A DNA stretch of 64,000 nucleotides. It comes from Conexibacter woesei Iso977N (GTDB lineage: Bacteria > Actinomycetota > Thermoleophilia > Solirubrobacterales > Solirubrobacteraceae). The notes below the pieces were generated by a model. That model saw nothing but the letters and a program-made list of their open reading frames with translations, was not told the origin of the DNA and did not search any database. The DNA lies in contig NZ_AUKG01000001.1 in the NCBI RefSeq assembly GCF_000424625.1, positions 682,001 to 746,000 on the forward strand, in the 5' to 3' direction. Shown piece by piece: positions 1 to 64,000 of this stretch (positions within the stretch are counted from its first letter, which is position 1; every line of letters starts with the position of its first letter). The translations under genes were made by a program, and so were the position numbers.

Positions 1-2
1 CG

Positions 3-164
3 CTGATCGTCACCAACACGTTCGCGACCGGTCGTCACCTGGAGGTCGACGCGCGCGCCGCGGGCCTCGCCGCGGCGCTCGTCGCGATCGCGCTGCGCGC
101 GCCGATCCTGGTGACGATCGGCGCGGCGGCGCTCACCGCGGCGCTGCTGCGGGCGCTGACGTAG
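3..164 (+). CDS. AzlD-like branched-chain amino acid permease subunit, C-terminal end (partial)
   Basis: Only the last 53 residues are in the window; the start lies upstream. The fragment reads LIVTNTF, a short loop with an acidic residue, then two hydrophobic stretches (AAGLAAALVAIAL and ILVTIGAAALTAALLRAL) and a TAG stop at 162-164. This layout matches the C-terminus of AzlD, the small partner of AzlC in branched-chain amino acid export. The assignment rests on a short hydrophobic segment, so another small membrane protein is possible. The 183 bases that follow hold no gene I can support. Confidence 0.5.
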   Translation: MIVTNTFATGRHLEVDARAAGLAAALVAIALRAPILVTIGAAALTAALLRALT

Positions 165-328
165 ACATACAAGTCGTTTTCGCGGCCCGAACCGCTGCAC
201 TTCCTGCGCACGGCGCGACACGCCGTTCTCCGGACCGTACGTTGGCGCGGACTCGGCCCGAGCGACGGGAGGCGCCAGGACCTAGCCGAAGCGTGCATGC
301 GTGACGCACGGCGTCGCAGGGGCGACGC

Positions 329-360
329 GCGCCGCCGGTTCACTCCTCTACCGGCGGCGC
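329..360 (-). terminator. Inverted repeat spanning the stop codon of the aldehyde dehydrogenase-like gene
   Basis: A perfect 10-nt inverted repeat, GCGCCGCCGG (329-338) and CCGGCGGCGC (351-360), encloses a 12-nt loop. The loop contains the TAG stop (348-350) of the minus-strand gene. It can act as a 3' end stabiliser or as a terminator without a U tract, as is common in very GC-rich actinobacteria. Confidence 0.5.
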
Positions 361-1937
361 AGCGTGCGCAAGGTGCGCCGCGTGACCGCGAACGCCGGGC
401 CTGCACCCTCCCGCAGGCCCTGCGTCCGGTCCGCGTCGCGGGTCGAGCGCAGGCGCGCGAGCGACCGGACCGTCCGGGCCAGCGCGCGGTCGTAGGGGAA
501 CCACCAGAACGCGCGCCCGCGCGCGGGCTCCCACGTGACGACCTTCGGCTCGGCGCACGTGCGCAGCGCGACCGCGCCGCGGGCGCGGCCGATCCCGGAG
601 CCGCGCACGCCGCCCCACGGGAGCTGCGGTGCTGAGCGCGTCGTGCGGTGGTCGTTCATCCACACCATGCCGACACGCAGCTCGCGCGCGATGCGCGCGC
701 CCTTGTAGCGATCAGCGGTCCACACCGAAGCGCCGAGGCCGAGCGGCGAGCCGTTGGCCAGCGCGATCGCGTCCTCCTCGGAGTCGACGACGGTCACCGA
801 GATCACGGGCCCCGGGACCTCCTCGTGGGCGAGGCGGGACCCCTCGGAGACGTTCGTCAGGACCGCAGGGGCGCAGAACGCGCCGGACAGCCCCGCGACC
901 GCGACCGGCCCGCCGCAGTTGAGGACCGCGCCCGCGGCGACCGCCTCGTCGATCAGCTCGACGACGCGCCGCAGGCGCTCGCCGCCGACGAGCGGGCCGA
1001 CCTCGGTCTCCGGGTCCAGCGGGTCGCCGACGTGCAGCGCGCGGGCGCGCGCGATCAACCCCTCCAACAACTCCTGGGCGACCGCCCGGACCACGTACAC
1101 GCGCTCGATCGACCCGCCGGACTGGCCGGCGTTGGCGAACGCGCCGTAGGCGATGCCGTCGACCGCGCGGGCGACGTCGGCGTCGGCGCAGACCAGTGCG
1201 GCGTCGGCGCCGCCCAGCTCGGCCACGACGCGCTTGATCCCGCGCGCGCACGCCTCCAGGACCTTCGTGCCCGCGACCGCGCTGCCGGTGAAGCGCACCT
1301 GCGCGACCGGCGCGTCGACCAGCGCGGCGCCGGTCTGGGCGTGGCCGTGGACGATCCCGAGCAGCCCGGGCGGCAGGCCGGCGCGCGCGAACACGCGGCC
1401 GATCCGCTCGCCGGTCAGCGCCACGTGGGGCGAGGGCTTCAGCACGACGCCGTTGCCGGCCATCAGCGCGACGGCGACGTCGCCCAGCGGCGTGGCGAAC
1501 GGCTCGGCCGCCGGACCGAGGACACCAACGACTCCGAGCGGCTCGTAGGACCAGCCCGCGCGCGTGAACGGGTGCAGCGCGCGGGTCAGCCCGACCCTTT
1601 CGCCGTCGAGGATCCCGGGGCCGTGTTCGGCCAGCCACTGCAGGGTCTCGATCGCGGGCAGGATCTCGGCGATCTCGACCTCGGTGCGCGGGCGCCCCTG
1701 CTCGCGCGCGATCAGGTCGGCGAGCTCGTCGGCCTCGTCGATGACGGCCTGCGCGGCGCGCGCCATGTAGCGGGCGCGGTCGGCCAGGCGCAGCTGGGCC
1801 CAGAGGCCCTGGACGGCGCCGGCCTCGGCGACCGCGTCGCGCACGGCCTTCGGCGAGGCGACCGGGACGGCGCCGAGCGCGTCGCCGGTCGCGGGCGCGA
1901 TCGCTTCGAGGGACGGGGCGTCAGCGGGGGCGGCCAC
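348..1937 (-). CDS. Aldehyde dehydrogenase superfamily protein lacking the catalytic cysteine
   Basis: A 529-residue NAD(P)-dependent aldehyde dehydrogenase fold, close to the usual length. The start is GTG at 1937. The general-base motif ELGG is present with E240. The cysteine motif, normally GQxC, reads GQSGGS, so position 274 is Gly (codon GGC). E240 and residue 274 are 34 apart, the canonical Glu268-Cys302 spacing, so the alignment is firm. Without the cysteine the thiohemiacetal step of aldehyde oxidation should not occur, and the protein may have a binding, reductive or structural role. It lies downstream of rarA on the same strand. An intact paralogue with its cysteine is at 60490-61977. 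I am sure of the fold and cannot name a substrate. Confidence 0.85.
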   Translation of the reverse strand: MAAPADAPSLEAIAPATGDALGAVPVASPKAVRDAVAEAGAVQGLWAQLRLADRARYMARAAQAVIDEADELADLIAREQGRPRTEVEIAEILPAIETLQWLAEHGPGILDGERVGLTRALHPFTRAGWSYEPLGVVGVLGPAAEPFATPLGDVAVALMAGNGVVLKPSPHVALTGERIGRVFARAGLPPGLLGIVHGHAQTGAALVDAPVAQVRFTGSAVAGTKVLEACARGIKRVVAELGGADAALVCADADVARAVDGIAYGAFANAGQSGGSIERVYVVRAVAQELLEGLIARARALHVGDPLDPETEVGPLVGGERLRRVVELIDEAVAAGAVLNCGGPVAVAGLSGAFCAPAVLTNVSEGSRLAHEEVPGPVISVTVVDSEEDAIALANGSPLGLGASVWTADRYKGARIARELRVGMVWMNDHRTTRSAPQLPWGGVRGSGIGRARGAVALRTCAEPKVVTWEPARGRAFWWFPYDRALARTVRSLARLRSTRDADRTQGLREGAGPAFAVTRRTLRTLRRR

Positions 1938-1982
1938 GCCCGGATGGTGTCAGCCGCGGCGCACGGGCGGGCCGGTGCGCGC

Positions 1983-3308
1983 CTACTCGCCGCGGCCGCG
2001 CGCCTTGCGGATCGCGGCGAGGCGGTCGGCGAAGCCCTGCTCGTTGCCGTCCGGGAAGTAGAAGCGGGTGCCCTCCAGGCCGGGTGGCATGACCTCCTGG
2101 GCGTTGACGTGGCCCGGGCTGTCGTGGGGGTAGTCGTAGCCCTCCTCGGCCAGCGGGCCGGAGCGCAGGTAGGGCGGCGGCGCGGCGGCGCCGTGCTTGC
2201 GGACGTGCGCGCGGGCGGCGCCGAGCGCCTTGTAGGAGGCGTTGGACTTCGGCGCGGTCGCGAGGTAGACGGCGCACTGGGCCAGCGCGTGGGCGCCCTC
2301 GGGCAGGCCGATCAGCTCGATCGCGGACGCCGTCGCCGTGGCGACCATCAGCGCGCGCGGGTCGGCGTTGCCGACGTCCTCGGAGGCGAGGATCACCATG
2401 CGGCGGACGATGAAGCGCGGGTCCTCGCCGCCCTCGAGCATGACCGCGAGGTAGTAGAGCGAGGCGTCGACGTCGGACGCGCGCGTGGCCTTGATCCAGG
2501 ACGAGATCAGGTCGTAGTGCTGGTCGCCCTGGCGGTCGTAGCGGACGGCCTTGCGCTGGAGGGCCGACTCGGCGCCGCTGAGCGCGACGGTGCCCTCCGG
2601 CCCCGCGGTCTCGGCCGCCAGCTCCAGCGCGCCGAGCGCCGAGCGCGCGTCGCCGCCGGAGCGCTGGGCCAGGAACTCGATCGCGTCGTCGTCGACGATG
2701 ACGTCGCCCAGCTCGCCGCGCTCGATCGCGCGGCGCAGCAGCGTCTCGACGTGCTCGCTGGTGAGCGCGCGCAACTCCAGCACCTGCGAGCGCGACAGCA
2801 GCGCCGAGTTGACCGAGAAGTACGGGTTCTCGGTCGTCGCGCCGATCAGGGTCACCAGCCCGTCCTCGACCGCGGGCAGCAGCGCGTCCTGCTGGGCCTT
2901 GTTGAAGCGGTGGATCTCGTCGAGGAACAGGACCGTCGCGCGCCCGCCGCGGCGCCGCTCGCGTGCGCGCGCGATGACCTGCGTGACCTCGGCCTTGCCC
3001 GCCTGGACGGCGCTGAGCTCCTCGAAGATCGCGTTGGCGCTCGTCGCGACGATCCGGGCCAGCGTCGTCTTCCCGGTCCCCGGAGGCCCATGCAGGATCA
3101 TCGAGAACGGTCGCCCGTTCTCGATCGCGACCCGCAACGACGAGCCATCGGCCAGGACATGCTCCTGCCCGACCAGCTCGCTCAGATCCCGCGGCCGCAT
3201 CCGCGCCGGCAACGGCGGCGCCACGGCCGACGGCATCTCGACCCCGGCATCCTGCTCACGCCGCGGCACGTCGTCATCACCGCCGAAGGAGAACAGCTGG
3301 TCGCTCAC
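1983..3308 (-). CDS. rarA: Replication-associated recombination protein A (AAA+ ATPase)
   Basis: RarA/MgsA (WRNIP1 family) is a clamp-loader-like ATPase acting at stalled replication forks. The 441-residue length is typical. Walker [10 protein letters not shown] is at residues 74-82 and Walker B LFLDEIHR near 127-133, where the DEIHRFNK signature separates RarA from RuvB and DnaX. Near the N-terminus MRPRDLSELVGQEH is the usual RarA entry motif. The C-terminal half carries the MgsA tetramerisation region (YHYDLIS-type and MLEGGEDPRFIVRR). The start is GTG at 3308, reading MSDQLFSF. The aquaporin gene ends 43 nt upstream on the same strand. An 8-nt inverted repeat (3305-3312 and 3336-3343) overlaps the start codon. 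Confidence 0.95.
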   Translation of the reverse strand: MSDQLFSFGGDDDVPRREQDAGVEMPSAVAPPLPARMRPRDLSELVGQEHVLADGSSLRVAIENGRPFSMILHGPPGTGKTTLARIVATSANAIFEELSAVQAGKAEVTQVIARARERRRGGRATVLFLDEIHRFNKAQQDALLPAVEDGLVTLIGATTENPYFSVNSALLSRSQVLELRALTSEHVETLLRRAIERGELGDVIVDDDAIEFLAQRSGGDARSALGALELAAETAGPEGTVALSGAESALQRKAVRYDRQGDQHYDLISSWIKATRASDVDASLYYLAVMLEGGEDPRFIVRRMVILASEDVGNADPRALMVATATASAIELIGLPEGAHALAQCAVYLATAPKSNASYKALGAARAHVRKHGAAAPPPYLRSGPLAEEGYDYPHDSPGHVNAQEVMPPGLEGTRFYFPDGNEQGFADRLAAIRKARGRGE

Positions 3309-3351
3309 GACCTCAGGATCGCACTCGCGGCAGCGGGTCGTGATTCCAGCG

Positions 3352-4143
3352 CTACGGCTGCCGGGGCACCCCGCTGGGCGGCACCGCCGACTCGCCGACC
3401 TCCGGCGCCTGCGCCGCGCCGACGATCCGGTGCGAGGCGTCCATGATCGAGAGGTACGACACCGCGGCGATGCCGGCGCCGATGACCGGGCCGATGATGT
3501 AGAGCCAGCCGTCGCTCCAGGTGCCGGAGACCAGCGCCGGGCCGAACCAGCGCGCCGGGTTGAACGAGCCGCCGGTCGCGGGGCCGAAGATCAGGACCGC
3601 GAGGCCGAGCGCGCCGCCGATCGCCCACGGCGCGACGCCCTTGGGTGCGTCCGGGTTCACGGCCGTGCCCATGACCGCCCACATCAGGATGAACGCGCCG
3701 ACCGCCTCGGCGAGCAGGGCGAGCCAGACGCTACCGCCGTGCAGGAAGTGCGGGTTGACCGTCGCGGCGCCGTAGTTCAACAGGCTGCCGCGCGCGCTGA
3801 AGAACGCCCGCGCCAGCAGCGCGCCGCAGATGCCGCCGACGACCTGCGCGCCGATGTACGCGCCCGCATCGCGCGGCGAGACCTTCCGGATCGCCAGCAG
3901 CGCGAGCGTCACCGCCGGGTTGACGTGGCAACCGGAGATCGACCCGATCGCGCCGACCAGCAGCATCAGCGCGAGGGCATGCACCAGCCCCAGCGGCAGC
4001 AGCGACACGACCGGCGACGACTGCGAGACGAAGCCCGTGATCGCCAGGACCAGGATCGCGGTGCCGACGAACTCGGCGAGATACGCAGGAGTGCCCTTGT
4101 CGGGCGGGTACTCGGTGGCGTTCATGAAGGCCATGCTGCGCAC
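3352..4143 (-). CDS. MIP-family aquaporin
   Basis: A 263-residue integral membrane channel with the two half-helix signatures of the family: NPA at residues 75-77 (HVNPAVTLA) and NPA at 195-197 (SFNPARWFGP), the second followed by the selectivity-filter Arg. About six hydrophobic segments are visible. It should passively conduct water and possibly small neutral solutes. The short pore loops look more like a water channel than a GlpF glycerol facilitator, but this is not certain. Starts at residues 1, 4 and 7 are all ATG, and I keep the longest. It is divergent from the M20 peptidase gene at 4219 across 75 bases. Confidence 0.9.
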   Translation of the reverse strand: MRSMAFMNATEYPPDKGTPAYLAEFVGTAILVLAITGFVSQSSPVVSLLPLGLVHALALMLLVGAIGSISGCHVNPAVTLALLAIRKVSPRDAGAYIGAQVVGGICGALLARAFFSARGSLLNYGAATVNPHFLHGGSVWLALLAEAVGAFILMWAVMGTAVNPDAPKGVAPWAIGGALGLAVLIFGPATGGSFNPARWFGPALVSGTWSDGWLYIIGPVIGAGIAAVSYLSIMDASHRIVGAAQAPEVGESAVPPSGVPRQP

Positions 4144-4218
4144 CCGGCGGGTGAGCGGCCATCACCCGGCGAGCGTGAACGGAATTCGGCTCCCGCCGGT
4201 TGGCATAAGGTGGAGCGC

Positions 4219-5517
4219 ATGGCCAGCGAGACTCTCGAGGAGCGGGCCGTCGCCCTGCTCCAGCAGCTGATCCGGCACAACACGGTCAACCCGCCGGGCA
4301 ACGAGCGGGCGCTGCAGGAGGAGCTGGCCGAGCCGTTCCGGGCCGCGGGCTTCGAGGTCACGCTGGTCGGCAAGACGCCGGAGCGGCCGAACCTCGTCGC
4401 GCGGCTGAAGGGCCACGAGCCGGGGCCGGTCCTGGGGCTGCTGTCGCACGTCGACACGGTGCTGGCGGATGCGAGCGAGTGGTCGCGGGATCCGTGGTCC
4501 GGGGACCTCGTCGATGGCGAGGTCTGGGGCCGCGGCGCGCAGGACATGAAGTCGCAGACCGCCGCCGAGGCGGCCGCCGCGCTGGTCCTGGCCGAGTCCG
4601 GCTGGCGCCCCGCGCGCGGCGACCTGCTGTTCATCTCCGTGGTCGACGAGGAGGTCGGCGGCATGGACGGCGCGATCTGGATCTGCGAGAACCACCCGGA
4701 CCTCGTCCGCTGCGACTACCTCCTCAACGAGGGCGCGGGCACGGTCATCCCGCACGGCGACGAGCGCCTCTACGGCGTGTGCACCGCCGAGAAGGGTGTC
4801 TTCCGGTTCTCGCTGACGACGCACGGGCGCGCGGGCCACGCGTCGATGCCGAACGTCGCCGACAACGCGCTGCCCAAGCTCGCGCCGTTGTTGGAGGCCT
4901 TCGCGACGCGCAGGCCGTCGCACGACATCACCGAGGCGCCGGAGGCGTTGATGAAGGCCTTGGGCGCCGACGGGCTGGAGGCGCTGCGCGAGCTGTCGCC
5001 GGTCCTGGCGGCGTTCGCCGAGCCGATGATCTCCGTGACGTTCGCGCCGACGATGGTGAGCGCGAGCGAGGCCTTCAACGTGATCCCGGCGACGGCGACG
5101 CTGAAGGTCGACACGCGCGTCCCGCCCGGGCACGGCAAGGAGACGACCGAGAAGCGGCTGCGTGAGGTGCTCGGCGACCTGCTCGACAGCGACGGCGTCG
5201 AGCTGACGTTCCTCGAGGAGGTCGTCGGCAACGGGTCGCCGGTCGAGACGCCGCTGATGGAGGCCATCAAGAACTGGGTCGGGACCGAGGACGACGGCGG
5301 CCGCGTGATCCCGACGATGCTCCCGGCCTACACCGACTCGCGCACGTGGCGCGACGCGTTCCCGGAGTGCGTGGCCTACGGGTTCTTCCCGCAGCGCGAG
5401 ATGACGCTGCTGGAGATGTGGCCGCTCGTGCACGGCAAGGACGAGCGGATCAAGGCGGCCGACGTGGGGTTCGCGGCGCGGGCGTACACGGCGATCGCCG
5501 AGGAGCTGCTCGGGTGA
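4219..5517 (+). CDS. M20-family metallopeptidase (ArgE/DapE type)
   Basis: A di-zinc amidohydrolase of 432 residues. Metal and catalytic residues are visible in order: SHVDT (H77, D79), GAQDMKS (D109) and DEEVGG (E144 as base and E145 as ligand), with a dimerisation lid insert of about 110 residues afterwards. Such enzymes cleave N-acyl amino acids or dipeptides, and the substrate cannot be read from sequence. The start is ATG 4219: a TAAGGT element (4206-4211) ends 7 nt before it, and GGTGGAG also lies just upstream. The open frame continues further upstream only as antisense of aquaporin and rarA. Its stop overlaps the next gene by 4 nt, so the two are probably translated together. Confidence 0.9.
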   Translation: MASETLEERAVALLQQLIRHNTVNPPGNERALQEELAEPFRAAGFEVTLVGKTPERPNLVARLKGHEPGPVLGLLSHVDTVLADASEWSRDPWSGDLVDGEVWGRGAQDMKSQTAAEAAAALVLAESGWRPARGDLLFISVVDEEVGGMDGAIWICENHPDLVRCDYLLNEGAGTVIPHGDERLYGVCTAEKGVFRFSLTTHGRAGHASMPNVADNALPKLAPLLEAFATRRPSHDITEAPEALMKALGADGLEALRELSPVLAAFAEPMISVTFAPTMVSASEAFNVIPATATLKVDTRVPPGHGKETTEKRLREVLGDLLDSDGVELTFLEEVVGNGSPVETPLMEAIKNWVGTEDDGGRVIPTMLPAYTDSRTWRDAFPECVAYGFFPQREMTLLEMWPLVHGKDERIKAADVGFAARAYTAIAEELLG

Positions 5518-6329
5518 GCGTCGCGGCCGAGCGTCCGGAGCCCCTCCGCCTCGGCGGGATGGCGCTGCGCAACGGGCTGCTCGTGCACGGGCCGACGATG
5601 TGGGCGGCCGCGGTCCGGGCGCCCGACGGCCGGATCGTCTCCGCCTCCGGGCGCAAGCCGCGTGTGCGCTCGCGCGCCGTCGACGGGCTCCCGGGCGCGC
5701 GCGGCGTCGTCCGGCTGGGCGAGGCGATGGCGGTCATCCCGCTGGTCAAGCGCGCGCTGCCGGAGGCCAGGCTGCCGTGGCAGGACGCGCGCGTGCTGGG
5801 TTCCGCCGCGGCGGTCACGCTCGGCGGCGCCGCGCTGAAGCGGCGCGCGCGAGGGCGCGGCGGCGTCCTCGGGGAGGCCGCGCTGGCCGGGTTCTCGCTG
5901 CTGCCGTCGTTCCTGGCGCTGCGCTCCGGCGACCTGGCGGCCTACCACGGGGTCGAGCACAAGGCGATCGGCGCCTACGAGTCGGGCGCCGGCGACGCGC
6001 GCGACGCGACCAAGGAGCACGACCGCTGCGGCTCGCACCTGATGGCGCCGCTGCTGGCCTCCAACGTCGCGGGCACGGCGTTGTTGAGGCGCGTGCTCGA
6101 CAAGCCCGGCCCGGTCGCCGGCGCCGCGGTGTCGCTGGCGTCGATCGGTGTCGCAGTGGAAGTGTTCGCATGGTCCGAGCGCCACGACGGCTCCCGCACG
6201 ACCGCGCTGCTGCGCCGCCCCGGCCACGAGCTCCAGCGCGTCCTCGGGACGCGCGAGCCGACCGAGCCCCAGCTCGACGTCGGCCGCGCCGCGCTGGCGG
6301 AGATCCTGCGCGCCGAGGGCCGCGGGTAA
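5514..6329 (+). CDS. DUF1385 family protein (YqhQ-like membrane protein)
   Basis: A 271-residue protein of the DUF1385 family, whose function is not established. Family landmarks are visible: GGMALRNGLLVHGPTMWAAA near the N-terminus, SGRKP, and the histidine-rich block AYHGVEHKAIGAYESG followed by HDRCGSHL, which could bind metal. Hydrophobic stretches follow each motif. The start is GTG 5514 inside the GTGA overlap with the M20 peptidase stop, so translation is probably coupled. In many bacteria the family occurs near ribosome-associated genes; here the partner is a peptidase. The C-terminus ends in a soluble Arg/Glu-rich tail. Confidence 0.85.
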   Translation: MSVAAERPEPLRLGGMALRNGLLVHGPTMWAAAVRAPDGRIVSASGRKPRVRSRAVDGLPGARGVVRLGEAMAVIPLVKRALPEARLPWQDARVLGSAAAVTLGGAALKRRARGRGGVLGEAALAGFSLLPSFLALRSGDLAAYHGVEHKAIGAYESGAGDARDATKEHDRCGSHLMAPLLASNVAGTALLRRVLDKPGPVAGAAVSLASIGVAVEVFAWSERHDGSRTTALLRRPGHELQRVLGTREPTEPQLDVGRAALAEILRAEGRG

Positions 6330-6350
6330 GAATCTCTGAGCGGGGGATTG

Positions 6351-6366
6351 CGCGGCGCCCGCCGCG
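6351..6366 (+). terminator. GC-rich inverted repeat after the DUF1385 gene
   Basis: CGCGGCG-CC-CGCCGCG is a perfect inverted repeat 21 nt after the DUF1385 stop. It can fold as a 5-bp stem with a 6-nt loop. It has no T tract, so termination is plausible but unproven. Confidence 0.35.
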
Positions 6367-6437
6367 GGCAGGCATGATGTCGGCGCGCGGACGTCCCACC
6401 TGTTCGCGCACCGTCCGTCCTTCCGACCCAGAGACCG

Positions 6438-7913
6438 ATGCCCGGCCACCTCGCCGTTCGTCTGATCGCGCCCGCGCTCGCGGCCGCCGCCCTGGCGGCC
6501 CTGCCCGCCGCCGCCTGCGCCGGCACCGTCGTCACGCGCGTCGGCGGCGAGGCGCTGACCCATGCCGGGAAGCGGACCTCGGCGGTCCGGGTGATCAGGG
6601 AGCGCGCCGCGACCGACGGCCGCTCCGTGATGCTCAGCGGTGCCGTCTCGGTCACCGGGACCGCGACGCTGCCGGTCGCCGCCGACCACCTCGCGGTGCG
6701 CGTGCGCGCGAAGGCCTGCGGTGGCGCGCCGGTCCTGCGCGTCCGGGTCGACAACAGGCTGGTGGTCGACCGGAAGGTCGCGTTCACCCGCTACCGGACG
6801 CTGACCGTCAAGCGTGCGCTCGCCGCGGGCGGTCACCGGCTCACGGTGGCGCTCGCCCGGCCCGCGGTGCGCCACGGGTGCCGGCGGCGGCTGTACGTCG
6901 ATGCCATCACCCTGACGACGACCGCGAAGGTCGCGCTGCCCGGCGCGGGCTCCGGCGGGTCGCCGCCCGGCACGCCGGGCGCCGCCGGCACGGCGCCGGC
7001 GGCCACCGCCCCCGCGACCACGCCGGCGGCCGGCGGCACCGTGCCCGGCGCGGGCTCCGGCGGGTCGACCGTGCCGCTGCCCACCAACGGGCTGCTCTGG
7101 GCGCCGCCACTGCTGGTCGCGCCGACGACGATCACCGTGCCCGACGGCAACCAGTGGTACGACCTGGACAACAGCAAGGACTACATCATCAAGCTGCCGC
7201 CCTACGCGCACAACGGCAGCCTCGGCCTTCAGGGCGGGCACAACGTCGTCCTGCAGGGCGGCCACATCCGGCTGCCCGCGACCTCCGACCGCGACGCGGC
7301 GCTGGAGCTGCGCGCCAACGCGGGCACCGTGCACGTCGAGGGCCTCTGGATCGACGGTTCGACCGGCTACAACGCCGACGCGATCCGGGTCTCCAGCCCC
7401 GACGCGACCGTCCAGCTGGAGAACATCCGGGCCACCGCCCTGCGCGGGTCGGCGGGCGGCAGCCACACCGACGTCGTCCAGCCCTACGGCGGCGTTCGCG
7501 ACCTGCGGATCGACCACCTCACCGCGGACTCCAACTACCAGGGCATCTTCGCCAAGCCCGACCTCGGCCCGATCGGGCAGCTGGAGCTGCACGACGTCGA
7601 CCTCGCCTACGACGACGCCGGCGCGGGCGACGGCGGCTACATGGTGTGGTTGACCAACGGCTGCTCGGCGCCGGTCACGACGCTGACCAACGTGTACGTC
7701 AAGCCGAGCGCGAGCAAGACGCTGGGCACGAGCGTGTGGCCCAACATCTACGACGGCAGGTGCCCCGCCAAGCTCTCCGGCGCCACGGCGTCGTGGCCGT
7801 CGCTGCCCGTCACCGGGCACGTGACCGGCGGGACGCCGCCCGGCGGCTCCTACGTCAGCGCGCAGAGCGTCGGCGTCGCGGCCTACGCGTCGCCCGGCTA
7901 CCTCACGGGCTAG
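6438..7913 (+). CDS. Secreted beta-helix-like protein with N-terminal carbohydrate-binding-like domain (SPGY family, member 1)
   Basis: A 491-residue secreted protein. Residues 1-29 form a signal peptide ending in AAACAG. Residues about 30-165 resemble a calcium-dependent xylan-binding-type module (paired Cys, VRVRAKACGG and the closing VDAITL strand). A Gly/Ala/Pro/Thr linker runs to about residue 215. The C-terminal domain, opening with LLWAPP, has repeating short beta strands typical of a right-handed parallel beta-helix: HNVVLQGG, VHVEGLWIDG, VQLENIRA, SHTDVVQ, NYQGIFA. It ends in YASPGYLTG. Two other proteins in the window (24144-25058 and 28481-29905) share this core and ending. Lyase, hydrolase or matrix-binding roles are all possible. 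It lies just upstream of the chitosanase gene. Confidence 0.8.
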   Translation: MPGHLAVRLIAPALAAAALAALPAAACAGTVVTRVGGEALTHAGKRTSAVRVIRERAATDGRSVMLSGAVSVTGTATLPVAADHLAVRVRAKACGGAPVLRVRVDNRLVVDRKVAFTRYRTLTVKRALAAGGHRLTVALARPAVRHGCRRRLYVDAITLTTTAKVALPGAGSGGSPPGTPGAAGTAPAATAPATTPAAGGTVPGAGSGGSTVPLPTNGLLWAPPLLVAPTTITVPDGNQWYDLDNSKDYIIKLPPYAHNGSLGLQGGHNVVLQGGHIRLPATSDRDAALELRANAGTVHVEGLWIDGSTGYNADAIRVSSPDATVQLENIRATALRGSAGGSHTDVVQPYGGVRDLRIDHLTADSNYQGIFAKPDLGPIGQLELHDVDLAYDDAGAGDGGYMVWLTNGCSAPVTTLTNVYVKPSASKTLGTSVWPNIYDGRCPAKLSGATASWPSLPVTGHVTGGTPPGGSYVSAQSVGVAAYASPGYLTG

Positions 7914-7936
7914 CCCGCGCACGCTAGTTTCGGGTC

Positions 7937-8770
7937 GTGGCGCCGACAACCCAGGACGTGGCCCGGCCGCGCATCCTCCTCCTGCTCTCGATCGTCCTGC
8001 TGCTGGCCGCCGGGCCCGCCGCGGCGTCCGCACACGCGCAGGCGCCGGCGCTGACGCCGGTCCAGCGCCACGTCGCCGACCAGCTCGTCAGCGTCTTCGA
8101 GAACGACACCACGCGCATCCGCTACGACTACGTCGTCGACCTGCACGACGGCTGCGGGATCACCGCCGGGCGCGCCGGCTTCTGCTCGGCGACCGGCGAC
8201 ATGCTGCTGGTCGTCCGCGACTACGCGGCGCGCCGCCCCCACAACGCGCTGCGGCGCTACCTGCCCGTCCTGCGCGCCCGCGCGGCGACCGGCAGCGCCA
8301 GCGCGCGCGGGCTGCGCCGCGCGTTCAGGACCGCATGGCGGCACGCCGCGAGCGACGCGCGCTTCCGCGCCGCGCAGGACCACGTCGTCGACGAGGAGTA
8401 CTTCGACCCGGCGGCGCAGCTGGCCGGCGCCGCGGGGCTGGCCTCGCCGCTGGCGGTCGCGATCTTCTACGACACCGCGATCGAGCACGGCATCTCGACC
8501 GACCCGGACGGCCTGCCCGCGCTGATCGCCCGGACCGATGCGCGGGCCGGCGCGCCGGCGGTCGCCGGCGAGGGACGCTGGCTGGCGGCGTTCCTGGACG
8601 TCCGCCGTGCCGACCTGCTGCACCCGCACAACCGCGCGCGGCGCATCGACTGGCCCGAGTCGGTCGGGCGCGTGAGCGCGCTGCGGCACCTGCTGGCCGA
8701 CGGCCACCTGGACCTGCTGCCGCCGCTGGCGATCGACCCCTGGGGCGATCACACGTTCACGCTGCGCTGA
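7937..8770 (+). CDS. Secreted GH46 chitosanase
   Basis: A 277-residue glycoside hydrolase of family 46, which cleaves beta-1,4 linkages in partly deacetylated chitosan with inversion. A signal peptide (LLLLSIVLLLAAGPAAASA) covers about residues 13-34. The diagnostic block follows: FEN with E55 as catalytic acid, then YDYVVDLHDGCGITAG with D71 as the base, then GFCSATGDML. Streptomyces chitosanase has the pair as Glu22/Asp40, and here the intervening loop is two residues shorter. The second half (ARLAGLASPLAVA, IFYDTAIEHG) also fits the family. GTG 7937 follows a TAGTTT element at 7925-7930, so the mRNA may be leaderless. With the deacetylase fusion at 38766 it points to glucosamine-containing polymer metabolism. 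Confidence 0.9.
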   Translation: MAPTTQDVARPRILLLLSIVLLLAAGPAAASAHAQAPALTPVQRHVADQLVSVFENDTTRIRYDYVVDLHDGCGITAGRAGFCSATGDMLLVVRDYAARRPHNALRRYLPVLRARAATGSASARGLRRAFRTAWRHAASDARFRAAQDHVVDEEYFDPAAQLAGAAGLASPLAVAIFYDTAIEHGISTDPDGLPALIARTDARAGAPAVAGEGRWLAAFLDVRRADLLHPHNRARRIDWPESVGRVSALRHLLADGHLDLLPPLAIDPWGDHTFTLR

Positions 8771-8833
8771 GCGCGCCCGGCCTGCAACGCCGCGCCCACG
8801 ATTTCCCGGGGCGGTGGGTACGTTGGCGCGTCG

Positions 8834-9919
8834 GTGACCCTGCGTCGTCCCCCTCTGCGCGCCTTCGGCGTGGCCGTCATGGCCGCGCTGGTCCTGGCTG
8901 CGCCCGCGACCGCCGACCTCGGCGGGCAGATCCAGTCCTCGAGGGGCAGGGACCGGTCGTTGCAGTCCCAGATCGGTCGGGATTCGCACAAGCTCGCGGA
9001 GTTCCAGGGGCAGATCGGCGACCTGCGCGAGCGGTTGTCCGCGTTGCAGCAGTCGCTGGCGATCGAGCAGAGCGAGTTGGTGTCCTTGCAGTCGCGCCTG
9101 CGCGGCGCGCGGGCCAAGTTGGTGAAGTTGAAGCTCGCCTTCAAGCGCGACCGTGCGGCGTTGGTGAAGCAGTTGGTCGCGCAGTACGAGACCGACCGCC
9201 CGGACCTCGTGAGCGTCATCCTCAGCTCGCACTCCTGGGGCGACCTGCTGGAGACCAGCGACAACATGAAGGCCGTCGCCGACCAGAACTCCTCGGTGAT
9301 CGCGCGCGTCAAGAGCGAGCGCACCGACGTCACCAAGCAGGCCAAGGACCTCGCGTCGCTGACCGCCCAGCAGCAGCGCGTGACCGCCGCGTCGTTGGTC
9401 CAGCGCGACGAGGTCGACGCGCTCAAGATGGACCTGATCGCCAGGGCCAGCGGCGTCGCCAACGCGCGCGCCAAGAAGACGTCGCAGCTGGCGACGCTGC
9501 GCGCCAACCGCAAGAGGCTGGAGAGCAAGCTGGCCGCGATCCAGGCGCAGGCCGCGAGCGTCAGCGGCGCCGGACCCGGCCTGCCCTCCGGCGGCGCGCC
9601 GGCCTTCAACGGCCACGGCGGCTCCTACGGCTTCTTCCAGGCGGCCGGGACCAACTACAGCGTCGGCAACGAGCCGACGATCGCCGCGCGCCTCGACGTC
9701 ATGGGCAGGGCGTTGCACCTGCACCTGATCGGCATCTCCGGCTACCGCTCGCCCCAGCACTCGGTGGAGGTCGGCGGCTTCGCCGACGACCCGCACACCA
9801 GGGGCGAGGCGTCCGACACGCCCGGCGTCGAAGGCGTCCCGGAGTCCACGCTGAACCACTACGGCCTGACCCGCCCCTTCCCGGGCGCGGCCGAGGCCGA
9901 CCACATCCAGCTCGCGTAG
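8834..9919 (+). CDS. Secreted coiled-coil protein with M15-like D,D-peptidase-type C-terminal domain
   Basis: A 361-residue exported protein. A signal peptide ends near residue 28 (PATAD). Residues about 30-240 are a long coiled coil rich in Gln, Leu, Lys and Arg, resembling the NlpC/EnvC type of cell-wall hydrolase activators. The C-terminal 110 residues contain ISGYRSPQHSVEVGG, DPHTRGEASDTPG and EADHIQLA, the His/Asp/His arrangement expected of M15 (hedgehog-like) zinc peptidases. It probably trims or binds peptidoglycan. GTG 8834 is preceded by TACGTT (8819-8824), consistent with a leaderless transcript. Confidence 0.75.
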   Translation: MTLRRPPLRAFGVAVMAALVLAAPATADLGGQIQSSRGRDRSLQSQIGRDSHKLAEFQGQIGDLRERLSALQQSLAIEQSELVSLQSRLRGARAKLVKLKLAFKRDRAALVKQLVAQYETDRPDLVSVILSSHSWGDLLETSDNMKAVADQNSSVIARVKSERTDVTKQAKDLASLTAQQQRVTAASLVQRDEVDALKMDLIARASGVANARAKKTSQLATLRANRKRLESKLAAIQAQAASVSGAGPGLPSGGAPAFNGHGGSYGFFQAAGTNYSVGNEPTIAARLDVMGRALHLHLIGISGYRSPQHSVEVGGFADDPHTRGEASDTPGVEGVPESTLNHYGLTRPFPGAAEADHIQLA

Positions 9920-9931
9920 CATCGCGCGGCG

Positions 9932-10915
9932 ATGCTGCCCCTCGCCGTTCTCGCCGCCACCGCCGCGGCCGCCTCAGGCACCGTGCACCTGACGGGCACC
10001 GCCTACGAGTTCAACAACACCAAGGTGGTCCTGAGCGGCGCCCAGGTCCGGGTCGCGGAGGACCCGACGCTCGGCGCGACCGTCAAGCCCGACGGCACGT
10101 ATGACCTGAAGGTCCCGGCCGGGCGCAGGATCACCCCCTACATCAACGCCGCCGGGCACCACACGATCTACCTGCAGACGTTCACGACGGTCAAGGGCTA
10201 CAACTTGGAGCACGTGAACTTCCAGACGCCGAGCGACGCGATCTACACCGCGCTCGCCACGCTGCTGCAGGTCCCGCTCGGCGCCGACGGCAACCCGCAG
10301 CAGTGCGCGGTCGTCTCGACGTTCAGCACGCGCAACGTGCGCGCGCTCGACTACCAGGACTTCACGGGCTACGGCGCGCACGGCGTCCTGGGCGCGACGG
10401 CCATCGCGCAGCCCGCGCTGCCCGCGCCGGTCTACTTCAACAAGGACGTGATCCCGGACCGCGCGCAGCCGCGGTCGTCGGCCGACGGCGGGGTGATCTG
10501 GCCGGTCGTGCCGACCGGGACCTACACCTTCACCGCGCACGCGGCGACGACGCGCTTCGCGTCCTTCACCGCGACCTGCGCACCCGGCCGGATCGTCAAC
10601 GCCAACCCGCCGTGGGGCCTGCACGAGCTCGGCCTGCCCAACCCGGCGCGCTTCAACGCCAAGACCTACACCTTGACGAAGCTGCCGAAGGGCGCGCGCG
10701 TCACGGTCACCTCCGGCGGCCACACGACGACGTACCGGGGGAAGGCCACCAAGTTGGCCGTCGCGATCCCGCTGCACCTGAGACGCACGGTGACGATCGA
10801 CGTGACCGCCAACCCCTACGACGGCCTCCGCGTCACGATCGCGCCGCGCGCCGGCCGGACGCCCAAGGTGACCACGACGACGCTGCCGCTCGGCGGCGGC
10901 CCGCCGACCCGCTAG
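9932..10915 (+). CDS. Secreted protein of unknown function with carboxypeptidase-regulatory-like N-terminal domain
   Basis: A 327-residue exported protein with a short signal peptide (LPLAVLAATAAAASG). Residues about 18-75 look like a transthyretin-like or carboxypeptidase-regulatory-like beta sandwich (ATVKPDGTYDLKVPAGRRI). The middle, with two cysteines and FNKDVIPDRAQPRSSADGG, is not recognised. A C-terminal beta-rich tail ends in a Thr/Gly/Pro run. The start ATG 9932 follows a TAGCAT element (9917-9922) that also contains the TAG stop of the preceding gene. Its stop is directly adjacent to the stop of the convergent TetR gene (CTAGCTA). No enzymatic motif was found. Confidence 0.7.
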   Translation: MLPLAVLAATAAAASGTVHLTGTAYEFNNTKVVLSGAQVRVAEDPTLGATVKPDGTYDLKVPAGRRITPYINAAGHHTIYLQTFTTVKGYNLEHVNFQTPSDAIYTALATLLQVPLGADGNPQQCAVVSTFSTRNVRALDYQDFTGYGAHGVLGATAIAQPALPAPVYFNKDVIPDRAQPRSSADGGVIWPVVPTGTYTFTAHAATTRFASFTATCAPGRIVNANPPWGLHELGLPNPARFNAKTYTLTKLPKGARVTVTSGGHTTTYRGKATKLAVAIPLHLRRTVTIDVTANPYDGLRVTIAPRAGRTPKVTTTTLPLGGGPPTR

Positions 10916-11530
10916 CTACGAGGCCCGCGCGCCGTCGAGGACGGCGTCGCAGAGGCCGTGCCAGCCGGCGGTGATCTCCTCGACCGACATGCCGCGGAGG
11001 TCGCGCTGGTACAGGAACGGCTCCGCGCTCAGCGGGCCGAGGAGGGCGTCGACCAGGTACTCGTGGTTGACGGCCGCGTCGCCGCCGCAGGCCTGCTTCA
11101 ACAACAACGACACGTGCGTCCGGTAGAAGGCGTAGACCGGGTGGCCGTAGCGCTTCGAGCCGCCCATCAGCTCGCCGGCCTGCAGGTAGATCGCACGGTC
11201 GTTCAAGAACTGCAACAAGCCCTCGCCGAACGCGTGCAGCCGGACCTCCGGCGGCGCGCCCGGGCCGAGCGGCGCCTCGCCGCGGATCAGCGCGTCCTGG
11301 AACGCCTGCTCCGGTTCGCTCACCAGAGCACGCAGCAACGCTGCGCGGTCCCCGAAGCGGCGGTAGAGCGTCCCCTTGCCGACGCCCGCCTCGTGGGCGA
11401 CGTCGTCCATGGAGAAGCACATCCCGCGCTCGTCGATCAGCCGCGCGGCCGCGCACAGGATCCGCTCGCGGTTGCGGCGGGCATCGGCGCGCTCGCGCTC
11501 CGGCGCCGCCACTCCGGCGTCATGCGACAT
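10916..11530 (-). CDS. TetR/AcrR family transcriptional regulator
   Basis: A 204-residue regulator. The N-terminal helix-turn-helix is clear: RERILCAAARLIDERG, then the recognition region MDDVAHEAGVGKGTLYRRFGDR. The C-terminal ligand domain is typical in length. I chose ATG 11530 (MSHDAGV) because the longer frame runs into the reverse of the FMN reductase end and lacks family similarity. It lies downstream of yceI and the FMN reductase gene on the same strand and may be the last gene of that group. The operator-like repeats at 12726-12771 upstream of yceI are candidate binding sites. Confidence 0.88.
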   Translation of the reverse strand: MSHDAGVAAPERERADARRNRERILCAAARLIDERGMCFSMDDVAHEAGVGKGTLYRRFGDRAALLRALVSEPEQAFQDALIRGEAPLGPGAPPEVRLHAFGEGLLQFLNDRAIYLQAGELMGGSKRYGHPVYAFYRTHVSLLLKQACGGDAAVNHEYLVDALLGPLSAEPFLYQRDLRGMSVEEITAGWHGLCDAVLDGARAS

Positions 11531-11567
11531 CGGGAGCTCGAACGATGGGGGGACCACATGGAGCACC

Positions 11568-12140
11568 CTAGACCGCCTGGGAGTCCCGGGCTCCCACCCG
11601 CGCGGCCAGCACGCCGACCAGCTCCTCCAGCGCACCGCGGAGGTCGTCGTCATGCAGATGGCCGTCGTCACGGAACGCGCCGCCGGCCTGGCCGACCGGC
11701 AGCTCGCCGTCGAGCACGTCGGCACCGATGATGCCGAGGACCTTCTTGGTCTCCGCCTGCGCCCAGACCGCGCCGAACAGGCCGGTGGACGCGCCGACGA
11801 CGGCGACGGGCTTGCCCTTGAACGCGTTCTCGGGGAACGGGCGCGAGGCCCAGTCCAGCGCGTTCTTCAACGCGCCCGGGATCGAGCCGTTGAACTCGGG
11901 CGTGGCGATCAGGACGCCATCGGCCTGATCGATCGCAGCGCGCAGCTGCGCGACCGCCTCCGGCTCGCGCTCAGGCGTGTCGAGGTCGGCGTCGTAGGGC
12001 GGCAGGTCCCGGAGGCCGTCGAAGACCTCCAGCTCCGCCCCAGACGGCAGCGAGAGCGCTGCCGCCTGGAGGAGGGCCGTGTTGTGGGACCCGCTCCGGA
12101 GGCTTCCGGAGATGCCGAGGATGCGGATCTGAGACGACAT
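11568..12140 (-). CDS. NADPH-dependent FMN reductase family protein
   Basis: A 190-residue flavodoxin-fold oxidoreductase. ILGISGSLRSGSHNTALL forms the phosphate-binding loop for FMN, and ATPEFNGSIPGALKNALDW is the family signature loop around the isoalloxazine ring. Members reduce FMN, quinones, azo dyes or chromate with NADPH. It sits 18 nt after the yceI stop on the same strand, so they are probably co-transcribed from the promoter at 12751-12778. Together with YceI and a TetR regulator this looks like a quinone or redox-stress response group, which is an inference. Confidence 0.9.
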   Translation of the reverse strand: MSSQIRILGISGSLRSGSHNTALLQAAALSLPSGAELEVFDGLRDLPPYDADLDTPEREPEAVAQLRAAIDQADGVLIATPEFNGSIPGALKNALDWASRPFPENAFKGKPVAVVGASTGLFGAVWAQAETKKVLGIIGADVLDGELPVGQAGGAFRDDGHLHDDDLRGALEELVGVLAARVGARDSQAV

Positions 12141-12158
12141 GGTTCTGGGAAGCGTCCC

Positions 12159-12689
12159 TTACGCGGCCTTGACGAAGTGCAGGTCGACCTTCAGCGTGAC
12201 GTCCCACGCGAGGGCGTCCGAGCCGTTGGGGAGCGCGTTCTGCCAGTTGAGGCCGAACTCGCGACGGTCGACGGTGGCCTCGAGCTCGAAGTTCGCGCGC
12301 TCGTTGCCGAAGGCGTCCGGGCCGGCGTTGAACGAGCCGGTGGCGACGACGGACTGCGTGTTGCCGCGGATCGTGAGGTCGCCCGTGACCTCGGCGGTGC
12401 CGTCCTCGGCGACCTTCACGTCGGTGGACTTGAAGGTGATCGTGGGGGTGTTCTCGGCGTCGAAGAACTCGCCGCTGAGCAGGTGGCCCTTGAAGTTGGG
12501 CTCGTCGACCTGGATCGAGGCCGCGTCGGCGGTGCCGGTCAGGACGCCGTCGGTGAGCGCCGCGTCGTACGTCGCGAAGGACGAGCGGAAGGACGCGATG
12601 CCGTTGTACTTGACCGCGAAGCCGATCGAGGAGTGGACGTTGTCCAGACCATAGGTGCCGGCGGGAACGGTGGTGGCGGTGGTGCTCAT
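12159..12689 (-). CDS. YceI family protein
   Basis: A 176-residue lipocalin-like beta barrel that in this family binds isoprenoid or amphiphilic ligands. The opening GTYGLDNVHSSIGFAVKY is the family hallmark (D-x-x-H-S), followed by FDAENTPTITFKST and DLTIRGNTQSV, and the end WDVTLKVDLHFVKA. There is no signal peptide, so it is probably cytosolic. The start is ATG 12689 with AGGAGAC about 8 nt upstream. The transcript from the mapped promoter would carry a leader of about 55 nt, unlike many neighbours. Confidence 0.92.
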   Translation of the reverse strand: MSTTATTVPAGTYGLDNVHSSIGFAVKYNGIASFRSSFATYDAALTDGVLTGTADAASIQVDEPNFKGHLLSGEFFDAENTPTITFKSTDVKVAEDGTAEVTGDLTIRGNTQSVVATGSFNAGPDAFGNERANFELEATVDRREFGLNWQNALPNGSDALAWDVTLKVDLHFVKAA

Positions 12690-12725
12690 TTGGATGCTGT
12701 CTCCTGGGAGTGGATCTGATGATGT

Positions 12726-12778
12726 GGACCGCAGTCCGGTTGTACGGACAACTATAGCGGACTTCAGTCCGTTTGCAA
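12726..12778 (-). promoter_or_regulatory. yceI promoter with repeated operator half-sites
   Basis: On the minus strand TTGCAA (12773-12778) and TATAGT (12751-12756) are separated by 16 nt, a good -35/-10 pair. The spacer contains the perfect inverted repeat CGGACTGAAGTCCG (12758-12771). Downstream of the -10, GGACTGCGGTCC (12726-12737) repeats the arms GGAC/GTCC, and a further GGAC arm lies at 12746-12749. A repressor bound here would block RNA polymerase. The TetR protein encoded at 10916-11530 is the natural candidate. Confidence 0.65.
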
Positions 12779-12839
12779 GGGGTGCTCGATCTGGGACGTC
12801 AGGGTCAAGACTCCGGCGCATCCGGCCGATGGAGGGGAC

Positions 12840-14615
12840 GTGTCCCCGCAGGCCGTTCTCCAGCACTCGACGAGCTACGACGGCACGCCGTTCGACTACC
12901 TCGGGTTGAACAACCCCCCGCTGGCGCATGGGCTGGCCGACGACAAGGCCAAGATCCAGGCGCTGCTGTCGGGCAAGGGGCAGATCGCGACGCCGAGGAC
13001 CGTCACCGTCCAGGAGCCCAAGCAGTCCTTCTCCCAGAAGGTCCAGCAGTTCGGGACCGACTGGCAGGGCATCGGCTCGCTGCTGTTCCTCGTCGTCCTG
13101 GTCGTCTTCCTCACGCGCGCCGCCAGGTCGATGCCGCGCACCAAGCCGGTCGAGATCAAGCCGAAGGAGAAGGTCGAGGTCCGCTGGAGCGACATCGCCG
13201 GCGTCGACGACGCCAAGAAGGAGCTCCAGGAGGTCGTCGACTTCCTGAAGGACCCCGGGGCGTTCCAGAAGCTCGGCGCCCAGGTCCCCGCGGGCGTGAT
13301 CCTGCACGGGCCGCCCGGCACCGGCAAGACGCTGCTGGCCAAGGCGGTCGCCGCCGAGTCCGGCGCGACGTTCTACTCGCAGAGCGCGTCGTCGTTCGTG
13401 GAGATGTTCGCCGGCCTCGGCGCCGCGCGCATCCGGCGCCTGTTCCGCGAGGCGCGCAAGCACGAGCCCGCGATCGTGTTCATCGACGAGCTCGACGCCG
13501 TCGGCGCACGGCGCGGGAGCGACAACAACTCCGAGCGCGAGCAGACGCTCAACCAGCTGCTGGTCGAGATGGACGGCTTCGGGTCGTCCGATCGCGTCGT
13601 CGTGATGGCCGCGTCCAACCTGCTGGAGAAGCTCGATCCGGCGCTGCTGCGCCCGGGCCGCTTCGACCGCCAGGTCTTCGTCTCCCCGCCCGACATGGAG
13701 GGGCGGCGGAAGATCTTGAACGTGCACACGGCCAACAAGCCGCTGCACCAGGACATCGACCTCGACGGCATCGCCGCGCAGACCTCCGGGCTGTCCGGCG
13801 CCGAACTGGCCAACCTCTGCAACGAGGCCGCGATCTTCGCCGGGCGCCGCGGCGCGACCGTCGTCGAGACGCGCGACTTCGAGGACGCGCTGGAGCGCGT
13901 CGTCGCGGGCGTGCAGTCCAACACCACCTTGAACGACCGCGAGCGCGAGATCGTCGCCTACCACGAGGCCGGCCACGCGCTGTGCCGCGAGCTGCTGGTC
14001 AGCGGCGAGCGGACCCACAAGATCTCGATCGTGCCGCGCGGCACCGCGCTCGGCTACGTGATGAACCTGCCGGATGAGGACTCGTACCTCAAGACGCGCG
14101 ACCAGCTCGTCGACCAGATGACGATCCTGCTCGGCGGGCGCGTCGCCGAGGCGATCGTGTTCGGCGCGGTGACGACGGGCGCGGCGAACGACCTGCAGCG
14201 CGTCGCCGAGATCACGCACGCGATGGTCCACGACTACGGCATGGGCACGGCGACCGCCTCGGTGCGCGCGGTGACCGACGCCGACATCGTCTCCGACCTC
14301 ACGCGGCGGATCCGCGACGAGGAGCAGCAGGAGCTGGCCTTCGAGGCGCAGCGCGCGGCGTACGAGCTGATCACGGGCCACCGTGCGCTGCTCGAGGAGT
14401 TCGCGCAGGCGCTGCTGGCGCGCGAGACGCTGGACCGGCGCGAGATCGACACGATCATGGCCGACACGCCGCCGGTGGCGCGCCCGTCGCTGCGCCCGGC
14501 CGCCCCCGTGGCGGTCCCGGCTCCGGCGCAGACGCCGCAGGAGCGCCCGCGGCCGCGGATCGCCGCGGTGACGCCGCTGCCCCACCCGGGCGGCGACGAG
14601 GACAGCGCGGCGTAG
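12840..14615 (+). CDS. ftsH: FtsH-type AAA+ zinc metalloprotease, short N-terminal form
   Basis: An ATP-dependent membrane protease of 591 residues. Walker A GPPGTGKT is at 157-164, Walker B FIDE with D216/E217, the second region of homology around [11 protein letters not shown], and the zinc site HEAGH at 375-379. Canonical FtsH has two membrane helices flanking an outer domain. Here I see one helix (about 78-92, [12 protein letters not shown]) preceded by about 77 polar residues, which would place the N-terminus outside the membrane. The C-terminal 40 residues are Pro/Ala-rich. The start is GTG 12840 with GGAGGGG about 6 nt upstream. It is divergent from yceI. Confidence 0.93.
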
Positions 14616-14645
14616 CTGCGCAGCTTGCGGGTAAGGTCGCGCGCC

Positions 14646-15056
14646 ATGTTCGCGCGCATCGACCACGTGGGCGTGGCCGTCGAGGACCTCGACGCCTCGA
14701 TCGCCCTCTACGAGAAGACCTACAACATGAAGCTCGTCCACCGCGAGGTCGTGGAGGAGCAGGGCGTCGAGGCGGTCCTGCTCGACGTCGGCGAGAACCA
14801 CGTCGAGCTGCTCGCGCCGCTGGGCCCGGACACGCCGGTCGGCAAGTTCCTGGCCAAGAAGGGGCCGGGGATCCACCATGTCGCGTACCAGGTGGAGGAC
14901 ATCGACAGCGCGTTGTCATCGCTGAAGGAGTCCGGGTTGCGGCTGATCGACGAGACGCCCCGGATCGGCATCCGCGGCTCCCGCGTGGCCTTCCTGCACC
15001 CCGCCGCCAGCGGCGGCGTGCTGACGGAGATCGTGGAGCCGGCGGCCGGGCACTAG
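14646..15056 (+). CDS. mce: Methylmalonyl-CoA epimerase
   Basis: A 136-residue vicinal-oxygen-chelate fold enzyme that interconverts (R)- and (S)-methylmalonyl-CoA in propionate metabolism. It has the two expected beta-alpha-beta-beta-beta modules. Metal ligands fit H7 (RIDHVGVAV), H78 (GIHHVAYQV) and E128 (LTEIVEP), and the second module carries the loop GIRGSRVAFLHP typical of the epimerase rather than of glyoxalase I. The start ATG 14646 is 8 nt after a TAAGGT element (14632-14637). A longer in-frame ATG at 14625 would overlap this element, so I prefer the shorter form. Confidence 0.9.
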   Translation: MFARIDHVGVAVEDLDASIALYEKTYNMKLVHREVVEEQGVEAVLLDVGENHVELLAPLGPDTPVGKFLAKKGPGIHHVAYQVEDIDSALSSLKESGLRLIDETPRIGIRGSRVAFLHPAASGGVLTEIVEPAAGH

Positions 15057-15065
15057 GATCGGGCC

Positions 15066-15287
15066 ATGGCTCAGCGCATCTCCATCGGGTTCCACGCCAG
15101 CGCGCCGCTGGCGACGCGCGTCAGCGACGACGAGCTCTCCAAGCTCCAGAGCGCGCTCGCCGACAGCGGCTCGCGCTGGCACGACCTCAAGGGCGAGGAC
15201 GGCGACATCACGCTGAAGCTGGAGTCGATCCAGTGGCTGCGCGTCGAGAAGGACGAGCAGCGCGTGGGCTTCGGCATCGGCGGCTGA
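15066..15287 (+). CDS. Small conserved protein of unknown function
   Basis: A 73-residue soluble protein (starting MAQRISIGFHASAPLATRVS) with alternating strands and a helix: SDDELSKLQSAL, then WHDLKGEDGDITLKLESIQWLRVEKDEQRVGFG. It has no cysteine and no catalytic pattern. The start ATG 15066 follows a TAGGAT element (15054-15059) overlapping the mce stop, so it may have its own leaderless transcript as well as read-through. Codon use is like that of its neighbours, which supports a real gene. The family is not recognised. Confidence 0.7.
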   Translation: MAQRISIGFHASAPLATRVSDDELSKLQSALADSGSRWHDLKGEDGDITLKLESIQWLRVEKDEQRVGFGIGG

Positions 15288-15342
15288 CGCCGCCGGGCGC
15301 GCCGCCCTGTAGGCGCTCCACCGAGAAACGGACGGATGTTCG

Positions 15343-15371
15343 TTTACAAGTCGGCGCGCTGCCTCCATACT
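15343..15371 (+). promoter_or_regulatory. Sigma-70-like promoter for the ASH-domain gene
   Basis: TTTACA (15343-15348) and CATACT (15366-15371) are separated by exactly 17 nt, giving a leader of about 80 nt before ATG 15458. In the leader the palindrome AGGACGTCCT (15441-15450) contains the AGGA of the probable ribosome binding site. Confidence 0.55.
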
Positions 15372-15457
15372 GCCGCGCTCGGGTTTCCGCCGACCGGCGT
15401 CAGGGCGCCGGGCGGATCCAGGTCCGCACTCCTCAAGACAAGGACGTCCTAGTCAAC

Positions 15458-16291
15458 ATGCCTCGCATCGCGCTGTTCTGCGCGCTGATCGCCAGCGTCA
15501 TCGGCATCGCCATCCCGCTGACCGCCAACGCCGCAAGCGACAGCTCGCAGCCGGTGTTCGTCTCCTCGGGCACCGTGACCTACGACTTCGTCGCCGTCGG
15601 CGACTCCGCCACCAAGACGGTGCACATCAGCAACCCGTCGTCGAAGTCGCTGACGATCAGCGGCATCGACTTCAGCGGCCCGGACACCGCGGACTTCGCG
15701 ATCACCGCGAACACGTGCACCGGCGCCAAGCTGGCCAACGGCAGCGGCTGCAACGTCACCGTGCGCTTCTCGCCGATCCTGTCCGGCACCCGCGTCGCCT
15801 CGCTGCGCTTCACCGACGACACGCCGTGCAAGAACTTCGTCACGGTCGCCGGCTCGGGCACCGAGACCAAGTCGTCCGCGCTGGCCCACAGCGCGGCCTG
15901 CGACCAGGGCGTCGAGCAGGTCACGGTCCCCGGCCAGACGGTGACGCAGAACACGACGACGACCACGACGACGACGGTCACGAAGACCGTGCCGGTCCCG
16001 ACGGTCAACGGTCAGGACGCGATCTCGCTGCCGACCTCCTGCGTGTCCAAGCGCTCGATCACGTTCCACCTGGCCGCGCCGGCGGGGCAGATCTTCAAGA
16101 AGGTCACGGTCAAGCTGGGCGGCAGGACCTTCAAGACGCTCAAGGGCAGGTCCATCAAGTCGAAGGTGAGCCTCAAGGGCCTGCCGCGCGGGCGCTTCAC
16201 GCTCTCGATCGTCGGCACGCTCACCAGCGGCAAGACGGTCAGGCAGACGCGGCACTACGTGACCTGCGTCGCCAACAAGAAGGCCAAGTAG
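15458..16291 (+). CDS. Secreted protein with ASH/choice-of-anchor-D-like domain
   Basis: A 277-residue exported protein. A signal peptide (IALFCALIASVIGIAIPLTANA) covers about residues 4-25. Residues about 30-145 form an immunoglobulin-like ASH/Hydin-type domain: VTYDFVAVGDSATKTVHISNPSSKSLTISG, DFAITANTCTG, GCNVTVRFSP. A Thr-rich linker (nine consecutive Thr) joins a C-terminal beta domain rich in Lys with two Cys. It is probably attached to or part of the cell surface. The start is ATG 15458. It converges on the Wzy gene, with only 4 nt between the two stops. Confidence 0.75.
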   Translation: MPRIALFCALIASVIGIAIPLTANAASDSSQPVFVSSGTVTYDFVAVGDSATKTVHISNPSSKSLTISGIDFSGPDTADFAITANTCTGAKLANGSGCNVTVRFSPILSGTRVASLRFTDDTPCKNFVTVAGSGTETKSSALAHSAACDQGVEQVTVPGQTVTQNTTTTTTTTVTKTVPVPTVNGQDAISLPTSCVSKRSITFHLAAPAGQIFKKVTVKLGGRTFKTLKGRSIKSKVSLKGLPRGRFTLSIVGTLTSGKTVRQTRHYVTCVANKKAK

Positions 16292-16295
16292 CCCG

Positions 16296-18245
16296 TCACC
16301 CCGTGTCGGCCGGCAGCTGCCGGCCGGCCAGGCGGGGCTGGGGGAACGGGATCGCGGCAGCGCCGCGCTTCCACCAGACCGGCTGATGCGCGCGCCCCAG
16401 CACGGGGCGCGCGTGCTTCAGGTCCAGCGACGCGGGCGAGCGCTCCAGCGCCGCGGCGAACGCCGCGCGGGGGTCGCGCCCGAGGCGGGCCTGGACGATC
16501 GCCTGCGCGAGGCGCAGGCGGAAGTCGCCCGGGTCGCGGTCGACGGCCTGCTGCGCGGCCGTCAGAGCGGCGTTCGTGTCGCCCGCCTGCGTGGCGCACC
16601 ACGACGCGACCTCGTAGGGCTCGGGCCGGTCGACGAGCCCGGAGCGCGCGGCGGTCGCGTGGCGCTGTGCGGCGGCGCAGTCGCCCGCGGCGAACGCGTC
16701 GAGCGACCGGTCGACCGCGCGCTGCGAGCGCTGCACGGCGAACGGGACGACCGCGAGCGCGACCGTGGCGGCGACGACCGCCGCCCGCAGCGGCAGCGCG
16801 AGCGGCGCCGCCCGTGGCTCGCCGTCGTCCTCGGCGCGCGCCAGCGCCAGGCCGCCCGCGGCGAGCAGCGGCAGCGTCAGCGCGACCAGCTCCCAGTCGA
16901 AGTCGTAGGCCGCGTGGGCCAGCAGCGCCAGCGCGCCCGCCGCCAGGCCCGCCCAGGTCGCGTCGCGGCTCGCGGCCGCGCGGCACAGCAGCGCGACGAC
17001 GAGCGTCGCGAGCAGGACGGCGAGCAGCGCGAAGCCGACCAGCCCCAGCTCGCCGAGCGTCTCGGCGTAGAGCGAGTGCGCGTCGGCGGCCTCGAAGTGC
17101 GTGGTGCCGTCGCGGTCCCACAGCCGGCCGAAGCTCCCGGCGCCCGCGCCCTTCAGCGGCGCGGGCCGCGTGCCGTCGGCCAGCGCGACGTGCCACAGGT
17201 CCGCGCGGCCGTTGGTCCCGATCTCCTGGAAGCGCTGGTTGGGGGCCAGGCTCGACGAGACGGCGTTCCCGGTGTCCTGCAACGCGACGGCCGTCCCGAT
17301 CGCGACGCCGAGCACGACGAGGCCCGCGAGCGCCGCGCCGCGCGCGAGGCGCGGCGGGCCGCCGGGCGACCACGCCGCCAGGCGGTCGTCGAGGGCCAGC
17401 AGCGCGGCCCGGGACGCGGCGCCGAGCACCGCCGCGCCGAGGATCAGCAGCGCCGCGCGGTGGCCGCTGTGCAGCGCGGCGCCGGTCGGCGCCTGCACGT
17501 CGAGGCCGTGGGCGCCGTGGGCGGCGAGCAGCGCGAGGCCGGCCGCCGGGCCCGCGGCGGCCAGCGCGGTGAGCGTCCGGCGCGCGGGCCCGGCGGCGAC
17601 CAGGACCGCGAGGCCGACGAGCGCGGCCAGCGCCGCGCCGCGCGAGGCCGACAGGTAGACGACCGCGGCGGCGGGCGCGATGGCAGCGGCCGCGACGACG
17701 CGCAGCACGCGCGAGCGGTCGGTCGCCGAGATCGCCACGCACCAGACGGCGCCGAGCGCGGCGAGCATCCCGCTCGCGTTCCAGTAGGTGGTCGGGGCCG
17801 ACAGGCGCTCACGGTCGGCCGCCGGGATCCCGTGGACGTGGTCGGGCGCCAGCCACGCGCCGAGGCCGGCGACGGCCACGACGAGCGCGGCGGCCGCGAG
17901 CGCGAGCAGCAGCGTCCGCGCGCGCCCGTCGGTCCGGCCCAGCAGCGCGAACGCGGCCAGCGTCGCCAGGTAGGCGAGGTCGCGCGTGATGTCGAGCGTC
18001 CCGCGCCACGGCGCGTGCGACCAGCTCCCCGACAGCGCGACCCAGCCGATCAGCAGCGCCAGCGCGGCGAGCGCGACCGCCGCGCCGCGCGTCGGGCGCC
18101 GCGCCACGCCGGCGGCGGCCAGCAGCGCGCAGACGGCGAGCGCCACCAGCGCCGCGCCCGACGTCGCGCGCGGGAGGTAGCCCGCGCTGTGGAAGGCCAG
18201 CAGGCCGAGCGCGAGGCCCGGCAGCGCGGCGACCGCGGTCTTCAG
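16296..18245 (-). CDS. Wzy-type polymerase / O-antigen ligase family membrane protein with C-terminal repeat region
   Basis: About 649 residues with ten or more hydrophobic segments and the Wzy_C (O-antigen ligase) core: the long loop with NQRFQEIGTNGRADLW, GAGAGSFGRLW and DAHSLYAETLGELGLVG is the typical periplasmic loop with Arg and His. After the membrane part, about 130 soluble residues (AVDRSLDAFAAGDCAAAQRHA and later) look like TPR-type repeats. It should polymerise or ligate lipid-linked oligosaccharide at the outer face of the membrane. No ATG, GTG or TTG is suitably placed. I use CTG at 18243-18245, which overlaps the upstream stop as CTGA. The start is therefore uncertain. Confidence 0.8.
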   Translation of the reverse strand: MKTAVAALPGLALGLLAFHSAGYLPRATSGAALVALAVCALLAAAGVARRPTRGAAVALAALALLIGWVALSGSWSHAPWRGTLDITRDLAYLATLAAFALLGRTDGRARTLLLALAAAALVVAVAGLGAWLAPDHVHGIPAADRERLSAPTTYWNASGMLAALGAVWCVAISATDRSRVLRVVAAAAIAPAAAVVYLSASRGAALAALVGLAVLVAAGPARRTLTALAAAGPAAGLALLAAHGAHGLDVQAPTGAALHSGHRAALLILGAAVLGAASRAALLALDDRLAAWSPGGPPRLARGAALAGLVVLGVAIGTAVALQDTGNAVSSSLAPNQRFQEIGTNGRADLWHVALADGTRPAPLKGAGAGSFGRLWDRDGTTHFEAADAHSLYAETLGELGLVGFALLAVLLATLVVALLCRAAASRDATWAGLAAGALALLAHAAYDFDWELVALTLPLLAAGGLALARAEDDGEPRAAPLALPLRAAVVAATVALAVVPFAVQRSQRAVDRSLDAFAAGDCAAAQRHATAARSGLVDRPEPYEVASWCATQAGDTNAALTAAQQAVDRDPGDFRLRLAQAIVQARLGRDPRAAFAAALERSPASLDLKHARPVLGRAHQPVWWKRGAAAIPFPQPRLAGRQLPADTG

Positions 18246-19231
18246 AGGCGCGCCAGCCCGAGCTCGTCGAGGGCGGACGCCAGCGCGTCGTGCATGCTCG
18301 GCAGCGGCGACGCCTCCGGCCGCGGCAGCGGCGCGAGCGCGGCCTCGACGTGCTCGGGCCCGAGCCGGTCGTCGAGCGCGACGACGAGGCCGGACTCGGC
18401 GAGCTTGCCCATCAGCTGCTCCTGGTGGTCGTCGAAGTGCTCGCCGTGGCGCCTGGTCCGGCCGAGGACGATCGGCCGGTGGCCGGTGCGCAGCGCGGCC
18501 GACAGCGACCCCGCGCCGCCGTGGGAGACGATCACCTGCGAGCGCGCGATCGCGGCGGCCATCGCCTCCGGCGCCAGGAACTCGTGCGTCTCGGCCTCCG
18601 GGAACGGCACCCGGGACGGGCCGACCTGCGCGACGATCGGCGCCGGCAGGACGCCCGCGCGGGCCGCCGCGGCGGCGATCGAGACGAGCCGGTCGAACGG
18701 CGCCGTGTGCGTCCCGACGACGACCAACGTCCCGGCGGCGTCGCCGGCCAGCGGCGCGCCGACGTCTTCGAGCAGCAGGGGTCGGCACACGCGCGCTCGT
18801 GGGTACACCGAGCCCATCTCCGGCCATTGGACCAGATTCGCGTGCGCGAGCCGCGCCGTGACCCGTCCGGACGCGCTCGGGCCGGTCACGCGCGCCATCG
18901 TCTCCCCGAATACGAGCTTCGCGCCGGCCGCCCGCGCGACCGCGCAGTACAGCGCCGCCGAGCCCGCGCCGGTCGACACCACGATCTGCGGGCGATCGCG
19001 GCGCACCAGCCGGACGGCGGCGGCGATGCTCGCGCCGAGCTCGCGCGGGTGGCGCTCGTACTGGGGCAGGATCGTGACGTCCTCGCCGTCGCGCGCGAGC
19101 TGCTCGCCGCGCGGGCCGGGCGCGGTGACGAAACGCCGCAATTCGCGTGGCACGGCGGTGGCCAGCTGCTCCAGGAGGTTCAGATGCCCGCCTGGGGAGG
19201 CGACTAAGTGGACTGGGCGTCGAGCGGTCAT
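18242..19231 (-). CDS. Glycosyltransferase of MurG/Alg13-Alg14 type
   Basis: A 329-residue GT-B-like enzyme. The N-terminal half begins with VHLVASPGGHLNLLEQL, the Alg14/PssD opening, and contains VSTGAGSAALYCAVARAAGAK. The C-terminal half has VIVSHGGAGSLSAALRTGHRPIVLGRT, the Alg13/PssE nucleotide-sugar binding region. It therefore fuses both halves, which are separate proteins in many exopolysaccharide systems. It should add a sugar to a lipid-linked intermediate on the inner membrane face. ATG 19231 is divergent from the operon starting at 19291 across 59 bases. The Wzy gene follows with overlap. Confidence 0.85.
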   Translation of the reverse strand: MTARRPVHLVASPGGHLNLLEQLATAVPRELRRFVTAPGPRGEQLARDGEDVTILPQYERHPRELGASIAAAVRLVRRDRPQIVVSTGAGSAALYCAVARAAGAKLVFGETMARVTGPSASGRVTARLAHANLVQWPEMGSVYPRARVCRPLLLEDVGAPLAGDAAGTLVVVGTHTAPFDRLVSIAAAAARAGVLPAPIVAQVGPSRVPFPEAETHEFLAPEAMAAAIARSQVIVSHGGAGSLSAALRTGHRPIVLGRTRRHGEHFDDHQEQLMGKLAESGLVVALDDRLGPEHVEAALAPLPRPEASPLPSMHDALASALDELGLARL

Positions 19232-19278
19232 GGCGAAAGCACGGCCCCTGAGGCGAACGACCCCGAGAACCGGTTCCC

Positions 19279-19284
19279 CATAAT
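19279..19284 (+). promoter_or_regulatory. -10 element of the seven-gene polysaccharide operon
   Basis: CATAAT ends 6 nt before ATG 19291, which places the transcription start at or very near the start codon. No convincing -35 is seen 16-18 nt upstream. This supports the upstream ATG of the first gene and a leaderless operon mRNA. Confidence 0.5.
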
Positions 19285-19290
19285 GAAGAC

Positions 19291-20481
19291 ATGCTCGACC
19301 ACACGCCGGCCCACGCCGGCGGCCGGGACGGTGCGGCGATGACGTCGGCGCCCGCCGTCGCGATCACGCACGACTTCATGGAGATCTACGGGGGCGCCGA
19401 GCGCGTCACCCAGGAGCTGGCCTCCGCGTTCCCGGGCGCGCCGCTGACCGCCGTCCTCGGGCGCCGCTCGGTCGCCGCGCGCATGGGCGTCGCCGATCGC
19501 TTCACCAGCGTCCTGCCGCCGCGCGAGCTGCTGCTGCGCGGCTACCGCGTGCTGGCGCCCGCGCTGCCGGCCGTCGTCCACCACCACAGGCTCGACGACG
19601 CCGACGTCGTGCTGAGCTCGTCCTACGCGTTCGCGCACCTGTTCGAGACCCGCAACGACGCCCCGCAGGTCTGCTACTGCCACAGCCCGCTGCGCTTCGC
19701 GTGGTCGATGACCGAGCACTACGAGGACGAGAAGGCCGCCGGCTCGAAGCTCACGCGGACGGCGTTCCGGGCGATGGCCGCGCACAACCGCCGCGTCGAC
19801 TACAGGGGCGCGCAGCACGTCCACACCTACCTGACGCAGTCGCCCTACGTGGCCGGGCAGATCGAGGAGTTCTACGGCCGCCGCGCGCTGGTCGTGGGCG
19901 CGCCGGTCGACTGCTCGCACTTCACGCCGTCCGGCACCGCGCCCGAGGACTACTGGTTGATCTGCGGGCGCCTGGTCGAGCCCTACAAGCGCGTCACGCT
20001 GGCGCTGGAGGCGTTCCGCGACCTCCCCGGCGAGCGCCTGGTCATCGCCGGCGACGGGCCCGCGATGGCCGAGCTGCAGGCCAAGGCGCCGCCGAACGTG
20101 ACGTTCCTCGGCCACCTCGAGGACGACGCGGTCGTCAAGGCCATGCAGAACTGCAAGGCCACCATCTTCCCGAGCCGCGACGACTTCGGGCTGATCCCCG
20201 TCGAGGTCGCCGCGTGCGGCCGCCCGGTGCTGGCCTACGGCGACGGCGGCGCGCTGCACACGGTCGTCCCGGGGCTGACCGGCGAGCACTTCCACGAGCA
20301 GACGGCCGGCGCGCTGCTGGACGCGCTGCGCGCGTTCGACCCCGGCGCCTACGACCCGGCCGCGATCCGCGCCCACGCGCTGAAGTGGGACCGCGCGCCG
20401 TTCACGGCGCGCGTGCAGGCCGTGGTCGCCGCGGTCGCGGCGGGCACGGCGATCGACGAGGCGGCGGTGACGCTGTCGTGA
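19291..20481 (+). CDS. Glycosyltransferase family 4, first gene of the operon
   Basis: A 396-residue GT-B enzyme of the GT4 (WbaZ-like mannosyltransferase) group. The N-terminal THDFMEIYGGAERVTQEL contains the glycine-rich acceptor loop, CYCHSPLRFAWSM is typical of the subgroup, and the C-terminal domain has RLVEPYKRVTLALEAF and the E-x7-E type region DDFGLIPVEVAACGRPVLAYGDGG that binds the sugar nucleotide. I chose ATG 19291 because a CATAAT element ends 6 nt before it; ATG 19339 (MTSAPAVAITHD) is an alternative. Its stop overlaps the next GTG by 4 nt. Confidence 0.9.
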   Translation: MLDHTPAHAGGRDGAAMTSAPAVAITHDFMEIYGGAERVTQELASAFPGAPLTAVLGRRSVAARMGVADRFTSVLPPRELLLRGYRVLAPALPAVVHHHRLDDADVVLSSSYAFAHLFETRNDAPQVCYCHSPLRFAWSMTEHYEDEKAAGSKLTRTAFRAMAAHNRRVDYRGAQHVHTYLTQSPYVAGQIEEFYGRRALVVGAPVDCSHFTPSGTAPEDYWLICGRLVEPYKRVTLALEAFRDLPGERLVIAGDGPAMAELQAKAPPNVTFLGHLEDDAVVKAMQNCKATIFPSRDDFGLIPVEVAACGRPVLAYGDGGALHTVVPGLTGEHFHEQTAGALLDALRAFDPGAYDPAAIRAHALKWDRAPFTARVQAVVAAVAAGTAIDEAAVTLS

Positions 20482-21497
20482 GCGCGGCCGCCGTCAACGA
20501 GGCCCCGGCCAGCGGCCGCCCGCGCGTCGCGTTCCTGGCCTGGACCGACCGGACGCCGCGCGCCGACGAGATCGCCGCCAGCGTCGGCGGCGTCGCCCAG
20601 CGCTTCGACGGCTACGGCCTGCGCGGCCGCGCGACCGCGCCGCTGCGCTACGTCCTCAACGGCCTCGGGACGATCGCGTGGCTGGCCTGGCGGCGCCCGC
20701 GGGCCGTCGTCACCCAGAACCCGCCGGTCTTCGTCGGGCTGATCGCCTGGCTCTACGGGCTCGCGACGGGCGTGCCGGTGCTGCTCGACAGCCACCCGGC
20801 GTCGTTCGGCCGCAAGGACGGGCTCTGGAAGGTCATGCTGCCCGTCCACCGCTTCCTCGCCCGCCGCGCCCGGCTGGTCCTGGTGACGGCGCCCGAGCTG
20901 GCCGACGAGGTCCGCGCCTGGGGCGGCCGTGCCGCCGAGGTCCACGAGGCGCCGGTCGCCGAGCTGACCGCGACGCCCGCGCCGGAGCTGGCCGCAGGCG
21001 AGCGCCTACGCGTCTTCTACGTCGGCGTCTTCGCGCCCGACGAGCCGGCCGGCGCGGTGATCGAGGCGGCCCGGCTGGTGCCGGACGCCGACGTCCGCAT
21101 CACCGGCGACCTGCGCCGCGCGCCCGCCGGGCTGGTCGAGGGCGCCCCGGAGAACGTGACGTTCGTCGGGTTCCTGGCGCCGGAGGACTACCGGCGCGAG
21201 CTGCGGGAGGCCCACGTCGTGATGACGCTGACGACCGATCCGACGTCGGTCATGCGCTCCGGGTACGAGGCCGTTTACGCGGGCCGCCCGCTGGTGACCA
21301 GCGAATGGCCCGTGCTGCGCTCGACCTTCCCCTACGCTGTACACGCCGAGGGACGGCCGGAGGCTCTGGCCGCCGCCCTCACCGAAGCGACCCGGCGTCA
21401 CGCCGAGCTGCGGGCGAGCACCGCCCCGGCGCTCACGCACCAGCAGGCGACCTGGGCGTCCCAGCACGCCGCGATCGAGGAGGCCATCACCTCATGA
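20478..21497 (+). CDS. Glycosyltransferase (GT4-like)
   Basis: A 339-residue GT-B-type protein. The N-terminal half has VAFLAWTDRTPRADEIAASVGG and a hydrophobic region VVTQNPPVFVGLIAWLYGLATGVPVLLDSHPASFG, as in membrane-associated glycosyltransferases that act on lipid-linked acceptors. The C-terminal half carries VFYVGVFAPDEP, ENVTFVGFLAPEDY and VMRSGYEAVYAGRPLVTSEW, where the acidic residue of GYEAVYAG would bind the donor. Start GTG 20478 lies in a GTGA overlap. The donor sugar is unknown. Confidence 0.8.
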   Translation: MSAAAVNEAPASGRPRVAFLAWTDRTPRADEIAASVGGVAQRFDGYGLRGRATAPLRYVLNGLGTIAWLAWRRPRAVVTQNPPVFVGLIAWLYGLATGVPVLLDSHPASFGRKDGLWKVMLPVHRFLARRARLVLVTAPELADEVRAWGGRAAEVHEAPVAELTATPAPELAAGERLRVFYVGVFAPDEPAGAVIEAARLVPDADVRITGDLRRAPAGLVEGAPENVTFVGFLAPEDYRRELREAHVVMTLTTDPTSVMRSGYEAVYAGRPLVTSEWPVLRSTFPYAVHAEGRPEALAAALTEATRRHAELRASTAPALTHQQATWASQHAAIEEAITS

Positions 21498-22651
21498 CCG
21501 TTCCCCGCATACGTGTCCTCAAAGCCCTGCGCCGCCGTGCGTGGGTGCTCGTCGTCGCCGTCGCGCTGTGCGCGGCGGCCGCCGTCGTGCTCAGCGGCGC
21601 GCGCAGCTCGAGCTACACCAGCTCGTCGCTGCTGCTCGTCAACTCCGGCGCGGACGCGAAGGGCCCCGGCGACGCGTCGGAGGCCATCAACCTCGCCAGC
21701 ACCTACGCGACGCTGATCCCGCAGGACCCGGGCGTCACCAGCTACGTCGGCAGGCGGCTCGGCATGAGCAGCAGCGACGTCGAGGACGCGATCAGCGCGT
21801 CGCACCTCACCGGCACCGGGCTGATCACGCTCACCTTCAAGGACGACGACGGCGACAAGGCCGTCCAGGGCGCCGCGCTGACCGTCCGCGCGGTGACCGG
21901 CAACGCGCCGACGTCGGCCTCGATCGGGCCCGACTCGATGAAGGTCGTCCGCGCGCCCAGCCACGACCAGGGCTTCTCGAAGAAGCAGACGATCTCGCCG
22001 TCGGCGAGCCTGGCGCTGGCGATCGTCTTCGGCCTCTTCCTCGGGATCATCATCCTGATCGCCTGGGAGCGCGCCGACCCGCGGATCGACGAGCCCGGCG
22101 ACGTCGAGCTCGCCGCCCACCTGCCCGCCAGCCGCCTGAAGGACCTCTCGGGCTCGGCCCGCGCGGCGCTCGTCCAGCGCCTCGCCGGCCAGGCGGAGCC
22201 GGATCCCGCCGATCGCGCCGCGCCGCTGGCGCTGCTGCCGTCCGGTCCCCAGCAGGGCGCCGAGCTGCTCGACGCGGGCGACTCGCTCTGGAACGCGACC
22301 GCCGGCGCGCGCGGCGGGCTGGCCGACACCACGCCGACGCCGACGATCGTGCTCGGCGGCGACGGCCCGCAGGAGCTGGAGACGCTGCAGGCGGCCGAGA
22401 CCGGCGGCGCGCGGATCGTCGTCGCCCAGGAGGGCATGAAGGTCTCGCGCCTCGTCGCCGCGATCCACCACTACGAGCGCCTCGGCCTGACGCCGCAGTG
22501 GGTGCTGATGGTCAAGAAGGCCGGCCGCGCCCAGCGCCGCGCGGCCGCGGCCGAGCACGTCAGCTGGCTGCCGCGCGACACCAGGACCGCCGACAGCGGG
22601 AGCGAGCCCACGGCCGAGCAGGCGCACCCGGAGGACGTCGCCTCGCGATGA
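21494..22651 (+). CDS. Wzz-like polysaccharide co-polymerase with degenerate kinase-like C-terminal domain
   Basis: A 385-residue protein controlling polymer length with Wzy. It has two membrane helices (about 17-35 and 171-191) enclosing an extracytoplasmic domain with TYATLIPQDPGVTSYVGRRLG, as in Wzz/CapA proteins. The C-terminal 190 residues are cytoplasmic. Part of it, RIVVAQEGMKVSRLVAAIHHYERLGLTP, resembles the end of a bacterial tyrosine kinase (Wzc/CapB) domain, but no Walker A or Tyr cluster is present, so it is probably catalytically dead. ATG 21494 overlaps the previous stop by 4 nt. Confidence 0.8.
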   Translation: MTVPRIRVLKALRRRAWVLVVAVALCAAAAVVLSGARSSSYTSSSLLLVNSGADAKGPGDASEAINLASTYATLIPQDPGVTSYVGRRLGMSSSDVEDAISASHLTGTGLITLTFKDDDGDKAVQGAALTVRAVTGNAPTSASIGPDSMKVVRAPSHDQGFSKKQTISPSASLALAIVFGLFLGIIILIAWERADPRIDEPGDVELAAHLPASRLKDLSGSARAALVQRLAGQAEPDPADRAAPLALLPSGPQQGAELLDAGDSLWNATAGARGGLADTTPTPTIVLGGDGPQELETLQAAETGGARIVVAQEGMKVSRLVAAIHHYERLGLTPQWVLMVKKAGRAQRRAAAAEHVSWLPRDTRTADSGSEPTAEQAHPEDVASR

Positions 22652-24147
22652 GCGCGGCCGCGCCGACCATCGGCACGGCGCAGGTCATGCCGGCGGAGGG
22701 CGCCGGTCGTCGCGGGCTGCCCGCGCGCGACGGCGTCGTCCACGTCTGGCGCCATCCCGGCGTCCAGATGACCGCCGTCCTGGTCGCGGGCGCGGTGCTG
22801 CTCGGCGCCGCCGCGACGCAGGGCGTGCTGCCGGCGATCGCGGTCCTGCTCGGAGTGGCCGGGAGCCTCGTGGTCCTGGAGCGGCCGTGGATCGGCGGGA
22901 TCGCGCTGGCCGCGGCCGTGCCGGTCGTGGCCGGCCTGAACCGCGGCATCCCGGTCCCGGGCCTGCGGCTCAGCGAGATCCTGATCGGCTGGCTGTGCGC
23001 GATCGTGCTGCTGAGCGCCGACCGCCGCGTCGTGCCGCGCTGGCGCGCGTTCGACTGGGTCGCGTTCCTGTACGCCTTGGTCACGCTCGGCTTCGGCCTC
23101 TGGGACCTGCACCAGCGCGGCGGGGGCGTCAACTCGACGCAGCTCGGCACGCTGCTCGGGCCGCTGCAGTTCTTCCTGCTCTACCGCGCGATCGTCAGCT
23201 CGCTGTCGACGCCCGCGCTCGTGCGCCGCGGCCTGTGGTGGCTGCTGGGCGGCGGCGTCTTCGCGGCGTTCATCGCGCTGCTGCAGTACGCGGGGGTCGG
23301 GCCGGTCATCTCGACGCTCAACCGGATCTCGGGCGGCGACAACTTCGAGGACGCGGCCGCGGGCGGCGTCTCGCGCGTGACCGGGCCGTTCTCGCACGCC
23401 CAGCCGGCCTCGGCGTACTTCTTCCTGATCGTCTGCATCGCGGCGGCCGTGTGCCTGAGCGAGCGCAACGACGTCCGCCGGCGCTCGGCGACCTGGATCG
23501 TCCTGGCGATCGGCGCGGCCGCGCTGATGGCGACGTTCACGATGGGGCCGATCCTGTCGGTGCTCGTCGCGATCGCGCTGGTCGCCTTCTGGCGTCGCAA
23601 GCTGCGCGTGGTGTCGCTGTGGTTCATCGTCGCGGTGCTCGGCGCGACGCTGCTGTTCAGCGGGCCGATCACCGGGCGCCTGGACCAGCAGTTCCAGCGC
23701 GACCCGTCGGCGTCCGGGAGCGTGCTCGTCCCGCAGACCGTGAGCTACCGCTACGGGATCTGGACCGAGCAGTACTTCCCAGCACTTCGCGGGCGGTTGG
23801 TGACCGGCTACGGGCCGGACATCCCGCCGGAGATCACCTGGCGCTTCACCGAGTCGTTGTACATCACCTTGCTGCTGCGCGGCGGGATCCCGTTGTTGTT
23901 GTTGTACTTGGGATTCGTGATCGCGCTCGGGGGTGAGGCCGTGCGGACGATGCGGGAGACCGAAGGGGTGCCGCGCGCCGCGGCCCAGGGGCTGCTGGCG
24001 GCGCTGATCCTGCTGATGCCGATGCAGGTCATCCAGGCCTACTTCATCCAGGCCGGCCCGGGCCACCTCGTCTGGGCCCTCGGTGCGCTGGTCATCGCCA
24101 GCCGCAACGCCCACAACCGCGCGGCGGACGTCGCCGCGGACGCGTGA
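22648..24147 (+). CDS. Wzy-type O-antigen polymerase/ligase family protein
   Basis: A 499-residue membrane protein with about 11-12 hydrophobic segments. The Wzy_C-like loop lies between segments in the second half (GPFSHAQPASAYFFLI, then GRLDQQFQRDPSASGSVLVPQTVSYRYGIW and GRLVTGYGPDIPPE), with Arg and His residues expected at the active site. It should join repeat units on undecaprenyl pyrophosphate outside the membrane. It shares the family with the protein at 16296-18245 but has no TPR tail. It overlaps both neighbours by 4 nt. Confidence 0.85.
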   Translation: MSAAAPTIGTAQVMPAEGAGRRGLPARDGVVHVWRHPGVQMTAVLVAGAVLLGAAATQGVLPAIAVLLGVAGSLVVLERPWIGGIALAAAVPVVAGLNRGIPVPGLRLSEILIGWLCAIVLLSADRRVVPRWRAFDWVAFLYALVTLGFGLWDLHQRGGGVNSTQLGTLLGPLQFFLLYRAIVSSLSTPALVRRGLWWLLGGGVFAAFIALLQYAGVGPVISTLNRISGGDNFEDAAAGGVSRVTGPFSHAQPASAYFFLIVCIAAAVCLSERNDVRRRSATWIVLAIGAAALMATFTMGPILSVLVAIALVAFWRRKLRVVSLWFIVAVLGATLLFSGPITGRLDQQFQRDPSASGSVLVPQTVSYRYGIWTEQYFPALRGRLVTGYGPDIPPEITWRFTESLYITLLLRGGIPLLLLYLGFVIALGGEAVRTMRETEGVPRAAAQGLLAALILLMPMQVIQAYFIQAGPGHLVWALGALVIASRNAHNRAADVAADA

Positions 24148-25058
24148 CGGTCGTCCGTGGCCGCCGCCTGTGGGCGCTCGTGGCGGTGACGGCCGTCGCC
24201 GTCGCGGCGATCGCCGCCGGCGCCGCGCTGCTGCTGGGCGGCGGCGACGACGGCGGTGCGCACGCCGCGAGCAGGGGGCCGGCGCTCGCGTGGGCGCCGC
24301 CGCGCCTGCACGCGCCGCAGACGATCCACGTCACGGCGGCGCGGGCCAAGCTGAAGCTCGATCCCCGGCGCGACTACCGCGTCGTGCTCCCGCGCACGCC
24401 GGTCCGGGTCGCGGGCGGCCTGACGATCGCCGGCGGCCGGAACGTCGTCGTGCGCGGCGGGCAGGTCGTGGTCCCGTGGCAGGGCGCCAGGCCCGCCAGC
24501 GGCTCGACGCGGCGCGGGTTGTTCCTCACGGGGCAGACCGGGACCGTCCACGTCGAGGGCCTCCGGCTGAGCGGCGACCTCGGCGACGGCATCGACCTCG
24601 ACGAGCGCCTCGGCGCGACCGTGCAGCTGGAGAACATCCGCGTCGATCGCGTGACTGCTCGGGACACCAAGAAGTTCAGCGACACCCACCCGGACGTCGT
24701 GCAGTCCTGGGCCGGGCCGAAGGTCCTGCGCATCGACCGGCTCAGCGCCGCGACCGACTACCAGGGCTTCTTCCTGCTGCCCGACCAGTTCGCCAAGGGG
24801 ACGACCGCGCGCGTCGACCTGCGCCACGTCGACCTCGTCGGCTCCAGGACCTCGGCCTACCTGCTGTGGCGCGACCGCGCTGCCGCCGTCACGCTCCGCG
24901 ACGTCCGCCTGACCTCGCCGGGCGCGCGCCCCGTCTACCAGACGATGTGGCCGACGCCCGCCTGGTGGCCCGGCGCGAGGGTCATCCGCCACGCCCCCCG
25001 CACGCTGTTCGCGAGCCCGCGCGCGGGCATCTCCTACACCTCGCCCGGATACCGATGA
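24144..25058 (+). CDS. Membrane-anchored or secreted beta-helix-like protein inside the polysaccharide operon (SPGY family, member 2)
   Basis: A 304-residue protein with an N-terminal hydrophobic helix (LWALVAVTAVAVAAIAAGAALLLGG, about 9-33) that can be a signal anchor. The rest is the family core: LAWAPPRL, a run of beta strands, GTVHVEGLRLSG, DGIDLDERLGATVQLENIR, THPDVVQSWAG, TDYQGFFLL, and the last residues YTSPGYR. The core resembles a right-handed parallel beta-helix as in polysaccharide lyases or hydrolases, yet no known catalytic set is recognised. The strict H-x-D-[VL]-[VI]-Q motif is the best active-site candidate. Its place between Wzy and the pyruvyl transferase, with 4-nt overlaps on both sides, ties it to polymer export or modification. 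Confidence 0.8.
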   Translation: MTVVRGRRLWALVAVTAVAVAAIAAGAALLLGGGDDGGAHAASRGPALAWAPPRLHAPQTIHVTAARAKLKLDPRRDYRVVLPRTPVRVAGGLTIAGGRNVVVRGGQVVVPWQGARPASGSTRRGLFLTGQTGTVHVEGLRLSGDLGDGIDLDERLGATVQLENIRVDRVTARDTKKFSDTHPDVVQSWAGPKVLRIDRLSAATDYQGFFLLPDQFAKGTTARVDLRHVDLVGSRTSAYLLWRDRAAAVTLRDVRLTSPGARPVYQTMWPTPAWWPGARVIRHAPRTLFASPRAGISYTSPGYR

Positions 25059-26080
25059 CCTCCGCCGCACCCGATCCGCTCGCGGTCCAGCCGCTGGACG
25101 AGGCCTACCGCAGCCTCGTCGCGCCCGGGACGCCGATCGCGCTGCTCGACTTCCCGCTCTACCCCAACGTCGGCGACTCGGCGATCTGGCTCGGCGCGGC
25201 CGCGCTCGCGCAGCGCAACGGCAACACCATCAAGTACACCGCCAACCACGCGTCCTACTCGGCGGCGGGGCTGCGGCGCTGCCTTCCGGAGGACGGCGTG
25301 ATCGTCGTCCAGGGCGGCGGCAACTTCGGCGACCGCTGGCCCGCGCACCATCAGCTGCGCGAGCGCGTCGTCTCCGACTTCCCGGACCGGCCCGTCGTCT
25401 TCTTGCCGATCAGCGTCGAGTTCCTCAGCGCCGAGGCGGCGGAGCGCTCGTTCGCGCTGCTCGCCGCGCATCCGCGCCTGCACGTCATGGTCCGCGACCG
25501 GGCGTCGTGCGCGACGGTCGAGCAGGCGCTCCCGGGGCGCACGCGGCTGACCCCGGACGCCGCGACCGCGCTCGGCCACCTCGACGCCGGCGCGGCCGCG
25601 CCGGCCCACGACGTCGTCGCGCTCGTCCGCACCGACTCCGAGGCGCAGGCGCGCGTCCCGGCGCCGCCCGCCGGCCTCGACGTGCGCGTGATCGACTGGC
25701 TCAACGTCCCGGGCCAGGACGGCTACGACCCGGCCTTCCGGCGCAGTGAGTGGGCCCTGCAGCGGCTCGGCTCGGTCCTCGTCCGCGTCCCGGCCATCGC
25801 ACCGCCCGGCCACCAGTCGCTGGTCCTCGCGGCCTACATGCGGATGGCGCGCCGGCGGCTGGCCTGGGGCGTCCGTGTGCTCGCCTCCGGGCGCGTCGTC
25901 GCGACCGACCGCCTCCACGCGCACATCATCTGCGAGCTGCTGGGCCGGCGCCACGTCGTCGCCGACAGCGGCCACGGCAAGATCAGCGGCTACGTCGCGA
26001 CGCACGGGCAGTCGGCGACGAGCACGCTCGTCGCGCCCGCCGAGCTCTACGACGCGGTCGCCCGCGAGCTGGCCCGATGA
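25055..26080 (+). CDS. Polysaccharide pyruvyl transferase family protein
   Basis: A 341-residue enzyme that would add pyruvate ketal groups to sugars from phosphoenolpyruvate. Family features: NVGDSAIWLGA near the N-terminus, VVQGGGNFGDRWP, VVFLPISVEF, and the C-terminal block VVATDRLHAHIICELLGRRHVVADSGHGKISGY, with the His/Arg residues that bind phosphate. Pyruvylation adds negative charge to extracellular polymers and can anchor S-layer-type proteins. Start ATG 25055 overlaps the beta-helix gene by 4 nt. Confidence 0.9.
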   Translation: MTSAAPDPLAVQPLDEAYRSLVAPGTPIALLDFPLYPNVGDSAIWLGAAALAQRNGNTIKYTANHASYSAAGLRRCLPEDGVIVVQGGGNFGDRWPAHHQLRERVVSDFPDRPVVFLPISVEFLSAEAAERSFALLAAHPRLHVMVRDRASCATVEQALPGRTRLTPDAATALGHLDAGAAAPAHDVVALVRTDSEAQARVPAPPAGLDVRVIDWLNVPGQDGYDPAFRRSEWALQRLGSVLVRVPAIAPPGHQSLVLAAYMRMARRRLAWGVRVLASGRVVATDRLHAHIICELLGRRHVVADSGHGKISGYVATHGQSATSTLVAPAELYDAVARELAR

Positions 26081-27624
26081 GCGACGTCTACGTCCCACCC
26101 GATCCCAACGAGGACCCGCTCACCGACGAGGCGGCACAGCGACCGGTCGAGGCGCCCGAGCCGGCCGAGCGCCAGATGGGCCGCGCCGAGGTCCGGACGC
26201 GCGCCGTGCGCGGCGCGGTCAGCCTCGGCATCCGCAACCTCGCGGTGCGCGCGATCAACCTGATCGGGACGATCGTCCTCGCGCGCCTGCTCGACCCGCA
26301 CGACTTCGGCCTGCTGGCGTTCGCGTTCGCCGTCAAGTCGGTCAGCGACATGCTCGCGGCCGGCGGCCTGGCGGCGGGCTTGATCCGGCGCGAGGCGATG
26401 CCGACGCGGCGCGAGCTGCAGGCGACGCTCGGCTTCCAGCTGTCGACGACGTCGTCGCTGGTGCTGCTGATCGCGCTCTGCGGGGCGATCTTCGGCGGCG
26501 CGGCCTGGGTCGCGACCGTGATGGCCGCCTCGCTGCCGATCTTCGCGCTGCGCGTGCCGACGATCGTGATGCTCGAGCGCAAGCTCGACTGGTCGCTGCC
26601 CGCGCGCGCCGAGGTCGCCGAGACCGTCGTCTACAACGCGATCGCGATCGGCCTGGTCGTCGCGGGGGCGGGCGTCTGGGGCGTCGCCGCGGCCGCGACG
26701 GTGCAGGGACTGGTCGGCTCGTTCCTGCTGGTCTCCAACGGCGGCGTCGGCTGGCTGCGGCCGATCCGCGACCCGTCGATCACGCGCCCGCTGCTGCGCT
26801 TCGGGATCGGCTTCCAGGCCGTCCCCCTCGTCGGCGCCGCGCGCGAGCAGGGCACCAACATGGTGATCGCCGCGGTCGGCGGCGTCGCGATGCTCGGCAT
26901 CTGGTCGGCGGCCTACCGCGTGCTGCAGACGATGCTGCTGCTCCTGCAGAGCCTCTGGCGCGTTTCCTATCCGGCGATGGCGCGGGCGATGGAGGCGGGG
27001 GCGGACCCGCGGCCGATGCTCGAGCGGATCCTCGTCGTGACCGCCGTGCTGCTCGGGCTGCCCGCCGTCTGGGTCGCGGGCAGCGCGCCGGACCTCGTCC
27101 ACGCCGTGTTCGGCGCGCGCTGGGACGACGCGATCGACGTGCTGCCGTGGGGCGCGGCCGCGTTCATGTTCCAGGGGCCGATCTCGACGATGGCCTCGGG
27201 CTTCCTGCAGGCGCGTGGCGACGTGGGGCGGATCGTGGTCGTGGTGCTGCTGCAGTCGGTGATCTGGATTGCCTGGACCGCCGCGCTGATCCCGTCGATG
27301 GGCGTCGAGGGCGCGGGCATCGGGATGCTGATCGGCTCGCTGTTCTACACGGTCGGCAACGTCTGGCTCGTCGACCGCCACGTCAAGATCTCGGCGATCC
27401 GCCCGATGGCCGGGCCGCTGCTGACCGCGCTGATCGGCGCGGTCGCGGCGCGCGCGGTCGCCGACGCGGTCAGCCCGCCGCTCCTCGGCCTCGTCGCGTC
27501 GTGCGCGGCCGGGACCGTCGTGTACGCCGTGATCCTCGGTGTCGTCCGGCGCGGCGACGTGCGCACCGTCGCCAGGACGCTCAACCTCGCGCGCGGCCGG
27601 CCCGAGCCGGCGGGCACGGTCTAG
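26077..27624 (+). CDS. Wzx-type flippase (polysaccharide transporter family)
   Basis: A 515-residue membrane protein with about 14 hydrophobic segments after a 45-residue acidic, Pro-rich cytoplasmic N-terminus. The opening GAVSLGIRNLAVRAINLIGTIVLARLLDPHDFGLLAF is the hallmark of the MOP-superfamily polysaccharide flippases (RfbX/Wzx/WzxC). It should flip lipid-linked repeat units outward. It is the last gene of the operon; its stop and that of the convergent GT2 gene share the palindrome CTAG at 27621-27624. Confidence 0.92.
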   Translation: MSDVYVPPDPNEDPLTDEAAQRPVEAPEPAERQMGRAEVRTRAVRGAVSLGIRNLAVRAINLIGTIVLARLLDPHDFGLLAFAFAVKSVSDMLAAGGLAAGLIRREAMPTRRELQATLGFQLSTTSSLVLLIALCGAIFGGAAWVATVMAASLPIFALRVPTIVMLERKLDWSLPARAEVAETVVYNAIAIGLVVAGAGVWGVAAAATVQGLVGSFLLVSNGGVGWLRPIRDPSITRPLLRFGIGFQAVPLVGAAREQGTNMVIAAVGGVAMLGIWSAAYRVLQTMLLLLQSLWRVSYPAMARAMEAGADPRPMLERILVVTAVLLGLPAVWVAGSAPDLVHAVFGARWDDAIDVLPWGAAAFMFQGPISTMASGFLQARGDVGRIVVVVLLQSVIWIAWTAALIPSMGVEGAGIGMLIGSLFYTVGNVWLVDRHVKISAIRPMAGPLLTALIGAVAARAVADAVSPPLLGLVASCAAGTVVYAVILGVVRRGDVRTVARTLNLARGRPEPAGTV

Positions 27625-28451
27625 CGCGGCGACCGTCGCGCGGCGCGTTCGCCCGCCCAGCGCCCGGCGATCTCCGTCGCGCGCAGGTAGTTCAGCCGCT
27701 GGACCAGCGGCGGCCGGCGGCTGCCCGGCGGGAGCTCGGACCACCAGGCGCGCAGCGCAGCGCGGGTGCCGAACGCGTGCTGGCCCGACAGCTGGGCGAG
27801 CGCGAACGACTCCTTGCGCGTGCGGCGGAACAGCGCGCGCACGCCGGCACGGCGCCGGTGCGCGGCGCTGACCCACAGGTCGGGGTCGGCGACGAACGTC
27901 CAGCCCGCCTCCAGCTCGCGCCAGAACCAGTCGCGGTCCTCGCAGGCGACGAGGCGCTCGTCGATCGGCTGCTCGCGCCAGCGGCTGGCCCGCCACGCCG
28001 AGGCGTGGTTGGTGTAGCCCCACAGCGGCGTCTGCCGCAGCTCGGCGCCCGCGACGACCAGCGGCTCGGTGAGTGCGTGGCCGTCCGGGGTGGTGCGGAT
28101 GCCCCAGCAGCCGGCGACGCGCGGGTCCTCGAAGTGGGCCACCGCGCGGGCGATCCAGTCCTCGCGCTCCAGGAAGCAGTGGGCGGACACCGCGACGTGC
28201 ACCGGGGCGGCCGCGGCCGCGGCGCCGGTGTTCAGCGCGCCGCCGAACGTGAAGTCCTCGGGGGCGATCCGGATCACGCGGTCGACCAGCGGCGTCGCGA
28301 TCTCCAGCGTCCGGTCGGTCGAGCCCGAGTCCACCAGGATGATCTCGACCGGCACGGTCTGCGCGCGGATCAGCGCCAGGCAGCGGCCGATCGCCTGCTC
28401 CTCGTCCTTGGACCGGACGATGACGCTCGCTGCTGGCGCGCCGTCGCTCAT
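27621..28451 (-). CDS. Glycosyltransferase family 2, rhamnosyltransferase-like
   Basis: A 276-residue GT-A enzyme. The N-terminal SVIVRSKDEEQAIGRCLALI and IILVDSGSTDRTLEIA form the nucleotide site. The usual metal-binding segment reads VAVSAHCFLEREDWI, the SAH type seen in the rhamnosyltransferase branch. The acidic catalytic pair appears as CEDRDWFWRELEAG. The C-terminal 60 residues are Arg-rich. The start is ATG 28451 with TAGACT (28461-28466, minus strand) ending 9 nt before it. It lies between the operon end and a beta-helix gene. Confidence 0.88.
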   Translation of the reverse strand: MSDGAPAASVIVRSKDEEQAIGRCLALIRAQTVPVEIILVDSGSTDRTLEIATPLVDRVIRIAPEDFTFGGALNTGAAAAAAPVHVAVSAHCFLEREDWIARAVAHFEDPRVAGCWGIRTTPDGHALTEPLVVAGAELRQTPLWGYTNHASAWRASRWREQPIDERLVACEDRDWFWRELEAGWTFVADPDLWVSAAHRRRAGVRALFRRTRKESFALAQLSGQHAFGTRAALRAWWSELPPGSRRPPLVQRLNYLRATEIAGRWAGERAARRSPR

Positions 28452-28480
28452 CGGCGCATCAGTCTATGGAGCGCCGCGGC

Positions 28481-29905
28481 TCAGCTCGCGTAGCCGGGCG
28501 AGCGGTAGGCCGTGCCGACCGTGGCGCTCGTCGCGTAGGACCCGCCGGACGGCGTGCCCTGGATGACGCCCGGGCCCCAGGCGGCCGGGGTCGGCCACTG
28601 CGAGCTCCACATGCCCTTCCTGTGGTCGGGCACGAGGTAGAGGTTGCTCACGCTCATCGGGAACGTCGTGGACTGCCACAGCAGGACGCCCGCGAACGGG
28701 AGGCCGTTCCTGTAGGAGGCGCTGATGTCGATGTTGCGCAGGTCGAACTGGGACGGCACGACCGTGCCGTACTGCATCGGCGCGAAGAAGAAGCCCTGGT
28801 AGTCGCTGCTGCCGGAGAGGTGGTCGACGCGCAGGACGTTGGGGCCGGCCCAGGTCTGGATCAGGTCCGGGTGGTTGTCGGTGAAGCCGGCCTCGTCGCG
28901 GGCGTGGACGCCGTCGATCCGGACGTCCTGGATCTGGACGGTCGCGCCGAGGCGCTCGTCGAGGTCGATGCCCTCGCTGAGGTCGGCGCCGTGGATCCAC
29001 AGGCCCTCGACGTGGACGGTGCCCGTCTGGTTCTGGAGGTACAGGCCGCGGCGCGAGTTGACCGGCGGCGGGTCGCCCTGCCACGGGATGTCGATCTCGC
29101 CGCCGATCAGCACGACGTTGTGCCCGCCGTTGATGACCACGCCGTAGCCGCCGGTCAGCGCGCCCGCGGGCATGCTGACGATGTAGTCCTTGCCGGCGTC
29201 GAGCCTCAGCGAGCGGTTCGTCGTGGTGACGTTGATCGTGATCGGGTTGACGAGCCTCGGCGGCGCCCAGGTGAGCCTGCTGCGCGTCGCGGCGACCGCG
29301 TCGCTGGTTCCGGCGCCCGCGGCGCCCGCGACCGTCGTCCCGGAGGCGACGGAGACCGGCGGGACGGGCGCGGTCGTCGTCGTGGTGCTCGTCGACGTCG
29401 TCGTGGTCGTCCTGGCCGGCGCCGGCGCCGGCGGCGCGGCGGCGGTGGTCGTGGTCGTCGCCGCGGGCCTGGTCGCCGCGGCGGGGGCGGCCGCGGTCGT
29501 CGTCGTCGCGGTGGTCGACGTGGTCGTGGTCGTCGTCGCGGGCAGCGTGACGGTCGTCGTGCTCGTGACCGGCCTGCCGCTCTGCGGGGTCAGCGTGCCG
29601 ACGACCTTGACCTGCCTGCAGGCCCTGCACTTGGTGGTCTTGAGGCTGAGCGTGCGCGTCGCGCCGCGCTTGAGCGACGTGCTGCCCCTGGCGATCGTGC
29701 TCGACCCGGACGCCTTGACCGCGACCGCGACCCTGCCGGCGGCCGAGGCCTTCACGCTCACGGTGATCGCGCTCTTGCCCGCCTTGGCGGTCACCGACAG
29801 CTTCGGCTTGGCGGCGGCGTTCGCGCCGGCCGCCGGCACCAGCGCGAGGGCGAGGGCGAGCGGGACGGCGGTGGCGAGGTGGGGACGGCGGCGACGCACC
29901 CTCAT
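28481..29905 (-). CDS. Secreted beta-helix-like protein with Thr-rich linker (SPGY family, member 3)
   Basis: A 474-residue exported protein. The signal peptide is about 1-31 (AVPLALALALVPAAGANAAA). Residues about 32-120 form an Ig-like beta domain rich in Lys and Ser with a CRAC motif. A Thr/Ala/Pro linker of about 90 residues follows. The C-terminal domain is the shared core: LTWAPPRLVNP, HNVVLIGG, GTVHVEGLWIHG, EGIDLDERLGATVQ, NHPDLIQTWAG, SDYQGFFFAP, and the ending YRSPGYAS. It is closest to the 24144-25058 protein (the DLDERLGATVQ block is identical). An inverted repeat lies directly before its start codon. Confidence 0.82.
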   Translation of the reverse strand: MRVRRRRPHLATAVPLALALALVPAAGANAAAKPKLSVTAKAGKSAITVSVKASAAGRVAVAVKASGSSTIARGSTSLKRGATRTLSLKTTKCRACRQVKVVGTLTPQSGRPVTSTTTVTLPATTTTTTSTTATTTTAAAPAAATRPAATTTTTAAAPPAPAPARTTTTTSTSTTTTTAPVPPVSVASGTTVAGAAGAGTSDAVAATRSRLTWAPPRLVNPITINVTTTNRSLRLDAGKDYIVSMPAGALTGGYGVVINGGHNVVLIGGEIDIPWQGDPPPVNSRRGLYLQNQTGTVHVEGLWIHGADLSEGIDLDERLGATVQIQDVRIDGVHARDEAGFTDNHPDLIQTWAGPNVLRVDHLSGSSDYQGFFFAPMQYGTVVPSQFDLRNIDISASYRNGLPFAGVLLWQSTTFPMSVSNLYLVPDHRKGMWSSQWPTPAAWGPGVIQGTPSGGSYATSATVGTAYRSPGYAS

Positions 29906-29936
29906 CTGGTCGGTGCAAGCGGCCGTGCACGACCAG
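29906..29936 (-). promoter_or_regulatory. Inverted repeat abutting the start codon of the beta-helix gene
   Basis: CTGGTCGGTGCA (29906-29917) and TGCACGACCAG (29926-29936) form an 11-bp stem with one bulged G and an 8-nt loop. It sits immediately 5' of the ATG on the minus strand, where a ribosome binding site would be expected, and none is visible. It could be a regulator site or an RNA hairpin controlling translation. Confidence 0.4.
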
Positions 29937-30014
29937 CGTTCGGGTCGATCGCTGGACAGATGGTCGGATCAACCGTTTCCGGCGGCGGCCGATGGTCGCT
30001 AAGGTCCCGCCGCG

Positions 30015-30986
30015 ATGGAGCCTCCGGTGCCGACCGTGTCCGTGGTCATGCCCACGTACAACCGGCGGGCGCAGCTGCGCACCGTGCTGGCGCCGCTGTT
30101 GGCCGATCCGGCGGCGACCGAGATCGTCGTGGTCGTCGACGGCAGCGACGACGGCTCGCTCCAGGAGCTGCAGGCGCTGGCCGCCACCGACCCGCGGCTG
30201 ATCCCCGTCTGGCAGGAGAACGCAGGCGAGGGCGCGGCGCGCCAGGCGGGCGTCGAGCGCGCGAGCGGCGACGTCGTCCTGCTGCTCGACGACGACGTCG
30301 AGGCCGAGCCGGGCCTGGTCGCCGGCCACGCCCGCCACCACGCGCAGCGCGACGACCTCGCGGTCCTCGGCTACATGCCGCCGGTCCCGGCGCAGCAGGG
30401 CGATCCGGACGCGTTCAGCGTCCAGCTCTACACCGAGGCCTACGAGGGCCGCTGCGCGAGCTACGAGGAGGATCCGGGCCTGATCCTGCGCCACCTCTGG
30501 GCCGGCAACGTCTCGCTGCGGCGCGCGACGGTCCTGGAGGTCGGGATCGGGAGCGACGCCTACGACGAGCGCTACCACCCCGACCGCGAGTTCGGCCTGC
30601 GGCTGCTGAGCCACGGCCTGACCGGCGTCTTCGACCGCGACCTGCGCGCCCGCCACCACTACCACCGCCCGCTGGCGTCGTTCGTCAAGGACGCGCGCAG
30701 CCAGGGCGCGGGCTGGACGCTCGTCCACCAGCTCCACGGCGACGAGGCCGGCGACCTGCCCGAGGACCGCTTCGAGACCGGCCTGCCCGGCCCGGTCGCC
30801 GCGCTGGTCCGGATCTGCCGCCGCCCGCGCGCCGCGGCGCTCGTTGCGGCCGCGCTGACCGCCGGCCTGCGCGCCGCGGCTGCGGCCGGCAACACCGCCG
30901 CGGCGGTGCGCTTCGCGCGCCTGCTGCGCCGCGTCGAGCAGCAGCGCGGCGCGATCGAGCTGCGCCGCCGCCACGGCGCCGCTTGA
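30015..30986 (+). CDS. Glycosyltransferase family 2
   Basis: A 323-residue GT-A enzyme: SVVMPTYNRRAQLRTVL, VVVVDGSDDGS, and the metal-binding DDD in VVLLLDDDVEAEPG. The acceptor region has LWAGNVSLRR and HPDREFGLRLLSHG with the catalytic acidic residue, followed by a C-terminal Ala/Arg-rich helix. It is a clear paralogue of 32604-33551, sharing LW(A/G)GNVSLRRA and the spacing after it. ATG 30015 follows TAAGGT (30000-30005) by 9 nt. It stands alone between divergent and downstream genes. Confidence 0.9.
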   Translation: MEPPVPTVSVVMPTYNRRAQLRTVLAPLLADPAATEIVVVVDGSDDGSLQELQALAATDPRLIPVWQENAGEGAARQAGVERASGDVVLLLDDDVEAEPGLVAGHARHHAQRDDLAVLGYMPPVPAQQGDPDAFSVQLYTEAYEGRCASYEEDPGLILRHLWAGNVSLRRATVLEVGIGSDAYDERYHPDREFGLRLLSHGLTGVFDRDLRARHHYHRPLASFVKDARSQGAGWTLVHQLHGDEAGDLPEDRFETGLPGPVAALVRICRRPRAAALVAAALTAGLRAAAAAGNTAAAVRFARLLRRVEQQRGAIELRRRHGAA

Positions 30987-31108
30987 GGCCTGCGCGGACA
31001 CAACAGCCGGATGTTCGATGGTCCGGAAGCCGGATCGTGCTTCACTTCCGGGTCGCTCGGATCCGGAGGACGCCGGGCGCCGCTCCCATCAGTCCGTCAC
31101 GGAGGACC

Positions 31109-32602
31109 ATGCGTCGCTTCATCCCGTTGTGCCTGGCCGCGCTCGCGCTGCTGGTAGGCGTTCCGGCCGCACAGGCCAACACCACCGTCCTGATCCACAC
31201 GCCGCCCGGCAAGTGGATCAACAAGGGGTCGCTCACGCCCCTGGACCTCGTCAACGGCAGCCTCGACACGCGCGTCGTGGTTCCCGACTCCTACAACAAG
31301 TCGAAGTGCTCGCCGGTCCTGTACCTGCTGCACGGGACCGGCTCCGACCTGCACCCCGGCTCGATCGAGTGGTTCACCGGCGGTCACATCGACCAGGCCA
31401 GCGTCCCGGCGATCACGGTCGTCCCCGGCGGCGGCCCGAGCTGGTGGATCGACCAGTGGTCGAACACCGCGCGCAGGCCGGCGTGGGAGAGCTGGTTCTG
31501 GAACACGGTGATGCCGGCCGTCAACAAGCGCTTCAACATCTGCCCGCAGCGCTCGCAGCACACGATCGCCGGGCTGTCGATGGGCGGCTACGGCGCGCTC
31601 TACCTCGCCTCGCAGCGCCCCGGCTACTTCGGCTCGGCCGCGTCGTTCTCCGGCGTCATCTCGCTGCACCGCCCGGAGTGGACGCCCTACTCGCGCTTCA
31701 AGCAGCTCTGGGGCGACCCGTACGGCTTCTACGCGCTGACCCACGACCCGACGACGCTCGTCGACAACCTCAAGAACACGCGCGTCCTGATCGACGCCGG
31801 CAACGGCGACACGATCGGCAACGAGGCGCTGGACCCGTCCAAGCGCCTGGAGGAGCTGGAGTTCACGGCGATGTCGGAGGACTTCGTCGCGCACGCCAAG
31901 AGGGCCGGGATCGACGTCACCTACCAGAAGCACGCGGGCATCCACACGTGGCCGAACTGGCAGCTCAGCTACGCGAACTTCCTGGCCTGGCACCCCTTCA
32001 AGAGGGTCGTCTCGGCCCCGAAGAGGTGGACGATGTACACCGCCAGCAAGCAGGGCGACGCCTGGGGCTATCAGTGGAAGATGGCGGCCTTCCCGGGCTC
32101 GGCGGTCAAGTTGTCCTACATCAACAAGACCTTCAAGGCCGAGGGCTACGGCAGGATGACGATCGTCACGCCGCAGGGCAGGACGCTCAGGGGCACGCTG
32201 CCGTTCACGATCAAGGGCAAGACGCTCAAGCGGGTCAAGAAGGCCAAGGGCCCGCTGCTGACGACCGACAGGCCGGTCCCCGTCACGGTGACCGTGACGC
32301 CCGCCACGCCGACGGCGACCTCGCCGGTCACGGTGTCGTTCAAGACGACCGAGGCCCTGCCCGCGAGCAAGGTGTATGAGATCGGGATCACCTACACCGC
32401 GGGTGGCTGCGGCCAGACGGTCATCCAGCGCGTCACCCAGCCCGCCAAGGGCAAGGTCGTGACCGCGACGCTGACCCCGCCGGCCGACAGGCCGCAGTGG
32501 TGCAAGGGCTCGGCGGTCGCCGGCGTCCTGGCCGTGGGCAGGAACACGACCGGGTTCGCGCTCGGCGACATCCTCGGCTACCAGATGCTGACCTTCAGGT
32601 AG
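31109..32602 (+). CDS. Secreted alpha/beta-hydrolase esterase (esterase D / antigen 85-like) with C-terminal beta domains
   Basis: A 497-residue exported hydrolase. Signal peptide about 1-22 (LCLAALALLVGVPAAQA). The catalytic domain (about 25-290) has VLYLLHGTGSD for the oxyanion hole, GLSMGGYGA with nucleophile S157, LIDAGNGD with D229 or D234, and H279 in GIHTWPNW. The family includes mycolyltransferases and acyl or feruloyl esterases. The C-terminal 200 residues are beta-rich and unassigned. GGAGGA lies 3-8 nt before ATG 31109. It may remove or move acyl groups on the polymer made by its neighbours, which is inference. The preceding 122 bases contain a hairpin (31023-31051) and no gene. 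Confidence 0.85.
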   Translation: MRRFIPLCLAALALLVGVPAAQANTTVLIHTPPGKWINKGSLTPLDLVNGSLDTRVVVPDSYNKSKCSPVLYLLHGTGSDLHPGSIEWFTGGHIDQASVPAITVVPGGGPSWWIDQWSNTARRPAWESWFWNTVMPAVNKRFNICPQRSQHTIAGLSMGGYGALYLASQRPGYFGSAASFSGVISLHRPEWTPYSRFKQLWGDPYGFYALTHDPTTLVDNLKNTRVLIDAGNGDTIGNEALDPSKRLEELEFTAMSEDFVAHAKRAGIDVTYQKHAGIHTWPNWQLSYANFLAWHPFKRVVSAPKRWTMYTASKQGDAWGYQWKMAAFPGSAVKLSYINKTFKAEGYGRMTIVTPQGRTLRGTLPFTIKGKTLKRVKKAKGPLLTTDRPVPVTVTVTPATPTATSPVTVSFKTTEALPASKVYEIGITYTAGGCGQTVIQRVTQPAKGKVVTATLTPPADRPQWCKGSAVAGVLAVGRNTTGFALGDILGYQMLTFR

Positions 32603-32603
32603 G

Positions 32604-33551
32604 TCAGCCGCGGGCGGCGGCCCGGGCACCGCGGCGCAACTCGACGCGCCGCAGGACCCGGGCCGCCGCCATCTGCGGGCGCAGCAGCCCGAGCCGGCCG
32701 CCGTGGCGGACCAGCAGCTCCAGCCCGCCGCGCGTCACGGGCCCCGAGCGCGGGCGCTCGGCGAGCGTGACGAGCGCCCGCGCCGGCGCGTGCAGGTCGC
32801 GGACGTAGCCCGGGTCCGGGACGGTCCCGAGCGCCTCGACGTGCAGCCGGTGCAGCGCCGCCTCGGCGGCGCCGCGCGCCCGCGCGTCGGCCAGCCACTG
32901 ACGCAGCGTGCGCTCGTAGTGGTGGTGGGCGATCAGCGCCGGGTCGTAGACGCCGCGCAGCCCGGCGGCGTGCAGTCGCAGGCCGAAGTCGCGGTCCTCG
33001 TGGTAGTGCGCGGTGAAGTCGTCGGAGGCGATCCCGACGCGCAGCGCGTCGGCGCGCCGCAGCGAGACGTTGCCGCCCCACAGGTGCGGCAGCGGGTCCT
33101 CGGGGCCGGACCGGTAGCGCCGCGCGCGCTCCTCGTACTCCTGGGCGTGGATCCGGGAGGCGACGTCGTCGGGGCCGTTGCCGGCCGGCTCGGTGAACGG
33201 CGTCGCGCCGACGACGACGATCCCGCGCTCACGGGCGTGGTGGCCCTGATGGCCGGAGACGAGCCGCGGCTCGGGCACGACGTCGTCGTCGAGCAGGAGC
33301 AGGACGTCGCCCCGCGCGGCCTCCGCGCCGGCCTGGCGCGCGCCCGCGGGGCCGTGGCGCGGGCCTCGCACGACGCGCACGCCGCCGGGCGCGTCCAGGT
33401 CGCCGGCGGGCGTGTCGTCGACCACGACGACCTCGAGCGTGGCGGGATCCGCGGCGCTGACCGCGACGACGCGCGCCAGCGACGCGCGGTCCCCCGCGGC
33501 GGGCACGACGACCGAGACGGTCGGGGATGCGTCAGAATGCGTGTCAGGCAC
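32604..33551 (-). CDS. Glycosyltransferase family 2
   Basis: A 315-residue GT-A enzyme: TVSVVVPAAGDRASLARVVA, EVVVVDDTPAGD, and metal-binding DDD in VLLLLDDDVVPEPR. The acceptor part has LWGGNVSLRRADALRVG and HEDRDFGLRLHAAG, the same arrangement as its paralogue at 30015-30986. The C-terminal helix is Arg-rich. The start is GTG 33551, only 14 nt from the divergent ABC permease start, so its promoter must overlap coding sequence. Its stop follows the esterase stop on the opposite strand by one base. Confidence 0.88.
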   Translation of the reverse strand: MPDTHSDASPTVSVVVPAAGDRASLARVVAVSAADPATLEVVVVDDTPAGDLDAPGGVRVVRGPRHGPAGARQAGAEAARGDVLLLLDDDVVPEPRLVSGHQGHHARERGIVVVGATPFTEPAGNGPDDVASRIHAQEYEERARRYRSGPEDPLPHLWGGNVSLRRADALRVGIASDDFTAHYHEDRDFGLRLHAAGLRGVYDPALIAHHHYERTLRQWLADARARGAAEAALHRLHVEALGTVPDPGYVRDLHAPARALVTLAERPRSGPVTRGGLELLVRHGGRLGLLRPQMAAARVLRRVELRRGARAAARG

Positions 33552-33565
33552 GGTTGCCGATCACC

Positions 33566-34357
33566 ATGGATCTCGCCATCCCCAGAACGACCGGCGGCCG
33601 GCTGGGGCTGCGCCACCCGGAGCTCGTCCTCCACCTCGTCAAGCGCGAGCTGTCCTCCGCGCACCGGTTCACCGTGCTCGGCTGGGCGTGGCCGCTCGCG
33701 CGCCAGCTGGCGCAGCTGGCGGTGCTCGTCTTCGTCTTCTCCTCGGTGCTCGACCTGGGCATACCCGACTTCCCGGTGTACGTGTTCAGCGGCCTGGTGG
33801 CCTGGAACGCCTTCAGCACGGGGCTTTCGGCGGCCTCTACCTCGCTCATCGACCAACGGCACCTCGTCTTCCAGCCGCGGTTGCCGGCGGCCGTTTTGCC
33901 GGTGGTGGCGGTGGTGGTCCCGTTCGTCGACGTCCTGATGGCCGCGCCGGTCCTGCTCCTGATGCTGATCGTCAGCGGCGAGCTGCACGCCACCGCGTTC
34001 CTGTTCCCGCTCGTCCTCGGGGTCCAGCTGGTCCTGATGATCGGCCTCGCGTGGCTGTTGGCGCCGGCCTCGGTGTACGTGCGCGACGTCCCGAACCTGG
34101 TGGCGCTGGGGTTGATGGTCCTCTTCTACCTCACCCCGGTGTTCTACAGCCTGCACAGGATCCCGGAGCAGTACGAGTGGCTGCTGCAGTTGAACCCGAT
34201 GACCACGTTGCTCGATCTTGACCGGGCGCTGCTGCTCGGCCTGCCGTATCCGAGCGTCGCGCACATCGTGGGCACGGTCGCGCTGGCGGCGGTGCTCGCG
34301 GTGGCCGGCTGGTACGGGTTCGAGCGCATGCGCCCCGGGCTGGTGGACAACCTGTGA
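33566..34357 (+). CDS. wzm: ABC-2 type polysaccharide export permease (Wzm/TagG-like)
   Basis: A 263-residue membrane protein with six hydrophobic segments. LVLHLVKRELSSAHRFTVLGWAWPLARQL is the typical amphipathic entry, and LAPASVYVRDVPNLVALGLMVLFYLTPVFYSL the Wzm/TagG signature in the second half. With the next gene it forms an exporter that moves completed polymer or teichoic-acid-like chains across the membrane. I chose ATG 33566; an earlier ATG (33527) would lie inside the divergent glycosyltransferase gene. It overlaps the ATPase start by 4 nt (GTGA). Confidence 0.9.
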   Translation: MDLAIPRTTGGRLGLRHPELVLHLVKRELSSAHRFTVLGWAWPLARQLAQLAVLVFVFSSVLDLGIPDFPVYVFSGLVAWNAFSTGLSAASTSLIDQRHLVFQPRLPAAVLPVVAVVVPFVDVLMAAPVLLLMLIVSGELHATAFLFPLVLGVQLVLMIGLAWLLAPASVYVRDVPNLVALGLMVLFYLTPVFYSLHRIPEQYEWLLQLNPMTTLLDLDRALLLGLPYPSVAHIVGTVALAAVLAVAGWYGFERMRPGLVDNL

Positions 34358-35628
34358 GCGAGCACCACGCGCTGACCTTCGAGGGCGTCTGGAAGTCCTA
34401 CCCGCGCTGGACCGGCGCGGGCGCGCGGACGAGCCGGACGATCCTGACGCGGCGGCTGCCCGAGGCACTGCGCAGGCGCGAGCAGCGCTGGGCGCTGCAG
34501 GACGTCACGATGCGCGTCGGGCAGGGGCGGATGATGGGGATCGTCGGCGCCAACGGCGCGGGCAAGTCCACCATGTTGCGCCTCGCCTCCGGCCTCGGGC
34601 GCGCGACGCGCGGCGAGATCGTCGTCCCGGAGGGGACGGCGTCGGTGCTGTCGCTGGGCGACACGCTCGACCTCGAGCTGACCGGCAGCGAGAACGCCTA
34701 CACCGCGGCGCTGATCGCCGGGATGAGCTCCGCGCAGGCGCGCCGTGTGCTCGGGTCGGTGATCGAGTTCGCCGAGCTGGAGGAGTTCGCCGACCAGCCG
34801 ATGCGCACCTACTCGGAGGGCATGAAGCTGCGGCTGGCGTTCGGCGTCGTCGCCCAGCTGCAGCCGCCGGCGCTGATCCTCGACGAGGTGATCGCGGTCG
34901 GCGACGCGCGCTTCCAGGCCAAGTGCATGGCCCGGATCCAGGAGCTGCGCCAGGGCGGCGCGACCGTCGTGTTCGCCTCGCACAACCTCGACGAGGTCGA
35001 GGAGTCCTGCGACGAGGCGATCTGGCTGCAGAAGGGCAAGGTCCGCGCGGCGGGCGCCGCCGACGAGGTCGTCGAGGCCTACCGCGACGGCATGCGGCTC
35101 GACACGCTGGCGGTCACGCCGGCGGGCGACGAGGACGACGACGCGCTGCTCAGGCTCGGCGAGAACCGCTTCGGCAGCCAGGAGCTGACGATCGACGAGG
35201 TGCAGCTGACCGGCGCCGACGGGCGGCCGACCGCCCTGCTGCACGACGGCGGCGCGCTCAACGTCGAGCTGACGATCCGCTCGCACCGCGGCCCGACGCC
35301 GGCGGTCGTGACCGTCGGCGTCACGCGCCTGGAGGACCAGGTGATGTGCTTCGAGACGTCGTCGGAGGAGCTGGGCCCGGACCTCGTCGTCGACGAGGAC
35401 GGCGTCACGCTGCGCGTCGCGTTCGACCCGGTCGACCTCACCAGCGGCGACTACGCGGTCGACGTCGGGGTCTACGAGCCGGGCTGGGAGTACGGCTACG
35501 ACTACCACTGGAACGTCCACCGCTTCGAGGTCGAGTCCGACCGCGGCGTCAGGGGCGTCTACGTCGCGCCGCGGCGCTGGGCCCCGGCGCGCGCGGCCGG
35601 GCGCGGCGACGCCTCAGCCGCGAGCTGA
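34354..35628 (+). CDS. wzt: ABC transporter ATPase with Wzt-type C-terminal domain
   Basis: A 424-residue protein. The ATPase domain has Walker A GANGAGKS (65-72), signature YSEGMK (153-158) where others have LSGGQ, and Walker B LILDE with D177/E178, then the His switch in FASHNLDE. After residue 240 a beta-sandwich domain of about 170 residues (ELTIDEVQLTGADG, and the HWNVHRFEVES segment) corresponds to the Wzt C-terminal domain that recognises the modified end of the exported chain. The partner is the permease just upstream. Its end overlaps the antisense end of the next gene by 15 nt. Confidence 0.92.
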   Translation: MSEHHALTFEGVWKSYPRWTGAGARTSRTILTRRLPEALRRREQRWALQDVTMRVGQGRMMGIVGANGAGKSTMLRLASGLGRATRGEIVVPEGTASVLSLGDTLDLELTGSENAYTAALIAGMSSAQARRVLGSVIEFAELEEFADQPMRTYSEGMKLRLAFGVVAQLQPPALILDEVIAVGDARFQAKCMARIQELRQGGATVVFASHNLDEVEESCDEAIWLQKGKVRAAGAADEVVEAYRDGMRLDTLAVTPAGDEDDDALLRLGENRFGSQELTIDEVQLTGADGRPTALLHDGGALNVELTIRSHRGPTPAVVTVGVTRLEDQVMCFETSSEELGPDLVVDEDGVTLRVAFDPVDLTSGDYAVDVGVYEPGWEYGYDYHWNVHRFEVESDRGVRGVYVAPRRWAPARAAGRGDASAAS

Positions 35629-38600
35629 GCGCAGCCGGCGCTTGAGCGACATCCGCGTCGCGTTGGCGCCGGTGACCGCGGCGCGCAACGCCAGCAGCGC
35701 GCCCGCGCCCCCGCCCTCGGCGCGCGCCTGACCGGCGGCGAGGCGCAGGCCGGTGCGGCGCGTGGCGCCCGCGTCGAGGCCGGGACGCAGGGCGCCGGTG
35801 GCGGTCCCGGCACCCAGCTCGGGCGCGGCGCGCTCGGCGATCACGTGGCCGTCGTGCAGCAGCCGCTCCAGCGTCCACAGCAGCGGCGCGGCGGCGCCGA
35901 GGCGCTGCTGCGCGGGCCGGATCCCGCCCGCGGCCCGCGCGGTCTCGGCGCGCAGGATGATGTAGGCGAACCGTGTGTCGACGCGCAGGAACGGCAGCCG
36001 TCGCGGGTCGCGGTCGTGCAGGCCGATCGGCGGCTCGGGGTCCTCGGGCTCCAGCGCCTCGCCGACGACGGCCGCGACGCGGTCGCCGTCGAAGGCCAGC
36101 AGCGTCGCGTCCAGCCACGCCCGCGTCGGCGTGACGTCGCCGAGCAGGACGCCGACCAGCTCCTCGTCGCCCGCATCCAGCAGCGCCGCGGCGGCGGCCC
36201 AGGCGTCGGCGGTCTCCACGACGCGCAGCCCGGCCGCGCGCGCGGCGGCCGCCGCGACCGGCGAGGCGGTGACGAACGCGACGCGCGCCGGGTCGGCGGG
36301 GGGCGCGGCCTGCGGCGGGCGCGGCAGCGCGGCGCGCCACAGCGGCCACTCCAGGTGGTCGCCGATCTCCTTGACCAACATGTCGCCCCAGTGGCCCTCG
36401 GGCGGGACGACGTCCTGGGTCAGCGCGCCCGCCCGGACCCGGGCCAGCGGCGCGCCCGGCACGTCCGGGACCGGGATCGGCGCGCCGGCGAGCAGGTCGA
36501 CCTCGACGGTGCCGACGACGTCGGCCAGCGCGCCCTGCACGCCCGGGAAGCCACCGTGGCGCAGGCCGGTCGCGTAGGCCGCGCGCTGCGCGCGGCGGTG
36601 CAGGACCGACCACGACTGGCGCAGGTGCGCCGCCTCCAGGACCGCGAGCAGCGCGCCCGTCGCCGCGCGGCCGCGGGCCGACGCCAGCGCCGCGGTGGTC
36701 GCCAGCCGCAGCGGGCGGCGCCGCGCGTCGGGCAGGCGCGTCTTGTGGGCGTCGAGGCCGGCGACCGCGGCCGGCCAGCGCGCGGTCAGCAGCGCGTCGC
36801 CGCGGCCCTCGCCGTAGGCGGCGTTGAGGCGCTGGACGGCCGACAGCCGGTACTCGTGCCAGGCGCGCGCGCCCGGCGCGACGGCCAGCACCGCGCCCTC
36901 CTCCTGCAGCTGCAGGCCCCAGGCCCAGTCCTCGCGGCGCCAGGTCGCCATCGCCTCCGGGAAGCCGCCGCGCGCGACGAAGCGCTCGCGGCGTACCGAC
37001 GTGTTGCCGCTCAGCACGTCGGTGAAGCGCAGGTGGCCGGTGCGCATGATCTCGTCGGTGTGGTCGACCCACCACGGCTCGGCGCCGGACGCGGCGAGCG
37101 TCCGCTCGCGCAGGCGCGGCGGGTAGGGGCCGAAGACGACGTCGGGCGCGCCCGCGTCGTGGGCCGCGAGGTGGCCGGCGACCAGGCCCGGCTCCGGGAC
37201 GACGTCGTCGTCGACGAACAGCACCAGCTCGGTGTCGGCGGCCCGCGCGCCCGCGTTGCGCGCCTTCGCGGCACCGGCGCCTGCGGTGCGCAGGACGGCC
37301 AGGTGCATGCCGGCGGGCGCGAGCGCGGCGACGTCGGTCGGCGCGCCGGGCGCGTCGTCGACGACCAGGACCGCGAAGCTGCCGGCCGGCGCGTCCTGGC
37401 CGGCGAGCGCGGCGAGGTTGCGCGCCAGCGCCTCCCGGCGCCCGACGGTCGGGACGACGACTGTGAGCCGCGGCGCCGCGGCGGCGGCGGCCGGGGTGGC
37501 CACCGGCGCGGCCGCGGCGATGGCGCCGGGCGGCACGATCGGCCCCGCGGACGGTGCCGCGCGCTTGGCGCGCAGCAGCCGCGCCGGCCCGTCGAACGCG
37601 CCGCGCAGGTACAGCCACGCGATCCGCAGCTCCAGCTCGTCGCCGCGTCCCAACATGTAGCGCTTGGTCGTGTCGAACAGCTGGCGCACGAACCAGAAGC
37701 CGGCGCGCGGGACCTCCAGCTCGCCGTGCTCGAGCAGGTTCTTCAACAACGACGCGGCCATGCCGGTCCCGTAGCCGCGGACCGCGCGCTCCAGCGCGTC
37801 GGCCTCGGCGCGGTGGACGTGGAAGACGAAGGTCGCCGGGTCGTAGACCAGCCGCCGGCCCGCGGCCAGCAGCCGCCCGAAGGCGTACGTGTCGCCGCCG
37901 GACTCGGTGGCGGTGCCCGCGTCCAGCTCGGGCGGGAACAGGACCTCGCCCAGCTCGGCGACCGCGCTCGCCCGCAGCAGCATGTTGGCGCCGACGCCGA
38001 CCTGACCGCCGTGGACGGGCGAGAGCACCGTCCAGTCCCAGCGGCGGCGCTCCAGCCCGCGCGTCAGCGACGCCTGGCGCTCCATCCGCGCCTGCGCGGG
38101 GTCGGCCAAGGTGTAGGGGAACGCTGGGCCCGTCACGCAGGCGACGAGCGGGTCGGCGAACAGCGCGTCGACGCCGGCCAGCCACTGCGGCGACGGGATC
38201 ACGTCGTCGTCCATGAACGCGATCACCTGCCCGCGCGCGGCGCGCAGCCCGGCGTTGCGCGCGTTGTCGAGGCCCTTGGCGTCCTCGCGCACGTAGCGGA
38301 AGCCGTGGCCCTCGACCAGCGCGCGGCAGTCGTTGGCGCCGGGCGCGTTGTCGACGATCACGACGTCGGCCGGCGCCGGGTCCAGCGCGGCGATCCCGGC
38401 CAGCGCGTTGGGCAGGTGCGCCGGGCGGCCGTGGGTGCAGACGACGACCGTGACCGTCACCGGCGCGGGCCGCGGCGGCTTGACGCCCAGCCGCTCGCGC
38501 AGCGACGCGTCCAGGCGCCGGCGCTCGAGCGCGCGGTCGGCGTGGCGCAGGATCGCGGCGCGCGCGAGCTCCGGCCCCGAGGTCGCCCCGGGGCTGGCCA

Positions 38601-38748
38601 GCTCGACCCGCGCGACCGGCACGCCGCCCGCCAGGACGAGCACGTTCCAGCGCTCGGCGGTGGTGAAGTCGAAGTGCTCCAGTGGCCTGTCCGCGTCGAT
38701 CACCGCAACGCCGATGGCGGCCGGCGCCCTACCGTCGGGGCGGTGCAT
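35614..38748 (-). CDS. Large multi-domain glycosyltransferase with two GT2 domains
   Basis: A 1044-residue protein. Residues 1-90 form an unassigned N-terminal domain. A GT2 domain follows at about 95-340 (TVTVVVCTHGRPAHLPNAL, metal-binding DDD at 180-182). A linker with AAAAPVATPAAAAAAP near 425 leads to a second GT2 domain at about 430-700 (TVVVPTVGRREALARNL, DDD at 513-515, then EDWAWGLQLQEEG). A third region (about 815-1000) has a similar alternating pattern without DxD and may be a decayed third copy. Such tandem enzymes can make alternating disaccharides. The start ATG 38748 is only 17 nt from the divergent fusion gene. Confidence 0.85.
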   Translation of the reverse strand: MHRPDGRAPAAIGVAVIDADRPLEHFDFTTAERWNVLVLAGGVPVARVELASPGATSGPELARAAILRHADRALERRRLDASLRERLGVKPPRPAPVTVTVVVCTHGRPAHLPNALAGIAALDPAPADVVIVDNAPGANDCRALVEGHGFRYVREDAKGLDNARNAGLRAARGQVIAFMDDDVIPSPQWLAGVDALFADPLVACVTGPAFPYTLADPAQARMERQASLTRGLERRRWDWTVLSPVHGGQVGVGANMLLRASAVAELGEVLFPPELDAGTATESGGDTYAFGRLLAAGRRLVYDPATFVFHVHRAEADALERAVRGYGTGMAASLLKNLLEHGELEVPRAGFWFVRQLFDTTKRYMLGRGDELELRIAWLYLRGAFDGPARLLRAKRAAPSAGPIVPPGAIAAAAPVATPAAAAAAPRLTVVVPTVGRREALARNLAALAGQDAPAGSFAVLVVDDAPGAPTDVAALAPAGMHLAVLRTAGAGAAKARNAGARAADTELVLFVDDDVVPEPGLVAGHLAAHDAGAPDVVFGPYPPRLRERTLAASGAEPWWVDHTDEIMRTGHLRFTDVLSGNTSVRRERFVARGGFPEAMATWRREDWAWGLQLQEEGAVLAVAPGARAWHEYRLSAVQRLNAAYGEGRGDALLTARWPAAVAGLDAHKTRLPDARRRPLRLATTAALASARGRAATGALLAVLEAAHLRQSWSVLHRRAQRAAYATGLRHGGFPGVQGALADVVGTVEVDLLAGAPIPVPDVPGAPLARVRAGALTQDVVPPEGHWGDMLVKEIGDHLEWPLWRAALPRPPQAAPPADPARVAFVTASPVAAAAARAAGLRVVETADAWAAAAALLDAGDEELVGVLLGDVTPTRAWLDATLLAFDGDRVAAVVGEALEPEDPEPPIGLHDRDPRRLPFLRVDTRFAYIILRAETARAAGGIRPAQQRLGAAAPLLWTLERLLHDGHVIAERAAPELGAGTATGALRPGLDAGATRRTGLRLAAGQARAEGGGAGALLALRAAVTGANATRMSLKRRLRSARG

Positions 38749-38765
38749 CGGCGGGATGTTGGAGC

Positions 38766-41700
38766 ATGCAGGCGTACATGGGCGTGACGGGCAGGACTCC
38801 TTTGGACGTCTCGGTGGTGATCCCTGCGTTCAACGCGGCGGAGACGCTGGCCGAGACCATCGCCTCGCTGCAGGCGCAAGTGCCCCACGGCGGGACGTGG
38901 GAAGCAGTCGTCGTCGACGACGGCTCCAGGGACGAGACGGCCCGCGTGGCGCAGGAGCTGGCGGCCGCCGACCCGCGCGTGCGCTTCGTCCCGAGGGAGA
39001 ACCAGGGCGTCTCGGCGACGCGCAACCGCGGCGTGCGCGAGGCGCGGTACCCGTGGATCTGGTTCCTGGACGCCGACGACCTGCTCGTGCCCGAGGCGTT
39101 CTCCTGGTACTTCGCCGAGGTCGAGCGCGACCCCGCGCTGGACATGGTCTACGGCGGCTGGGCGCGGCTGCTGCCCGACGGGCGCCTGTTCGACGAGGTC
39201 CGCGACGTCCCCGCCGACGACCTCTTCCGCTCGTTCTCCTCGACCTGCTCGTTCGCGATCCACGCGTGCGTCACGCGGCGCGAGCTGATCCTCGCCGCGG
39301 CCGGCTTCGACGAGTCGCTGATCACGTGCGAGGACTGGGACCTGTGGCAGCGCCTGGCGCGCGGCGGGCTGAGGGCCGTCGAGGTCCCCCGGCGCGTCGC
39401 GATCTACCGGCTGCGCCCGCAGTCGGCGTCCAACGACGGCGTGCGGATGCTGACCGACGGGCTGGAGGTCATCGACCGCGGCCACCGCGCCGACCCGCGC
39501 GTCGCGCACCCGGTCCCGGAGCTGCGCGACGGCGCCGACCCGCGGATGGTGCCGCTCGCCCAGCTCGGCATGGCCGCCTACTGCGCCGGGCTCGTGCTCG
39601 GACGCGGCGGCGATCCCGAGGCGGTGCTGTCGATCGTCGACGGCCTGCGCCCGAAGCTCACCGACCCCGCGGCGATCGGCGCGACGGTCGCGGGCGCCGT
39701 CCCGCTCGGCCGCACGCAGCTGATCGGCGACTGGGCGTCGTTCGAGCCGGAGCTGTGGGAGCGCGTCGACGCGCTGCTGCTGCGCTTCGAGCAGATCGCG
39801 GGCGAGCCGCTGTTCGCCCGGCGCGCGCGCAAGAGCTTCGACCGCGCGATCCTCGCCGCGGTCGGCGACGACGCCGGCGCGCTGCGCCTCGGCGACGCGC
39901 AGCTGCTCGACGTCGAGGTCGGCGCGCCGCTGGCCGACGTGGCGCTCGAGGACGGCGTGCAGCGCCTGATCTGCCGGGTCCGGGCCGGCGGCGCGCTCGC
40001 GGGCGAGCTGGAGCTGCCGGTCTTCGGCCCGGTCGCGCATGCCTGGCACCTCGCCGACGCGGTCGCCGACCAGCTCGGCTGGGACCTGCTGGCGCGCCAC
40101 CTCGGCCAGGACGGCGACGGCGGCGCCGAGGCCGGCGCACGCATCTGGGAGCTGTTCCAGCAGGAGCTGTGGGGCCTCGACGGCGTGGCGTCGGAGGGCT
40201 TCTACGACGACGAGTGGGCCGTCGCCGAGCCGGCGGAGACGACCGCCGGGCCGCTCGACCTCGCCGCCGGCGTCGAGGTCGCGGCGCCGCTGCCCGGGCC
40301 GCTGCCGCCCGGTGCGCTGGCCGTCCCGGTCCGCTGCGGCGGCGCGCCGCTCGGGACGGTCTACGTCGGCGAGGACCGCCCGCGCACCGCGCACGCGCTG
40401 CGCGTCGCGATCGTCTGGCAGTGCGGCTTCGAGCTGTGCGTCGCGGCGGTGCGGGCCGGGCTCGTCGGCCGCACGGGCGCGCCGGGCGCCACGCTGCGCA
40501 CCCGCGTCGCGGCGGCCGCCGCCACGGCGGGCGCCGGTGTGCCGCCCGCGCTGCTGCGCGTCGGCGTCGCGCCCGCGGGGACCGTCGCGGGCCCGCTCGC
40601 GCGGCGCGCGGTCCTGCCCGCCACGGCGGCGGAGGCGGCCGCGCGGCTGGCGGCCTACGACGAGCGCCCGGCGCGGCCCGGCGACGGCGCCGTCGTCGTC
40701 GTTGACCCCGGCCTGCAGGACGGCCACGCGCCGGTCGCCGAGGCCGAGCGGCCGGGCGCGGCGCCCGAGGGCTCCAGCCCCGAGGAGTTCGACGCGCTGT
40801 TCGCGCGCACCGACGACCCGTGGTCCTACGACAACGCCTACGAGCGCCAGAAGTACGACCGCACGCTGGCGCTCGCGCCGGAGCACGTCGCGCGGGCGCT
40901 GGAGCTCGGCAGCGCCGGCGGGCGCTTCACCGTCCGGCTGGCCGAGCGCGCCGGCGCGGTGACGGCGCTCGACGTCTCGCCGTTCGCGCTGGAGCACGCG
41001 CGCGCCCGCGCCGCCGCGGCCGAGGCCACCAACATCACGTTCGCCCGCCACGACCTGTTCGCCGACGCGCTGCCCAGGCAGGCCGCCGAGCTGGTCGTCT
41101 GCAGCGAGGTCCTGTACTACGCCGGGACGGTCGAGCGCCTGCGCTTCGCCGTCGGCCAGCTCGCCGCGGCGGTCGCCGAGGGCGGCGTGCTGGTGACCGC
41201 GCACGCGCGCCTGCTGGTCGACGACGACCGCGGCTTCGCCTGGGGCCTGCCGTTCGGCGCCGCGTCGATCACGCGCGAGCTGCAGGACTCGTTCCTGCGC
41301 CTGGAGGCCGAGGTCGTCACCGACGCCTACGTCGTCCAGCGCTGGGTCCGGCCCGCCGGCGCCCTGGCCGCGCGCCTGCCGCGCCGCGTCCGCCGCGAGC
41401 GCGCGGCGCTGCCCGACGAGCTGCCCGCGCCGGTCGCCGAGATGCTGCGCGCGGGCGGCCCGCCGCCGGAGGTGACGTTCCGCGCGCCGGCCGACCGCGT
41501 GCCGGTGCTGATGTACCACCGCGTCGCGCCGGAGGGATCGGACATGAACCTCCAGTGGCGCATCCACCCTGAGCAGTTCGAGGCGCACCTCGCGCACCTC
41601 CGCGCGCAGGGCTACTACAGCGTCTCGACCGAGGCGCTCGGCGAGGCGATGCGCACGCGTCGCCCGCTGCTCGGCCGCCCGATCGTCCTGAGCTTCGACG

Positions 41701-42191
41701 ACGGCTACGAGGACTTCCCCGACCACGCCTGGCCGCTGCTGCGCAAGTACGGGTTGTCGGCCACGATCTTCGCGGTCACCGACCGCGTCGGCGACCACAA
41801 CGCGTGGGACGCGCACCGCGGCGAGCGCCTCGAGCTGATGGGCTGGGACACGCTGCGCCGCCTGGCAGCCCAGGGGGCCGAGATCGGCTCGCACACCGCG
41901 GCGCACCCGCCGTTGTCGGCGCTGTCGCCCGCCGAGGTCGCCGACGACCTCCTGCGCTCCCGCGCCACGCTCGGCCGCGAGCTCGGCCGCGCGTCCACGT
42001 CGCTCGCCTACCCATTCGGCGACCTCGACGCAACCGTCGCCCGCGTCGCCGGCGCGTGCGGCTTCACGATCGCGCTGACGTGCGAGCCGGGGAGCGCCAG
42101 GTTCGACGGCGCGCCGCTGACGACGCCCCGCATCGAGGTCACCGGGACCGACGACGTCGCGACCCTCATGCTGAAGCTCACCGCTCAGTAA
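38766..42191 (+). CDS. Trifunctional glycosyltransferase / SAM methyltransferase / polysaccharide deacetylase
   Basis: A 1141-residue fusion. (a) GT2 domain, about 12-280: SVVIPAFNAAETLAETI, VVDDGSRDET, DADD at 102-105, and CEDWDLWQRLARGG with the catalytic acid. (b) About 290-660: an unassigned Ala-rich region. (c) Class I methyltransferase, about 665-880: ALELGSAGGRF (motif I near 712-722), TALDVSPFALEHAR, and VVCSEVLYY, of NodS-like type. (d) NodB-type deacetylase, about 910-1141: VLMYHRVAP, SFDDGYEDF with D978/D979, and the zinc motif HTAAH (H1043, H1047). The order matches the NodC/NodS/NodB activities. Products are probably methylated, deacetylated amino-sugar units. ATG 38766 has GGAG just upstream; ATG 38778 is an alternative. 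Confidence 0.9.
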   Translation: MQAYMGVTGRTPLDVSVVIPAFNAAETLAETIASLQAQVPHGGTWEAVVVDDGSRDETARVAQELAAADPRVRFVPRENQGVSATRNRGVREARYPWIWFLDADDLLVPEAFSWYFAEVERDPALDMVYGGWARLLPDGRLFDEVRDVPADDLFRSFSSTCSFAIHACVTRRELILAAAGFDESLITCEDWDLWQRLARGGLRAVEVPRRVAIYRLRPQSASNDGVRMLTDGLEVIDRGHRADPRVAHPVPELRDGADPRMVPLAQLGMAAYCAGLVLGRGGDPEAVLSIVDGLRPKLTDPAAIGATVAGAVPLGRTQLIGDWASFEPELWERVDALLLRFEQIAGEPLFARRARKSFDRAILAAVGDDAGALRLGDAQLLDVEVGAPLADVALEDGVQRLICRVRAGGALAGELELPVFGPVAHAWHLADAVADQLGWDLLARHLGQDGDGGAEAGARIWELFQQELWGLDGVASEGFYDDEWAVAEPAETTAGPLDLAAGVEVAAPLPGPLPPGALAVPVRCGGAPLGTVYVGEDRPRTAHALRVAIVWQCGFELCVAAVRAGLVGRTGAPGATLRTRVAAAAATAGAGVPPALLRVGVAPAGTVAGPLARRAVLPATAAEAAARLAAYDERPARPGDGAVVVVDPGLQDGHAPVAEAERPGAAPEGSSPEEFDALFARTDDPWSYDNAYERQKYDRTLALAPEHVARALELGSAGGRFTVRLAERAGAVTALDVSPFALEHARARAAAAEATNITFARHDLFADALPRQAAELVVCSEVLYYAGTVERLRFAVGQLAAAVAEGGVLVTAHARLLVDDDRGFAWGLPFGAASITRELQDSFLRLEAEVVTDAYVVQRWVRPAGALAARLPRRVRRERAALPDELPAPVAEMLRAGGPPPEVTFRAPADRVPVLMYHRVAPEGSDMNLQWRIHPEQFEAHLAHLRAQGYYSVSTEALGEAMRTRRPLLGRPIVLSFDDGYEDFPDHAWPLLRKYGLSATIFAVTDRVGDHNAWDAHRGERLELMGWDTLRRLAAQGAEIGSHTAAHPPLSALSPAEVADDLLRSRATLGRELGRASTSLAYPFGDLDATVARVAGACGFTIALTCEPGSARFDGAPLTTPRIEVTGTDDVATLMLKLTAQ

Positions 42192-42467
42192 AACTCCTGG
42201 CGCGTTCAAGTCCACCTGATCGGGTGGTCTCAGACTTGCAACGGACCGGTCTGCGAGAAGACACTGGACCGGTAGTCGAAGCGTCGTGGGCCATTACCTA
42301 CAAGAGACGGCCCCTTGTGACGCGCTAGCTTGAAGTGCAGCAACGCGGCACCCCCATGGAAGGGACCGTCGCGCATCCGCCCTTGCGGGGCCAACGCAGA
42401 GCAGGAAGCTCCGGCAGGCGGATCGAGCAGCATCAACCACAACTCCAATCCCCCCGGAGACCAACTC
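42192..42467 (+). promoter_or_regulatory. Long untranslated leader before the first tandem priming transferase
   Basis: These 276 bases contain no supportable gene. They hold a direct repeat GGACCGGT at 42243-42250 and 42266-42273, itself near-palindromic, which may be a regulator site. CCGGAGA at 42454-42460 is a likely ribosome binding site for GTG 42468. A longer open frame from 42330 lacks family similarity before residue 47 and is not accepted. No riboswitch class was recognised. Confidence 0.4.
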
Positions 42468-43940
42468 GTGCGAGTCCCGCTTCGCATGCCCGAAACGAGC
42501 CCCGCCTCGCTCCTGCGCATCACCGGCTTGCGTGCCACGCCGCCGGTCATCGAGGAGTCCCCCACCGTCAACCCAGACGTGATGCGCCGCGACCGGCGTT
42601 ACCGGCGCAGCCTCGCGCTGGCCGATTGCCTGTCGGCGCTCGTCGCGCTGCTGCTGTGCGCCAACGTCTTCGGCGCCGACCAGCTCAGCCTCAACGTGCT
42701 CTGGGGGCTGCCGCTCGTCGTCATCGCCTGCAAGCTCAGCGGCCTCTACGACCGCGACGAGCTGGTCATCCACAAGACGACGCTCGACGAGGCGCCCGCG
42801 CTGTTCCAGCTGTCGGCGCTCTACACGCTCGCGGTCTGGATGCTCGACGGCGTGCTGCTCAACGGCCCGCTCGACAAGGGCCAGGCCGTGATCCTGCTGG
42901 CCGCGCTGTTCGTCCTGGGGCTCGTCTTCCGCCGTGTGGCGCGCTCGATGGCGGCGCGCGCGGTCGAGGAGGAGCGGCTGCTGGTCATCGGCGACGCGGC
43001 GTCCTACGCGCGCATCGAGGCCAAGCTGGAGGCGGCGTCACGTGCGCACGCCAAGCTGGTGGGCCGGATGTCGCTGCAGCGCGTCTCCGACGTCACGGCC
43101 GACGAGCGCCCGGTCGACGAGCGCACGCTGGCGGCGATGATCCGCGGGCTCCACGCGCACCGGATCCTGGTCGTCCCGAGCCAGACCAACCCGCAGGTCA
43201 CGCTCGACGTCATCCGCGCGACCAAGGCGCTCGGCGTCCGCGTCAGCATCCTGCCGCACGTCTTCGACGTCGTCGGTCAGTCGGTGGTCTTCGACGACCT
43301 CGGCGGCATGACGATCATGGGCGTGCGCGAGTTCGCCCTGGGACGCTCCTCGCAGCTGGTCAAGCGCGCCTTCGACCTGATCGGCGCGACGCTCGGACTG
43401 CTGCTGGTCGCCCCCGTGCTGGCCGTCGTCGCGCTGCTCGTCAAGCTCGGCTCGCCCGGCCCGATCCTGTTCCGCCAGGAGCGGATCGGCCGCGACGGCC
43501 GGCCGTTCCGGATCTACAAGTTCCGCTCGATGGTCGCCGACGCCGAGGCTCAGAAGGACGAGCTGCACGCGCTCAACGAGGCGGTCGGGCTGTTCAAGAT
43601 CGCCGAGGACCCGCGTGTCACGCGCGTCGGGCGGATCCTGCGCAAGACGTCGCTGGACGAGCTGCCGCAGCTGCTCAACGTGCTGCGCGGCGAGATGTCG
43701 CTGGTCGGCCCGCGCCCGCTGATCTACAGCGAGGACAAGACGATCACCGGCTACGACCGCCGCCGCCTGCGCCTGACGCCGGGCATGACCGGCCACTGGC
43801 AGATCATGGGCTCCTCGCGCGTCCCGATGCACGAGATGGTCAAGCTCGACTACGTGTACGTGACGACGTGGTCGCTGTTCGAGGACGTCAAGATCCTCAC
43901 GCGCACCATCCCCTACATGTTGGCCAGGCGGGGGATGTAG
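42468..43940 (+). CDS. Exopolysaccharide priming polyprenyl glycosylphosphotransferase (copy 1)
   Basis: A 490-residue enzyme that transfers a sugar phosphate from a nucleotide sugar to undecaprenyl phosphate, the first step of repeat-unit synthesis. About four membrane helices (70-170) are followed by a Rossmann-like CoA_binding_3 domain ([38 protein letters not shown]). After a further hydrophobic hairpin ([26 protein letters not shown]) comes the catalytic domain: [44 protein letters not shown], and [15 protein letters not shown] 42468 matches the start context of copy 2 (both begin GTGCGAG). The copies are about two-thirds identical by eye. Confidence 0.92.
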
Positions 43941-44115
43941 CACCACGCCACTCAGCGCTTTATGGGGAGGGCTTGAGTGGACGAATGGTCGGGGCCGAAC
44001 GGGCCCAATGGACCTGGAAATGCAGCGTTGCCCCTAGTACCGTCAGGCAGCCCCGTCCAGGGAAGGGACGGGGCGAATCAGGTCCAGCGCCCATCTGTTA
44101 CGGAAGACGACCCAC
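43941..44115 (+). promoter_or_regulatory. Leader of the second priming transferase with strong hairpin
   Basis: These 175 bases separate the tandem priming genes. A perfect 9-bp stem, GCCCCGTCC (44050-44058) and GGACGGGGC (44066-44074), with a 7-nt loop ends 41 nt before GTG 44116. A weaker G/C-rich stem lies around 43986-44013. No T tract follows, so regulation by RNA structure is as likely as termination of the upstream transcript. Confidence 0.45.
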
Positions 44116-45582
44116 GTGCGAGCAACAGCATCTGCGGAGCGCGGCGCCGGAGCCCTGCGCCGCATCGCCCGGCTGCGCCACCATGCCCCGCTGATCGCCG
44201 AGGCGCCGGAGCTCCATCCGGGGATCGTCGACCGGGATCGCCGGTACCGCTATCGCCTCGCCATCGCCGACGCCCTGTCGGCGCTGACGGCGCTCGTGCT
44301 GTGCGCGTCGCTGGGCGGGGGCGGGCACGTCCAGGTCGGCGTGCTGCTCGGCCTGCCGCTGGCGGTCGTCGCGTCCAAGCTGCGCGGCCTCTACGACCGC
44401 GATCCGCTGCTGGTGCGCAAGACGACGCTCGACGAGGCGCCCACCCTCTTCCAGCTCGCGACGTTCTACACGCTGATCGTGTGGCTCGCCGACGAGCCGC
44501 TGCTCGGCGCGCCGATGGGCAAGCTCCAGGCGCTGGTCCTGTGGGCCGCGCTGTTCACGTTCGGGCTGACGTTCCGCCACATCGCGCGCATCGTCGCCGC
44601 GCGCCGCGTCCCGGCCGAGCGCCTGCTGATGATCGGCGACGCCGACAGCTACGCGCGCATCGACCACAAGCTCGAGATGGGCGCGATCAACGCCAGGCTC
44701 GTCGGCCGCATGTCGCTGCGCCGCGTCTCGGACCTCTCGGTCGAGGAGCGCCCGGTCGACGAGGACACGCTCGCCGACGCGATCCGCTCGGTCCGGGCGG
44801 ACCGCATCCTGGTCGTCCCGAGCCAGACCAACCCGCAGGTCACGCTCGACGTCATCCGCGCCACGAAGGCGCTCGGCGTCCGCATCTCGATCGTCCCGCA
44901 CGTCTTCGACGTCGTCGGCCACTCGGTCGTCTTCGACGACCTCGGCGGCATGACGCTGCTCGGCGTCCGCGAGTTCGCGCTGGCGCGGTCGTCGGGGCTG
45001 ATCAAGCGCCTGTTCGACCTGGCCGGCGCGATCGCCGGGCTGATGGTCGTCGGGCCGTTCCTGCTGCTGGCCGCGCTGGCGATCAAGCTCGACTCGCCGG
45101 GCCCGGTCTTCTTCCGCCAGGAGCGCATCGGCCGCCACGGCAGGTCGTTCCGGATCTTCAAGCTGCGCACGATGGACGCCGACGCCGAGGCGCAGAAGGC
45201 CGGGCTGGAGCTCGACAACGAGGCCAGGGGCCTGTTCAAGATCGCCGACGACCCGCGCGTCACGCGCGTCGGGCGGATCCTGCGCAAGACGTCCCTGGAC
45301 GAGCTGCCGCAGCTGCTGAACGTGCTGCGCGGCGAGATGTCGATGGTCGGCCCGCGACCGCTGATCGCCAGCGAGGACGAGACGATCACCGGCTACGACC
45401 GCCGCCGCCTCGCGCTCACGCCGGGCATGACGGGGCACTGGCAGATCATGGGCTCGGCGCGGGTGCCGATGCACGAGATGGTCAAGATCGACTACCTCTA
45501 CGTGACCACGTGGAGCCTGTTCGGCGACCTGAAGATCCTGCTGCGCACCGTCCCCTACATGTTGGCCCGGCGCGGGCAGTAG
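44116..45582 (+). CDS. Exopolysaccharide priming polyprenyl glycosylphosphotransferase (copy 2)
   Basis: A 488-residue protein with the same architecture as copy 1: membrane helices in the first 150 residues (ADALSALTALVLCASLGG), the nucleotide-binding-like domain with [22 protein letters not shown] (identical in both copies), the hydrophobic hairpin, and the catalytic block [39 protein letters not shown]. Differences lie mainly in the N-terminal region and near the acceptor loop, so the copies may prime different chains or be expressed at different times. The start is GTG 44116, reading MRATASAERG. Confidence 0.92.
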   Translation: MRATASAERGAGALRRIARLRHHAPLIAEAPELHPGIVDRDRRYRYRLAIADALSALTALVLCASLGGGGHVQVGVLLGLPLAVVASKLRGLYDRDPLLVRKTTLDEAPTLFQLATFYTLIVWLADEPLLGAPMGKLQALVLWAALFTFGLTFRHIARIVAARRVPAERLLMIGDADSYARIDHKLEMGAINARLVGRMSLRRVSDLSVEERPVDEDTLADAIRSVRADRILVVPSQTNPQVTLDVIRATKALGVRISIVPHVFDVVGHSVVFDDLGGMTLLGVREFALARSSGLIKRLFDLAGAIAGLMVVGPFLLLAALAIKLDSPGPVFFRQERIGRHGRSFRIFKLRTMDADAEAQKAGLELDNEARGLFKIADDPRVTRVGRILRKTSLDELPQLLNVLRGEMSMVGPRPLIASEDETITGYDRRRLALTPGMTGHWQIMGSARVPMHEMVKIDYLYVTTWSLFGDLKILLRTVPYMLARRGQ

Positions 45583-45629
45583 CCGTCGCAGGGCGCCGCG
45601 GCACGCGACGGGCTACCGTTGCCCGTCGC

Positions 45630-46154
45630 ATGACCGTCGTCCCCGCGGCCACCAACGCCTTCGCGCGCGCTGATCGCGCGCTGCTGCGCGTGGCCCGGAC
45701 CGCGGGCCACACGCCCGCGCGCGAGCGGCGCGTGCGCGCCTTCTCCAAGCTCGGCGAGCACGCCGCCGTCTGGCTCGCGCTCGGCGCGGTGGGCGCCGCC
45801 CGCGACACGGCGCGGCGCAGGCAGTGGCTCACCGCCACCGGCACGGTCGCCGCGGCGTACGTCGCCAACACCGGGATCAAGTTCGTGGTCAAGCGCCGGC
45901 GGCCCCAGCTCGACGGCCTCCCGGCGTTGATCTCCACCCCCACCCAGCTCAGCTTCCCCTCCGCCCACGCCAGCAGCAGCTTCGCCGCCGCGCGCGGCTT
46001 CGCGCCGCTGCTCGGCCGCCGCGGCAAGGCCTACATCTACCCCGCCGCCACCGCGATGGCGGCGTCGCGCGTCTACCTCGGCGTGCACTACCCCTCGGAC
46101 ATCCTCGCCGGCGCGCTGCTCGGCACCCTGATCGCAGGAGCAACAACTTCATGA
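45630..46154 (+). CDS. PAP2-family phosphatase
   Basis: A 174-residue membrane phosphatase. The three-part signature is present: K84...RRP (KFVVKRRRP), PSAH at 110-113, and SRVYLGVHYPSD at 146-157 with H153 as nucleophile. Three or four hydrophobic stretches surround these. It could dephosphorylate undecaprenyl pyrophosphate released by Wzy and so recycle the lipid carrier used by the two priming enzymes just upstream; this is inference from position. ATG 45630 follows TACCGT (45614-45619) by 10 nt. Its stop overlaps the ychF start by 4 nt. Confidence 0.9.
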   Translation: MTVVPAATNAFARADRALLRVARTAGHTPARERRVRAFSKLGEHAAVWLALGAVGAARDTARRRQWLTATGTVAAAYVANTGIKFVVKRRRPQLDGLPALISTPTQLSFPSAHASSSFAAARGFAPLLGRRGKAYIYPAATAMAASRVYLGVHYPSDILAGALLGTLIAGATTS

Positions 46155-47230
46155 AGGTCGGCATCGTCGGCATGCCCAACGCGGGCAAGTCATCGCTCTT
46201 CAACGCCCTCACCAAGGCGGGCGCCGAAGCGGCGAACTACCCGTTCACCACGATCGAGCCCAACGTCGCGATCGTCCCGGTCCACGACCACCGGATGACC
46301 AAGTTGTCGCTCTTGCTGAGCTCCAAGGAGGTCGTGTGGGACACGATCTCCTTCCACGACATCGCCGGCCTCGTCAAGGGCGCGTCCGAGGGCGAAGGCC
46401 TGGGCAACAAGTTCCTGGCCAACATCCGCGAGACCGACGCGATCGTCCACGTCGTCCGCGCCCACAACGACGACTCGATCCTGCACTCCGAGGGCTCCGT
46501 CGACCCGATGCGCGACATCGAGACGATCGAGACCGAGCTGATCTACGCCGATCTCGAGCAGGCCGAGCGGCGAGTCGAGCGCGTCGCCAGGCAGGCCAAG
46601 TCCGGCGACAAGGAGGCGCAGGCCGAGGAGGCGTGGCTGCGCGACGTGATCGCCGCGCTGCAGGCGGGCGAGACGGTCCGGACCGTCCCGGTCCCCGACG
46701 CCGCGCCGGAGGCGATGCGCAACCTCGCGCCGCTGACGTCCAAGCCGGTGCTGTTCGTCGCCAACGTCGACGAGGGCAGCGACGAGGTCCCGGAGGGCAT
46801 CCAGGCCCACGCCGACGCGCTCGGCTTCAAGGCCGTGGCGATCTCCTCGCGGCTGGAGGCCGAGCTGAGCGAGATGGACGAGGACGACGCCCGCGAGATG
46901 CGCGCCGACCTCGGCGTCAGCGAGTCCGGCCTGGACCGCGTGTCGCAGGGCGCGTTCGCGCTGCTGGACCTCAACTCGTTCTTCACCGCGGGCGAGGGCA
47001 CGATCGCCCAGACCTGGCACCTGAAGGACGGGCTCACGGCGTGGCACGCCGCGGGCGCGATCCACACCGACATCCAGAAGGGCTTCGTCCGGGCCGAGGT
47101 CATCGGCTGGGAGGCGCTGCTCGACGCCGGCGGCTTCGCGGGCGCCCGCGAGCGCGGAACGCTGCGGCTGGAGGGGCGCGACTACGTGATGCGCGACGGC
47201 GACGTGATCAACGTCAAGTTCACGCCCTAG
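46151..47230 (+). CDS. ychF: Redox-regulated ATPase YchF (Obg family)
   Basis: A 359-residue translation-associated P-loop protein. G1 is GMPNAGKSS (7-15), followed by the switch region NYPFTTIEPN and DIAGLVKGASEGEGLGNKFL, and the G4 position NVDEGSD, which differs from NKxD and explains the ATP preference of the family. The C-terminal TGS domain starts near 280 (LDLNSFFTAGEGTIAQTWHL) and ends DGDVINVKF. The ATGA overlap with the PAP2 gene makes them a translational unit, although YchF is a housekeeping gene. About 155 untranslated bases follow. Confidence 0.95.
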   Translation: MKVGIVGMPNAGKSSLFNALTKAGAEAANYPFTTIEPNVAIVPVHDHRMTKLSLLLSSKEVVWDTISFHDIAGLVKGASEGEGLGNKFLANIRETDAIVHVVRAHNDDSILHSEGSVDPMRDIETIETELIYADLEQAERRVERVARQAKSGDKEAQAEEAWLRDVIAALQAGETVRTVPVPDAAPEAMRNLAPLTSKPVLFVANVDEGSDEVPEGIQAHADALGFKAVAISSRLEAELSEMDEDDAREMRADLGVSESGLDRVSQGAFALLDLNSFFTAGEGTIAQTWHLKDGLTAWHAAGAIHTDIQKGFVRAEVIGWEALLDAGGFAGARERGTLRLEGRDYVMRDGDVINVKFTP

Positions 47231-47385
47231 CCCGGGCTCAGGCCCTAACGGCGTCCGGTGTCCTAGGGCTGACACGTCACCCATCTGGGGCATCGTTATC
47301 CCTCATTTTGGCCCCGGGCCGTGAGTAGTGTGGCCTCTACCGGAGGTCGGTGCGGCGATCTCCCCGATGGATGAAAGGGCCACGT

Positions 47386-47574
47386 ATGGCCGAAGCCCAA
47401 TGGGTGTGCTTGGAGCGGCAAAGGGGCCGTGTCCAGCGGGTCACCCTGCTCGATGACGATCTCCGGGTGATCGCGACGCATGAGCGCGAGCCCGGCGAGG
47501 CGCCGGATGACATCCAGCTGATGCGCGCGGTCGAGGTGACGGGCCTCACGGCCGCCCTCGAAGCCGCGGGCTGA
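47386..47574 (+). CDS. Small protein of unknown function
   Basis: A 62-residue soluble protein (MAEAQWVCLERQRGRVQRVTLLDDDLRVIATHEREPG...; only its first part quoted) with three predicted strands, one Cys, and an acidic C-terminal half ending in LTAALEAAG. AAAGGG lies about 8 nt before ATG 47386; ATG 47371 in the same frame is possible. The upstream 155 bases hold no other gene. It sits alone between ychF and the cupin gene. Family not recognised. Confidence 0.55.
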   Translation: MAEAQWVCLERQRGRVQRVTLLDDDLRVIATHEREPGEAPDDIQLMRAVEVTGLTAALEAAG

Positions 47575-47602
47575 GCCCGCGGTCGGGTACAACAGGAGGG
47601 GA

Positions 47603-47968
47603 ATGGACTTCCCCCGACGCGTCGAGAAGCCCTGGGGCTATGAGCTCTGGTACGCCCACACCGACCGCTATGCCGGCAAGATCCTGCACGTGGAGGCCGG
47701 GCATCGGCTGTCGCTGCAGTACCACGACGTCAAGGACGAGAGCAACTACCTGCTCTCCGGCCGGCTGAAGCTGATCAAGGGCCCGACGGTCGACGACCTC
47801 ACGGAGACCGAGATCGGGCCGGGCGAGGTGTGGCGCAACCTGCCGGGTGAGGTGCACACGATCGAGGCGATCGAGGACGCGGACGTCCTGGAGGTCTCGA
47901 CGCCGGAGCTCGACGACGTCGTGCGACTTTCGGACAGTTACGGTCGCGAGGGCACTACGGCACACTGA
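47603..47968 (+). CDS. Cupin-domain protein of mannose-6-phosphate isomerase type II kind
   Basis: A 121-residue single-domain cupin. VEKPWGYELWYAHTDRYAGKILHVEAGHRLSLQYHDVKDESNYLLSG matches in sequence the C-terminal isomerase domain of bifunctional GMP/PMI enzymes, with metal ligands His, Gln and His in AGHRLSLQYH and a later His in GEVHTIEA. It may interconvert mannose and fructose 6-phosphates or just bind a sugar phosphate. If an isomerase, it could feed mannose donors to the polysaccharide locus upstream. AGGAGGGG lies 4-11 nt before ATG 47603. Confidence 0.85.
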   Translation: MDFPRRVEKPWGYELWYAHTDRYAGKILHVEAGHRLSLQYHDVKDESNYLLSGRLKLIKGPTVDDLTETEIGPGEVWRNLPGEVHTIEAIEDADVLEVSTPELDDVVRLSDSYGREGTTAH

Positions 47969-47972
47969 CCGT

Positions 47973-48422
47973 GTGAAGCGGATCGCCTTGGCGCTGTTGG
48001 TCGTGGTGGTCCTACTGGGCGGCGTCGCCGCGGCGGTCGGTGCGCCGGGCGCGTACCAGAGGTACCCGCGGGTCGAGGTGCTGTGGCCGAAGCAGCAGGC
48101 GAGGGCGCCGGGGTGGACGAGGCCGTGCTGGTACACGGCGCGGTGGACCGACAAGACGTACTGCGAGCACGTCTCGGGCCGGGTCGTGTGGGTCCAGAGG
48201 AAGGACCCGGACGGCGATGGCGATCGGCACGTCCTGATCGCCGGGCACTACCGGCTGCGGATCGTGAAGATGGCGGTGTCGATGCCGATCCCGGGGCTGC
48301 CGAGGGTCGGGACGAAGGTCGACGCGGTCGGGTGGTTGATGCGCGGCGGCAGCGGCCACGAGGAGATCAACTCGCAGCGTGTGAGCTGGGGCGGGCGCAG
48401 CTGGACGACGCAGGCGGGTTAG
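47973..48422 (+). CDS. Membrane-anchored or secreted protein of unknown function
   Basis: A 149-residue protein with an N-terminal hydrophobic helix (IALALLVVVVLLGGVAAAVG, about 4-23). The exported part is Trp- and Lys-rich, with two Cys (PCWYTARW and TYCEHVSG) that may pair, and DPDGDGD resembling a calcium-type acidic loop followed by RHVLIAGHYRLRIVKM. The start is GTG 47973, 4 nt after the cupin stop, so co-transcription is likely. Its stop overlaps by 3 nt the stop of the convergent GH2 gene. Family not recognised. Confidence 0.65.
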   Translation: MKRIALALLVVVVLLGGVAAAVGAPGAYQRYPRVEVLWPKQQARAPGWTRPCWYTARWTDKTYCEHVSGRVVWVQRKDPDGDGDRHVLIAGHYRLRIVKMAVSMPIPGLPRVGTKVDAVGWLMRGGSGHEEINSQRVSWGGRSWTTQAG

Positions 48423-50608
48423 GCGACCGCGGCGGGAACGCGGTCGCGCTCGCGGCGCGCGTCGGACGCGTGCAGCGACCCCGCGGCGTGCGCCTCTTCG
48501 AGCGCCAGCGCGTGGGCTCGCGCTGCGACCCGCGCCCGGCGGCGCGCGGCGCGGCGGGCGTCGCGGGCCTCCTCGAGGGCCACCAGGCGCCAGCCGCGGA
48601 AGGCCCACACGTCGACCAGCAGCAGGACGAAGACCGCCAGCAGGATCGCCAGCGCCACGCCGAAGCCGACCGGCCCGCGCTGGCCGTCCGGGACCCGCGT
48701 GCCCAGGGCGTACGCCACGTCGGCCGGCGACCGGTTCACGGCCGTCGACCTGATGTCCTTCTTGAGCACGTCGTAGGCCGGCTTGGGCCGCCCGTCGTAG
48801 GTGATCAGGCCCTTGTGGTGGATCGAGTCGCGGTCCGCGCCCGGGATCTCGGCGCCGCCGTCCCAGGCGGGCTTGATCGCGAACTCGCGCAGGGTCCAGT
48901 AGATCGCGCCACTCAGCGTCGGCGCGGCCGCGACCGCCTTCAGCACGTCCTGCGTGTAGAGCGACTGGAAGGCGTAGGTCTGCTTCTCGCTCGCCGGGCC
49001 GGTCATCGTCGCCTCGGCGCCGAACTCCGTCAGCACCAGCCCCGAGTTGGGGTACATCGTGCGCATCTGCGCCAGGTACGGCGCGAGCGACCGGATGTCG
49101 GCGGTCGAGTGCCCCGGCTTGCCCGGGTACCAGCCGAAGTACGAGTTGATCCCCAACAACGAGAACGCCGCGTAGGCGTTCTGGCGCGCGTAGCCGGGAT
49201 ACGAGAGCGTGTCGACCGACGTCGGCAGCGTGGGATCGAGGTCGAGCGTGGCTTCGCGCGCCGCGCTCAGGAAGGCTGCGGTGCCGGGCACCTTGTCCGG
49301 GATCACCGACAGCTCGTTGGCGACCGAGTGCGTGATCGTCGAGGGGTGGTCGCGCGTCTGCAGCACGGCCGCGCGGACGGTGCTGATCGCGACGTCGCGC
49401 TGGGCCTGCGTCTCCAGCAGCCGGTCGCGGTGGTAGATCGGCGCCTGCGACCAGACCATGATCCCGGCCTGGTCGAGCTTGGCCTGCAGCCGCTGGTCGA
49501 GCGCGTAGTGGGCCCGCGTGACGTTCGCGCCCACGGCCTTGAGCTGCGCCACGATCCCGTTGATGTCGCTGTCGGTCAGCGCGGGACCATGTCCATCAAC
49601 ATCCTCTTGGATCGACGCGCCGCGCAGCTCGACGGGCTGGTCGTTGACCTCCAACAACCCGTTCTGCACGGAGACCGTGCGCAGGCCGATGCGCGCGGAG
49701 TCGCGCTGCCAGACGGACCGCGAGCCGGTCGTCCCTGTGCTCAGCGACGCGCCGTAGAGCGCGGGGTGGCCGGGACCCCAGAGCTTGATGTCGCCCGTGA
49801 CCTTCACGCCGAAGCGGACGCGCGCGGTCTCGCCCGGAGCGAGGGCGCGCGAGGTCGCGGTGCCGGAACCGGCGGGCGCGCCGGACGGAGAGGAGAGGCG
49901 GGCCGCGAGGCGCGGCGTCACCGTCGCGGAACCGCGATTGGTCACCGACGCATCGACGGTCACCGTCCACGACCCGTCGGCGTTGCGCCGCGGCAGGAAC
50001 CCCGGCTGGTCCACGCTCAGCTGCCCCAGCGGGACCAGCGACGCCTGGCGCGTCATCCCGCCCCAGTTCCACCAGCCCTCGCGCGGCTCCTTGGCCTTGT
50101 GGTTGTCGGCACGGACCATCAGCTCGTGCGGCCTGCCGTCGCGCAGCTGCGGCAGCGCGACCGTGAACGGCGCGTAGGGATCGCTGTGCACGGCGACCCG
50201 CCGGCCATCCAGGAACACGTCCGCCACGCGGCGGACCTGCTCGAAGTGCACGCCCCAGTCGAACCCGGCGGGCGAGTCGGTCGGGCGTTGCAGGCGGATC
50301 CGGTACCAGCCCGTCGTGCCGTGGAACGTCCTGGCGTCCGGCTGCGGGTCGAAGGTGTGGGGCAGGTCGACGGCGCTCCACGTCGCGGCGCCGTGCCCGG
50401 CCTGCCAGCCGTCGCGCAGCCCGGCGTTCGCCGGATCCGGCGCGTACTCCCAGCCGGCGGAGTCCAGGTTGACCGCGCGCGGCGGCGCGACCGGCGCGAC
50501 CGGCGCGCCGGGCGCGGGCGCGGCGATGGCCGTCGCCGACCACGCCGTGCAAAGCAGCGCAACAACGGACCAGCATGCGGCGGCACGTCGCACCACGCGG
50601 GGGATCAT
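48419..50608 (-). CDS. Exported GH2-family glycosidase with C-terminal membrane helix
   Basis: A 729-residue glycoside hydrolase of the beta-galactosidase/glucuronidase/mannosidase superfamily. A signal peptide (SVVALLCTAWSATAIAAPAPG) precedes the sugar-binding jelly roll (about 45-210, WYRIRL and ADVFLDGRRVAVHSDPY), the Ig-like domain, and the TIM barrel starting ELRGASIQEDVDGHG. The acid/base is E432 (VANELS) and the nucleophile E528 (LTEFGAEA). Unusually it ends with a membrane helix (about 649-670) and an Arg/Ala-rich cytoplasmic tail of about 60 residues, so the enzyme is anchored on the outer face. I chose ATG 50608 (MIPRVVRRA) since the signal peptide begins there. A related gene starts at 62789. 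Confidence 0.87.
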   Translation of the reverse strand: MIPRVVRRAAACWSVVALLCTAWSATAIAAPAPGAPVAPVAPPRAVNLDSAGWEYAPDPANAGLRDGWQAGHGAATWSAVDLPHTFDPQPDARTFHGTTGWYRIRLQRPTDSPAGFDWGVHFEQVRRVADVFLDGRRVAVHSDPYAPFTVALPQLRDGRPHELMVRADNHKAKEPREGWWNWGGMTRQASLVPLGQLSVDQPGFLPRRNADGSWTVTVDASVTNRGSATVTPRLAARLSSPSGAPAGSGTATSRALAPGETARVRFGVKVTGDIKLWGPGHPALYGASLSTGTTGSRSVWQRDSARIGLRTVSVQNGLLEVNDQPVELRGASIQEDVDGHGPALTDSDINGIVAQLKAVGANVTRAHYALDQRLQAKLDQAGIMVWSQAPIYHRDRLLETQAQRDVAISTVRAAVLQTRDHPSTITHSVANELSVIPDKVPGTAAFLSAAREATLDLDPTLPTSVDTLSYPGYARQNAYAAFSLLGINSYFGWYPGKPGHSTADIRSLAPYLAQMRTMYPNSGLVLTEFGAEATMTGPASEKQTYAFQSLYTQDVLKAVAAAPTLSGAIYWTLREFAIKPAWDGGAEIPGADRDSIHHKGLITYDGRPKPAYDVLKKDIRSTAVNRSPADVAYALGTRVPDGQRGPVGFGVALAILLAVFVLLLVDVWAFRGWRLVALEEARDARRAARRRARVAARAHALALEEAHAAGSLHASDARRERDRVPAAVA

Positions 50609-50667
50609 CGCTGATGCATCGGCAGACGGTGCGAACGGCAACAGGCCTACGTTCGCCCGCGCACGAC

Positions 50668-51534
50668 CTACCCCTTCTGCGCCAACGCTTCCAAACGCCC
50701 CGCCAAGTTGCCCATCCCGCGGGCCGACGCGGCTGCTGCGGCGTCGCCGAACGTGGTCGGAGCGTCCTCCGGACATGCCACTTGGATCGGCTGCAGCGTC
50801 GCGATCTTGCGGAACTCGCGCAGCTCCTCAGCCTGATTCCGGAGCGCTGACGCGACCCTCGGCCTCTCCCTGTCGGCGTTGGCGATCGCGGTCTCCAGGT
50901 CCCCGTGCACCCGCAGGATCTCGCCCGCCGTCTTCTCGCCGATCCCCTTCGCGCCCGGGATCCCGTCGCTCGGATCGCCCCGCAGCGCGATGAAGTCCGG
51001 GACCTGGTCGGGCCGGATCCCGTACTTCTCCTTCACGCCCTTGATGTCCACGAGCTCCGGCCCGTCCCTGCCGCCACGCGGGTAGAGCACGCGCACCGAC
51101 TCGCCCACGCACTGGAACATGTCCCGGTCGCCGCTGAAGATCAGGCACGTCCCGCCGGCGGCGACCTCGACGACGGCGTAGGCGCCGAGCAGGTCGTCGG
51201 CCTCCAGGTCCCCCGCGTCCTCCCACGCCCACCCGAACGCGCCGAAGAACGCCGGCGCGTCGGCCCACTGCGGCGCCAGCTCGTCCGGGACCGGCGGCCG
51301 ATCCGCGTGGTACCTCGGCAGCGCCTCCACGCGGTAGGTCGCCGCCTCCGCGCCCGAGCACAGCACGACCGCGCGCGGCGCGTGGCGCTCGACCGCCCAC
51401 AGCACCTGGTTGGCGAACCCCAGCAGCGCGTTGACCGGCCGCCCGTCGGCGCCGGTGATCGACCTCGGCAGCCCGTAGTAGGCCCGGTACAGCAGCGAGG
51501 GCGCGTCGACGACGAGAAGCGGTCTATCAGCCAT
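50668..51534 (-). CDS. 5'-3' exonuclease (DNA polymerase I N-terminal type)
   Basis: A 288-residue FEN-type nuclease. LLVVDAPSLLYRAYYGLP begins the fold with the first Asp, AGDLEADDLLGAYA and IFSGDRDMFQCV supply the acidic metal ligands, and GDPSDGIPGAKGIGEKTAGEIL is the helix-hairpin-helix that binds DNA. It removes 5' flaps or RNA primers. It is a stand-alone protein not fused to a polymerase. ATG 51534 is divergent from the ubiB-type gene across 29 bases. GH2 lies 59 bases downstream on the same strand. Confidence 0.92.
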   Translation of the reverse strand: MADRPLLVVDAPSLLYRAYYGLPRSITGADGRPVNALLGFANQVLWAVERHAPRAVVLCSGAEAATYRVEALPRYHADRPPVPDELAPQWADAPAFFGAFGWAWEDAGDLEADDLLGAYAVVEVAAGGTCLIFSGDRDMFQCVGESVRVLYPRGGRDGPELVDIKGVKEKYGIRPDQVPDFIALRGDPSDGIPGAKGIGEKTAGEILRVHGDLETAIANADRERPRVASALRNQAEELREFRKIATLQPIQVACPEDAPTTFGDAAAAASARGMGNLAGRLEALAQKG

Positions 51535-51563
51535 GGAGCGTCGTACTCTGGCATGACCGCCTG

Positions 51564-52943
51564 ATGCCGAAGATCCCCACCAGCCGCCTTGCCCGCACCG
51601 CGAAGTTCGGCGGCCTCGTCGCCGGCCAGTCCGCGCGCTGGGCCGGCACGCAGCTCGCCAACCGCACGCGCTCGCCCGAGGAGGCCGAGGCCGCCGACGG
51701 CCGCCGCGCGCTCGCGCTCGCCGACGAGATCGTCACGCAGCTCGGCCAGATGAAGGGCGCGGCGATGAAGTTCGGCCAGGTCCTCTCGACCGTCGACTTC
51801 GAGCTGGTCCCCGAGGGCGAGCGCGAGGCGTTCAAGGCCAAGCTCGCCGCGCTGCGCGACGACGCGCCGCAGGTGCCGTTCGAGAAGCTCCGGGACGTGG
51901 TGATCGCCGATCTCGGCGGCTCGCTGGAGGAGCACTTCGCCCACTTCAACGCGACGCCCGTCGCCGCCGCGTCGATCGGCCAGGTCTACCGCGCGACGCT
52001 GCACGACGGGCGCGACGTCGCGGTGAAGGTCCAGTACCCGGGCGTCGCCGAGGCGGTCGAGACCGACCTGCGCAACGCCGCGGTGCTGCTGCCGCTGGTC
52101 AAGCGCCTGGCGCCCGGGCTCGACGCCAGGGCGCTGCTCGGCGAGCTGCGCGAGCGGATCGGCGAGGAGCTCGACTACGAGCTGGAGGCCCAGCACCAGC
52201 GCAGGGTCGCGCGCGCCTTCAAGGGCCACCCCTACATCTTGGTCCCGCAGGTCGTGACGTCGATGTCGACGCGCCGCGTGCTGATCACGGAGTTCGTCGA
52301 GGGGCGCGGGTTCGCGCAGGTCCAGCAGCTGCCCGAGGCCGAGCGCGACCGCTTCGGGGAGATCTGCTTCCGGTTCTTCTACGGGTTGGTCCGGCGCGAG
52401 CGGATCGCCGCGGGCGACCCGCATCCGGGCAACTACCTGCTGGCGACCGACGGGCGCGTCTGCTTCCTGGACTTCGGCCTGATCCGGCGCATGGACGCCG
52501 ACTACCTGGAGGCCGAGCGCGCGGTCGCGCGCGCCGTGATCGCGGGCGACGCCGACGCGGTCTATGAGGGCATGTCCGCGCTCGGCTACCTGCCGGATCC
52601 GGCGTCGTTCGAGCCCGACCGGATCCTGGGCCAGATGCAGGCCGCCGGCGAGTGGTACTTCACGCCCGGCTTCCGCCGCCTGACCCCGGAGTACGTGCGC
52701 CAGTCGATGGAGCAGTCGGGCTCGCCCGCCTCCGAGTACTTCCAGGAGATGCGCCGCCAGACGATCCCGCCGCAGGCGCTGCTGCTGCGGCGCATGGAGA
52801 GCCTGCTGTTCAGCGTGCTCGGCGAGCTGCGCGCCGGAGCCGACTGGGGCGCGCTCGCGCTCGAGTACCTCGCCGACGCCGAGCCGTCGACCGAGCTGGG
52901 CCGCGCCGAGGCCGCGTGGCTGTCCGAACGCTCGCGGACATAG
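51564..52943 (+). CDS. ABC1/AarF/UbiB family atypical kinase
   Basis: A 459-residue protein-kinase-like fold. The hallmark N-terminal KxGQ segment reads AMKFGQVLS, the Ala-rich nucleotide loop AAASIGQVYRA, the ATP-binding lysine in DVAVKVQYPG, the catalytic loop GDPHPGN, and the metal-binding FLDFG. Family members act as ATPases or kinases supporting isoprenoid lipid and quinone metabolism. The C-terminal part (PEYVRQSMEQSGSP onward) is the usual helical extension. It starts at ATG 51564. The stop overlaps a TAGAAT element that may drive the next gene. Confidence 0.92.
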   Translation: MPKIPTSRLARTAKFGGLVAGQSARWAGTQLANRTRSPEEAEAADGRRALALADEIVTQLGQMKGAAMKFGQVLSTVDFELVPEGEREAFKAKLAALRDDAPQVPFEKLRDVVIADLGGSLEEHFAHFNATPVAAASIGQVYRATLHDGRDVAVKVQYPGVAEAVETDLRNAAVLLPLVKRLAPGLDARALLGELRERIGEELDYELEAQHQRRVARAFKGHPYILVPQVVTSMSTRRVLITEFVEGRGFAQVQQLPEAERDRFGEICFRFFYGLVRRERIAAGDPHPGNYLLATDGRVCFLDFGLIRRMDADYLEAERAVARAVIAGDADAVYEGMSALGYLPDPASFEPDRILGQMQAAGEWYFTPGFRRLTPEYVRQSMEQSGSPASEYFQEMRRQTIPPQALLLRRMESLLFSVLGELRAGADWGALALEYLADAEPSTELGRAEAAWLSERSRT

Positions 52944-52956
52944 AATCCGCGCTCTT

Positions 52957-53418
52957 ATGGCAGCCACGGTCATCAACGGGCTCGACGAGCTCAAGGCAAA
53001 GGTCGGCGAGGAGCTCGGCGTGAGCGAGTGGGTCGACGTCACGCAGGAGGCGATCGACGCCTTCGCGGACGCGACCGACGACCACCAGTGGATCCACGTG
53101 GATCCGGAGCGCGCGAAGGACACGCCGTTCGGCGGGACGATCGCCCACGGCCTGTACACGCTGAGCATCGGCCCGGCGTTGTCCTACACCTTGTACGAGG
53201 TCAAGGGCGTCGCGTTCGCGCTGAACTACGGCTACAACAAGGTCCGCTACCCGGCGCCGCTGCCGGTCGGCTCGCGTGTCCGGATGCGCGCCACGCTGAC
53301 CGCGGCCGACGAGATCGCCGGCGGCGTCCAGCTGACCGTGACGCAGACGTTCGAGCGCGAGGGCGGCGACAAGCCGGTCTGCGTCGCCGAGTCCGTCGCG
53401 CGCGTCTACGGCGGCTAG
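52957..53418 (+). CDS. MaoC-family (R)-specific enoyl-CoA hydratase-like protein
   Basis: A 153-residue single hot-dog domain. The catalytic segment is DATDDHQWIHVDPERAKDTPFGGTIAHGLYTLS, with Asp and His as the catalytic pair (D..H in the overhanging loop), the nodulation-type N protein subgroup. It hydrates 2-enoyl-CoA thioesters, or processes similar acyl groups. ATG 52957 is preceded by TAGAAT (52941-52946) 10 nt upstream. The downstream TetR gene begins 17 nt after its stop, so the two may be co-transcribed. Confidence 0.92.
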   Translation: MAATVINGLDELKAKVGEELGVSEWVDVTQEAIDAFADATDDHQWIHVDPERAKDTPFGGTIAHGLYTLSIGPALSYTLYEVKGVAFALNYGYNKVRYPAPLPVGSRVRMRATLTAADEIAGGVQLTVTQTFEREGGDKPVCVAESVARVYGG

Positions 53419-53435
53419 AGAGCCGGAGCGCTGCG

Positions 53436-54110
53436 CTGAGCGAGCTGCCGTCACCGTTCGCGTCGCCCGACGCGCCGATCGTCCTCCCGCGCGGGCCGCA
53501 CGGCCTCGGGCGGGAGGTCGTCCTGGCCTCCCAGCGCGGGCGGCTGCTGTCGGCGTTCGTCCGCCTGGCCGCCGACCGCGGCGTCGCGGCCGTGACGATC
53601 GGCGAGATCGTCCGCGAGGCCGGGACCGCGAAGCGCACGTTCTACGAGCACTTCCGCGACAAGGACGACTGCTTCCTGCAGGCCTTCGAGGTCGCCAGCG
53701 AGCTGATGGTCGGGACCGTCGTCGACACCGTCGCCGCCGAGCCGGACCCGGTCAAGCGGATCGACGTGGGCGCCCGCGCCTACCTCGACGCGCTGGTGGC
53801 GCACCCGGACTTCACGAAGCTCTTCCTGACCCACATGCGCGCCGGCGGCCCGCAGCTCGCCGAGCGCTGGGCCGCGTGGGTCGACGCGCTGGCGCAGGTC
53901 CTGTGCACCTGGCGCGACGAGTCGCGCCGGACGCACCCCGACCTCCACGAGCTGACCCCGCTGCAGGCCACCGCCGCGATCTCCGCCGTCAACGAGATCG
54001 TCTCGATCACCCTGCTGCGCGACGGCATCGACGGCATCGCCGACGTGTCCGACGAGCTCGTCGCGATCACGATCGCCTTCCTGACCGCGGACCCGCGGTC
54101 GGCCGCTTAG
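53436..54110 (+). CDS. TetR/AcrR family transcriptional regulator with probable CTG start
   Basis: About 224 residues. The helix-turn-helix is clear: LLSAFVRLAADRG, VTIGEIVREAGTAKRTFYEHFRDKDDCFLQAF. The C-terminal domain is of typical length (VARAYLDALVAHPDFTKLFL-type region). Between the MaoC stop (53418) and the helix-turn-helix no ATG, GTG or TTG occurs in frame; the first is GTG inside the helix-turn-helix itself. CTG 53436 begins MSELPSPF, matching the usual short tail before the domain, so I use it. It may regulate the MaoC gene just upstream. Confidence 0.82.
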   Translation: MSELPSPFASPDAPIVLPRGPHGLGREVVLASQRGRLLSAFVRLAADRGVAAVTIGEIVREAGTAKRTFYEHFRDKDDCFLQAFEVASELMVGTVVDTVAAEPDPVKRIDVGARAYLDALVAHPDFTKLFLTHMRAGGPQLAERWAAWVDALAQVLCTWRDESRRTHPDLHELTPLQATAAISAVNEIVSITLLRDGIDGIADVSDELVAITIAFLTADPRSAA

Positions 54111-54113
54111 GCT

Positions 54114-54683
54114 CTACGCCGCGCTGCGGACCAGCGCGAGCGTCGGCACGCCGCGGTCGCGGGTGTGGTCGAGCTCGAAGTAGGGGCGGTCGGTGAAGTC
54201 GCCGAGGCGGCGCAGGAGCGTGCCGGGGAAGCGGGCGCGGCGGGCGCGGTAGAGGCGGACGTCGGCGTTGTAGACGCGGCGGGCGGAGTTGACGTCGTCG
54301 TCGAGGCCGGCGAGGCGGGCCTGCAGGTCGACGAAGGCGGCCGCGCAGCCGAGGCCGGGGTGGCGGTCGGCGATCGCCGACACCGCGCCGATCCCGGAGA
54401 CCAGGCGGCGCTCGGCGTCGGCGCGCTCCCACGGCGTGCTCGCCACGGCGGCGTCGTCGCGCGCGGAGGTCAGCCGCGCGAGCGTCTCGGCCTCGATCAC
54501 GGTCTCCGCCTGCACGGCGGCGACCAGGGCCGGGACCAGCGCCTGGCGGTCCTTGAGGTGGACGTCGATCGCCGTCCACGTCGCATCGACCGCGTCCCGC
54601 GCGGCGACGAGCCCGCGCCAGGCGAGCGCCAGCCACACCGCGGCCAGCGCGAGCAGGATGAGCGCCACGGACAAGACCGTCAT
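54114..54683 (-). CDS. LemA-family membrane protein
   Basis: A 189-residue protein with one N-terminal membrane helix (LSVALILLALAAVWLALAW, about 4-22) and a long helical bundle. RDAVDATWTAIDVHLKDRQALVPALVAAVQAE matches the LemA core, as does DDVNSARRVYNADVRLYRARRARFPG toward the end. Function of the family is not settled. I chose ATG 54683 directly before the helix; an earlier frame adds 15 residues without similarity. The stop is 4 nt from the convergent TetR stop. Confidence 0.85.
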   Translation of the reverse strand: MTVLSVALILLALAAVWLALAWRGLVAARDAVDATWTAIDVHLKDRQALVPALVAAVQAETVIEAETLARLTSARDDAAVASTPWERADAERRLVSGIGAVSAIADRHPGLGCAAAFVDLQARLAGLDDDVNSARRVYNADVRLYRARRARFPGTLLRRLGDFTDRPYFELDHTRDRGVPTLALVRSAA

Positions 54684-54764
54684 ACGGGTGCGATCGGCAC
54701 CCCCGCGCCCGACGTGAGCCCCGGGCACGATCTCTCAGCGGATGTCGGCGCGCCGCGCGATGGT

Positions 54765-54807
54765 CCAAGTCGTCCTGCCCCCGGATATTGGGGGTCAGAC
54801 GACTTGG
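54765..54807 (-). terminator. Long hairpin between the SpoIID-domain and LemA genes
   Basis: CCAAGTCGTC (54765-54774) pairs with GACGACTTGG (54798-54807), and inside it CCCCC (54778-54782) pairs with GGGGG (54790-54794), leaving a 3-nt mismatch and a 7-nt loop. It lies 8 nt after the SpoIID-domain gene on the minus strand. This is the best terminator-like structure in the window. Confidence 0.65.
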
Positions 54808-54814
54808 ATCTCGG

Positions 54815-56329
54815 TCAGGGGACCCGGACCGACGGGCCCGTCACGTCGCCGAGGGCGATGCGGTAGGTCCCGGCGCCGTGCACGGTCGCCGCGTAGCGGC
54901 CGTGGGCGTGCAGGGTGGTCGTCCCGATGGTGTGCCAGGTGGCGCCGAGGCGCTGCTGCACGACGAGCGTGCGGCCCGCGCGACCCGGCTGGATCGTCCC
55001 GGTCAGCTGCTGGACCACGCGCGGGCGCGCGACGAGGCGGGCGACCATCGCGGCCTGGCCGCCGGTCGTGTCGGCGCCGTCGCTCGTCGAGCCGCCGGAC
55101 GGCGCGGTCGTCGAGGGCGCGGTGGTGCTCGCGGGGGTCGGGTCGCTGGCGTGCGCGTCGTCGTCGGACGACTTCTTCTTGGCGTTGCTCGAGATGTAGG
55201 TGAACGACGCCCACGTGTCGAACAGCCCGAACCGCGTGCGCAGCTGCGGCCCCGTGACCTGCGTGACGCCGCCGGTCCCGTCGACCTCGGCGTGCACGAT
55301 CCGCGGCGACACGCCGCGCTCGGTCACCGTGATCCCGCGGAACGAGCCCCGGACCAACCCCTTCAACTTGGCCTGCACGCTCGCCTGCGTGTACGTGTAC
55401 GGCCCCCAGGAGTGCCGCGGCGAGACCGAGTCGTACGGGTCGTCCACGCCCTTCAGCCACGGCTTGGGCAGGGACCCGACGAACGAGTTCTCGATGTCCT
55501 CGGTCTTGCCGCCGGACGTCGAGAAGAAGTACGTGGTGACCGGCGTGCCGTTCATCGTCACGACCTGCCCCGCGGTCCCCGCGACGGCCGCGTCGGTCGA
55601 CGGCATCTCGGCCGCGACGCCCTTGTACATCTGCGAGCGCGTGTCGGCGTACTGCGTGAACCCGTCGGTCGTCGACCCCGCGTCGGTCGTCACCGCGTAG
55701 GTCCGCGCCGCGACGGCCTGCGCCTTCAGCGCCTCCAGCGGCCACGACGGCGGCGACTCGGCGCTGACGACGCCGCGCACGTAGTCCTCCAGGTCGACCG
55801 CGTTGACCGACATCACCCCACCGCTCGACGGCCGGACCTCCAGCGCGCCGCGGTAGCGACCGTTCGTCACGCCGTTCGAAGCACCCCCGCGCAGCGTGAA
55901 GGACCCTCCGGAAGGCGCCGCCAGGCGCAGCGGCGCCGTGGCGGTCAGCAGCCGCCGGCCGGATGCGCTGTAGAGCGCGAGCCGCCCACCGCCCGCGCTG
56001 CGCACGGAGTACGTCGACCTGGCGCTCAGCTTCCTCGACCCCGCCGCAACCACGCCGCTCACCAGCGACCGCGGCCCGGACTGCAGCAGCACCCGCACGT
56101 CGGGCGACGACCCCAGCGGCTGCACCGCGGTGTCCTCGTAGTAGTGCCCCAAGATGCTCTTGTAGTCCGTCCCGTGCTGGGCGTAGCCCATCGCGCCGTA
56201 CTGCGACATCCCGATCCCGTGCCCGAACCCGTGGCCCTTGACGACCAACCGGGCAGCGGCGTGCGCGCCCGGCGCGGCGGCAAGCACCAGCGCGGCGCAC
56301 AGCGCGGGGACGAGAGCGATCCGGCGCAT
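54815..56329 (-). CDS. SpoIID/LytB-domain secreted protein
   Basis: A 504-residue exported protein with signal peptide about 1-25 (IALVPALCAALVLAAAPGAHA). HGFGHGIGMSQYGAMGYAQ and the later LEDYVRGVVSAESPPSWPLEALKAQAVAARTYA are the SpoIID signatures, with the catalytic Glu in VSAESP; SpoIID is a lytic transglycosylase acting on peptidoglycan. TTYFFSTSGGKTEDIENSF follows. A Ser/Thr/Ala linker (about 385-430) joins a C-terminal beta domain of about 75 residues that may bind wall polymers. I chose ATG 56329 where the signal peptide starts. Divergent from the acetolactate synthase gene. Confidence 0.9.
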   Translation of the reverse strand: MRRIALVPALCAALVLAAAPGAHAAARLVVKGHGFGHGIGMSQYGAMGYAQHGTDYKSILGHYYEDTAVQPLGSSPDVRVLLQSGPRSLVSGVVAAGSRKLSARSTYSVRSAGGGRLALYSASGRRLLTATAPLRLAAPSGGSFTLRGGASNGVTNGRYRGALEVRPSSGGVMSVNAVDLEDYVRGVVSAESPPSWPLEALKAQAVAARTYAVTTDAGSTTDGFTQYADTRSQMYKGVAAEMPSTDAAVAGTAGQVVTMNGTPVTTYFFSTSGGKTEDIENSFVGSLPKPWLKGVDDPYDSVSPRHSWGPYTYTQASVQAKLKGLVRGSFRGITVTERGVSPRIVHAEVDGTGGVTQVTGPQLRTRFGLFDTWASFTYISSNAKKKSSDDDAHASDPTPASTTAPSTTAPSGGSTSDGADTTGGQAAMVARLVARPRVVQQLTGTIQPGRAGRTLVVQQRLGATWHTIGTTTLHAHGRYAATVHGAGTYRIALGDVTGPSVRVP

Positions 56330-56418
56330 GCTCCGCTCAGAACGCGGGCAGGGTGAGGGAGTTGCGGTGCGGTAGGGCATCGGCAAGTTCAAGCGAGCAG
56401 TGAGGGTAGGGAACACAC

Positions 56419-58065
56419 GTGGCCAAGCGGCGAGCCTCTGACCTCTTCGTCGAGTGCCTGGAGGCTGAGGGCGTCAAGTACGTCTTCGGCATCCCGGGCG
56501 AGGAGACGTTGGACCTGAACGAGTCGCTGGCGCGCTCGTCGGTCTCCTTCATCCCGGTTCGACACGAACAGGGCGGGGCCTACATGGCGGACATGTACGG
56601 GCGCCTGACCGGACGCGCCGGCGTCTGCCTCGGAACCCTCGGCCCCGGCGCGATGAACCTCGTGACCGCCGTCGGCGACGCGTTCCTGGACCGCGCGCCG
56701 CTCGTCGCGCTGACCGGCCAGGCCGACGTCGAGCGCATGCACAAGGAGTCGCACCAGTACATCGACCTGGTCGAGCTCTTCAAGCCGATCACCAAGTGGA
56801 ACGCGCGCGTCAGCGCGCCCGAGATCGTCCCGGAGGTCGTCCGCAAGGCCTTCAAGGTCGCCGAGTCCGAGAAGCCCGGCGCCACGCACCTGGAGCTGCC
56901 CGAGGACGTCATGGCCGAGGAGGTCGACGCGACCCCGCTGCCCCGCCGCAAGCCCGTCAAGCCCGAGCCGAGCGCCCGCGAGCTGCTCAAGGCCGCCGAC
57001 CTGATCCGCAACGCGATCAACCCCGTCGCGCTGGCCGGCAACGGCGCGGTCCGGGCGGGCGCGGCGCCTGCGCTGCGGGAGTTCTGCCGCGCGACCGGCA
57101 TCGCGGTCGCCGAGACGTTCATGGGCAAGGGCCTGCTCGACGGCACCGAGGACCCCAAGGCGCTCGGGACCGTCGGCCTGCAGGCGCGCGACTACTCGCT
57201 CGCCGGGTTCGAGGACGCCGACGTGGTGATCGCGATCGGCTACGACCTCGTCGAGCACGCGCCCAAGCACTGGAACCCCAAGCGCGACAAGAAGATCGTC
57301 GTCGTCGACTCCCAGCCCGCGGAGATCGACGCCTACTTCACGCCCGAGGTCGAGCTCGTCGGCGACGTCTACCACGTGCTCACCCGGCTGGCCGAGGAGT
57401 GCCGCGACGTCCCGCACTCCGGCGGCTCGCCGCGGCTGCGCCAGCTCGTCGACGGCCGGCTGCGCGAGGCCGCCAACGACGACCACTTCCCGATGCAGCC
57501 GCCGCGCGTGCTGCACGACATCCGGCAGGCGCTCGGGCGAGACGACATCCTCATCTCGGACGTGGGACTCCACAAGCTGTGGATCGGCCGGATGTTCCCG
57601 GCCCATGAGCCGAACACCGTCCTGATTGCAAACGGCCTTGCAGGGATGGGCTTCGCGGTCCCCTGCGCGGTCGCCGCCAAGCTCGTGCACCCGGGCCGCA
57701 AGGTCGTCACCGTCAACGGCGACGGCGGGATCCTCATGAACTTCCAGGAGCTCGAGACGGCCAGGCGCCTGAGGACGCCGTTCGTCAACGTCGTCTGGGA
57801 GAACAGGCAGTTCGGCTCGATCGTCTGGAAGCAGGACAAGAAGTTCGGCGAGCACTTCGGCGTCGACTTCACGAACCCGGACTTCGTCAAGCTCGCCGAG
57901 GCGTTCGGTCTCCCGGCCTGGCGCTGCGAGAAGCCCGACGACTTCGCCAGGCACCTGCAGCACGCGCTGACGCTCGACGTCCCGTCGCTGATCGTGGTCC
58001 CGATCGACTACTCCGCCGACGTCGCGTTCGCGCAGACGCTCGGCGAGACCGTCGCCAACACGTAG
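56419..58065 (+). CDS. Acetolactate synthase large subunit (ThDP-dependent)
   Basis: A 548-residue enzyme that joins two pyruvates to 2-acetolactate. The activating glutamate is E50 (VRHEQGGAYMAD), and the ThDP/Mg motif begins at G434 D435 G436 with the Asn in WENRQ closing it. The FAD-type central domain (about 190-340) is present. No small regulatory subunit gene lies next to it, and no ilvC is nearby, so it may be a catabolic AlsS-like enzyme or a related ThDP enzyme rather than the valine-pathway one. The start is GTG 56419 with GAGGGTAGGG about 7 nt upstream. Confidence 0.87.
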   Translation: MAKRRASDLFVECLEAEGVKYVFGIPGEETLDLNESLARSSVSFIPVRHEQGGAYMADMYGRLTGRAGVCLGTLGPGAMNLVTAVGDAFLDRAPLVALTGQADVERMHKESHQYIDLVELFKPITKWNARVSAPEIVPEVVRKAFKVAESEKPGATHLELPEDVMAEEVDATPLPRRKPVKPEPSARELLKAADLIRNAINPVALAGNGAVRAGAAPALREFCRATGIAVAETFMGKGLLDGTEDPKALGTVGLQARDYSLAGFEDADVVIAIGYDLVEHAPKHWNPKRDKKIVVVDSQPAEIDAYFTPEVELVGDVYHVLTRLAEECRDVPHSGGSPRLRQLVDGRLREAANDDHFPMQPPRVLHDIRQALGRDDILISDVGLHKLWIGRMFPAHEPNTVLIANGLAGMGFAVPCAVAAKLVHPGRKVVTVNGDGGILMNFQELETARRLRTPFVNVVWENRQFGSIVWKQDKKFGEHFGVDFTNPDFVKLAEAFGLPAWRCEKPDDFARHLQHALTLDVPSLIVVPIDYSADVAFAQTLGETVANT

Positions 58066-58080
58066 GCTCGGAGGCCCGCC

Positions 58081-58704
58081 ATGGCCTCGACGCTCGAAGA
58101 CCGCGCCGCCGCCCGCCGCGCCGCCCTGATCGAGGCGGGCGTCGAGCTGCTCGGGACCGAGGGCGCCGCGGGCGTCACGGTGCGCGCGGTCTGCCGTGGC
58201 GCGAGGCTGACCGAGCGCTACTTCTACGAGGCGTTCCCGGACGGCGGCCGCGACGCGCTGCTGCGCGCGGTGCACTCGCAGGTCGCGGGCGAGGCGCGGG
58301 AGGCGATCGCCGCAGCGGTGGCCGCCAGCGCCGCGGCCGGCGACGGCCCGGAGGCGCTGACCGCCGCGGCGGTGGGCGCGTTCACCGCGTTCCTGGAGGA
58401 CGATCCCCGCCGCGGGCGCGTGCTGCTCAGCGAGTCGTTCTCGGACTCCGTGCTCGCCTCGCACGACCTCGAGCTGGTCCCGGCCTTCGCGGCGCTGCTC
58501 GTCGCGCAGATCCGCGCGCTGCCCGACCCGCCCGACGACGTCGACGCGCAGCTGACCGCGGTCGCGCTGCTCGGCGCGGTCCGGACGCTCTACCTCCAGT
58601 GGCTGGCCGGCGACCCGCCGATCTCCAGCGCGCGGCTGAACGCCCACGCGGCGCGGCTGCTGCTTGCCGCGGCGCGCGTCTCGTCGCACGACGTTCACGA
58701 TTGA
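58081..58704 (+). CDS. TetR/AcrR family regulator of the MpaB-type oxygenase gene (proposed)
   Basis: A 207-residue regulator: ARRAALIEAGVELLGTEGAAGVTVRAVCRGARLTERYFYEAFPDG is the helix-turn-helix region with the YFYEAF recognition helix, and the ligand domain follows. The start ATG 58081 has CGGAGG upstream and TAGGCT (58063-58068). Its stop TGA forms the first three bases of the palindromic operator at 58702-58719, which lies over the next promoter, so it probably represses the oxygenase gene at 58738. Confidence 0.9.
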   Translation: MASTLEDRAAARRAALIEAGVELLGTEGAAGVTVRAVCRGARLTERYFYEAFPDGGRDALLRAVHSQVAGEAREAIAAAVAASAAAGDGPEALTAAAVGAFTAFLEDDPRRGRVLLSESFSDSVLASHDLELVPAFAALLVAQIRALPDPPDDVDAQLTAVALLGAVRTLYLQWLAGDPPISSARLNAHAARLLLAAARVSSHDVHD

Positions 58705-58719
58705 CAACGCGCGTTGTCA
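58702..58719 (+). promoter_or_regulatory. Perfect 18-bp palindromic operator over the MpaB-family gene promoter
   Basis: TGACAACGCGCGTTGTCA is a perfect palindrome. Its left edge is part of TTGACA (58701-58706), an ideal -35 box, with GATGGT at 58725-58730 as a weak -10 about 7 nt before ATG 58738. TetR-family repressors usually bind palindromes of this size, and a TetR gene ends within it. Confidence 0.75.
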
Positions 58720-58737
58720 GCTGCGATGGTGTGGCGC

Positions 58738-59610
58738 ATGCCCGCTACGCCGCTCGGCCCCGACACCCTGACCTGGCGCTACTTCGGCGACGCGCGCGGC
58801 CTGCTGTTCGCGGTCCGGGCGGGCGTCCTGCAGGCGATGCACCCGGCGATCGACGCCGCGCTGCGCCAGCACTCCGACTTCTTCGAGAACCCCTGGAACC
58901 GCCTGCTGCGCAGCGCGCCGCCGATCCTCGGCGTCGTCTACGACGGCCCGCGCGCGCAGGACACCGGCGCGTGGGTCCGCGACCAGCACAAGGACATCAG
59001 GGGCGACACCGCGGGCGGCGCGAGCTACCACGCGCTCAACCCGGACGCCTTCTACTGGGCGCACGCGACGTTCTTCGAGTCGATCATCACCGTGCAGCGC
59101 CTGCTCGGGAACCCGCTGTCGCGCTACGACCAGGAGCGCCTCTACGACGAGTCGATCGGCTGGTACGAGCTCTACGGGCTGACGATGCGCCCGGTCCCGG
59201 CCGACTACGCGGCGTTCGAGGTGTACTGGAACGACATGCTGACCGACGGGTTGGAGCCGACCGAGGTCGCGATCGGGTCGTTCGGCCCGGTCGGCCACCT
59301 GCCGGCGCCGTTCCCGTGGCTGGAGGGCCCGGCGTGGTGGGTCCTGAAGCCGCTGGTCGCGCGCGGGCCGACCTGGATCGCCCGCGGGACGCTCCCGGAC
59401 CAGGCGCGGGACATGCTCGGGCTGACGTGGTCGACCGCCGACGACGTCGCGCTCAAGTCGATGCTGAAGTCGCTGCAGCTGTCCTGGCCGCTGGTGCCCG
59501 AGCAGTTCCGCTGGCATCCGAAGGCGTGGAGGGCGATCCGGCGCGAGCAGCGGCGCGCCGAGGCGGCGGCGGGCGCAACGGCGTCCGGCGGCGAACGCCA
59601 AGCGGCTTAG
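58738..59610 (+). CDS. MpaB-family (DUF2236) oxygenase
   Basis: A 290-residue protein of the family that includes MpaB and latex-clearing protein Lcp, which use heme or another iron centre to cleave carbon-carbon bonds. Visible landmarks: TWRYFGDARGLLFAVRAGVLQAMHPAIDAAL, and HATFFESIITVQRLLG with the conserved His, then YELYGLTMRPVPADYAAFEVYW. It probably oxidises a lipid or terpenoid. ATG 58738 is the first ATG that fits a leaderless start behind the promoter. Repression by the adjacent TetR is likely. Confidence 0.88.
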   Translation: MPATPLGPDTLTWRYFGDARGLLFAVRAGVLQAMHPAIDAALRQHSDFFENPWNRLLRSAPPILGVVYDGPRAQDTGAWVRDQHKDIRGDTAGGASYHALNPDAFYWAHATFFESIITVQRLLGNPLSRYDQERLYDESIGWYELYGLTMRPVPADYAAFEVYWNDMLTDGLEPTEVAIGSFGPVGHLPAPFPWLEGPAWWVLKPLVARGPTWIARGTLPDQARDMLGLTWSTADDVALKSMLKSLQLSWPLVPEQFRWHPKAWRAIRREQRRAEAAAGATASGGERQAA

Positions 59611-59716
59611 CCGAACGGTACTTGAGCGTTTGGGCGCCGACTGGACGGTCAACCGGCTGACAACTACCGGGAAGTGGGGATGAGCCGGCCTCGACGGATC
59701 TCCGAACCAAGGAGAG

Positions 59717-60403
59717 ATGTCGCCGGTCGTCTCCCTCCTCCTCCTCGCCCTCGCCGTCCCGATGTCCGCCGCGCTGCTCGCGCTGGCGGCGCCCGCGGTC
59801 GAGGCCCACGCCGTCGCCCTGGAGGGCAAGTACCTCGTCGGCCGGATCGCCGCGCTCGTCGCGCTGGTGATCCTGCTGCCGCTGCTGATCGCCCTGGCCG
59901 CCGCGGTGCTCCTGAGCTCGCGCGGCCCCATGCTCTTCCGCCAGCGTCGCGTCGGCGAGGGCGGCGAGGTCTTCGAGATGCTGAAGTTCCGCTCGATGCG
60001 CGCCGGTGACGCGTCCGGGTTCGTCCCGGCCGCCGGCGCCGCGCCCGGCGGCGTCGAGGGCACCGACCGCCGCACGGCCGTCGGCCGCTTCATCCGCCGC
60101 ACGTCGCTCGACGAGCTGCCGCAGCTGTGGAACGTCGTGCGCGGCGACATGTGCCTCGTCGGCCCGCGCCCCGAGCGCCCGGAGCACGTCGCGCGCTTCT
60201 CCACCGACGTGCCGGGCTACGCGGCGCGCCATCGCGTCCGGGTCGGGCTGACCGGCCTGGCGCAGGTCAGCGGCTCCCGCGGGGCGTCCGACATCGGCCG
60301 GCGCGCCGAGATGGACAACGCCTACATCGACGGCTGGTCGCTCGGGCTGGACCTGCGCATCCTCGGCCGCACCGTGGGCGCCGTCCTGCGCGGCGCGGAG
60401 TAG
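59717..60403 (+). CDS. Sugar transferase (short priming phosphoglycosyltransferase, WcaJ catalytic-domain type)
   Basis: A 228-residue monotopic enzyme. A hydrophobic start (VVSLLLLALAVPMSAALLAL) and one re-entrant hydrophobic stretch (AALVALVILLPLLIALAAAVLL) precede the catalytic part: [53 protein letters not shown], and GLTGLAQVSG. It lacks the CoA_binding_3 domain of the two long copies at 42468 and 44116. It can prime a different chain. AAGGAGAG lies about 4 nt before ATG 59717. The preceding 106 bases hold no gene. Confidence 0.9.
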   Translation: MSPVVSLLLLALAVPMSAALLALAAPAVEAHAVALEGKYLVGRIAALVALVILLPLLIALAAAVLLSSRGPMLFRQRRVGEGGEVFEMLKFRSMRAGDASGFVPAAGAAPGGVEGTDRRTAVGRFIRRTSLDELPQLWNVVRGDMCLVGPRPERPEHVARFSTDVPGYAARHRVRVGLTGLAQVSGSRGASDIGRRAEMDNAYIDGWSLGLDLRILGRTVGAVLRGAE

Positions 60404-60489
60404 CGCGCGTCGCCCGTTTCGCCTCTGCGGCGCGGCGGGCAGTCGTATCCTCGAACGCGTAGGACTCACGACGCAGGAGAGGACGCGAC

Positions 60490-61977
60490 ATGGCAGCGAC
60501 GGCCGACGAGACCCGCGTGGTCGAAGGGGTCAAGACCCAGCTCTTCATCGGTGGCGAGTGGCGCGACGCCACCGGCGGTGGGACCCTTGATGTAGAAGAT
60601 CCCGCGACCGGCGAGACGATCGCCACGGTCGCCGACGCGACCGTCGACGACGCGAAGTCCGCGCTGGCCGCGGCCGACGAGGCGTTCAAGACGTGGAGGC
60701 ACGTGGCGCCGCGCGAGCGCGCCGACATCCTGCGCCGCGCGTACGACCTCATCAACGAGCGCACCGACGAGCTGGCGTTGTTGATGACGTTGGAGATGGG
60801 CAAGCCGGTCAGCGAGTCCAAGGGCGAGATCGCCTACGCCAACAACTTCCTGCGCTGGTACTCGGAGGAGGCGGTCCGGATCAACGGCCGCTTCACGACC
60901 AACGAGGCCGGAAACGGGCGCGTGCTGACGATGCGCCAGCCGATCGGCCCGTGCCTGTTCATCACGCCGTGGAACTTCCCGCTGGCGATGGGCACGCGCA
61001 AGATCGGTCCCGCGCTGGCGACCGGCTGCACGTGCGTGGTCAAGCCCGCCAAGCAGACGCCGCTGTCGATGCTCGCGCTGGCCCAGATCCTCGAGGAGGC
61101 CGGGCTCCCGGCGGGCGTGGTCAACGTGATCACCGCGAAGTCGTCCGGGTCGATCATGCAGCCGCTGATCGAGGACGAGCGCGTCCGGAAGATGTCGTTC
61201 ACGGGCTCGACCGAGGTCGGCAAGAAGCTGATCGCCCAGAGCGCCGAGCAGGTCCTGAAGGTCTCGATGGAGCTGGGCGGCAACGCGCCGTTCCTGATCT
61301 TCGAGGACGCCGACCTGGACGCCGCGGTCGAGGGCGCGCTGCTGGCGAAGATGCGCAACGGCGGCGAGGCGTGCACGAGCGCCAACCGCTTCCACGTGCA
61401 CGAGAGCGTCGCGGAGGCCTTCGCCGACAGGCTCGCGGCGCGGATCGGCGACATGAAGGTCGGGCGCGGGACCGAGGACGGCGTCGCCGTCGGGCCGCTG
61501 ATCGACGAGGCGCAGCGCTCGAAGGTCGCCGAGCTGGTCGACGACGCGGTCGGCAAGGGCGCCAAGGTGCTCACCGGTGGCGAGCGCGTCGACGGCGCGG
61601 GCTACTTCTACGCGCCGACGGTGCTCGGCAACGTCCCGGCCAACGCCGACCTGCTGAGCGAGGAGATCTTCGGCCCGGTCGCGCCGATCACGACGTTCTC
61701 GTCCGACGACGAGGCGATCGCGGCGGCCAACAACACCGAGTACGGCCTCGTCTCCTACGTGTTCACCCAGGACGTCGACCGCGCCTTCCGCGTGATCGAG
61801 CGGCTGGAGACCGGCATGATCGGCTTCAACCAGGGCATCGTCTCCAACGCCGGCGCACCCTTCGGCGGCGTCAAGCAGTCCGGCTTCGGCCGCGAAGGCG
61901 GCCCCGAAGGCCTCGACGAGTACCTCGAGACCAAGTACGTCGCGATGAACGTCGGCGTGCCACCGACCAAGTTGTAG
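60490..61977 (+). CDS. NAD(P)-dependent aldehyde dehydrogenase, succinate-semialdehyde dehydrogenase type
   Basis: A 495-residue aldehyde dehydrogenase. The general base is E261 (MELGGNAPFLIF) and the catalytic cysteine C295 (GGEACTSANR), 34 residues apart as expected. FTGSTEVGKKL and ITPWNFPLAMGTRKIGPALATGCT form the cofactor pocket. The GabD-like motif set (PVLSEEIFGPVAPI-like segment near LLSEEIFGPV) suggests semialdehydes such as succinate semialdehyde. The start ATG 60490 has AGGAGAGGA upstream. It is the intact paralogue of the protein at 348-1937. The cyclase gene follows 39 bases later. Confidence 0.92.
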   Translation: MAATADETRVVEGVKTQLFIGGEWRDATGGGTLDVEDPATGETIATVADATVDDAKSALAAADEAFKTWRHVAPRERADILRRAYDLINERTDELALLMTLEMGKPVSESKGEIAYANNFLRWYSEEAVRINGRFTTNEAGNGRVLTMRQPIGPCLFITPWNFPLAMGTRKIGPALATGCTCVVKPAKQTPLSMLALAQILEEAGLPAGVVNVITAKSSGSIMQPLIEDERVRKMSFTGSTEVGKKLIAQSAEQVLKVSMELGGNAPFLIFEDADLDAAVEGALLAKMRNGGEACTSANRFHVHESVAEAFADRLAARIGDMKVGRGTEDGVAVGPLIDEAQRSKVAELVDDAVGKGAKVLTGGERVDGAGYFYAPTVLGNVPANADLLSEEIFGPVAPITTFSSDDEAIAAANNTEYGLVSYVFTQDVDRAFRVIERLETGMIGFNQGIVSNAGAPFGGVKQSGFGREGGPEGLDEYLETKYVAMNVGVPPTKL

Positions 61978-62016
61978 GCAGGAGGCGGGGCGTCGGCGCA
62001 GAAGGGCTGAGCGCCG

Positions 62017-62781
62017 ATGCCCCGCTTCGTCGACCTGTCAGCGCCGATCGTCGCCTCCCCGGCCGAGCTGCCGGACATCCTGCGCACGGACGTCGAGTTC
62101 TCCGATCATGCGGAGGGCGCGAGGACGATCGAGACGATGCTCGGCGTCGGGCCGGAGCTGCTGCGCGACGGCGAGGGCTGGGCGGTCGAGACGTTCACGC
62201 GGTTCGGGACGCACAACTCGACGCACGTCGATGCGCCGTACCACTACAACTCGACGATCGGCGGCGCGCCCGCCAAGACGATCGACCAGCTGCCGCTGGA
62301 GTGGTTCTACGGGCCGGGCGTCGTGCTCGACATGTCGCACAAGGCCGACGGCGAGGCGATGACGGTGCAGGACGCGGAGGCCGCGCTCGATGCTGCGGGG
62401 CATGTCCTGTCGCCGGGCGACATCGTCCTGGTCCGGACCGACCGTGACGAGTTCCTGGATGCCCTGGACTACATGACCCGCGGCCCGGGCGTGACCGTCG
62501 AGGCGACCCGCTGGCTGCACGCCGCGGGCGTGCGCGTGATGGGCATCGACGCCTGGGGCTGGGACGCGCCGCTGCACCTCCAGGCCGCGGCGGCCAAGGA
62601 GTCCGGCGAGGCCGGGATCTTCTGGGCCGCGCACCAGGCCGACCTCGAGTACTGCCAGATCGAACGGCTCGCGAACCTGCGCGAGCTGCCGCCGAACGGG
62701 TTCACCATCTCGGTCTTCCCGCTGCGGCTCGTCGGGGGATCGGCCGCGCCGGCGCGCGCGGTTGCCATCATCCCCGGCTGA
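62017..62781 (+). CDS. Cyclase family protein (kynurenine formamidase-like hydrolase)
   Basis: A 254-residue metal-dependent hydrolase. The signature HNSTHVDAPYHY gives metal ligands H66, H70 and D72 and catalytic H76. VLDMSH and DIVLVRTDRDEF match the fold, and DAWGWDAPLH the second active-site loop. Members hydrolyse N-formylkynurenine, cyclic amides or esters; the substrate here is unknown. ATG 62017 is 39 nt after the aldehyde dehydrogenase stop, so they are likely co-transcribed and may act in one catabolic route. Confidence 0.88.
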   Translation: MPRFVDLSAPIVASPAELPDILRTDVEFSDHAEGARTIETMLGVGPELLRDGEGWAVETFTRFGTHNSTHVDAPYHYNSTIGGAPAKTIDQLPLEWFYGPGVVLDMSHKADGEAMTVQDAEAALDAAGHVLSPGDIVLVRTDRDEFLDALDYMTRGPGVTVEATRWLHAAGVRVMGIDAWGWDAPLHLQAAAAKESGEAGIFWAAHQADLEYCQIERLANLRELPPNGFTISVFPLRLVGGSAAPARAVAIIPG

Positions 62782-62788
62782 GCCCTGG

Positions 62789-64000
62789 ATGAAGAGCACC
62801 GGCCTGAAGCTGACCCTCGTGGCCACGTTGATCGTGGCGGTGCTGGTCGGCGGGGCCGCGGTGGTGTTCGGGGCGGGCACGCAGAAGCCGAGTGGCGACG
62901 CGTTCTCCGCGCCGATGGCGTCCGGGGGGCCGGCCGGGCGGCTGGCGCTGAGCGGCCCGTGGGTCGAGTCCGACGACCCCGCCGACGTCGGCGTCGAGTC
63001 CGGGTGGGCGAGCGGCCAGTTCACCGGCAGGTTGGTGGACATCCCCTACGTGCCCAACGCCGCGCACGTGACCGGCGCGGCGGGCGTCGCCGCCTACAGG
63101 GGCGGGATCGCGTGGTACCGGACGACGCTGACCGCGCCGCGCACGGGGTCCTACGCGCTGCGCTTCGAGTCGGTCCACCACATCGCGACCGTGTGGCTCG
63201 ACGGGCGCGAGATCGCGACGCACACCGGCGCGTACCTGCCGTTCGAGGTCGGGCTGCGGCTGCGCGAGGGCGTCGCGCACACGCTCGTCGTCCGCGCCGA
63301 CTTCCGCTGTCCGACGTGCCAGAAGCGCGCGGGCTGGCACCGCACGTGGTTCAACTACGGCGGCATCAACCGCGAGGTGACGCTGCGCCCGCTGGCGCGC
63401 AGCGAGGTCGAGGCGCCCGCGGTCCGCACGCGGCTCTACCGCGGCGCGGCGATCGTGGACGTCAGCACGACGGTCGACAACCGCGCCTCGTCGACCCGCT
63501 CGCTCCAGGCGCGCGGCACCCTCGGCCGTCGCGGCTCCGCCACGGCGTTCGCCTTCCCGCGCGTCCGGATCGCGCCGCACGAGAGCAAGCGCGTGACGAC
63601 GCGCGTCGTGATCAAGAACCCGCACTTGTGGCAGCCCGGCGCGCCCAACCTGTACGCCTTGCACGTCGGCGTCGCCGGCGAGGGGTCGTGGGACGACTCG
63701 GTCGGCCTGCGCGAGGTCACCCGCTCCGGGCGCGAGCTGCTGCTCAACGGCAGGCGCCTGCGCCTGCACGGCGCGTCGATCAACGAGGACGCCGACGGCC
63801 ACGGCGACGGCCTGACCGCCGCCGACATGGACCGCGTCGTGCGCGAGCTGAAGGCGATCGGCGCCAACGCGACGCGCGCGCAGCACGCGCTGTCGCCGCC
63901 GCTCTTGGAGCGCCTGGACCGCGCCGGGATCCTCGTGTGGCAGGGCGTCGGACCGGTCGACGCGCCCGGCGCCTGGACCTCCGGCACCCCGGAGCTCGCC
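62789..64000 (+). CDS. GH2-family glycosidase, N-terminal part (runs off the window)
   Basis: The first 404 residues of an exported or membrane-anchored GH2 enzyme; no stop occurs before the window ends. A hydrophobic signal or anchor (LVATLIVAVLVGGAAVVFG) occupies about residues 9-27. The jelly-roll domain carries YRTTLTAPRTGSYALRFE and VWLDGREIATHTGAYLPFE, then the Ig-like domain, then the TIM barrel opens with LRLHGASINEDADGHGDG and GANATRAQHALSPPLLERLDRAGILVWQ. This barrel start is nearly the same as in the protein at 48419-50608, so the two are paralogues. Catalytic glutamates would lie beyond the end. ATG 62789 follows the cyclase stop by 7 nt. Confidence 0.88.
   Translation, partial: MKSTGLKLTLVATLIVAVLVGGAAVVFGAGTQKPSGDAFSAPMASGGPAGRLALSGPWVESDDPADVGVESGWASGQFTGRLVDIPYVPNAAHVTGAAGVAAYRGGIAWYRTTLTAPRTGSYALRFESVHHIATVWLDGREIATHTGAYLPFEVGLRLREGVAHTLVVRADFRCPTCQKRAGWHRTWFNYGGINREVTLRPLARSEVEAPAVRTRLYRGAAIVDVSTTVDNRASSTRSLQARGTLGRRGSATAFAFPRVRIAPHESKRVTTRVVIKNPHLWQPGAPNLYALHVGVAGEGSWDDSVGLREVTRSGRELLLNGRRLRLHGASINEDADGHGDGLTAADMDRVVRELKAIGANATRAQHALSPPLLERLDRAGILVWQGVGPVDAPGAWTSGTPELA

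Follow-up and report, generated by a model that had tools for sequence, protein, structure and literature searches.

A probable Wzx/Wzy-type polysaccharide operon of Conexibacter woesei joined throughout by 4-nt overlaps, the commonest gene join of its genome

Introduction

Translation of overlapping genes can be tightly linked. Huber et al. 2019 report that 13 of the 14 overlapping pairs they tested were strictly coupled (PMC6728339). Another route to coupling discussed there, upstream-dependent de novo initiation, allows the levels within a pair to differ five- to tenfold (PMC6728339). According to Huber et al. 2023, E. coli pairs spaced at -8 to +10 are 4.5-fold enriched for complexes, and 69.6% of them encode no complex (PMC10666635). 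Here we analyze a string of seven genes in Conexibacter woesei Iso977N that are joined by six overlaps of 4 nt (spacing -4). The string lies in a stretch of 64,000 nt (contig NZ_AUKG01000001.1, positions 682,001 to 746,000), referred to as the window, and all coordinates are those of this stretch.

Results

The seven ORFs (19291-27624) are all on the plus strand and in frame, each with a single terminal stop. The head gene GT1 (19291-20481) encodes a GT4-type glycosyltransferase (Pfam PF00534, E 6e-19) with 85% identity to its counterpart in a same-genus relative, G001. GT2 (20478-21497) encodes a second, GT4-like glycosyltransferase (PF13579, E 5e-11), 46% identical to a homologue in an Acidothermaceae MAG (locus L115) and 49% to one in Cellulomonas aerilata (locus L114). 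A Wzz-like chain-length regulator follows (21494-22651), slightly under the Pfam cut-off (PF02706, E 3e-5, 24.5 bits; cut-off 25.5). The next product (22648-24147) belongs to the O-antigen ligase/polymerase family with a score over the cut-off (PF04932, E 1e-9); since PF04932 is common to ligases and polymerases, we regard it as a putative Wzy polymerase. BH1 (24144-25058) is a predicted right-handed parallel beta-helix protein with a hydrophobic N-terminal segment, as read from its sequence. The last two genes encode a polysaccharide pyruvyltransferase (25055-26080; PF04230, E 2e-19) and a Wzx flippase (26077-27624; PF13440, E 6e-30; PF01943, E 4e-15). The 3' end of wzx shares the letters CTAG (27621-27624) in a tail-to-tail 4-nt overlap with a glycosyltransferase gene of the GT2 family on the minus strand. 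Note that the genes near the operon include an ABC-type exporter pair.

A protein scan of 50 of the 53 genes called in the window identified three Bac_transf proteins, the initiating sugar transferases (PF02397, E 1e-57 to 2e-65), at 42486-43940, 44116-45582 and 59717-60403. The gene families of the operon fit Wzx/Wzy polysaccharide synthesis. Together with the three initiating transferases, this makes it likely that the seven genes form one operon and serve one pathway, as a sequence-only reading of the locus had proposed; the sugar chemistry is putative.

That reading had described the six overlaps as identical. Their length is indeed the same at all six joins, whereas the letters differ, with four ATGA and two GTGA. 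GTGA joins GT1 to GT2 (20478-20481) and Wzy to BH1 (24144-24147). ATGA is found at GT2/Wzz (21494-21497, with GAGGAGG upstream), Wzz/Wzy (22648-22651), BH1/pyruvyltransferase (25055-25058) and pyruvyltransferase/Wzx (26077-26080). Starts were assigned with a simple custom gene caller, which rewards Shine-Dalgarno sequences, has no overlap bonus and included the window in its training set. For five of the downstream genes its choice fell on the -4 start; in the case of the sixth, Wzz, it favoured GTG 21545 over ATG 21494. The latter is the better choice because the N-terminus read from it, MTVPRIRV, is conserved in G001; Wzy likewise agrees with G001 at its N-terminus when read from the -4 start. 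With a strict caller that disregards Shine-Dalgarno sequences no run of -4 joins exceeded four, and the run of six hinges on the choice of the Wzz start.

To judge how unusual such joins are, we counted spacings in 2.064 Mb of the 5.70-Mb genome, window included. A strict count gave -4 as the top spacing, with 216 of 1186 co-directional junctions (runner-up -1, n = 54) and 216 of the 321 overlapping pairs. In a relaxed count, which also takes -4 starts scoring up to 2 units below the best, the spacing occurred at 246 of the 1186 co-directional junctions and at 246 of the 662 with close spacing. These fell into 160 single joins, 30 runs of two, 4 of three, 2 of four and 1 of six. The single run of six is this operon, the longest in the sample. 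When the -4 flags were shuffled 5000 times, runs of at least six arose in 1.5% of shuffles over all co-directional junctions and in 3.7% over close pairs only. Given these probabilities (0.015-0.037) and the fact that the run was singled out post hoc, it is only mildly unusual.

We next compared predicted pairing with the anti-Shine-Dalgarno sequence, using a caller blind to this signal because one that rewards it would be biased. Mean pairing was -4.90 before -4 starts (n = 212) and -3.60 before RTGA stops that lack a -4 follower (n = 176; p = 9.5e-5). Within the operon, the Shine-Dalgarno sequences are strong at 20478, 21494 and 22648, where independent initiation could occur, and weak at 24144, 25055 and 26077, where pairing of -3.3 to -3.9 is near the random level (mean -3.1). 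The fixed stoichiometry that had been read from the overlaps finds no support here: -4 is the commonest join of the genome, and the strength of the Shine-Dalgarno sequences differs widely from join to join.

Upstream of GT1 we noted a predicted -10 element, CATAAT (19279-19284, plus strand), the first base of which is 12 nt upstream of the start. It is contained in a 26-nt block from 19275 that is identical in G001, in an intergenic stretch that has otherwise diverged. Genome-wide, -10-like hexamers occur at -17 to -12 in 226 of 1097 isolated or head genes, compared to 13 matches at -29 to -24 and 20 at -41 to -36. The conserved element and this peak suggest that the operon mRNA is probably leaderless, or nearly so, and starts at GT1. 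Against this, a consensus sigma-70 scan of 18000-30100 returned no promoter-like site and no full sigma-70 promoter.

Comparison with G001 showed that five of the six joins are retained with the same ATGA or GTGA letters. The BH1/pyruvyltransferase join is among them, despite only 36% identity between the two pyruvyltransferases, a divergence that may reflect gene replacement. The pyruvyltransferase/Wzx join is lost because wzx (81% identical) is inverted in G001. On the opposite strand it has an ATGA join with a different upstream gene, and Wzx starts ATGAGC in either orientation. In the sets searched, no further genome had the pyruvyltransferase-Wzx neighbourhood. None of the 19 inverted-repeat pairs in the window stretch brackets the ends of wzx. 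In G001, weak GC-rich pairs flank the gene (27 nt, 78%; 20 nt, 85%), among the 25 of 57 pairs listed. Conservation of the -4 spacing in G001 (4 of 4 testable operon joins) is indistinguishable from that elsewhere in the genome (19 of 23; the other four are not -4), where 5 of 78 joins with another spacing are -4 in G001. The proposal that all seven proteins act in one complex is unsupported: wzx is inverted in the nearest relative, and the joins are conserved no differently from those of other genes.

We then examined more distant loci. On L115 (contig JAICYF010000149.1, 7.3 kb), five of the seven genes have homologues, all on one strand and in changed order: GT1, GT2, Wzz, Wzy and the beta-helix gene. 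The beta-helix gene stands immediately behind GT1 and a GT28-like gene is inserted. Most joins of this locus are -4 (-4, -4, -4, -4, +8, -1; four of six), some starts having been taken as -4 starts within longer open frames. The GT2/Wzz join is ATGA as in the window and G001, whereas Wzz/Wzy is spaced +8 and Wzy/esterase -1. No pyruvyltransferase or Wzx match was found on the 7.3-kb contig. At L114 the Wzz/Wzy join is GTGA, a 117-nt gap separates Wzy from the beta-helix gene, and GT2 is on the opposite strand. Note that the Wzz and Wzy proteins score under the Pfam cut-offs at L115 and gave no Pfam match at E 0.001 at L114; at both loci their assignment is based on tblastn/blastp to the window proteins. 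In a third lineage (G619), Wzy and Wzx domains lie within one 1291-aa reading frame, an apparent fusion, which suggests that the two are closely linked in function. A search of one literature library with limited wording found no paper on a natural Wzx-Wzy fusion. The seven-gene order was not found at 19 loci from further members of the genus, family and order scanned with a window-trained codon model; these loci were left out of all counts because the model missed many genes.

The case that the sequence-only reading had named as refuting it, scattered genes or gaps at these junctions in relatives, does occur: relatives show an inverted wzx (G001), a gap and a GT2 on the other strand (C. aerilata), and Cellulomonas and a further family together present gaps, scatter and the apparent fusion. 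A common pathway is nevertheless favoured by the frame that Wzy and Wzx share in G619 and by two distant contigs on which GT2, Wzz-like, Wzy-like and beta-helix genes again occur side by side in one locus.

BH1 gave no Pfam match at E 0.01. The AlphaFold2 model has a confident core (mean pLDDT 78.5; 134 of 304 residues at 90 or above). Foldseek against the PDB reached a best E of 0.15. VIA-align superimposed 223 residues on pectate lyase 7xks (Z 16.8, rmsd 3.8), with Z of about 14-17 for many pectate/alginate lyases and tailspikes. A PDB profile search with the BH1 alignment yielded one match, 8zvk_A 'AaBgIC' (E 4.7e-8), in two stretches, the better covering 64 chain residues; a viral structure library gave no match at E <=0.001. 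Among 396 genomes drawn from the phylum, the alignment hit only its own genome. In named genomes a scan located six loci: Actinotalea, Cellulomonas and the Acidothermaceae MAG account for five, Sphingobium for one. Two paralogues of BH1 lie inside the window.

Discussion

We consider the best reading to be an ordinary Wzx/Wzy-type surface-polysaccharide operon, and we hold it probable that this operon is expressed from a leaderless mRNA by termination-reinitiation, with protein ratios that are not fixed. A single mRNA would begin at GT1, and a ribosome finishing one gene would restart on the next at each ATGA or GTGA, aided at the first three joins by a Shine-Dalgarno-like sequence. Such coupling is plausible because Huber et al. 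2019 observed strict coupling in nearly all of their overlapping pairs (13 of 14; PMC6728339). The -4 overlap may arise anew after gene exchange, reordering or flipping, and would link the translation of neighbours without setting fixed ratios. More tentatively, ATGA/GTGA might serve as a standard connector in these actinobacterial polysaccharide operons, with selection or recombination re-forming the exact 4-nt join with a new upstream gene, so that coupling is kept as gene content changes.

Alternatively, the overlaps could be a neutral by-product of compaction and codon structure: once genes are crowded together or lose a stop, the upstream frame would run on to the TGA within ATGA or GTGA, with no functional coupling involved. 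Fonseca et al. 2013 describe overlaps as arising more often when the upstream gene is lengthened at its 3' end, and a mutation model of theirs accounts for much of the overlap length distribution (PMC3887535). The inverted wzx fits this idea, as any in-phase upstream frame without its own stop would end in its ATGAGC start. Nevertheless, we regard a purely neutral origin as unlikely in view of the Shine-Dalgarno excess at -4 starts over RTGA stops, the predominance of -4 over all other overlap lengths, and the strict coupling of tested pairs (PMC6728339).

Much less credible is the proposal that the overlaps fix equal amounts of seven proteins because these form one complex. Glycosyltransferases and pyruvyltransferase are enzymes for which a 1:1 ratio with the polymerase is unnecessary. 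The shared Wzy-Wzx frame of G619 and the enrichment for complex subunits that E. coli and H. volcanii show among close or overlapping pairs (PMC10666635) would be in line with a complex, but the nearest relative has an inverted wzx and a highly diverged pyruvyltransferase, gaps, scattered genes and different neighbours mark the distant homologous loci, and Shine-Dalgarno sequences range from strong to weak within the operon. Least probable of all is that starts are mis-assigned and that selecting -4 starts created part of the regularity: long open frames extend beyond several starts in this GC-rich DNA, and the caller's choice for Wzz and the strict-caller run of at most four point that way, but a caller that gave overlaps no bonus arrived at five of the six -4 starts, and all five joins in common with G001 keep their letters, with matching Wzz and Wzy N-termini.

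In conclusion, this run of equal joins, however striking, mostly reflects the default of this genome and should not be taken as evidence for a seven-part complex. With an exact ATGA in both orientations of wzx, and one kept by a diverged pyruvyltransferase, the locus offers a natural case for weighing selection against a neutral origin of overlaps.

Six joins in a row are long for this genome, and coupling at them is putative. In common with the pairs described by Huber et al. (PMC6728339, PMC10666635), it has ATGA/GTGA overlaps of 4 nt, the commonest overlap length. The combination of Shine-Dalgarno sequences at downstream starts with many leaderless-looking head genes resembles what these authors describe for Haloarchaea, one group of Crenarchaeota and Cyanobacteria. 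The operon differs from Wzx/Wzy-dependent clusters in carrying an unnamed beta-helix protein and a Wzz-like protein slightly under the Pfam cut-off, and in that the initiating transferases are at least 15 kb off, outside the operon. Like such clusters, it combines in one gene string a flippase, a polymerase, a chain-length-type protein, glycosyltransferases and a pyruvyltransferase, and the window encodes initiating sugar transferases at other places.

Six 4-nt overlaps link the seven genes

The seven reading frames (19291-27624, +) and the six 4-nt stop/start overlaps described by the sequence-only reading are present exactly as claimed. The sequence reads GTGA at 20478 and 24144, and ATGA at 21494, 22648, 25055 and 26077 (all + strand). 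Our own gene caller, trained on the same genome (window included) and giving no reward for overlaps, picked five of these six -4 starts. For Wzz it favoured a start 51 nt further downstream; at the sequence level, the -4 start is supported by its N-terminus MTVPRIRV, which is conserved in the same-genus genome. The strict caller without Shine-Dalgarno information yielded no -4 run longer than 4, and thus the run of six hinges on the -4 start of Wzz.

Pfam assigned genes 1 and 2 (GT1 and GT2) to the GT4-type glycosyltransferases, gene 4 to Wzy_C, gene 6 to the polysaccharide pyruvyltransferases and gene 7 to a Wzx-type family. Gene 3 gave a Wzz-like match of 24.5 bits, slightly below the cut-off of 25.5, and the Pfam search with gene 5 gave no match. 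The seven genes likely form one operon and serve one pathway. Three initiating sugar transferases (Bac_transf) are encoded in the same window beyond the operon, at 42486-43940, 44116-45582 and 59717-60403 (all +).

The sequence of gene 5 shows a hydrophobic segment at the N-terminus. An AlphaFold2 model built from an alignment of 12 sequences reached a mean pLDDT of 78.5, and most of its beta core was confidently predicted. Foldseek found no match in the PDB below E 0.15. In a second look with VIA-align, the model matched a pectate lyase (Z 16.8, rmsd 3.8, 223 residues); several lyases acting on pectate, pectin or alginate and one phage protein tied with it. We take gene 5 to encode a predicted right-handed beta-helix protein, putatively acting on or holding polysaccharide. 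The window contains three beta-helix paralogues (6438-7913, +; 24144-25058, +; 28481-29899, -), and the same-genus relative G001 has three counterparts close to the corresponding places.

Several neighbouring features were noted. Wzx and a convergent glycosyltransferase gene overlap tail to tail by exactly 4 nt (CTAG, 27621-27624). A 1141-aa protein (38766-42191, +) combines glycosyltransferase family 2, methyltransferase and polysaccharide deacetylase domains. Near the Wzx/Wzy operon are genes for a second Wzy_C protein (16296-18146, -) and for a pair of ABC exporter proteins that includes a Wzt C-terminal domain (33566-35628, +), and the region may therefore be shared by two export routes.

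The run of overlaps is only mildly unusual

Spacing was analyzed in a 2.064-Mb sample of the genome (5.70 Mb in total) that contains the window. Counted strictly, 216 of 1186 co-directional junctions were -4, the second most frequent spacing being -1 (n=54). A looser count also admitted -4 starts whose score was no more than 2 units below that of the best start; by it, there were 246 -4 joins, out of 1186 co-directional and 662 closely spaced junctions. Consecutive -4 joins then formed runs of length 1 (n=160), 2 (n=30), 3 (n=4), 4 (n=2) and 6 (n=1, the operon). When the -4 flags were shuffled 5000 times, a run of at least 6 arose in 1.5% of shuffles over all co-directional junctions and in 3.7% over close junctions. 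Thus, the operon run, which was picked for study because of its conspicuousness, is the longest in the sample yet only mildly unusual.

Joins and gene content in relatives

In G001, five of the six operon joins are -4, each with the same ATGA or GTGA. Joins were compared in 247 kb of G001 where both genes were reciprocal best matches with >50% identity. By this measure -4 joins were also -4 in G001 in 19/23 cases outside the operon and 4/4 inside, the pyruvyltransferase join being absent from the latter because of the identity threshold. Conservation of the operon joins is therefore indistinguishable from that in the rest of the genome.

The two pyruvyltransferases are only 36% identical, compared with 74-85% for the six other operon proteins, and each is similarly close (36-41%) to proteins that belong to different families of the same order or class. 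From these identities we read one of the two lineages as having probably replaced its gene and either retained or re-created the ATGA join; very fast divergence is the possible alternative. The wzx gene, 81% identical in G001, lies there on the opposite strand, preceded by a GT2-family (glycosyltransferase family 2) gene with an ATGA overlap; its 3' end and that of the convergent pyruvyltransferase gene overlap by 38 nt. The same wzx start is thus joined by an exact ATGA to one upstream gene in this genome and to a different one in G001. Given these joins and the ATGA retained beside the diverged pyruvyltransferase, the overlap may be actively restored. A neutral route is possible as well: an upstream frame lacking a stop codon would, if in phase, terminate at the TGA contained in ATGA.

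Among 61 genomes (own, genus, family and order), the beta-helix gene was found at E <=1e-5 only in its own genome and G001. A scan of named genomes for the beta-helix family identified six loci, distributed over five contigs, and all were compared with the operon proteins by tblastn. Two matched GT2, Wzz and Wzy in addition to the beta-helix protein. The first, on Acidothermaceae MAG contig JAICYF010000149.1, has the order GT1 (truncated by the contig end), beta-helix, GT28-like, GT2, Wzz, Wzy, esterase, with joins of -4, -4, -4, -4, +8 and -1; the GT28-like, Wzz and Wzy starts were chosen by us within longer open frames. In the second, from Cellulomonas aerilata, Wzz and Wzy are joined by GTGA and a 117-nt gap separates Wzy from a beta-helix gene downstream of it; the opposite strand carries GT2 and, set apart, a Wzx-type gene. 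The Wzz- and Wzy-like proteins of both loci had no Pfam match or scored under the cut-off. Related beta-helix genes are multi-copy at the C. aerilata locus. Of the other four loci, L111 and L112 have beta-helix and Wzx-type genes. L113, on the C. aerilata contig, combines a beta-helix gene with a weak match to GT1, and at L116 only the beta-helix protein was matched.

A GT2 search of 396 genomes drawn from the phylum returned the own genome and two others. In G619, GT2 is separate from the other homologues, and a Wzz-like domain ends a 774-aa frame, followed after 3 nt (TTG start assumed) by a 1291-aa open frame with Wzy and Wzx, an apparent polymerase-flippase fusion. Within the latter frame (357-4232, -, of the fetched locus L188), an Aminoglyc_resit (nucleotidyltransferase-like) domain lies between Wzy_C and the Wzx-type domain; a PAS-GGDEF protein precedes the 774-aa frame. 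G488 had GT2 and a weak GT1 match only, within the 18 kb fetched.

Translation of the operon and meaning of the joins

Using a caller blind to Shine-Dalgarno sequences, we scored pairing with a 9-base anti-Shine-Dalgarno. Pairing was stronger before -4 starts (mean -4.90, 212 sites) than before RTGA stops without a -4 follower (-3.60, 176 sites; Mann-Whitney p = 9.5e-5). Operon joins 1-3 pair strongly (-9.3, -11.3, -9.3), and joins 4-6 (-3.9, -3.3, -3.7) are close to the random mean of -3.1.

Among isolated or head genes of the 2.064 Mb sample, 226/1097 carry -10-like hexamers at -17 to -12, a sharp excess over equal-width control stretches (13 hits at -29..-24, 20 at -41..-36). We read this peak as a probable mark of leaderless mRNAs, pointing to these being widespread in the organism. 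Upstream of GT1, CATAAT (first base at -12) sits in a 26-nt block identical in G001, the remaining intergenic DNA having diverged; a consensus promoter scan there found no site. The Shine-Dalgarno excess at -4 starts, the -10-like peak and CATAAT are best read together as an mRNA that would start leaderless at GT1, the subsequent genes being translated by termination-reinitiation at each -4 join.

Scattered genes or gaps at the junctions, which the sequence-only reading had named as evidence against it, occur in distant relatives and, in the nearest relative, at one join. Its further proposals, that stoichiometry is fixed and that all seven products form one complex, are unsupported, because -4 is the commonest join, Shine-Dalgarno context is uneven along the operon, gene identity and orientation differ in close relatives, and E. 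coli figures point the same way. By analogy, translational coupling at the operon joins is plausible and would be typical: Huber et al. 2019 (PMC6728339) found strict coupling in 13 of the 14 overlapping pairs they assayed, the contribution of the Shine-Dalgarno sequence varying. In E. coli, 69.6% of the pairs spaced -8 to +10 are reported to encode no complex, though complexes are still enriched (PMC10666635).

Follow-up and report, generated by a model that had tools for sequence, protein, structure and literature searches.

What does the short gene locked into a polysaccharide operon of Conexibacter woesei Iso977N encode, and what might its product do to the polymer made there? In the 64,000-nucleotide stretch of DNA analysed here (the window), this gene (24144–25058, plus strand; the operon copy) shares exactly 4 nt with the wzy-like gene ahead of it (GTGA, 24144–24147) and exactly 4 nt with the pyruvyl transferase gene behind it (ATGA, 25055–25058). 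An earlier note, made from the sequence alone, had described the gene as held in place by these overlaps; both are real, and both are also kept in the sister species. The operon copy is one of three paralogues with a common core of ~255 residues and about 34–47% identity between cores, and a search of the whole genome (5.7 Mb, 96.6% complete) found these three copies and no others. The 6438 copy (6438–7913, plus strand) consists of a signal peptide, a CBM60-like domain (about 6690–6920; E = 2e-5, 25.4 bits, below the 28.2-bit cut-off), a Gly/Pro/Thr linker and the core (7092–7910). The Thr-linker copy (28481–29905) has a signal peptide, an Ig-like-looking stretch, a Thr/Pro/Ala linker and the core (28484–29275); it lies on the minus strand, which the earlier note had left out. 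In the operon copy an N-terminal membrane anchor (residues ~13–31) is followed directly by the core (24285–25055). As the predicted hydrophobic helix at residues 13–31 is strong (mean hydropathy 2.5) and little else precedes the core, this protein is probably membrane-anchored. The description of all three proteins as secreted thus stands for the 6438 and Thr-linker copies, which have predicted signal peptides, and probably falls for the operon copy.

The three open reading frames and all of the motifs previously listed for them are present, and the order WAPP, GGxN, GTVHVEGL, HxD[VL][VI]Q, YQG and SPGY is common to the three cores. Pairwise BLASTP aligned the 6438 and operon copies over 285 columns (E = 4e-28, 34% identity), and a core profile found members in five Cellulomonadaceae genomes at E values of about 1e-103 to 1e-126, a similarity beyond chance. 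The core had no family match in Pfam, NCBIfam or the PDB sequences, whether as a single sequence or as a profile, which bears out the suspicion that no named family carries this signature. Profile matches in the PDB to the kinase ITK, an antibody light chain, flagellin and PTP PDZ domains appear to be chance hits and were set aside. PHROGs gave nothing convincing (one weak partial match, 20.8 bits), and searches with 7 and then 17 members returned no relevant match among the pectate and alginate lyase families of Pfam (E up to 1). In an alignment of 37 host and phage cores (numbered from the core at 24264–25055), L8, P13, D37, G65, G66, E98, G99, H142, D144, Q147 and Y258 are invariant. The HxDxxQ motif is therefore as strict as had been proposed, its H, D and Q being unchanged throughout, with the qualification that one phage core (contig L062) aligns these three residues through gaps only. 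We recognised no known catalytic residue set of a lyase or hydrolase in the core.

AlphaFold models of the operon copy's core (pLDDT 84.2, pTM 0.88; 15 sequences) and of the most divergent copy (7080–7910; pLDDT 91.7, pTM 0.92; 25 sequences) both predict a right-handed parallel beta-helix, the fold anticipated in the earlier note. VIA-align superposed the models on pectate lyases, phage tailspikes and the capsule-pathway protein VexL with Z scores of 15–17 over about 200–234 residues, and nearly all of the structural matches are proteins that act on polysaccharides. Since Foldseek matches to single PDB entries were weak (best E value 0.018), we assigned the core to no particular enzyme family. 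On these models the fold class is clear and no particular family is indicated; the core is a genuine unnamed family within a known fold class. Judging from the order of strands in the model and the alternation of hydrophobic residues, H96-Q121-R156-D185 and E98-Q123-D158-R187 would stack into two polar ladders along a single outer face, with Q147, Q167 and W202 pointing outward on the neighbouring sheet.

The operon copy is surrounded by genes of a Wzx/Wzy pathway. A Wzz-like chain length determinant (21545–22651, start approximate, plus strand; E = 8.9e-5, 23.2 bits, just under the 25.5-bit cut-off) is followed by the Wzy-like polymerase (Wzy_C; 22648–24147, plus strand), the operon copy, the polysaccharide pyruvyl transferase (25055–26080, plus strand) and a Wzx-type flippase (Polysacc_synt_3; 26077–27624, plus strand). 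The region also encodes four glycosyltransferases: GT4 (19291–20481, plus strand), GT4-like (20478–21497, plus strand), GT2 (27621–28451, minus strand) and GT2 (30015–30986, plus strand). The second and fourth of these are 46–49% and 44–51% identical, respectively, to genes beside the Cellulomonadaceae copies of the family. A probably secreted esterase-family protein (PF00756; 31109–32602) is encoded within the polysaccharide region. Since a second export system (an ABC-2 permease and an ATPase with a Wzt_C domain) and a second Wzy_C protein are also present (33554–35628 and 16296–18146), the region may direct the synthesis of several polymers. Identity to the sister species is about 79–84% for the genes on either side of the pyruvyl transferase but only 36% for the transferase itself (counterpart on contig L036, 10783–11820); this decoration gene has probably been replaced. 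Beside the 6438 copy lie genes for a GH46 chitosanase-like protein and an M15-like peptidase (7937–9919); the sister species lacks this pair at the locus, where its gene order is also altered.

Anchoring by SLH domains, which are surface-protein modules linked to a pyruvylated polymer, was considered after an amidase with SLH domains proved to be encoded near a core-bearing gene in a Cellulomonas genome (contig L042, 11614–13848). The pyruvyl transferase gene next to the operon copy is a further point of likeness, although the core is a predicted beta-helix and not an SLH domain. SLH domains (PF00395) were absent from the window's genome and were found in four control genomes, and because of this absence we dropped the idea of SLH-like anchoring to a pyruvylated wall polymer.

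The family is rare. Within the genus, all three copies recur in the sister species and the remaining five genomes lack the family; among 396 genomes sampled across the phylum, the window's own was the only one to match. When two short peptide patterns were used as the query against 84,980 species genomes, relatives appeared only in Cellulomonas and Actinotalea; within the Cellulomonadaceae, 5 of 150 genomes carry the family, with 2–6 copies each. As the 16S sequence of one such carrier is 82% identical to that of the window organism, the two belong to distant lineages. A match was absent from 72,556 plasmids, and a plasmid origin was dropped as an explanation. The core and a homologue of the window's wzy occur in exactly the same genomes, both in the genus (2 of 7) and in the Cellulomonadaceae (5 of 150; Fisher p = 1.7e-9, a value that ignores relatedness between genomes). 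The Cellulomonadaceae copies sit amid homologues of the window's cluster, with identities of 31–32% for wzy, 27–29% for wzx and about 33–51% for the GT4 and GT2 genes. Two Cellulomonas genomes share with the window the order Wzz, Wzy, anchored copy; two other Cellulomonadaceae carriers have the anchored copy next to Wzx, and the fifth carrier is split over broken contigs. Although infrequent, the family thus goes with a single Wzy pathway, one that is found again in actinobacteria only distantly related to each other.

This association bears on a reading in which the beta-helix would have no role with glycans and would serve only for stiff spacing or for stacking within a protein surface layer, its gene having landed in the operon by chance as the cluster grew. 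Purely structural beta-helices exist, adenovirus LH3 and autotransporter passengers were among the matches, and the Ig-like and Thr-rich partner regions would suit such a layer. Against it stand the strict co-occurrence of the core with one wzy in two separate lineages and the overlap of the core gene with wzy itself, and we regard it as improbable.

Every carrier genome encodes one copy that is a predicted membrane anchor and the core alone, and its remaining copies have signal peptides and varied partners (CBM60-like, Ig-like or CE2_N-like domains and Pro/Thr-rich linkers), where the partner-domain matches mostly fall under the Pfam cut-offs or were read by eye. Because the same core recurs with unrelated partner domains, it is the functional unit, as the earlier note had concluded from the differing N-termini.

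One of the closest comparisons is WceF of Pantoea stewartii (PDB 6tgf), a beta-helix enzyme encoded in the stewartan operon that hydrolyses, slowly, the operon's own polymer, and whose loss lengthens stewartan chains (PMC7949094). WceF and the operon copy share a right-handed beta-helix, a place in a Wzy-dependent exopolysaccharide operon and a relationship to phage proteins, in the case of WceF to tailspikes. However, WceF forms a trimer and has a twin-arginine signal as well as tailspike-like N-terminal and neck domains, whereas the operon copy is a short single core behind a predicted membrane anchor and lacks such domains; the window's system is moreover actinobacterial and includes two secreted paralogues. 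When all PDB sequences were searched with core profiles, 6tgf was not among the matches (E up to 10, and in one search E up to 1). VexL of Achromobacter denitrificans (PDB 6fi2), which acts in the Vi capsule pathway, is a monomeric beta-helix of similar extent that aligned with the core model at Z 17.0 over 225 residues with 15% identity. In contrast to the proteins studied here, VexL is a periplasmic protein of an ABC-transporter capsule pathway, and 6fi2 was likewise missing from the matches of the core profiles to PDB sequences at E up to 10. Pectate lyases and their relatives (PL1, PL3, PL6 and PL9) have the same fold (Z up to 17.5) but differ in having only about 7–15% identity, no Pfam match and no recognised catalytic set in common with the core. 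By this analogy the best reading is that the core may act as WceF or VexL does, but as a separate sequence family.

We favour, at a probability of roughly 48%, a polysaccharide-processing beta-helix acting on the polymer that its own cluster makes; it would occur in anchored and secreted forms and be shared with phages, versions having been exchanged between host and phage. Under this proposal the small core would act on the extracellular polysaccharide of the adjacent Wzx/Wzy pathway. The anchored copy would sit on the outer face of the membrane next to the polymerase, where it would hold and trim, or otherwise process, the emerging chain; the secreted copies, with their sugar-binding-like or Ig-like partners, would do the same job farther out in the matrix; and phage particles would bear the same core as a means of recognising or penetrating a polymer of that kind. 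The target would presumably be the polymer made by the core's own cluster, which the core would cut and not merely bind.

The core could instead be a non-catalytic, lectin-like beta-helix by which proteins and phages attach to the polymer. The membrane copy would then tether polymer to the cell, and the larger copies would cross-link or decorate the matrix. Binding is favoured by the reuse of one module with different partners, as the core occurs bare or with CBM60-like, FN3-like, Ig-like, CE2_N-like or coiled-coil partners, and by the two to six paralogues per carrier genome; up to six copies with differing partners in one genome count against an enzyme-only reading and look as much like a binder. 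WceF, too, remains attached to stewartan and forms aggregates with it (PMC7949094). Chemistry is favoured by the invariance of H, D, Q and E98: a binder of varied polymers would be expected to have a variable site, yet these residues are unchanged from host to phage at 25–40% identity. The same residues could be structural, and we hold a purely binding role to be a tentative but real possibility.

Cores of the processing family proposed here are also encoded by phages. IMG/VR contigs L014, L035, L049/L050, L052–L055, L058–L063 and others carry the core, which in these proteins is fused through Pro-rich linkers to coiled-coil-like, FN3-like or Ig-like regions. In these contigs of uncultured phages its neighbours include capsid and collagen-like genes, together with genes that PHROGs identifies as portal, terminase large subunit and head maturation protease. 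The only isolated phages with a match are Microcystis phages; in Mae-JY30 the core follows the tail module (30% identity, E = 9e-14). The Thr-linker protein and two other phage cores gave no match in isolated phages. Their position among structural genes indicates that the phage proteins are probably virion proteins. In this they resemble phage tailspike depolymerases and other virion beta-helices (for example Pam1, Fri1 gp49 and HK620), with which they share the fold class, a place among virion genes and a linker with coiled-coil or FN3-like domains. They differ in the small size of the core (about 255 residues), in its lack of a convincing PHROGs or Pfam match and in its additional occurrence in bacterial polysaccharide clusters, the window's copies lying in a host cluster.

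In a tree of the cores, the operon and Thr-linker copies form a supported group with their partners from the sister species (96/95), and the 6438 copy groups with two phage cores from contig L060 (89/65). With the caution that the constrained groups were partly picked after inspection of the tree, and that its base branches are weak (28/0) and its phage branches long, a single clade of all hosts was rejected (p = 0.015), as was one of the six copies from the window's genus (p = 0.007); a clade of all membrane-anchored copies was neither favoured nor rejected (p = 0.12). We accordingly discarded a clean history with hosts as a single clade. The tree suggests more than one exchange between hosts and phages, and since its base is unresolved and the phage branches are long we claim no direction of transfer. 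In a more specific history, actinobacteria would have recruited a glycan-recognition module of phage virions, on one or perhaps several occasions, to a single polysaccharide operon and would now display it on their own polymer, so that one module would both build or shield the coat and let phages attack it; we consider this unlikely. The movement of glycan-processing modules between phage and host clusters was raised as an idea for WceF, in a Gram-negative bacterium (PMC7949094).

The mixing of hosts with phages in the tree, the occurrence of one core in both hosts and phage structural regions, and the position of the 6438 copy next to the L060 cores would also fit receptor masking, in which host copies akin to phage receptor-binding modules would cover the polymer and so block adsorption of phages that bear the same core. 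No phage host is known to share the polymer, however, and the support at the base of the tree is weak, which makes masking very unlikely in our estimation. The family, now defined by its sequence, its predicted fold, its invariant residues and its genomic setting, offers a direct way to test how glycan-processing modules pass between phages and the clusters with which hosts make capsule or matrix. A core among phage structural genes would also hint at which phages attack which polymer. Contig L060 encodes two core-bearing proteins in tandem (1145–5203 and 5128–6846), one of which, at 1,353 residues, carries its core mid-protein with uncharacterised regions on either side.
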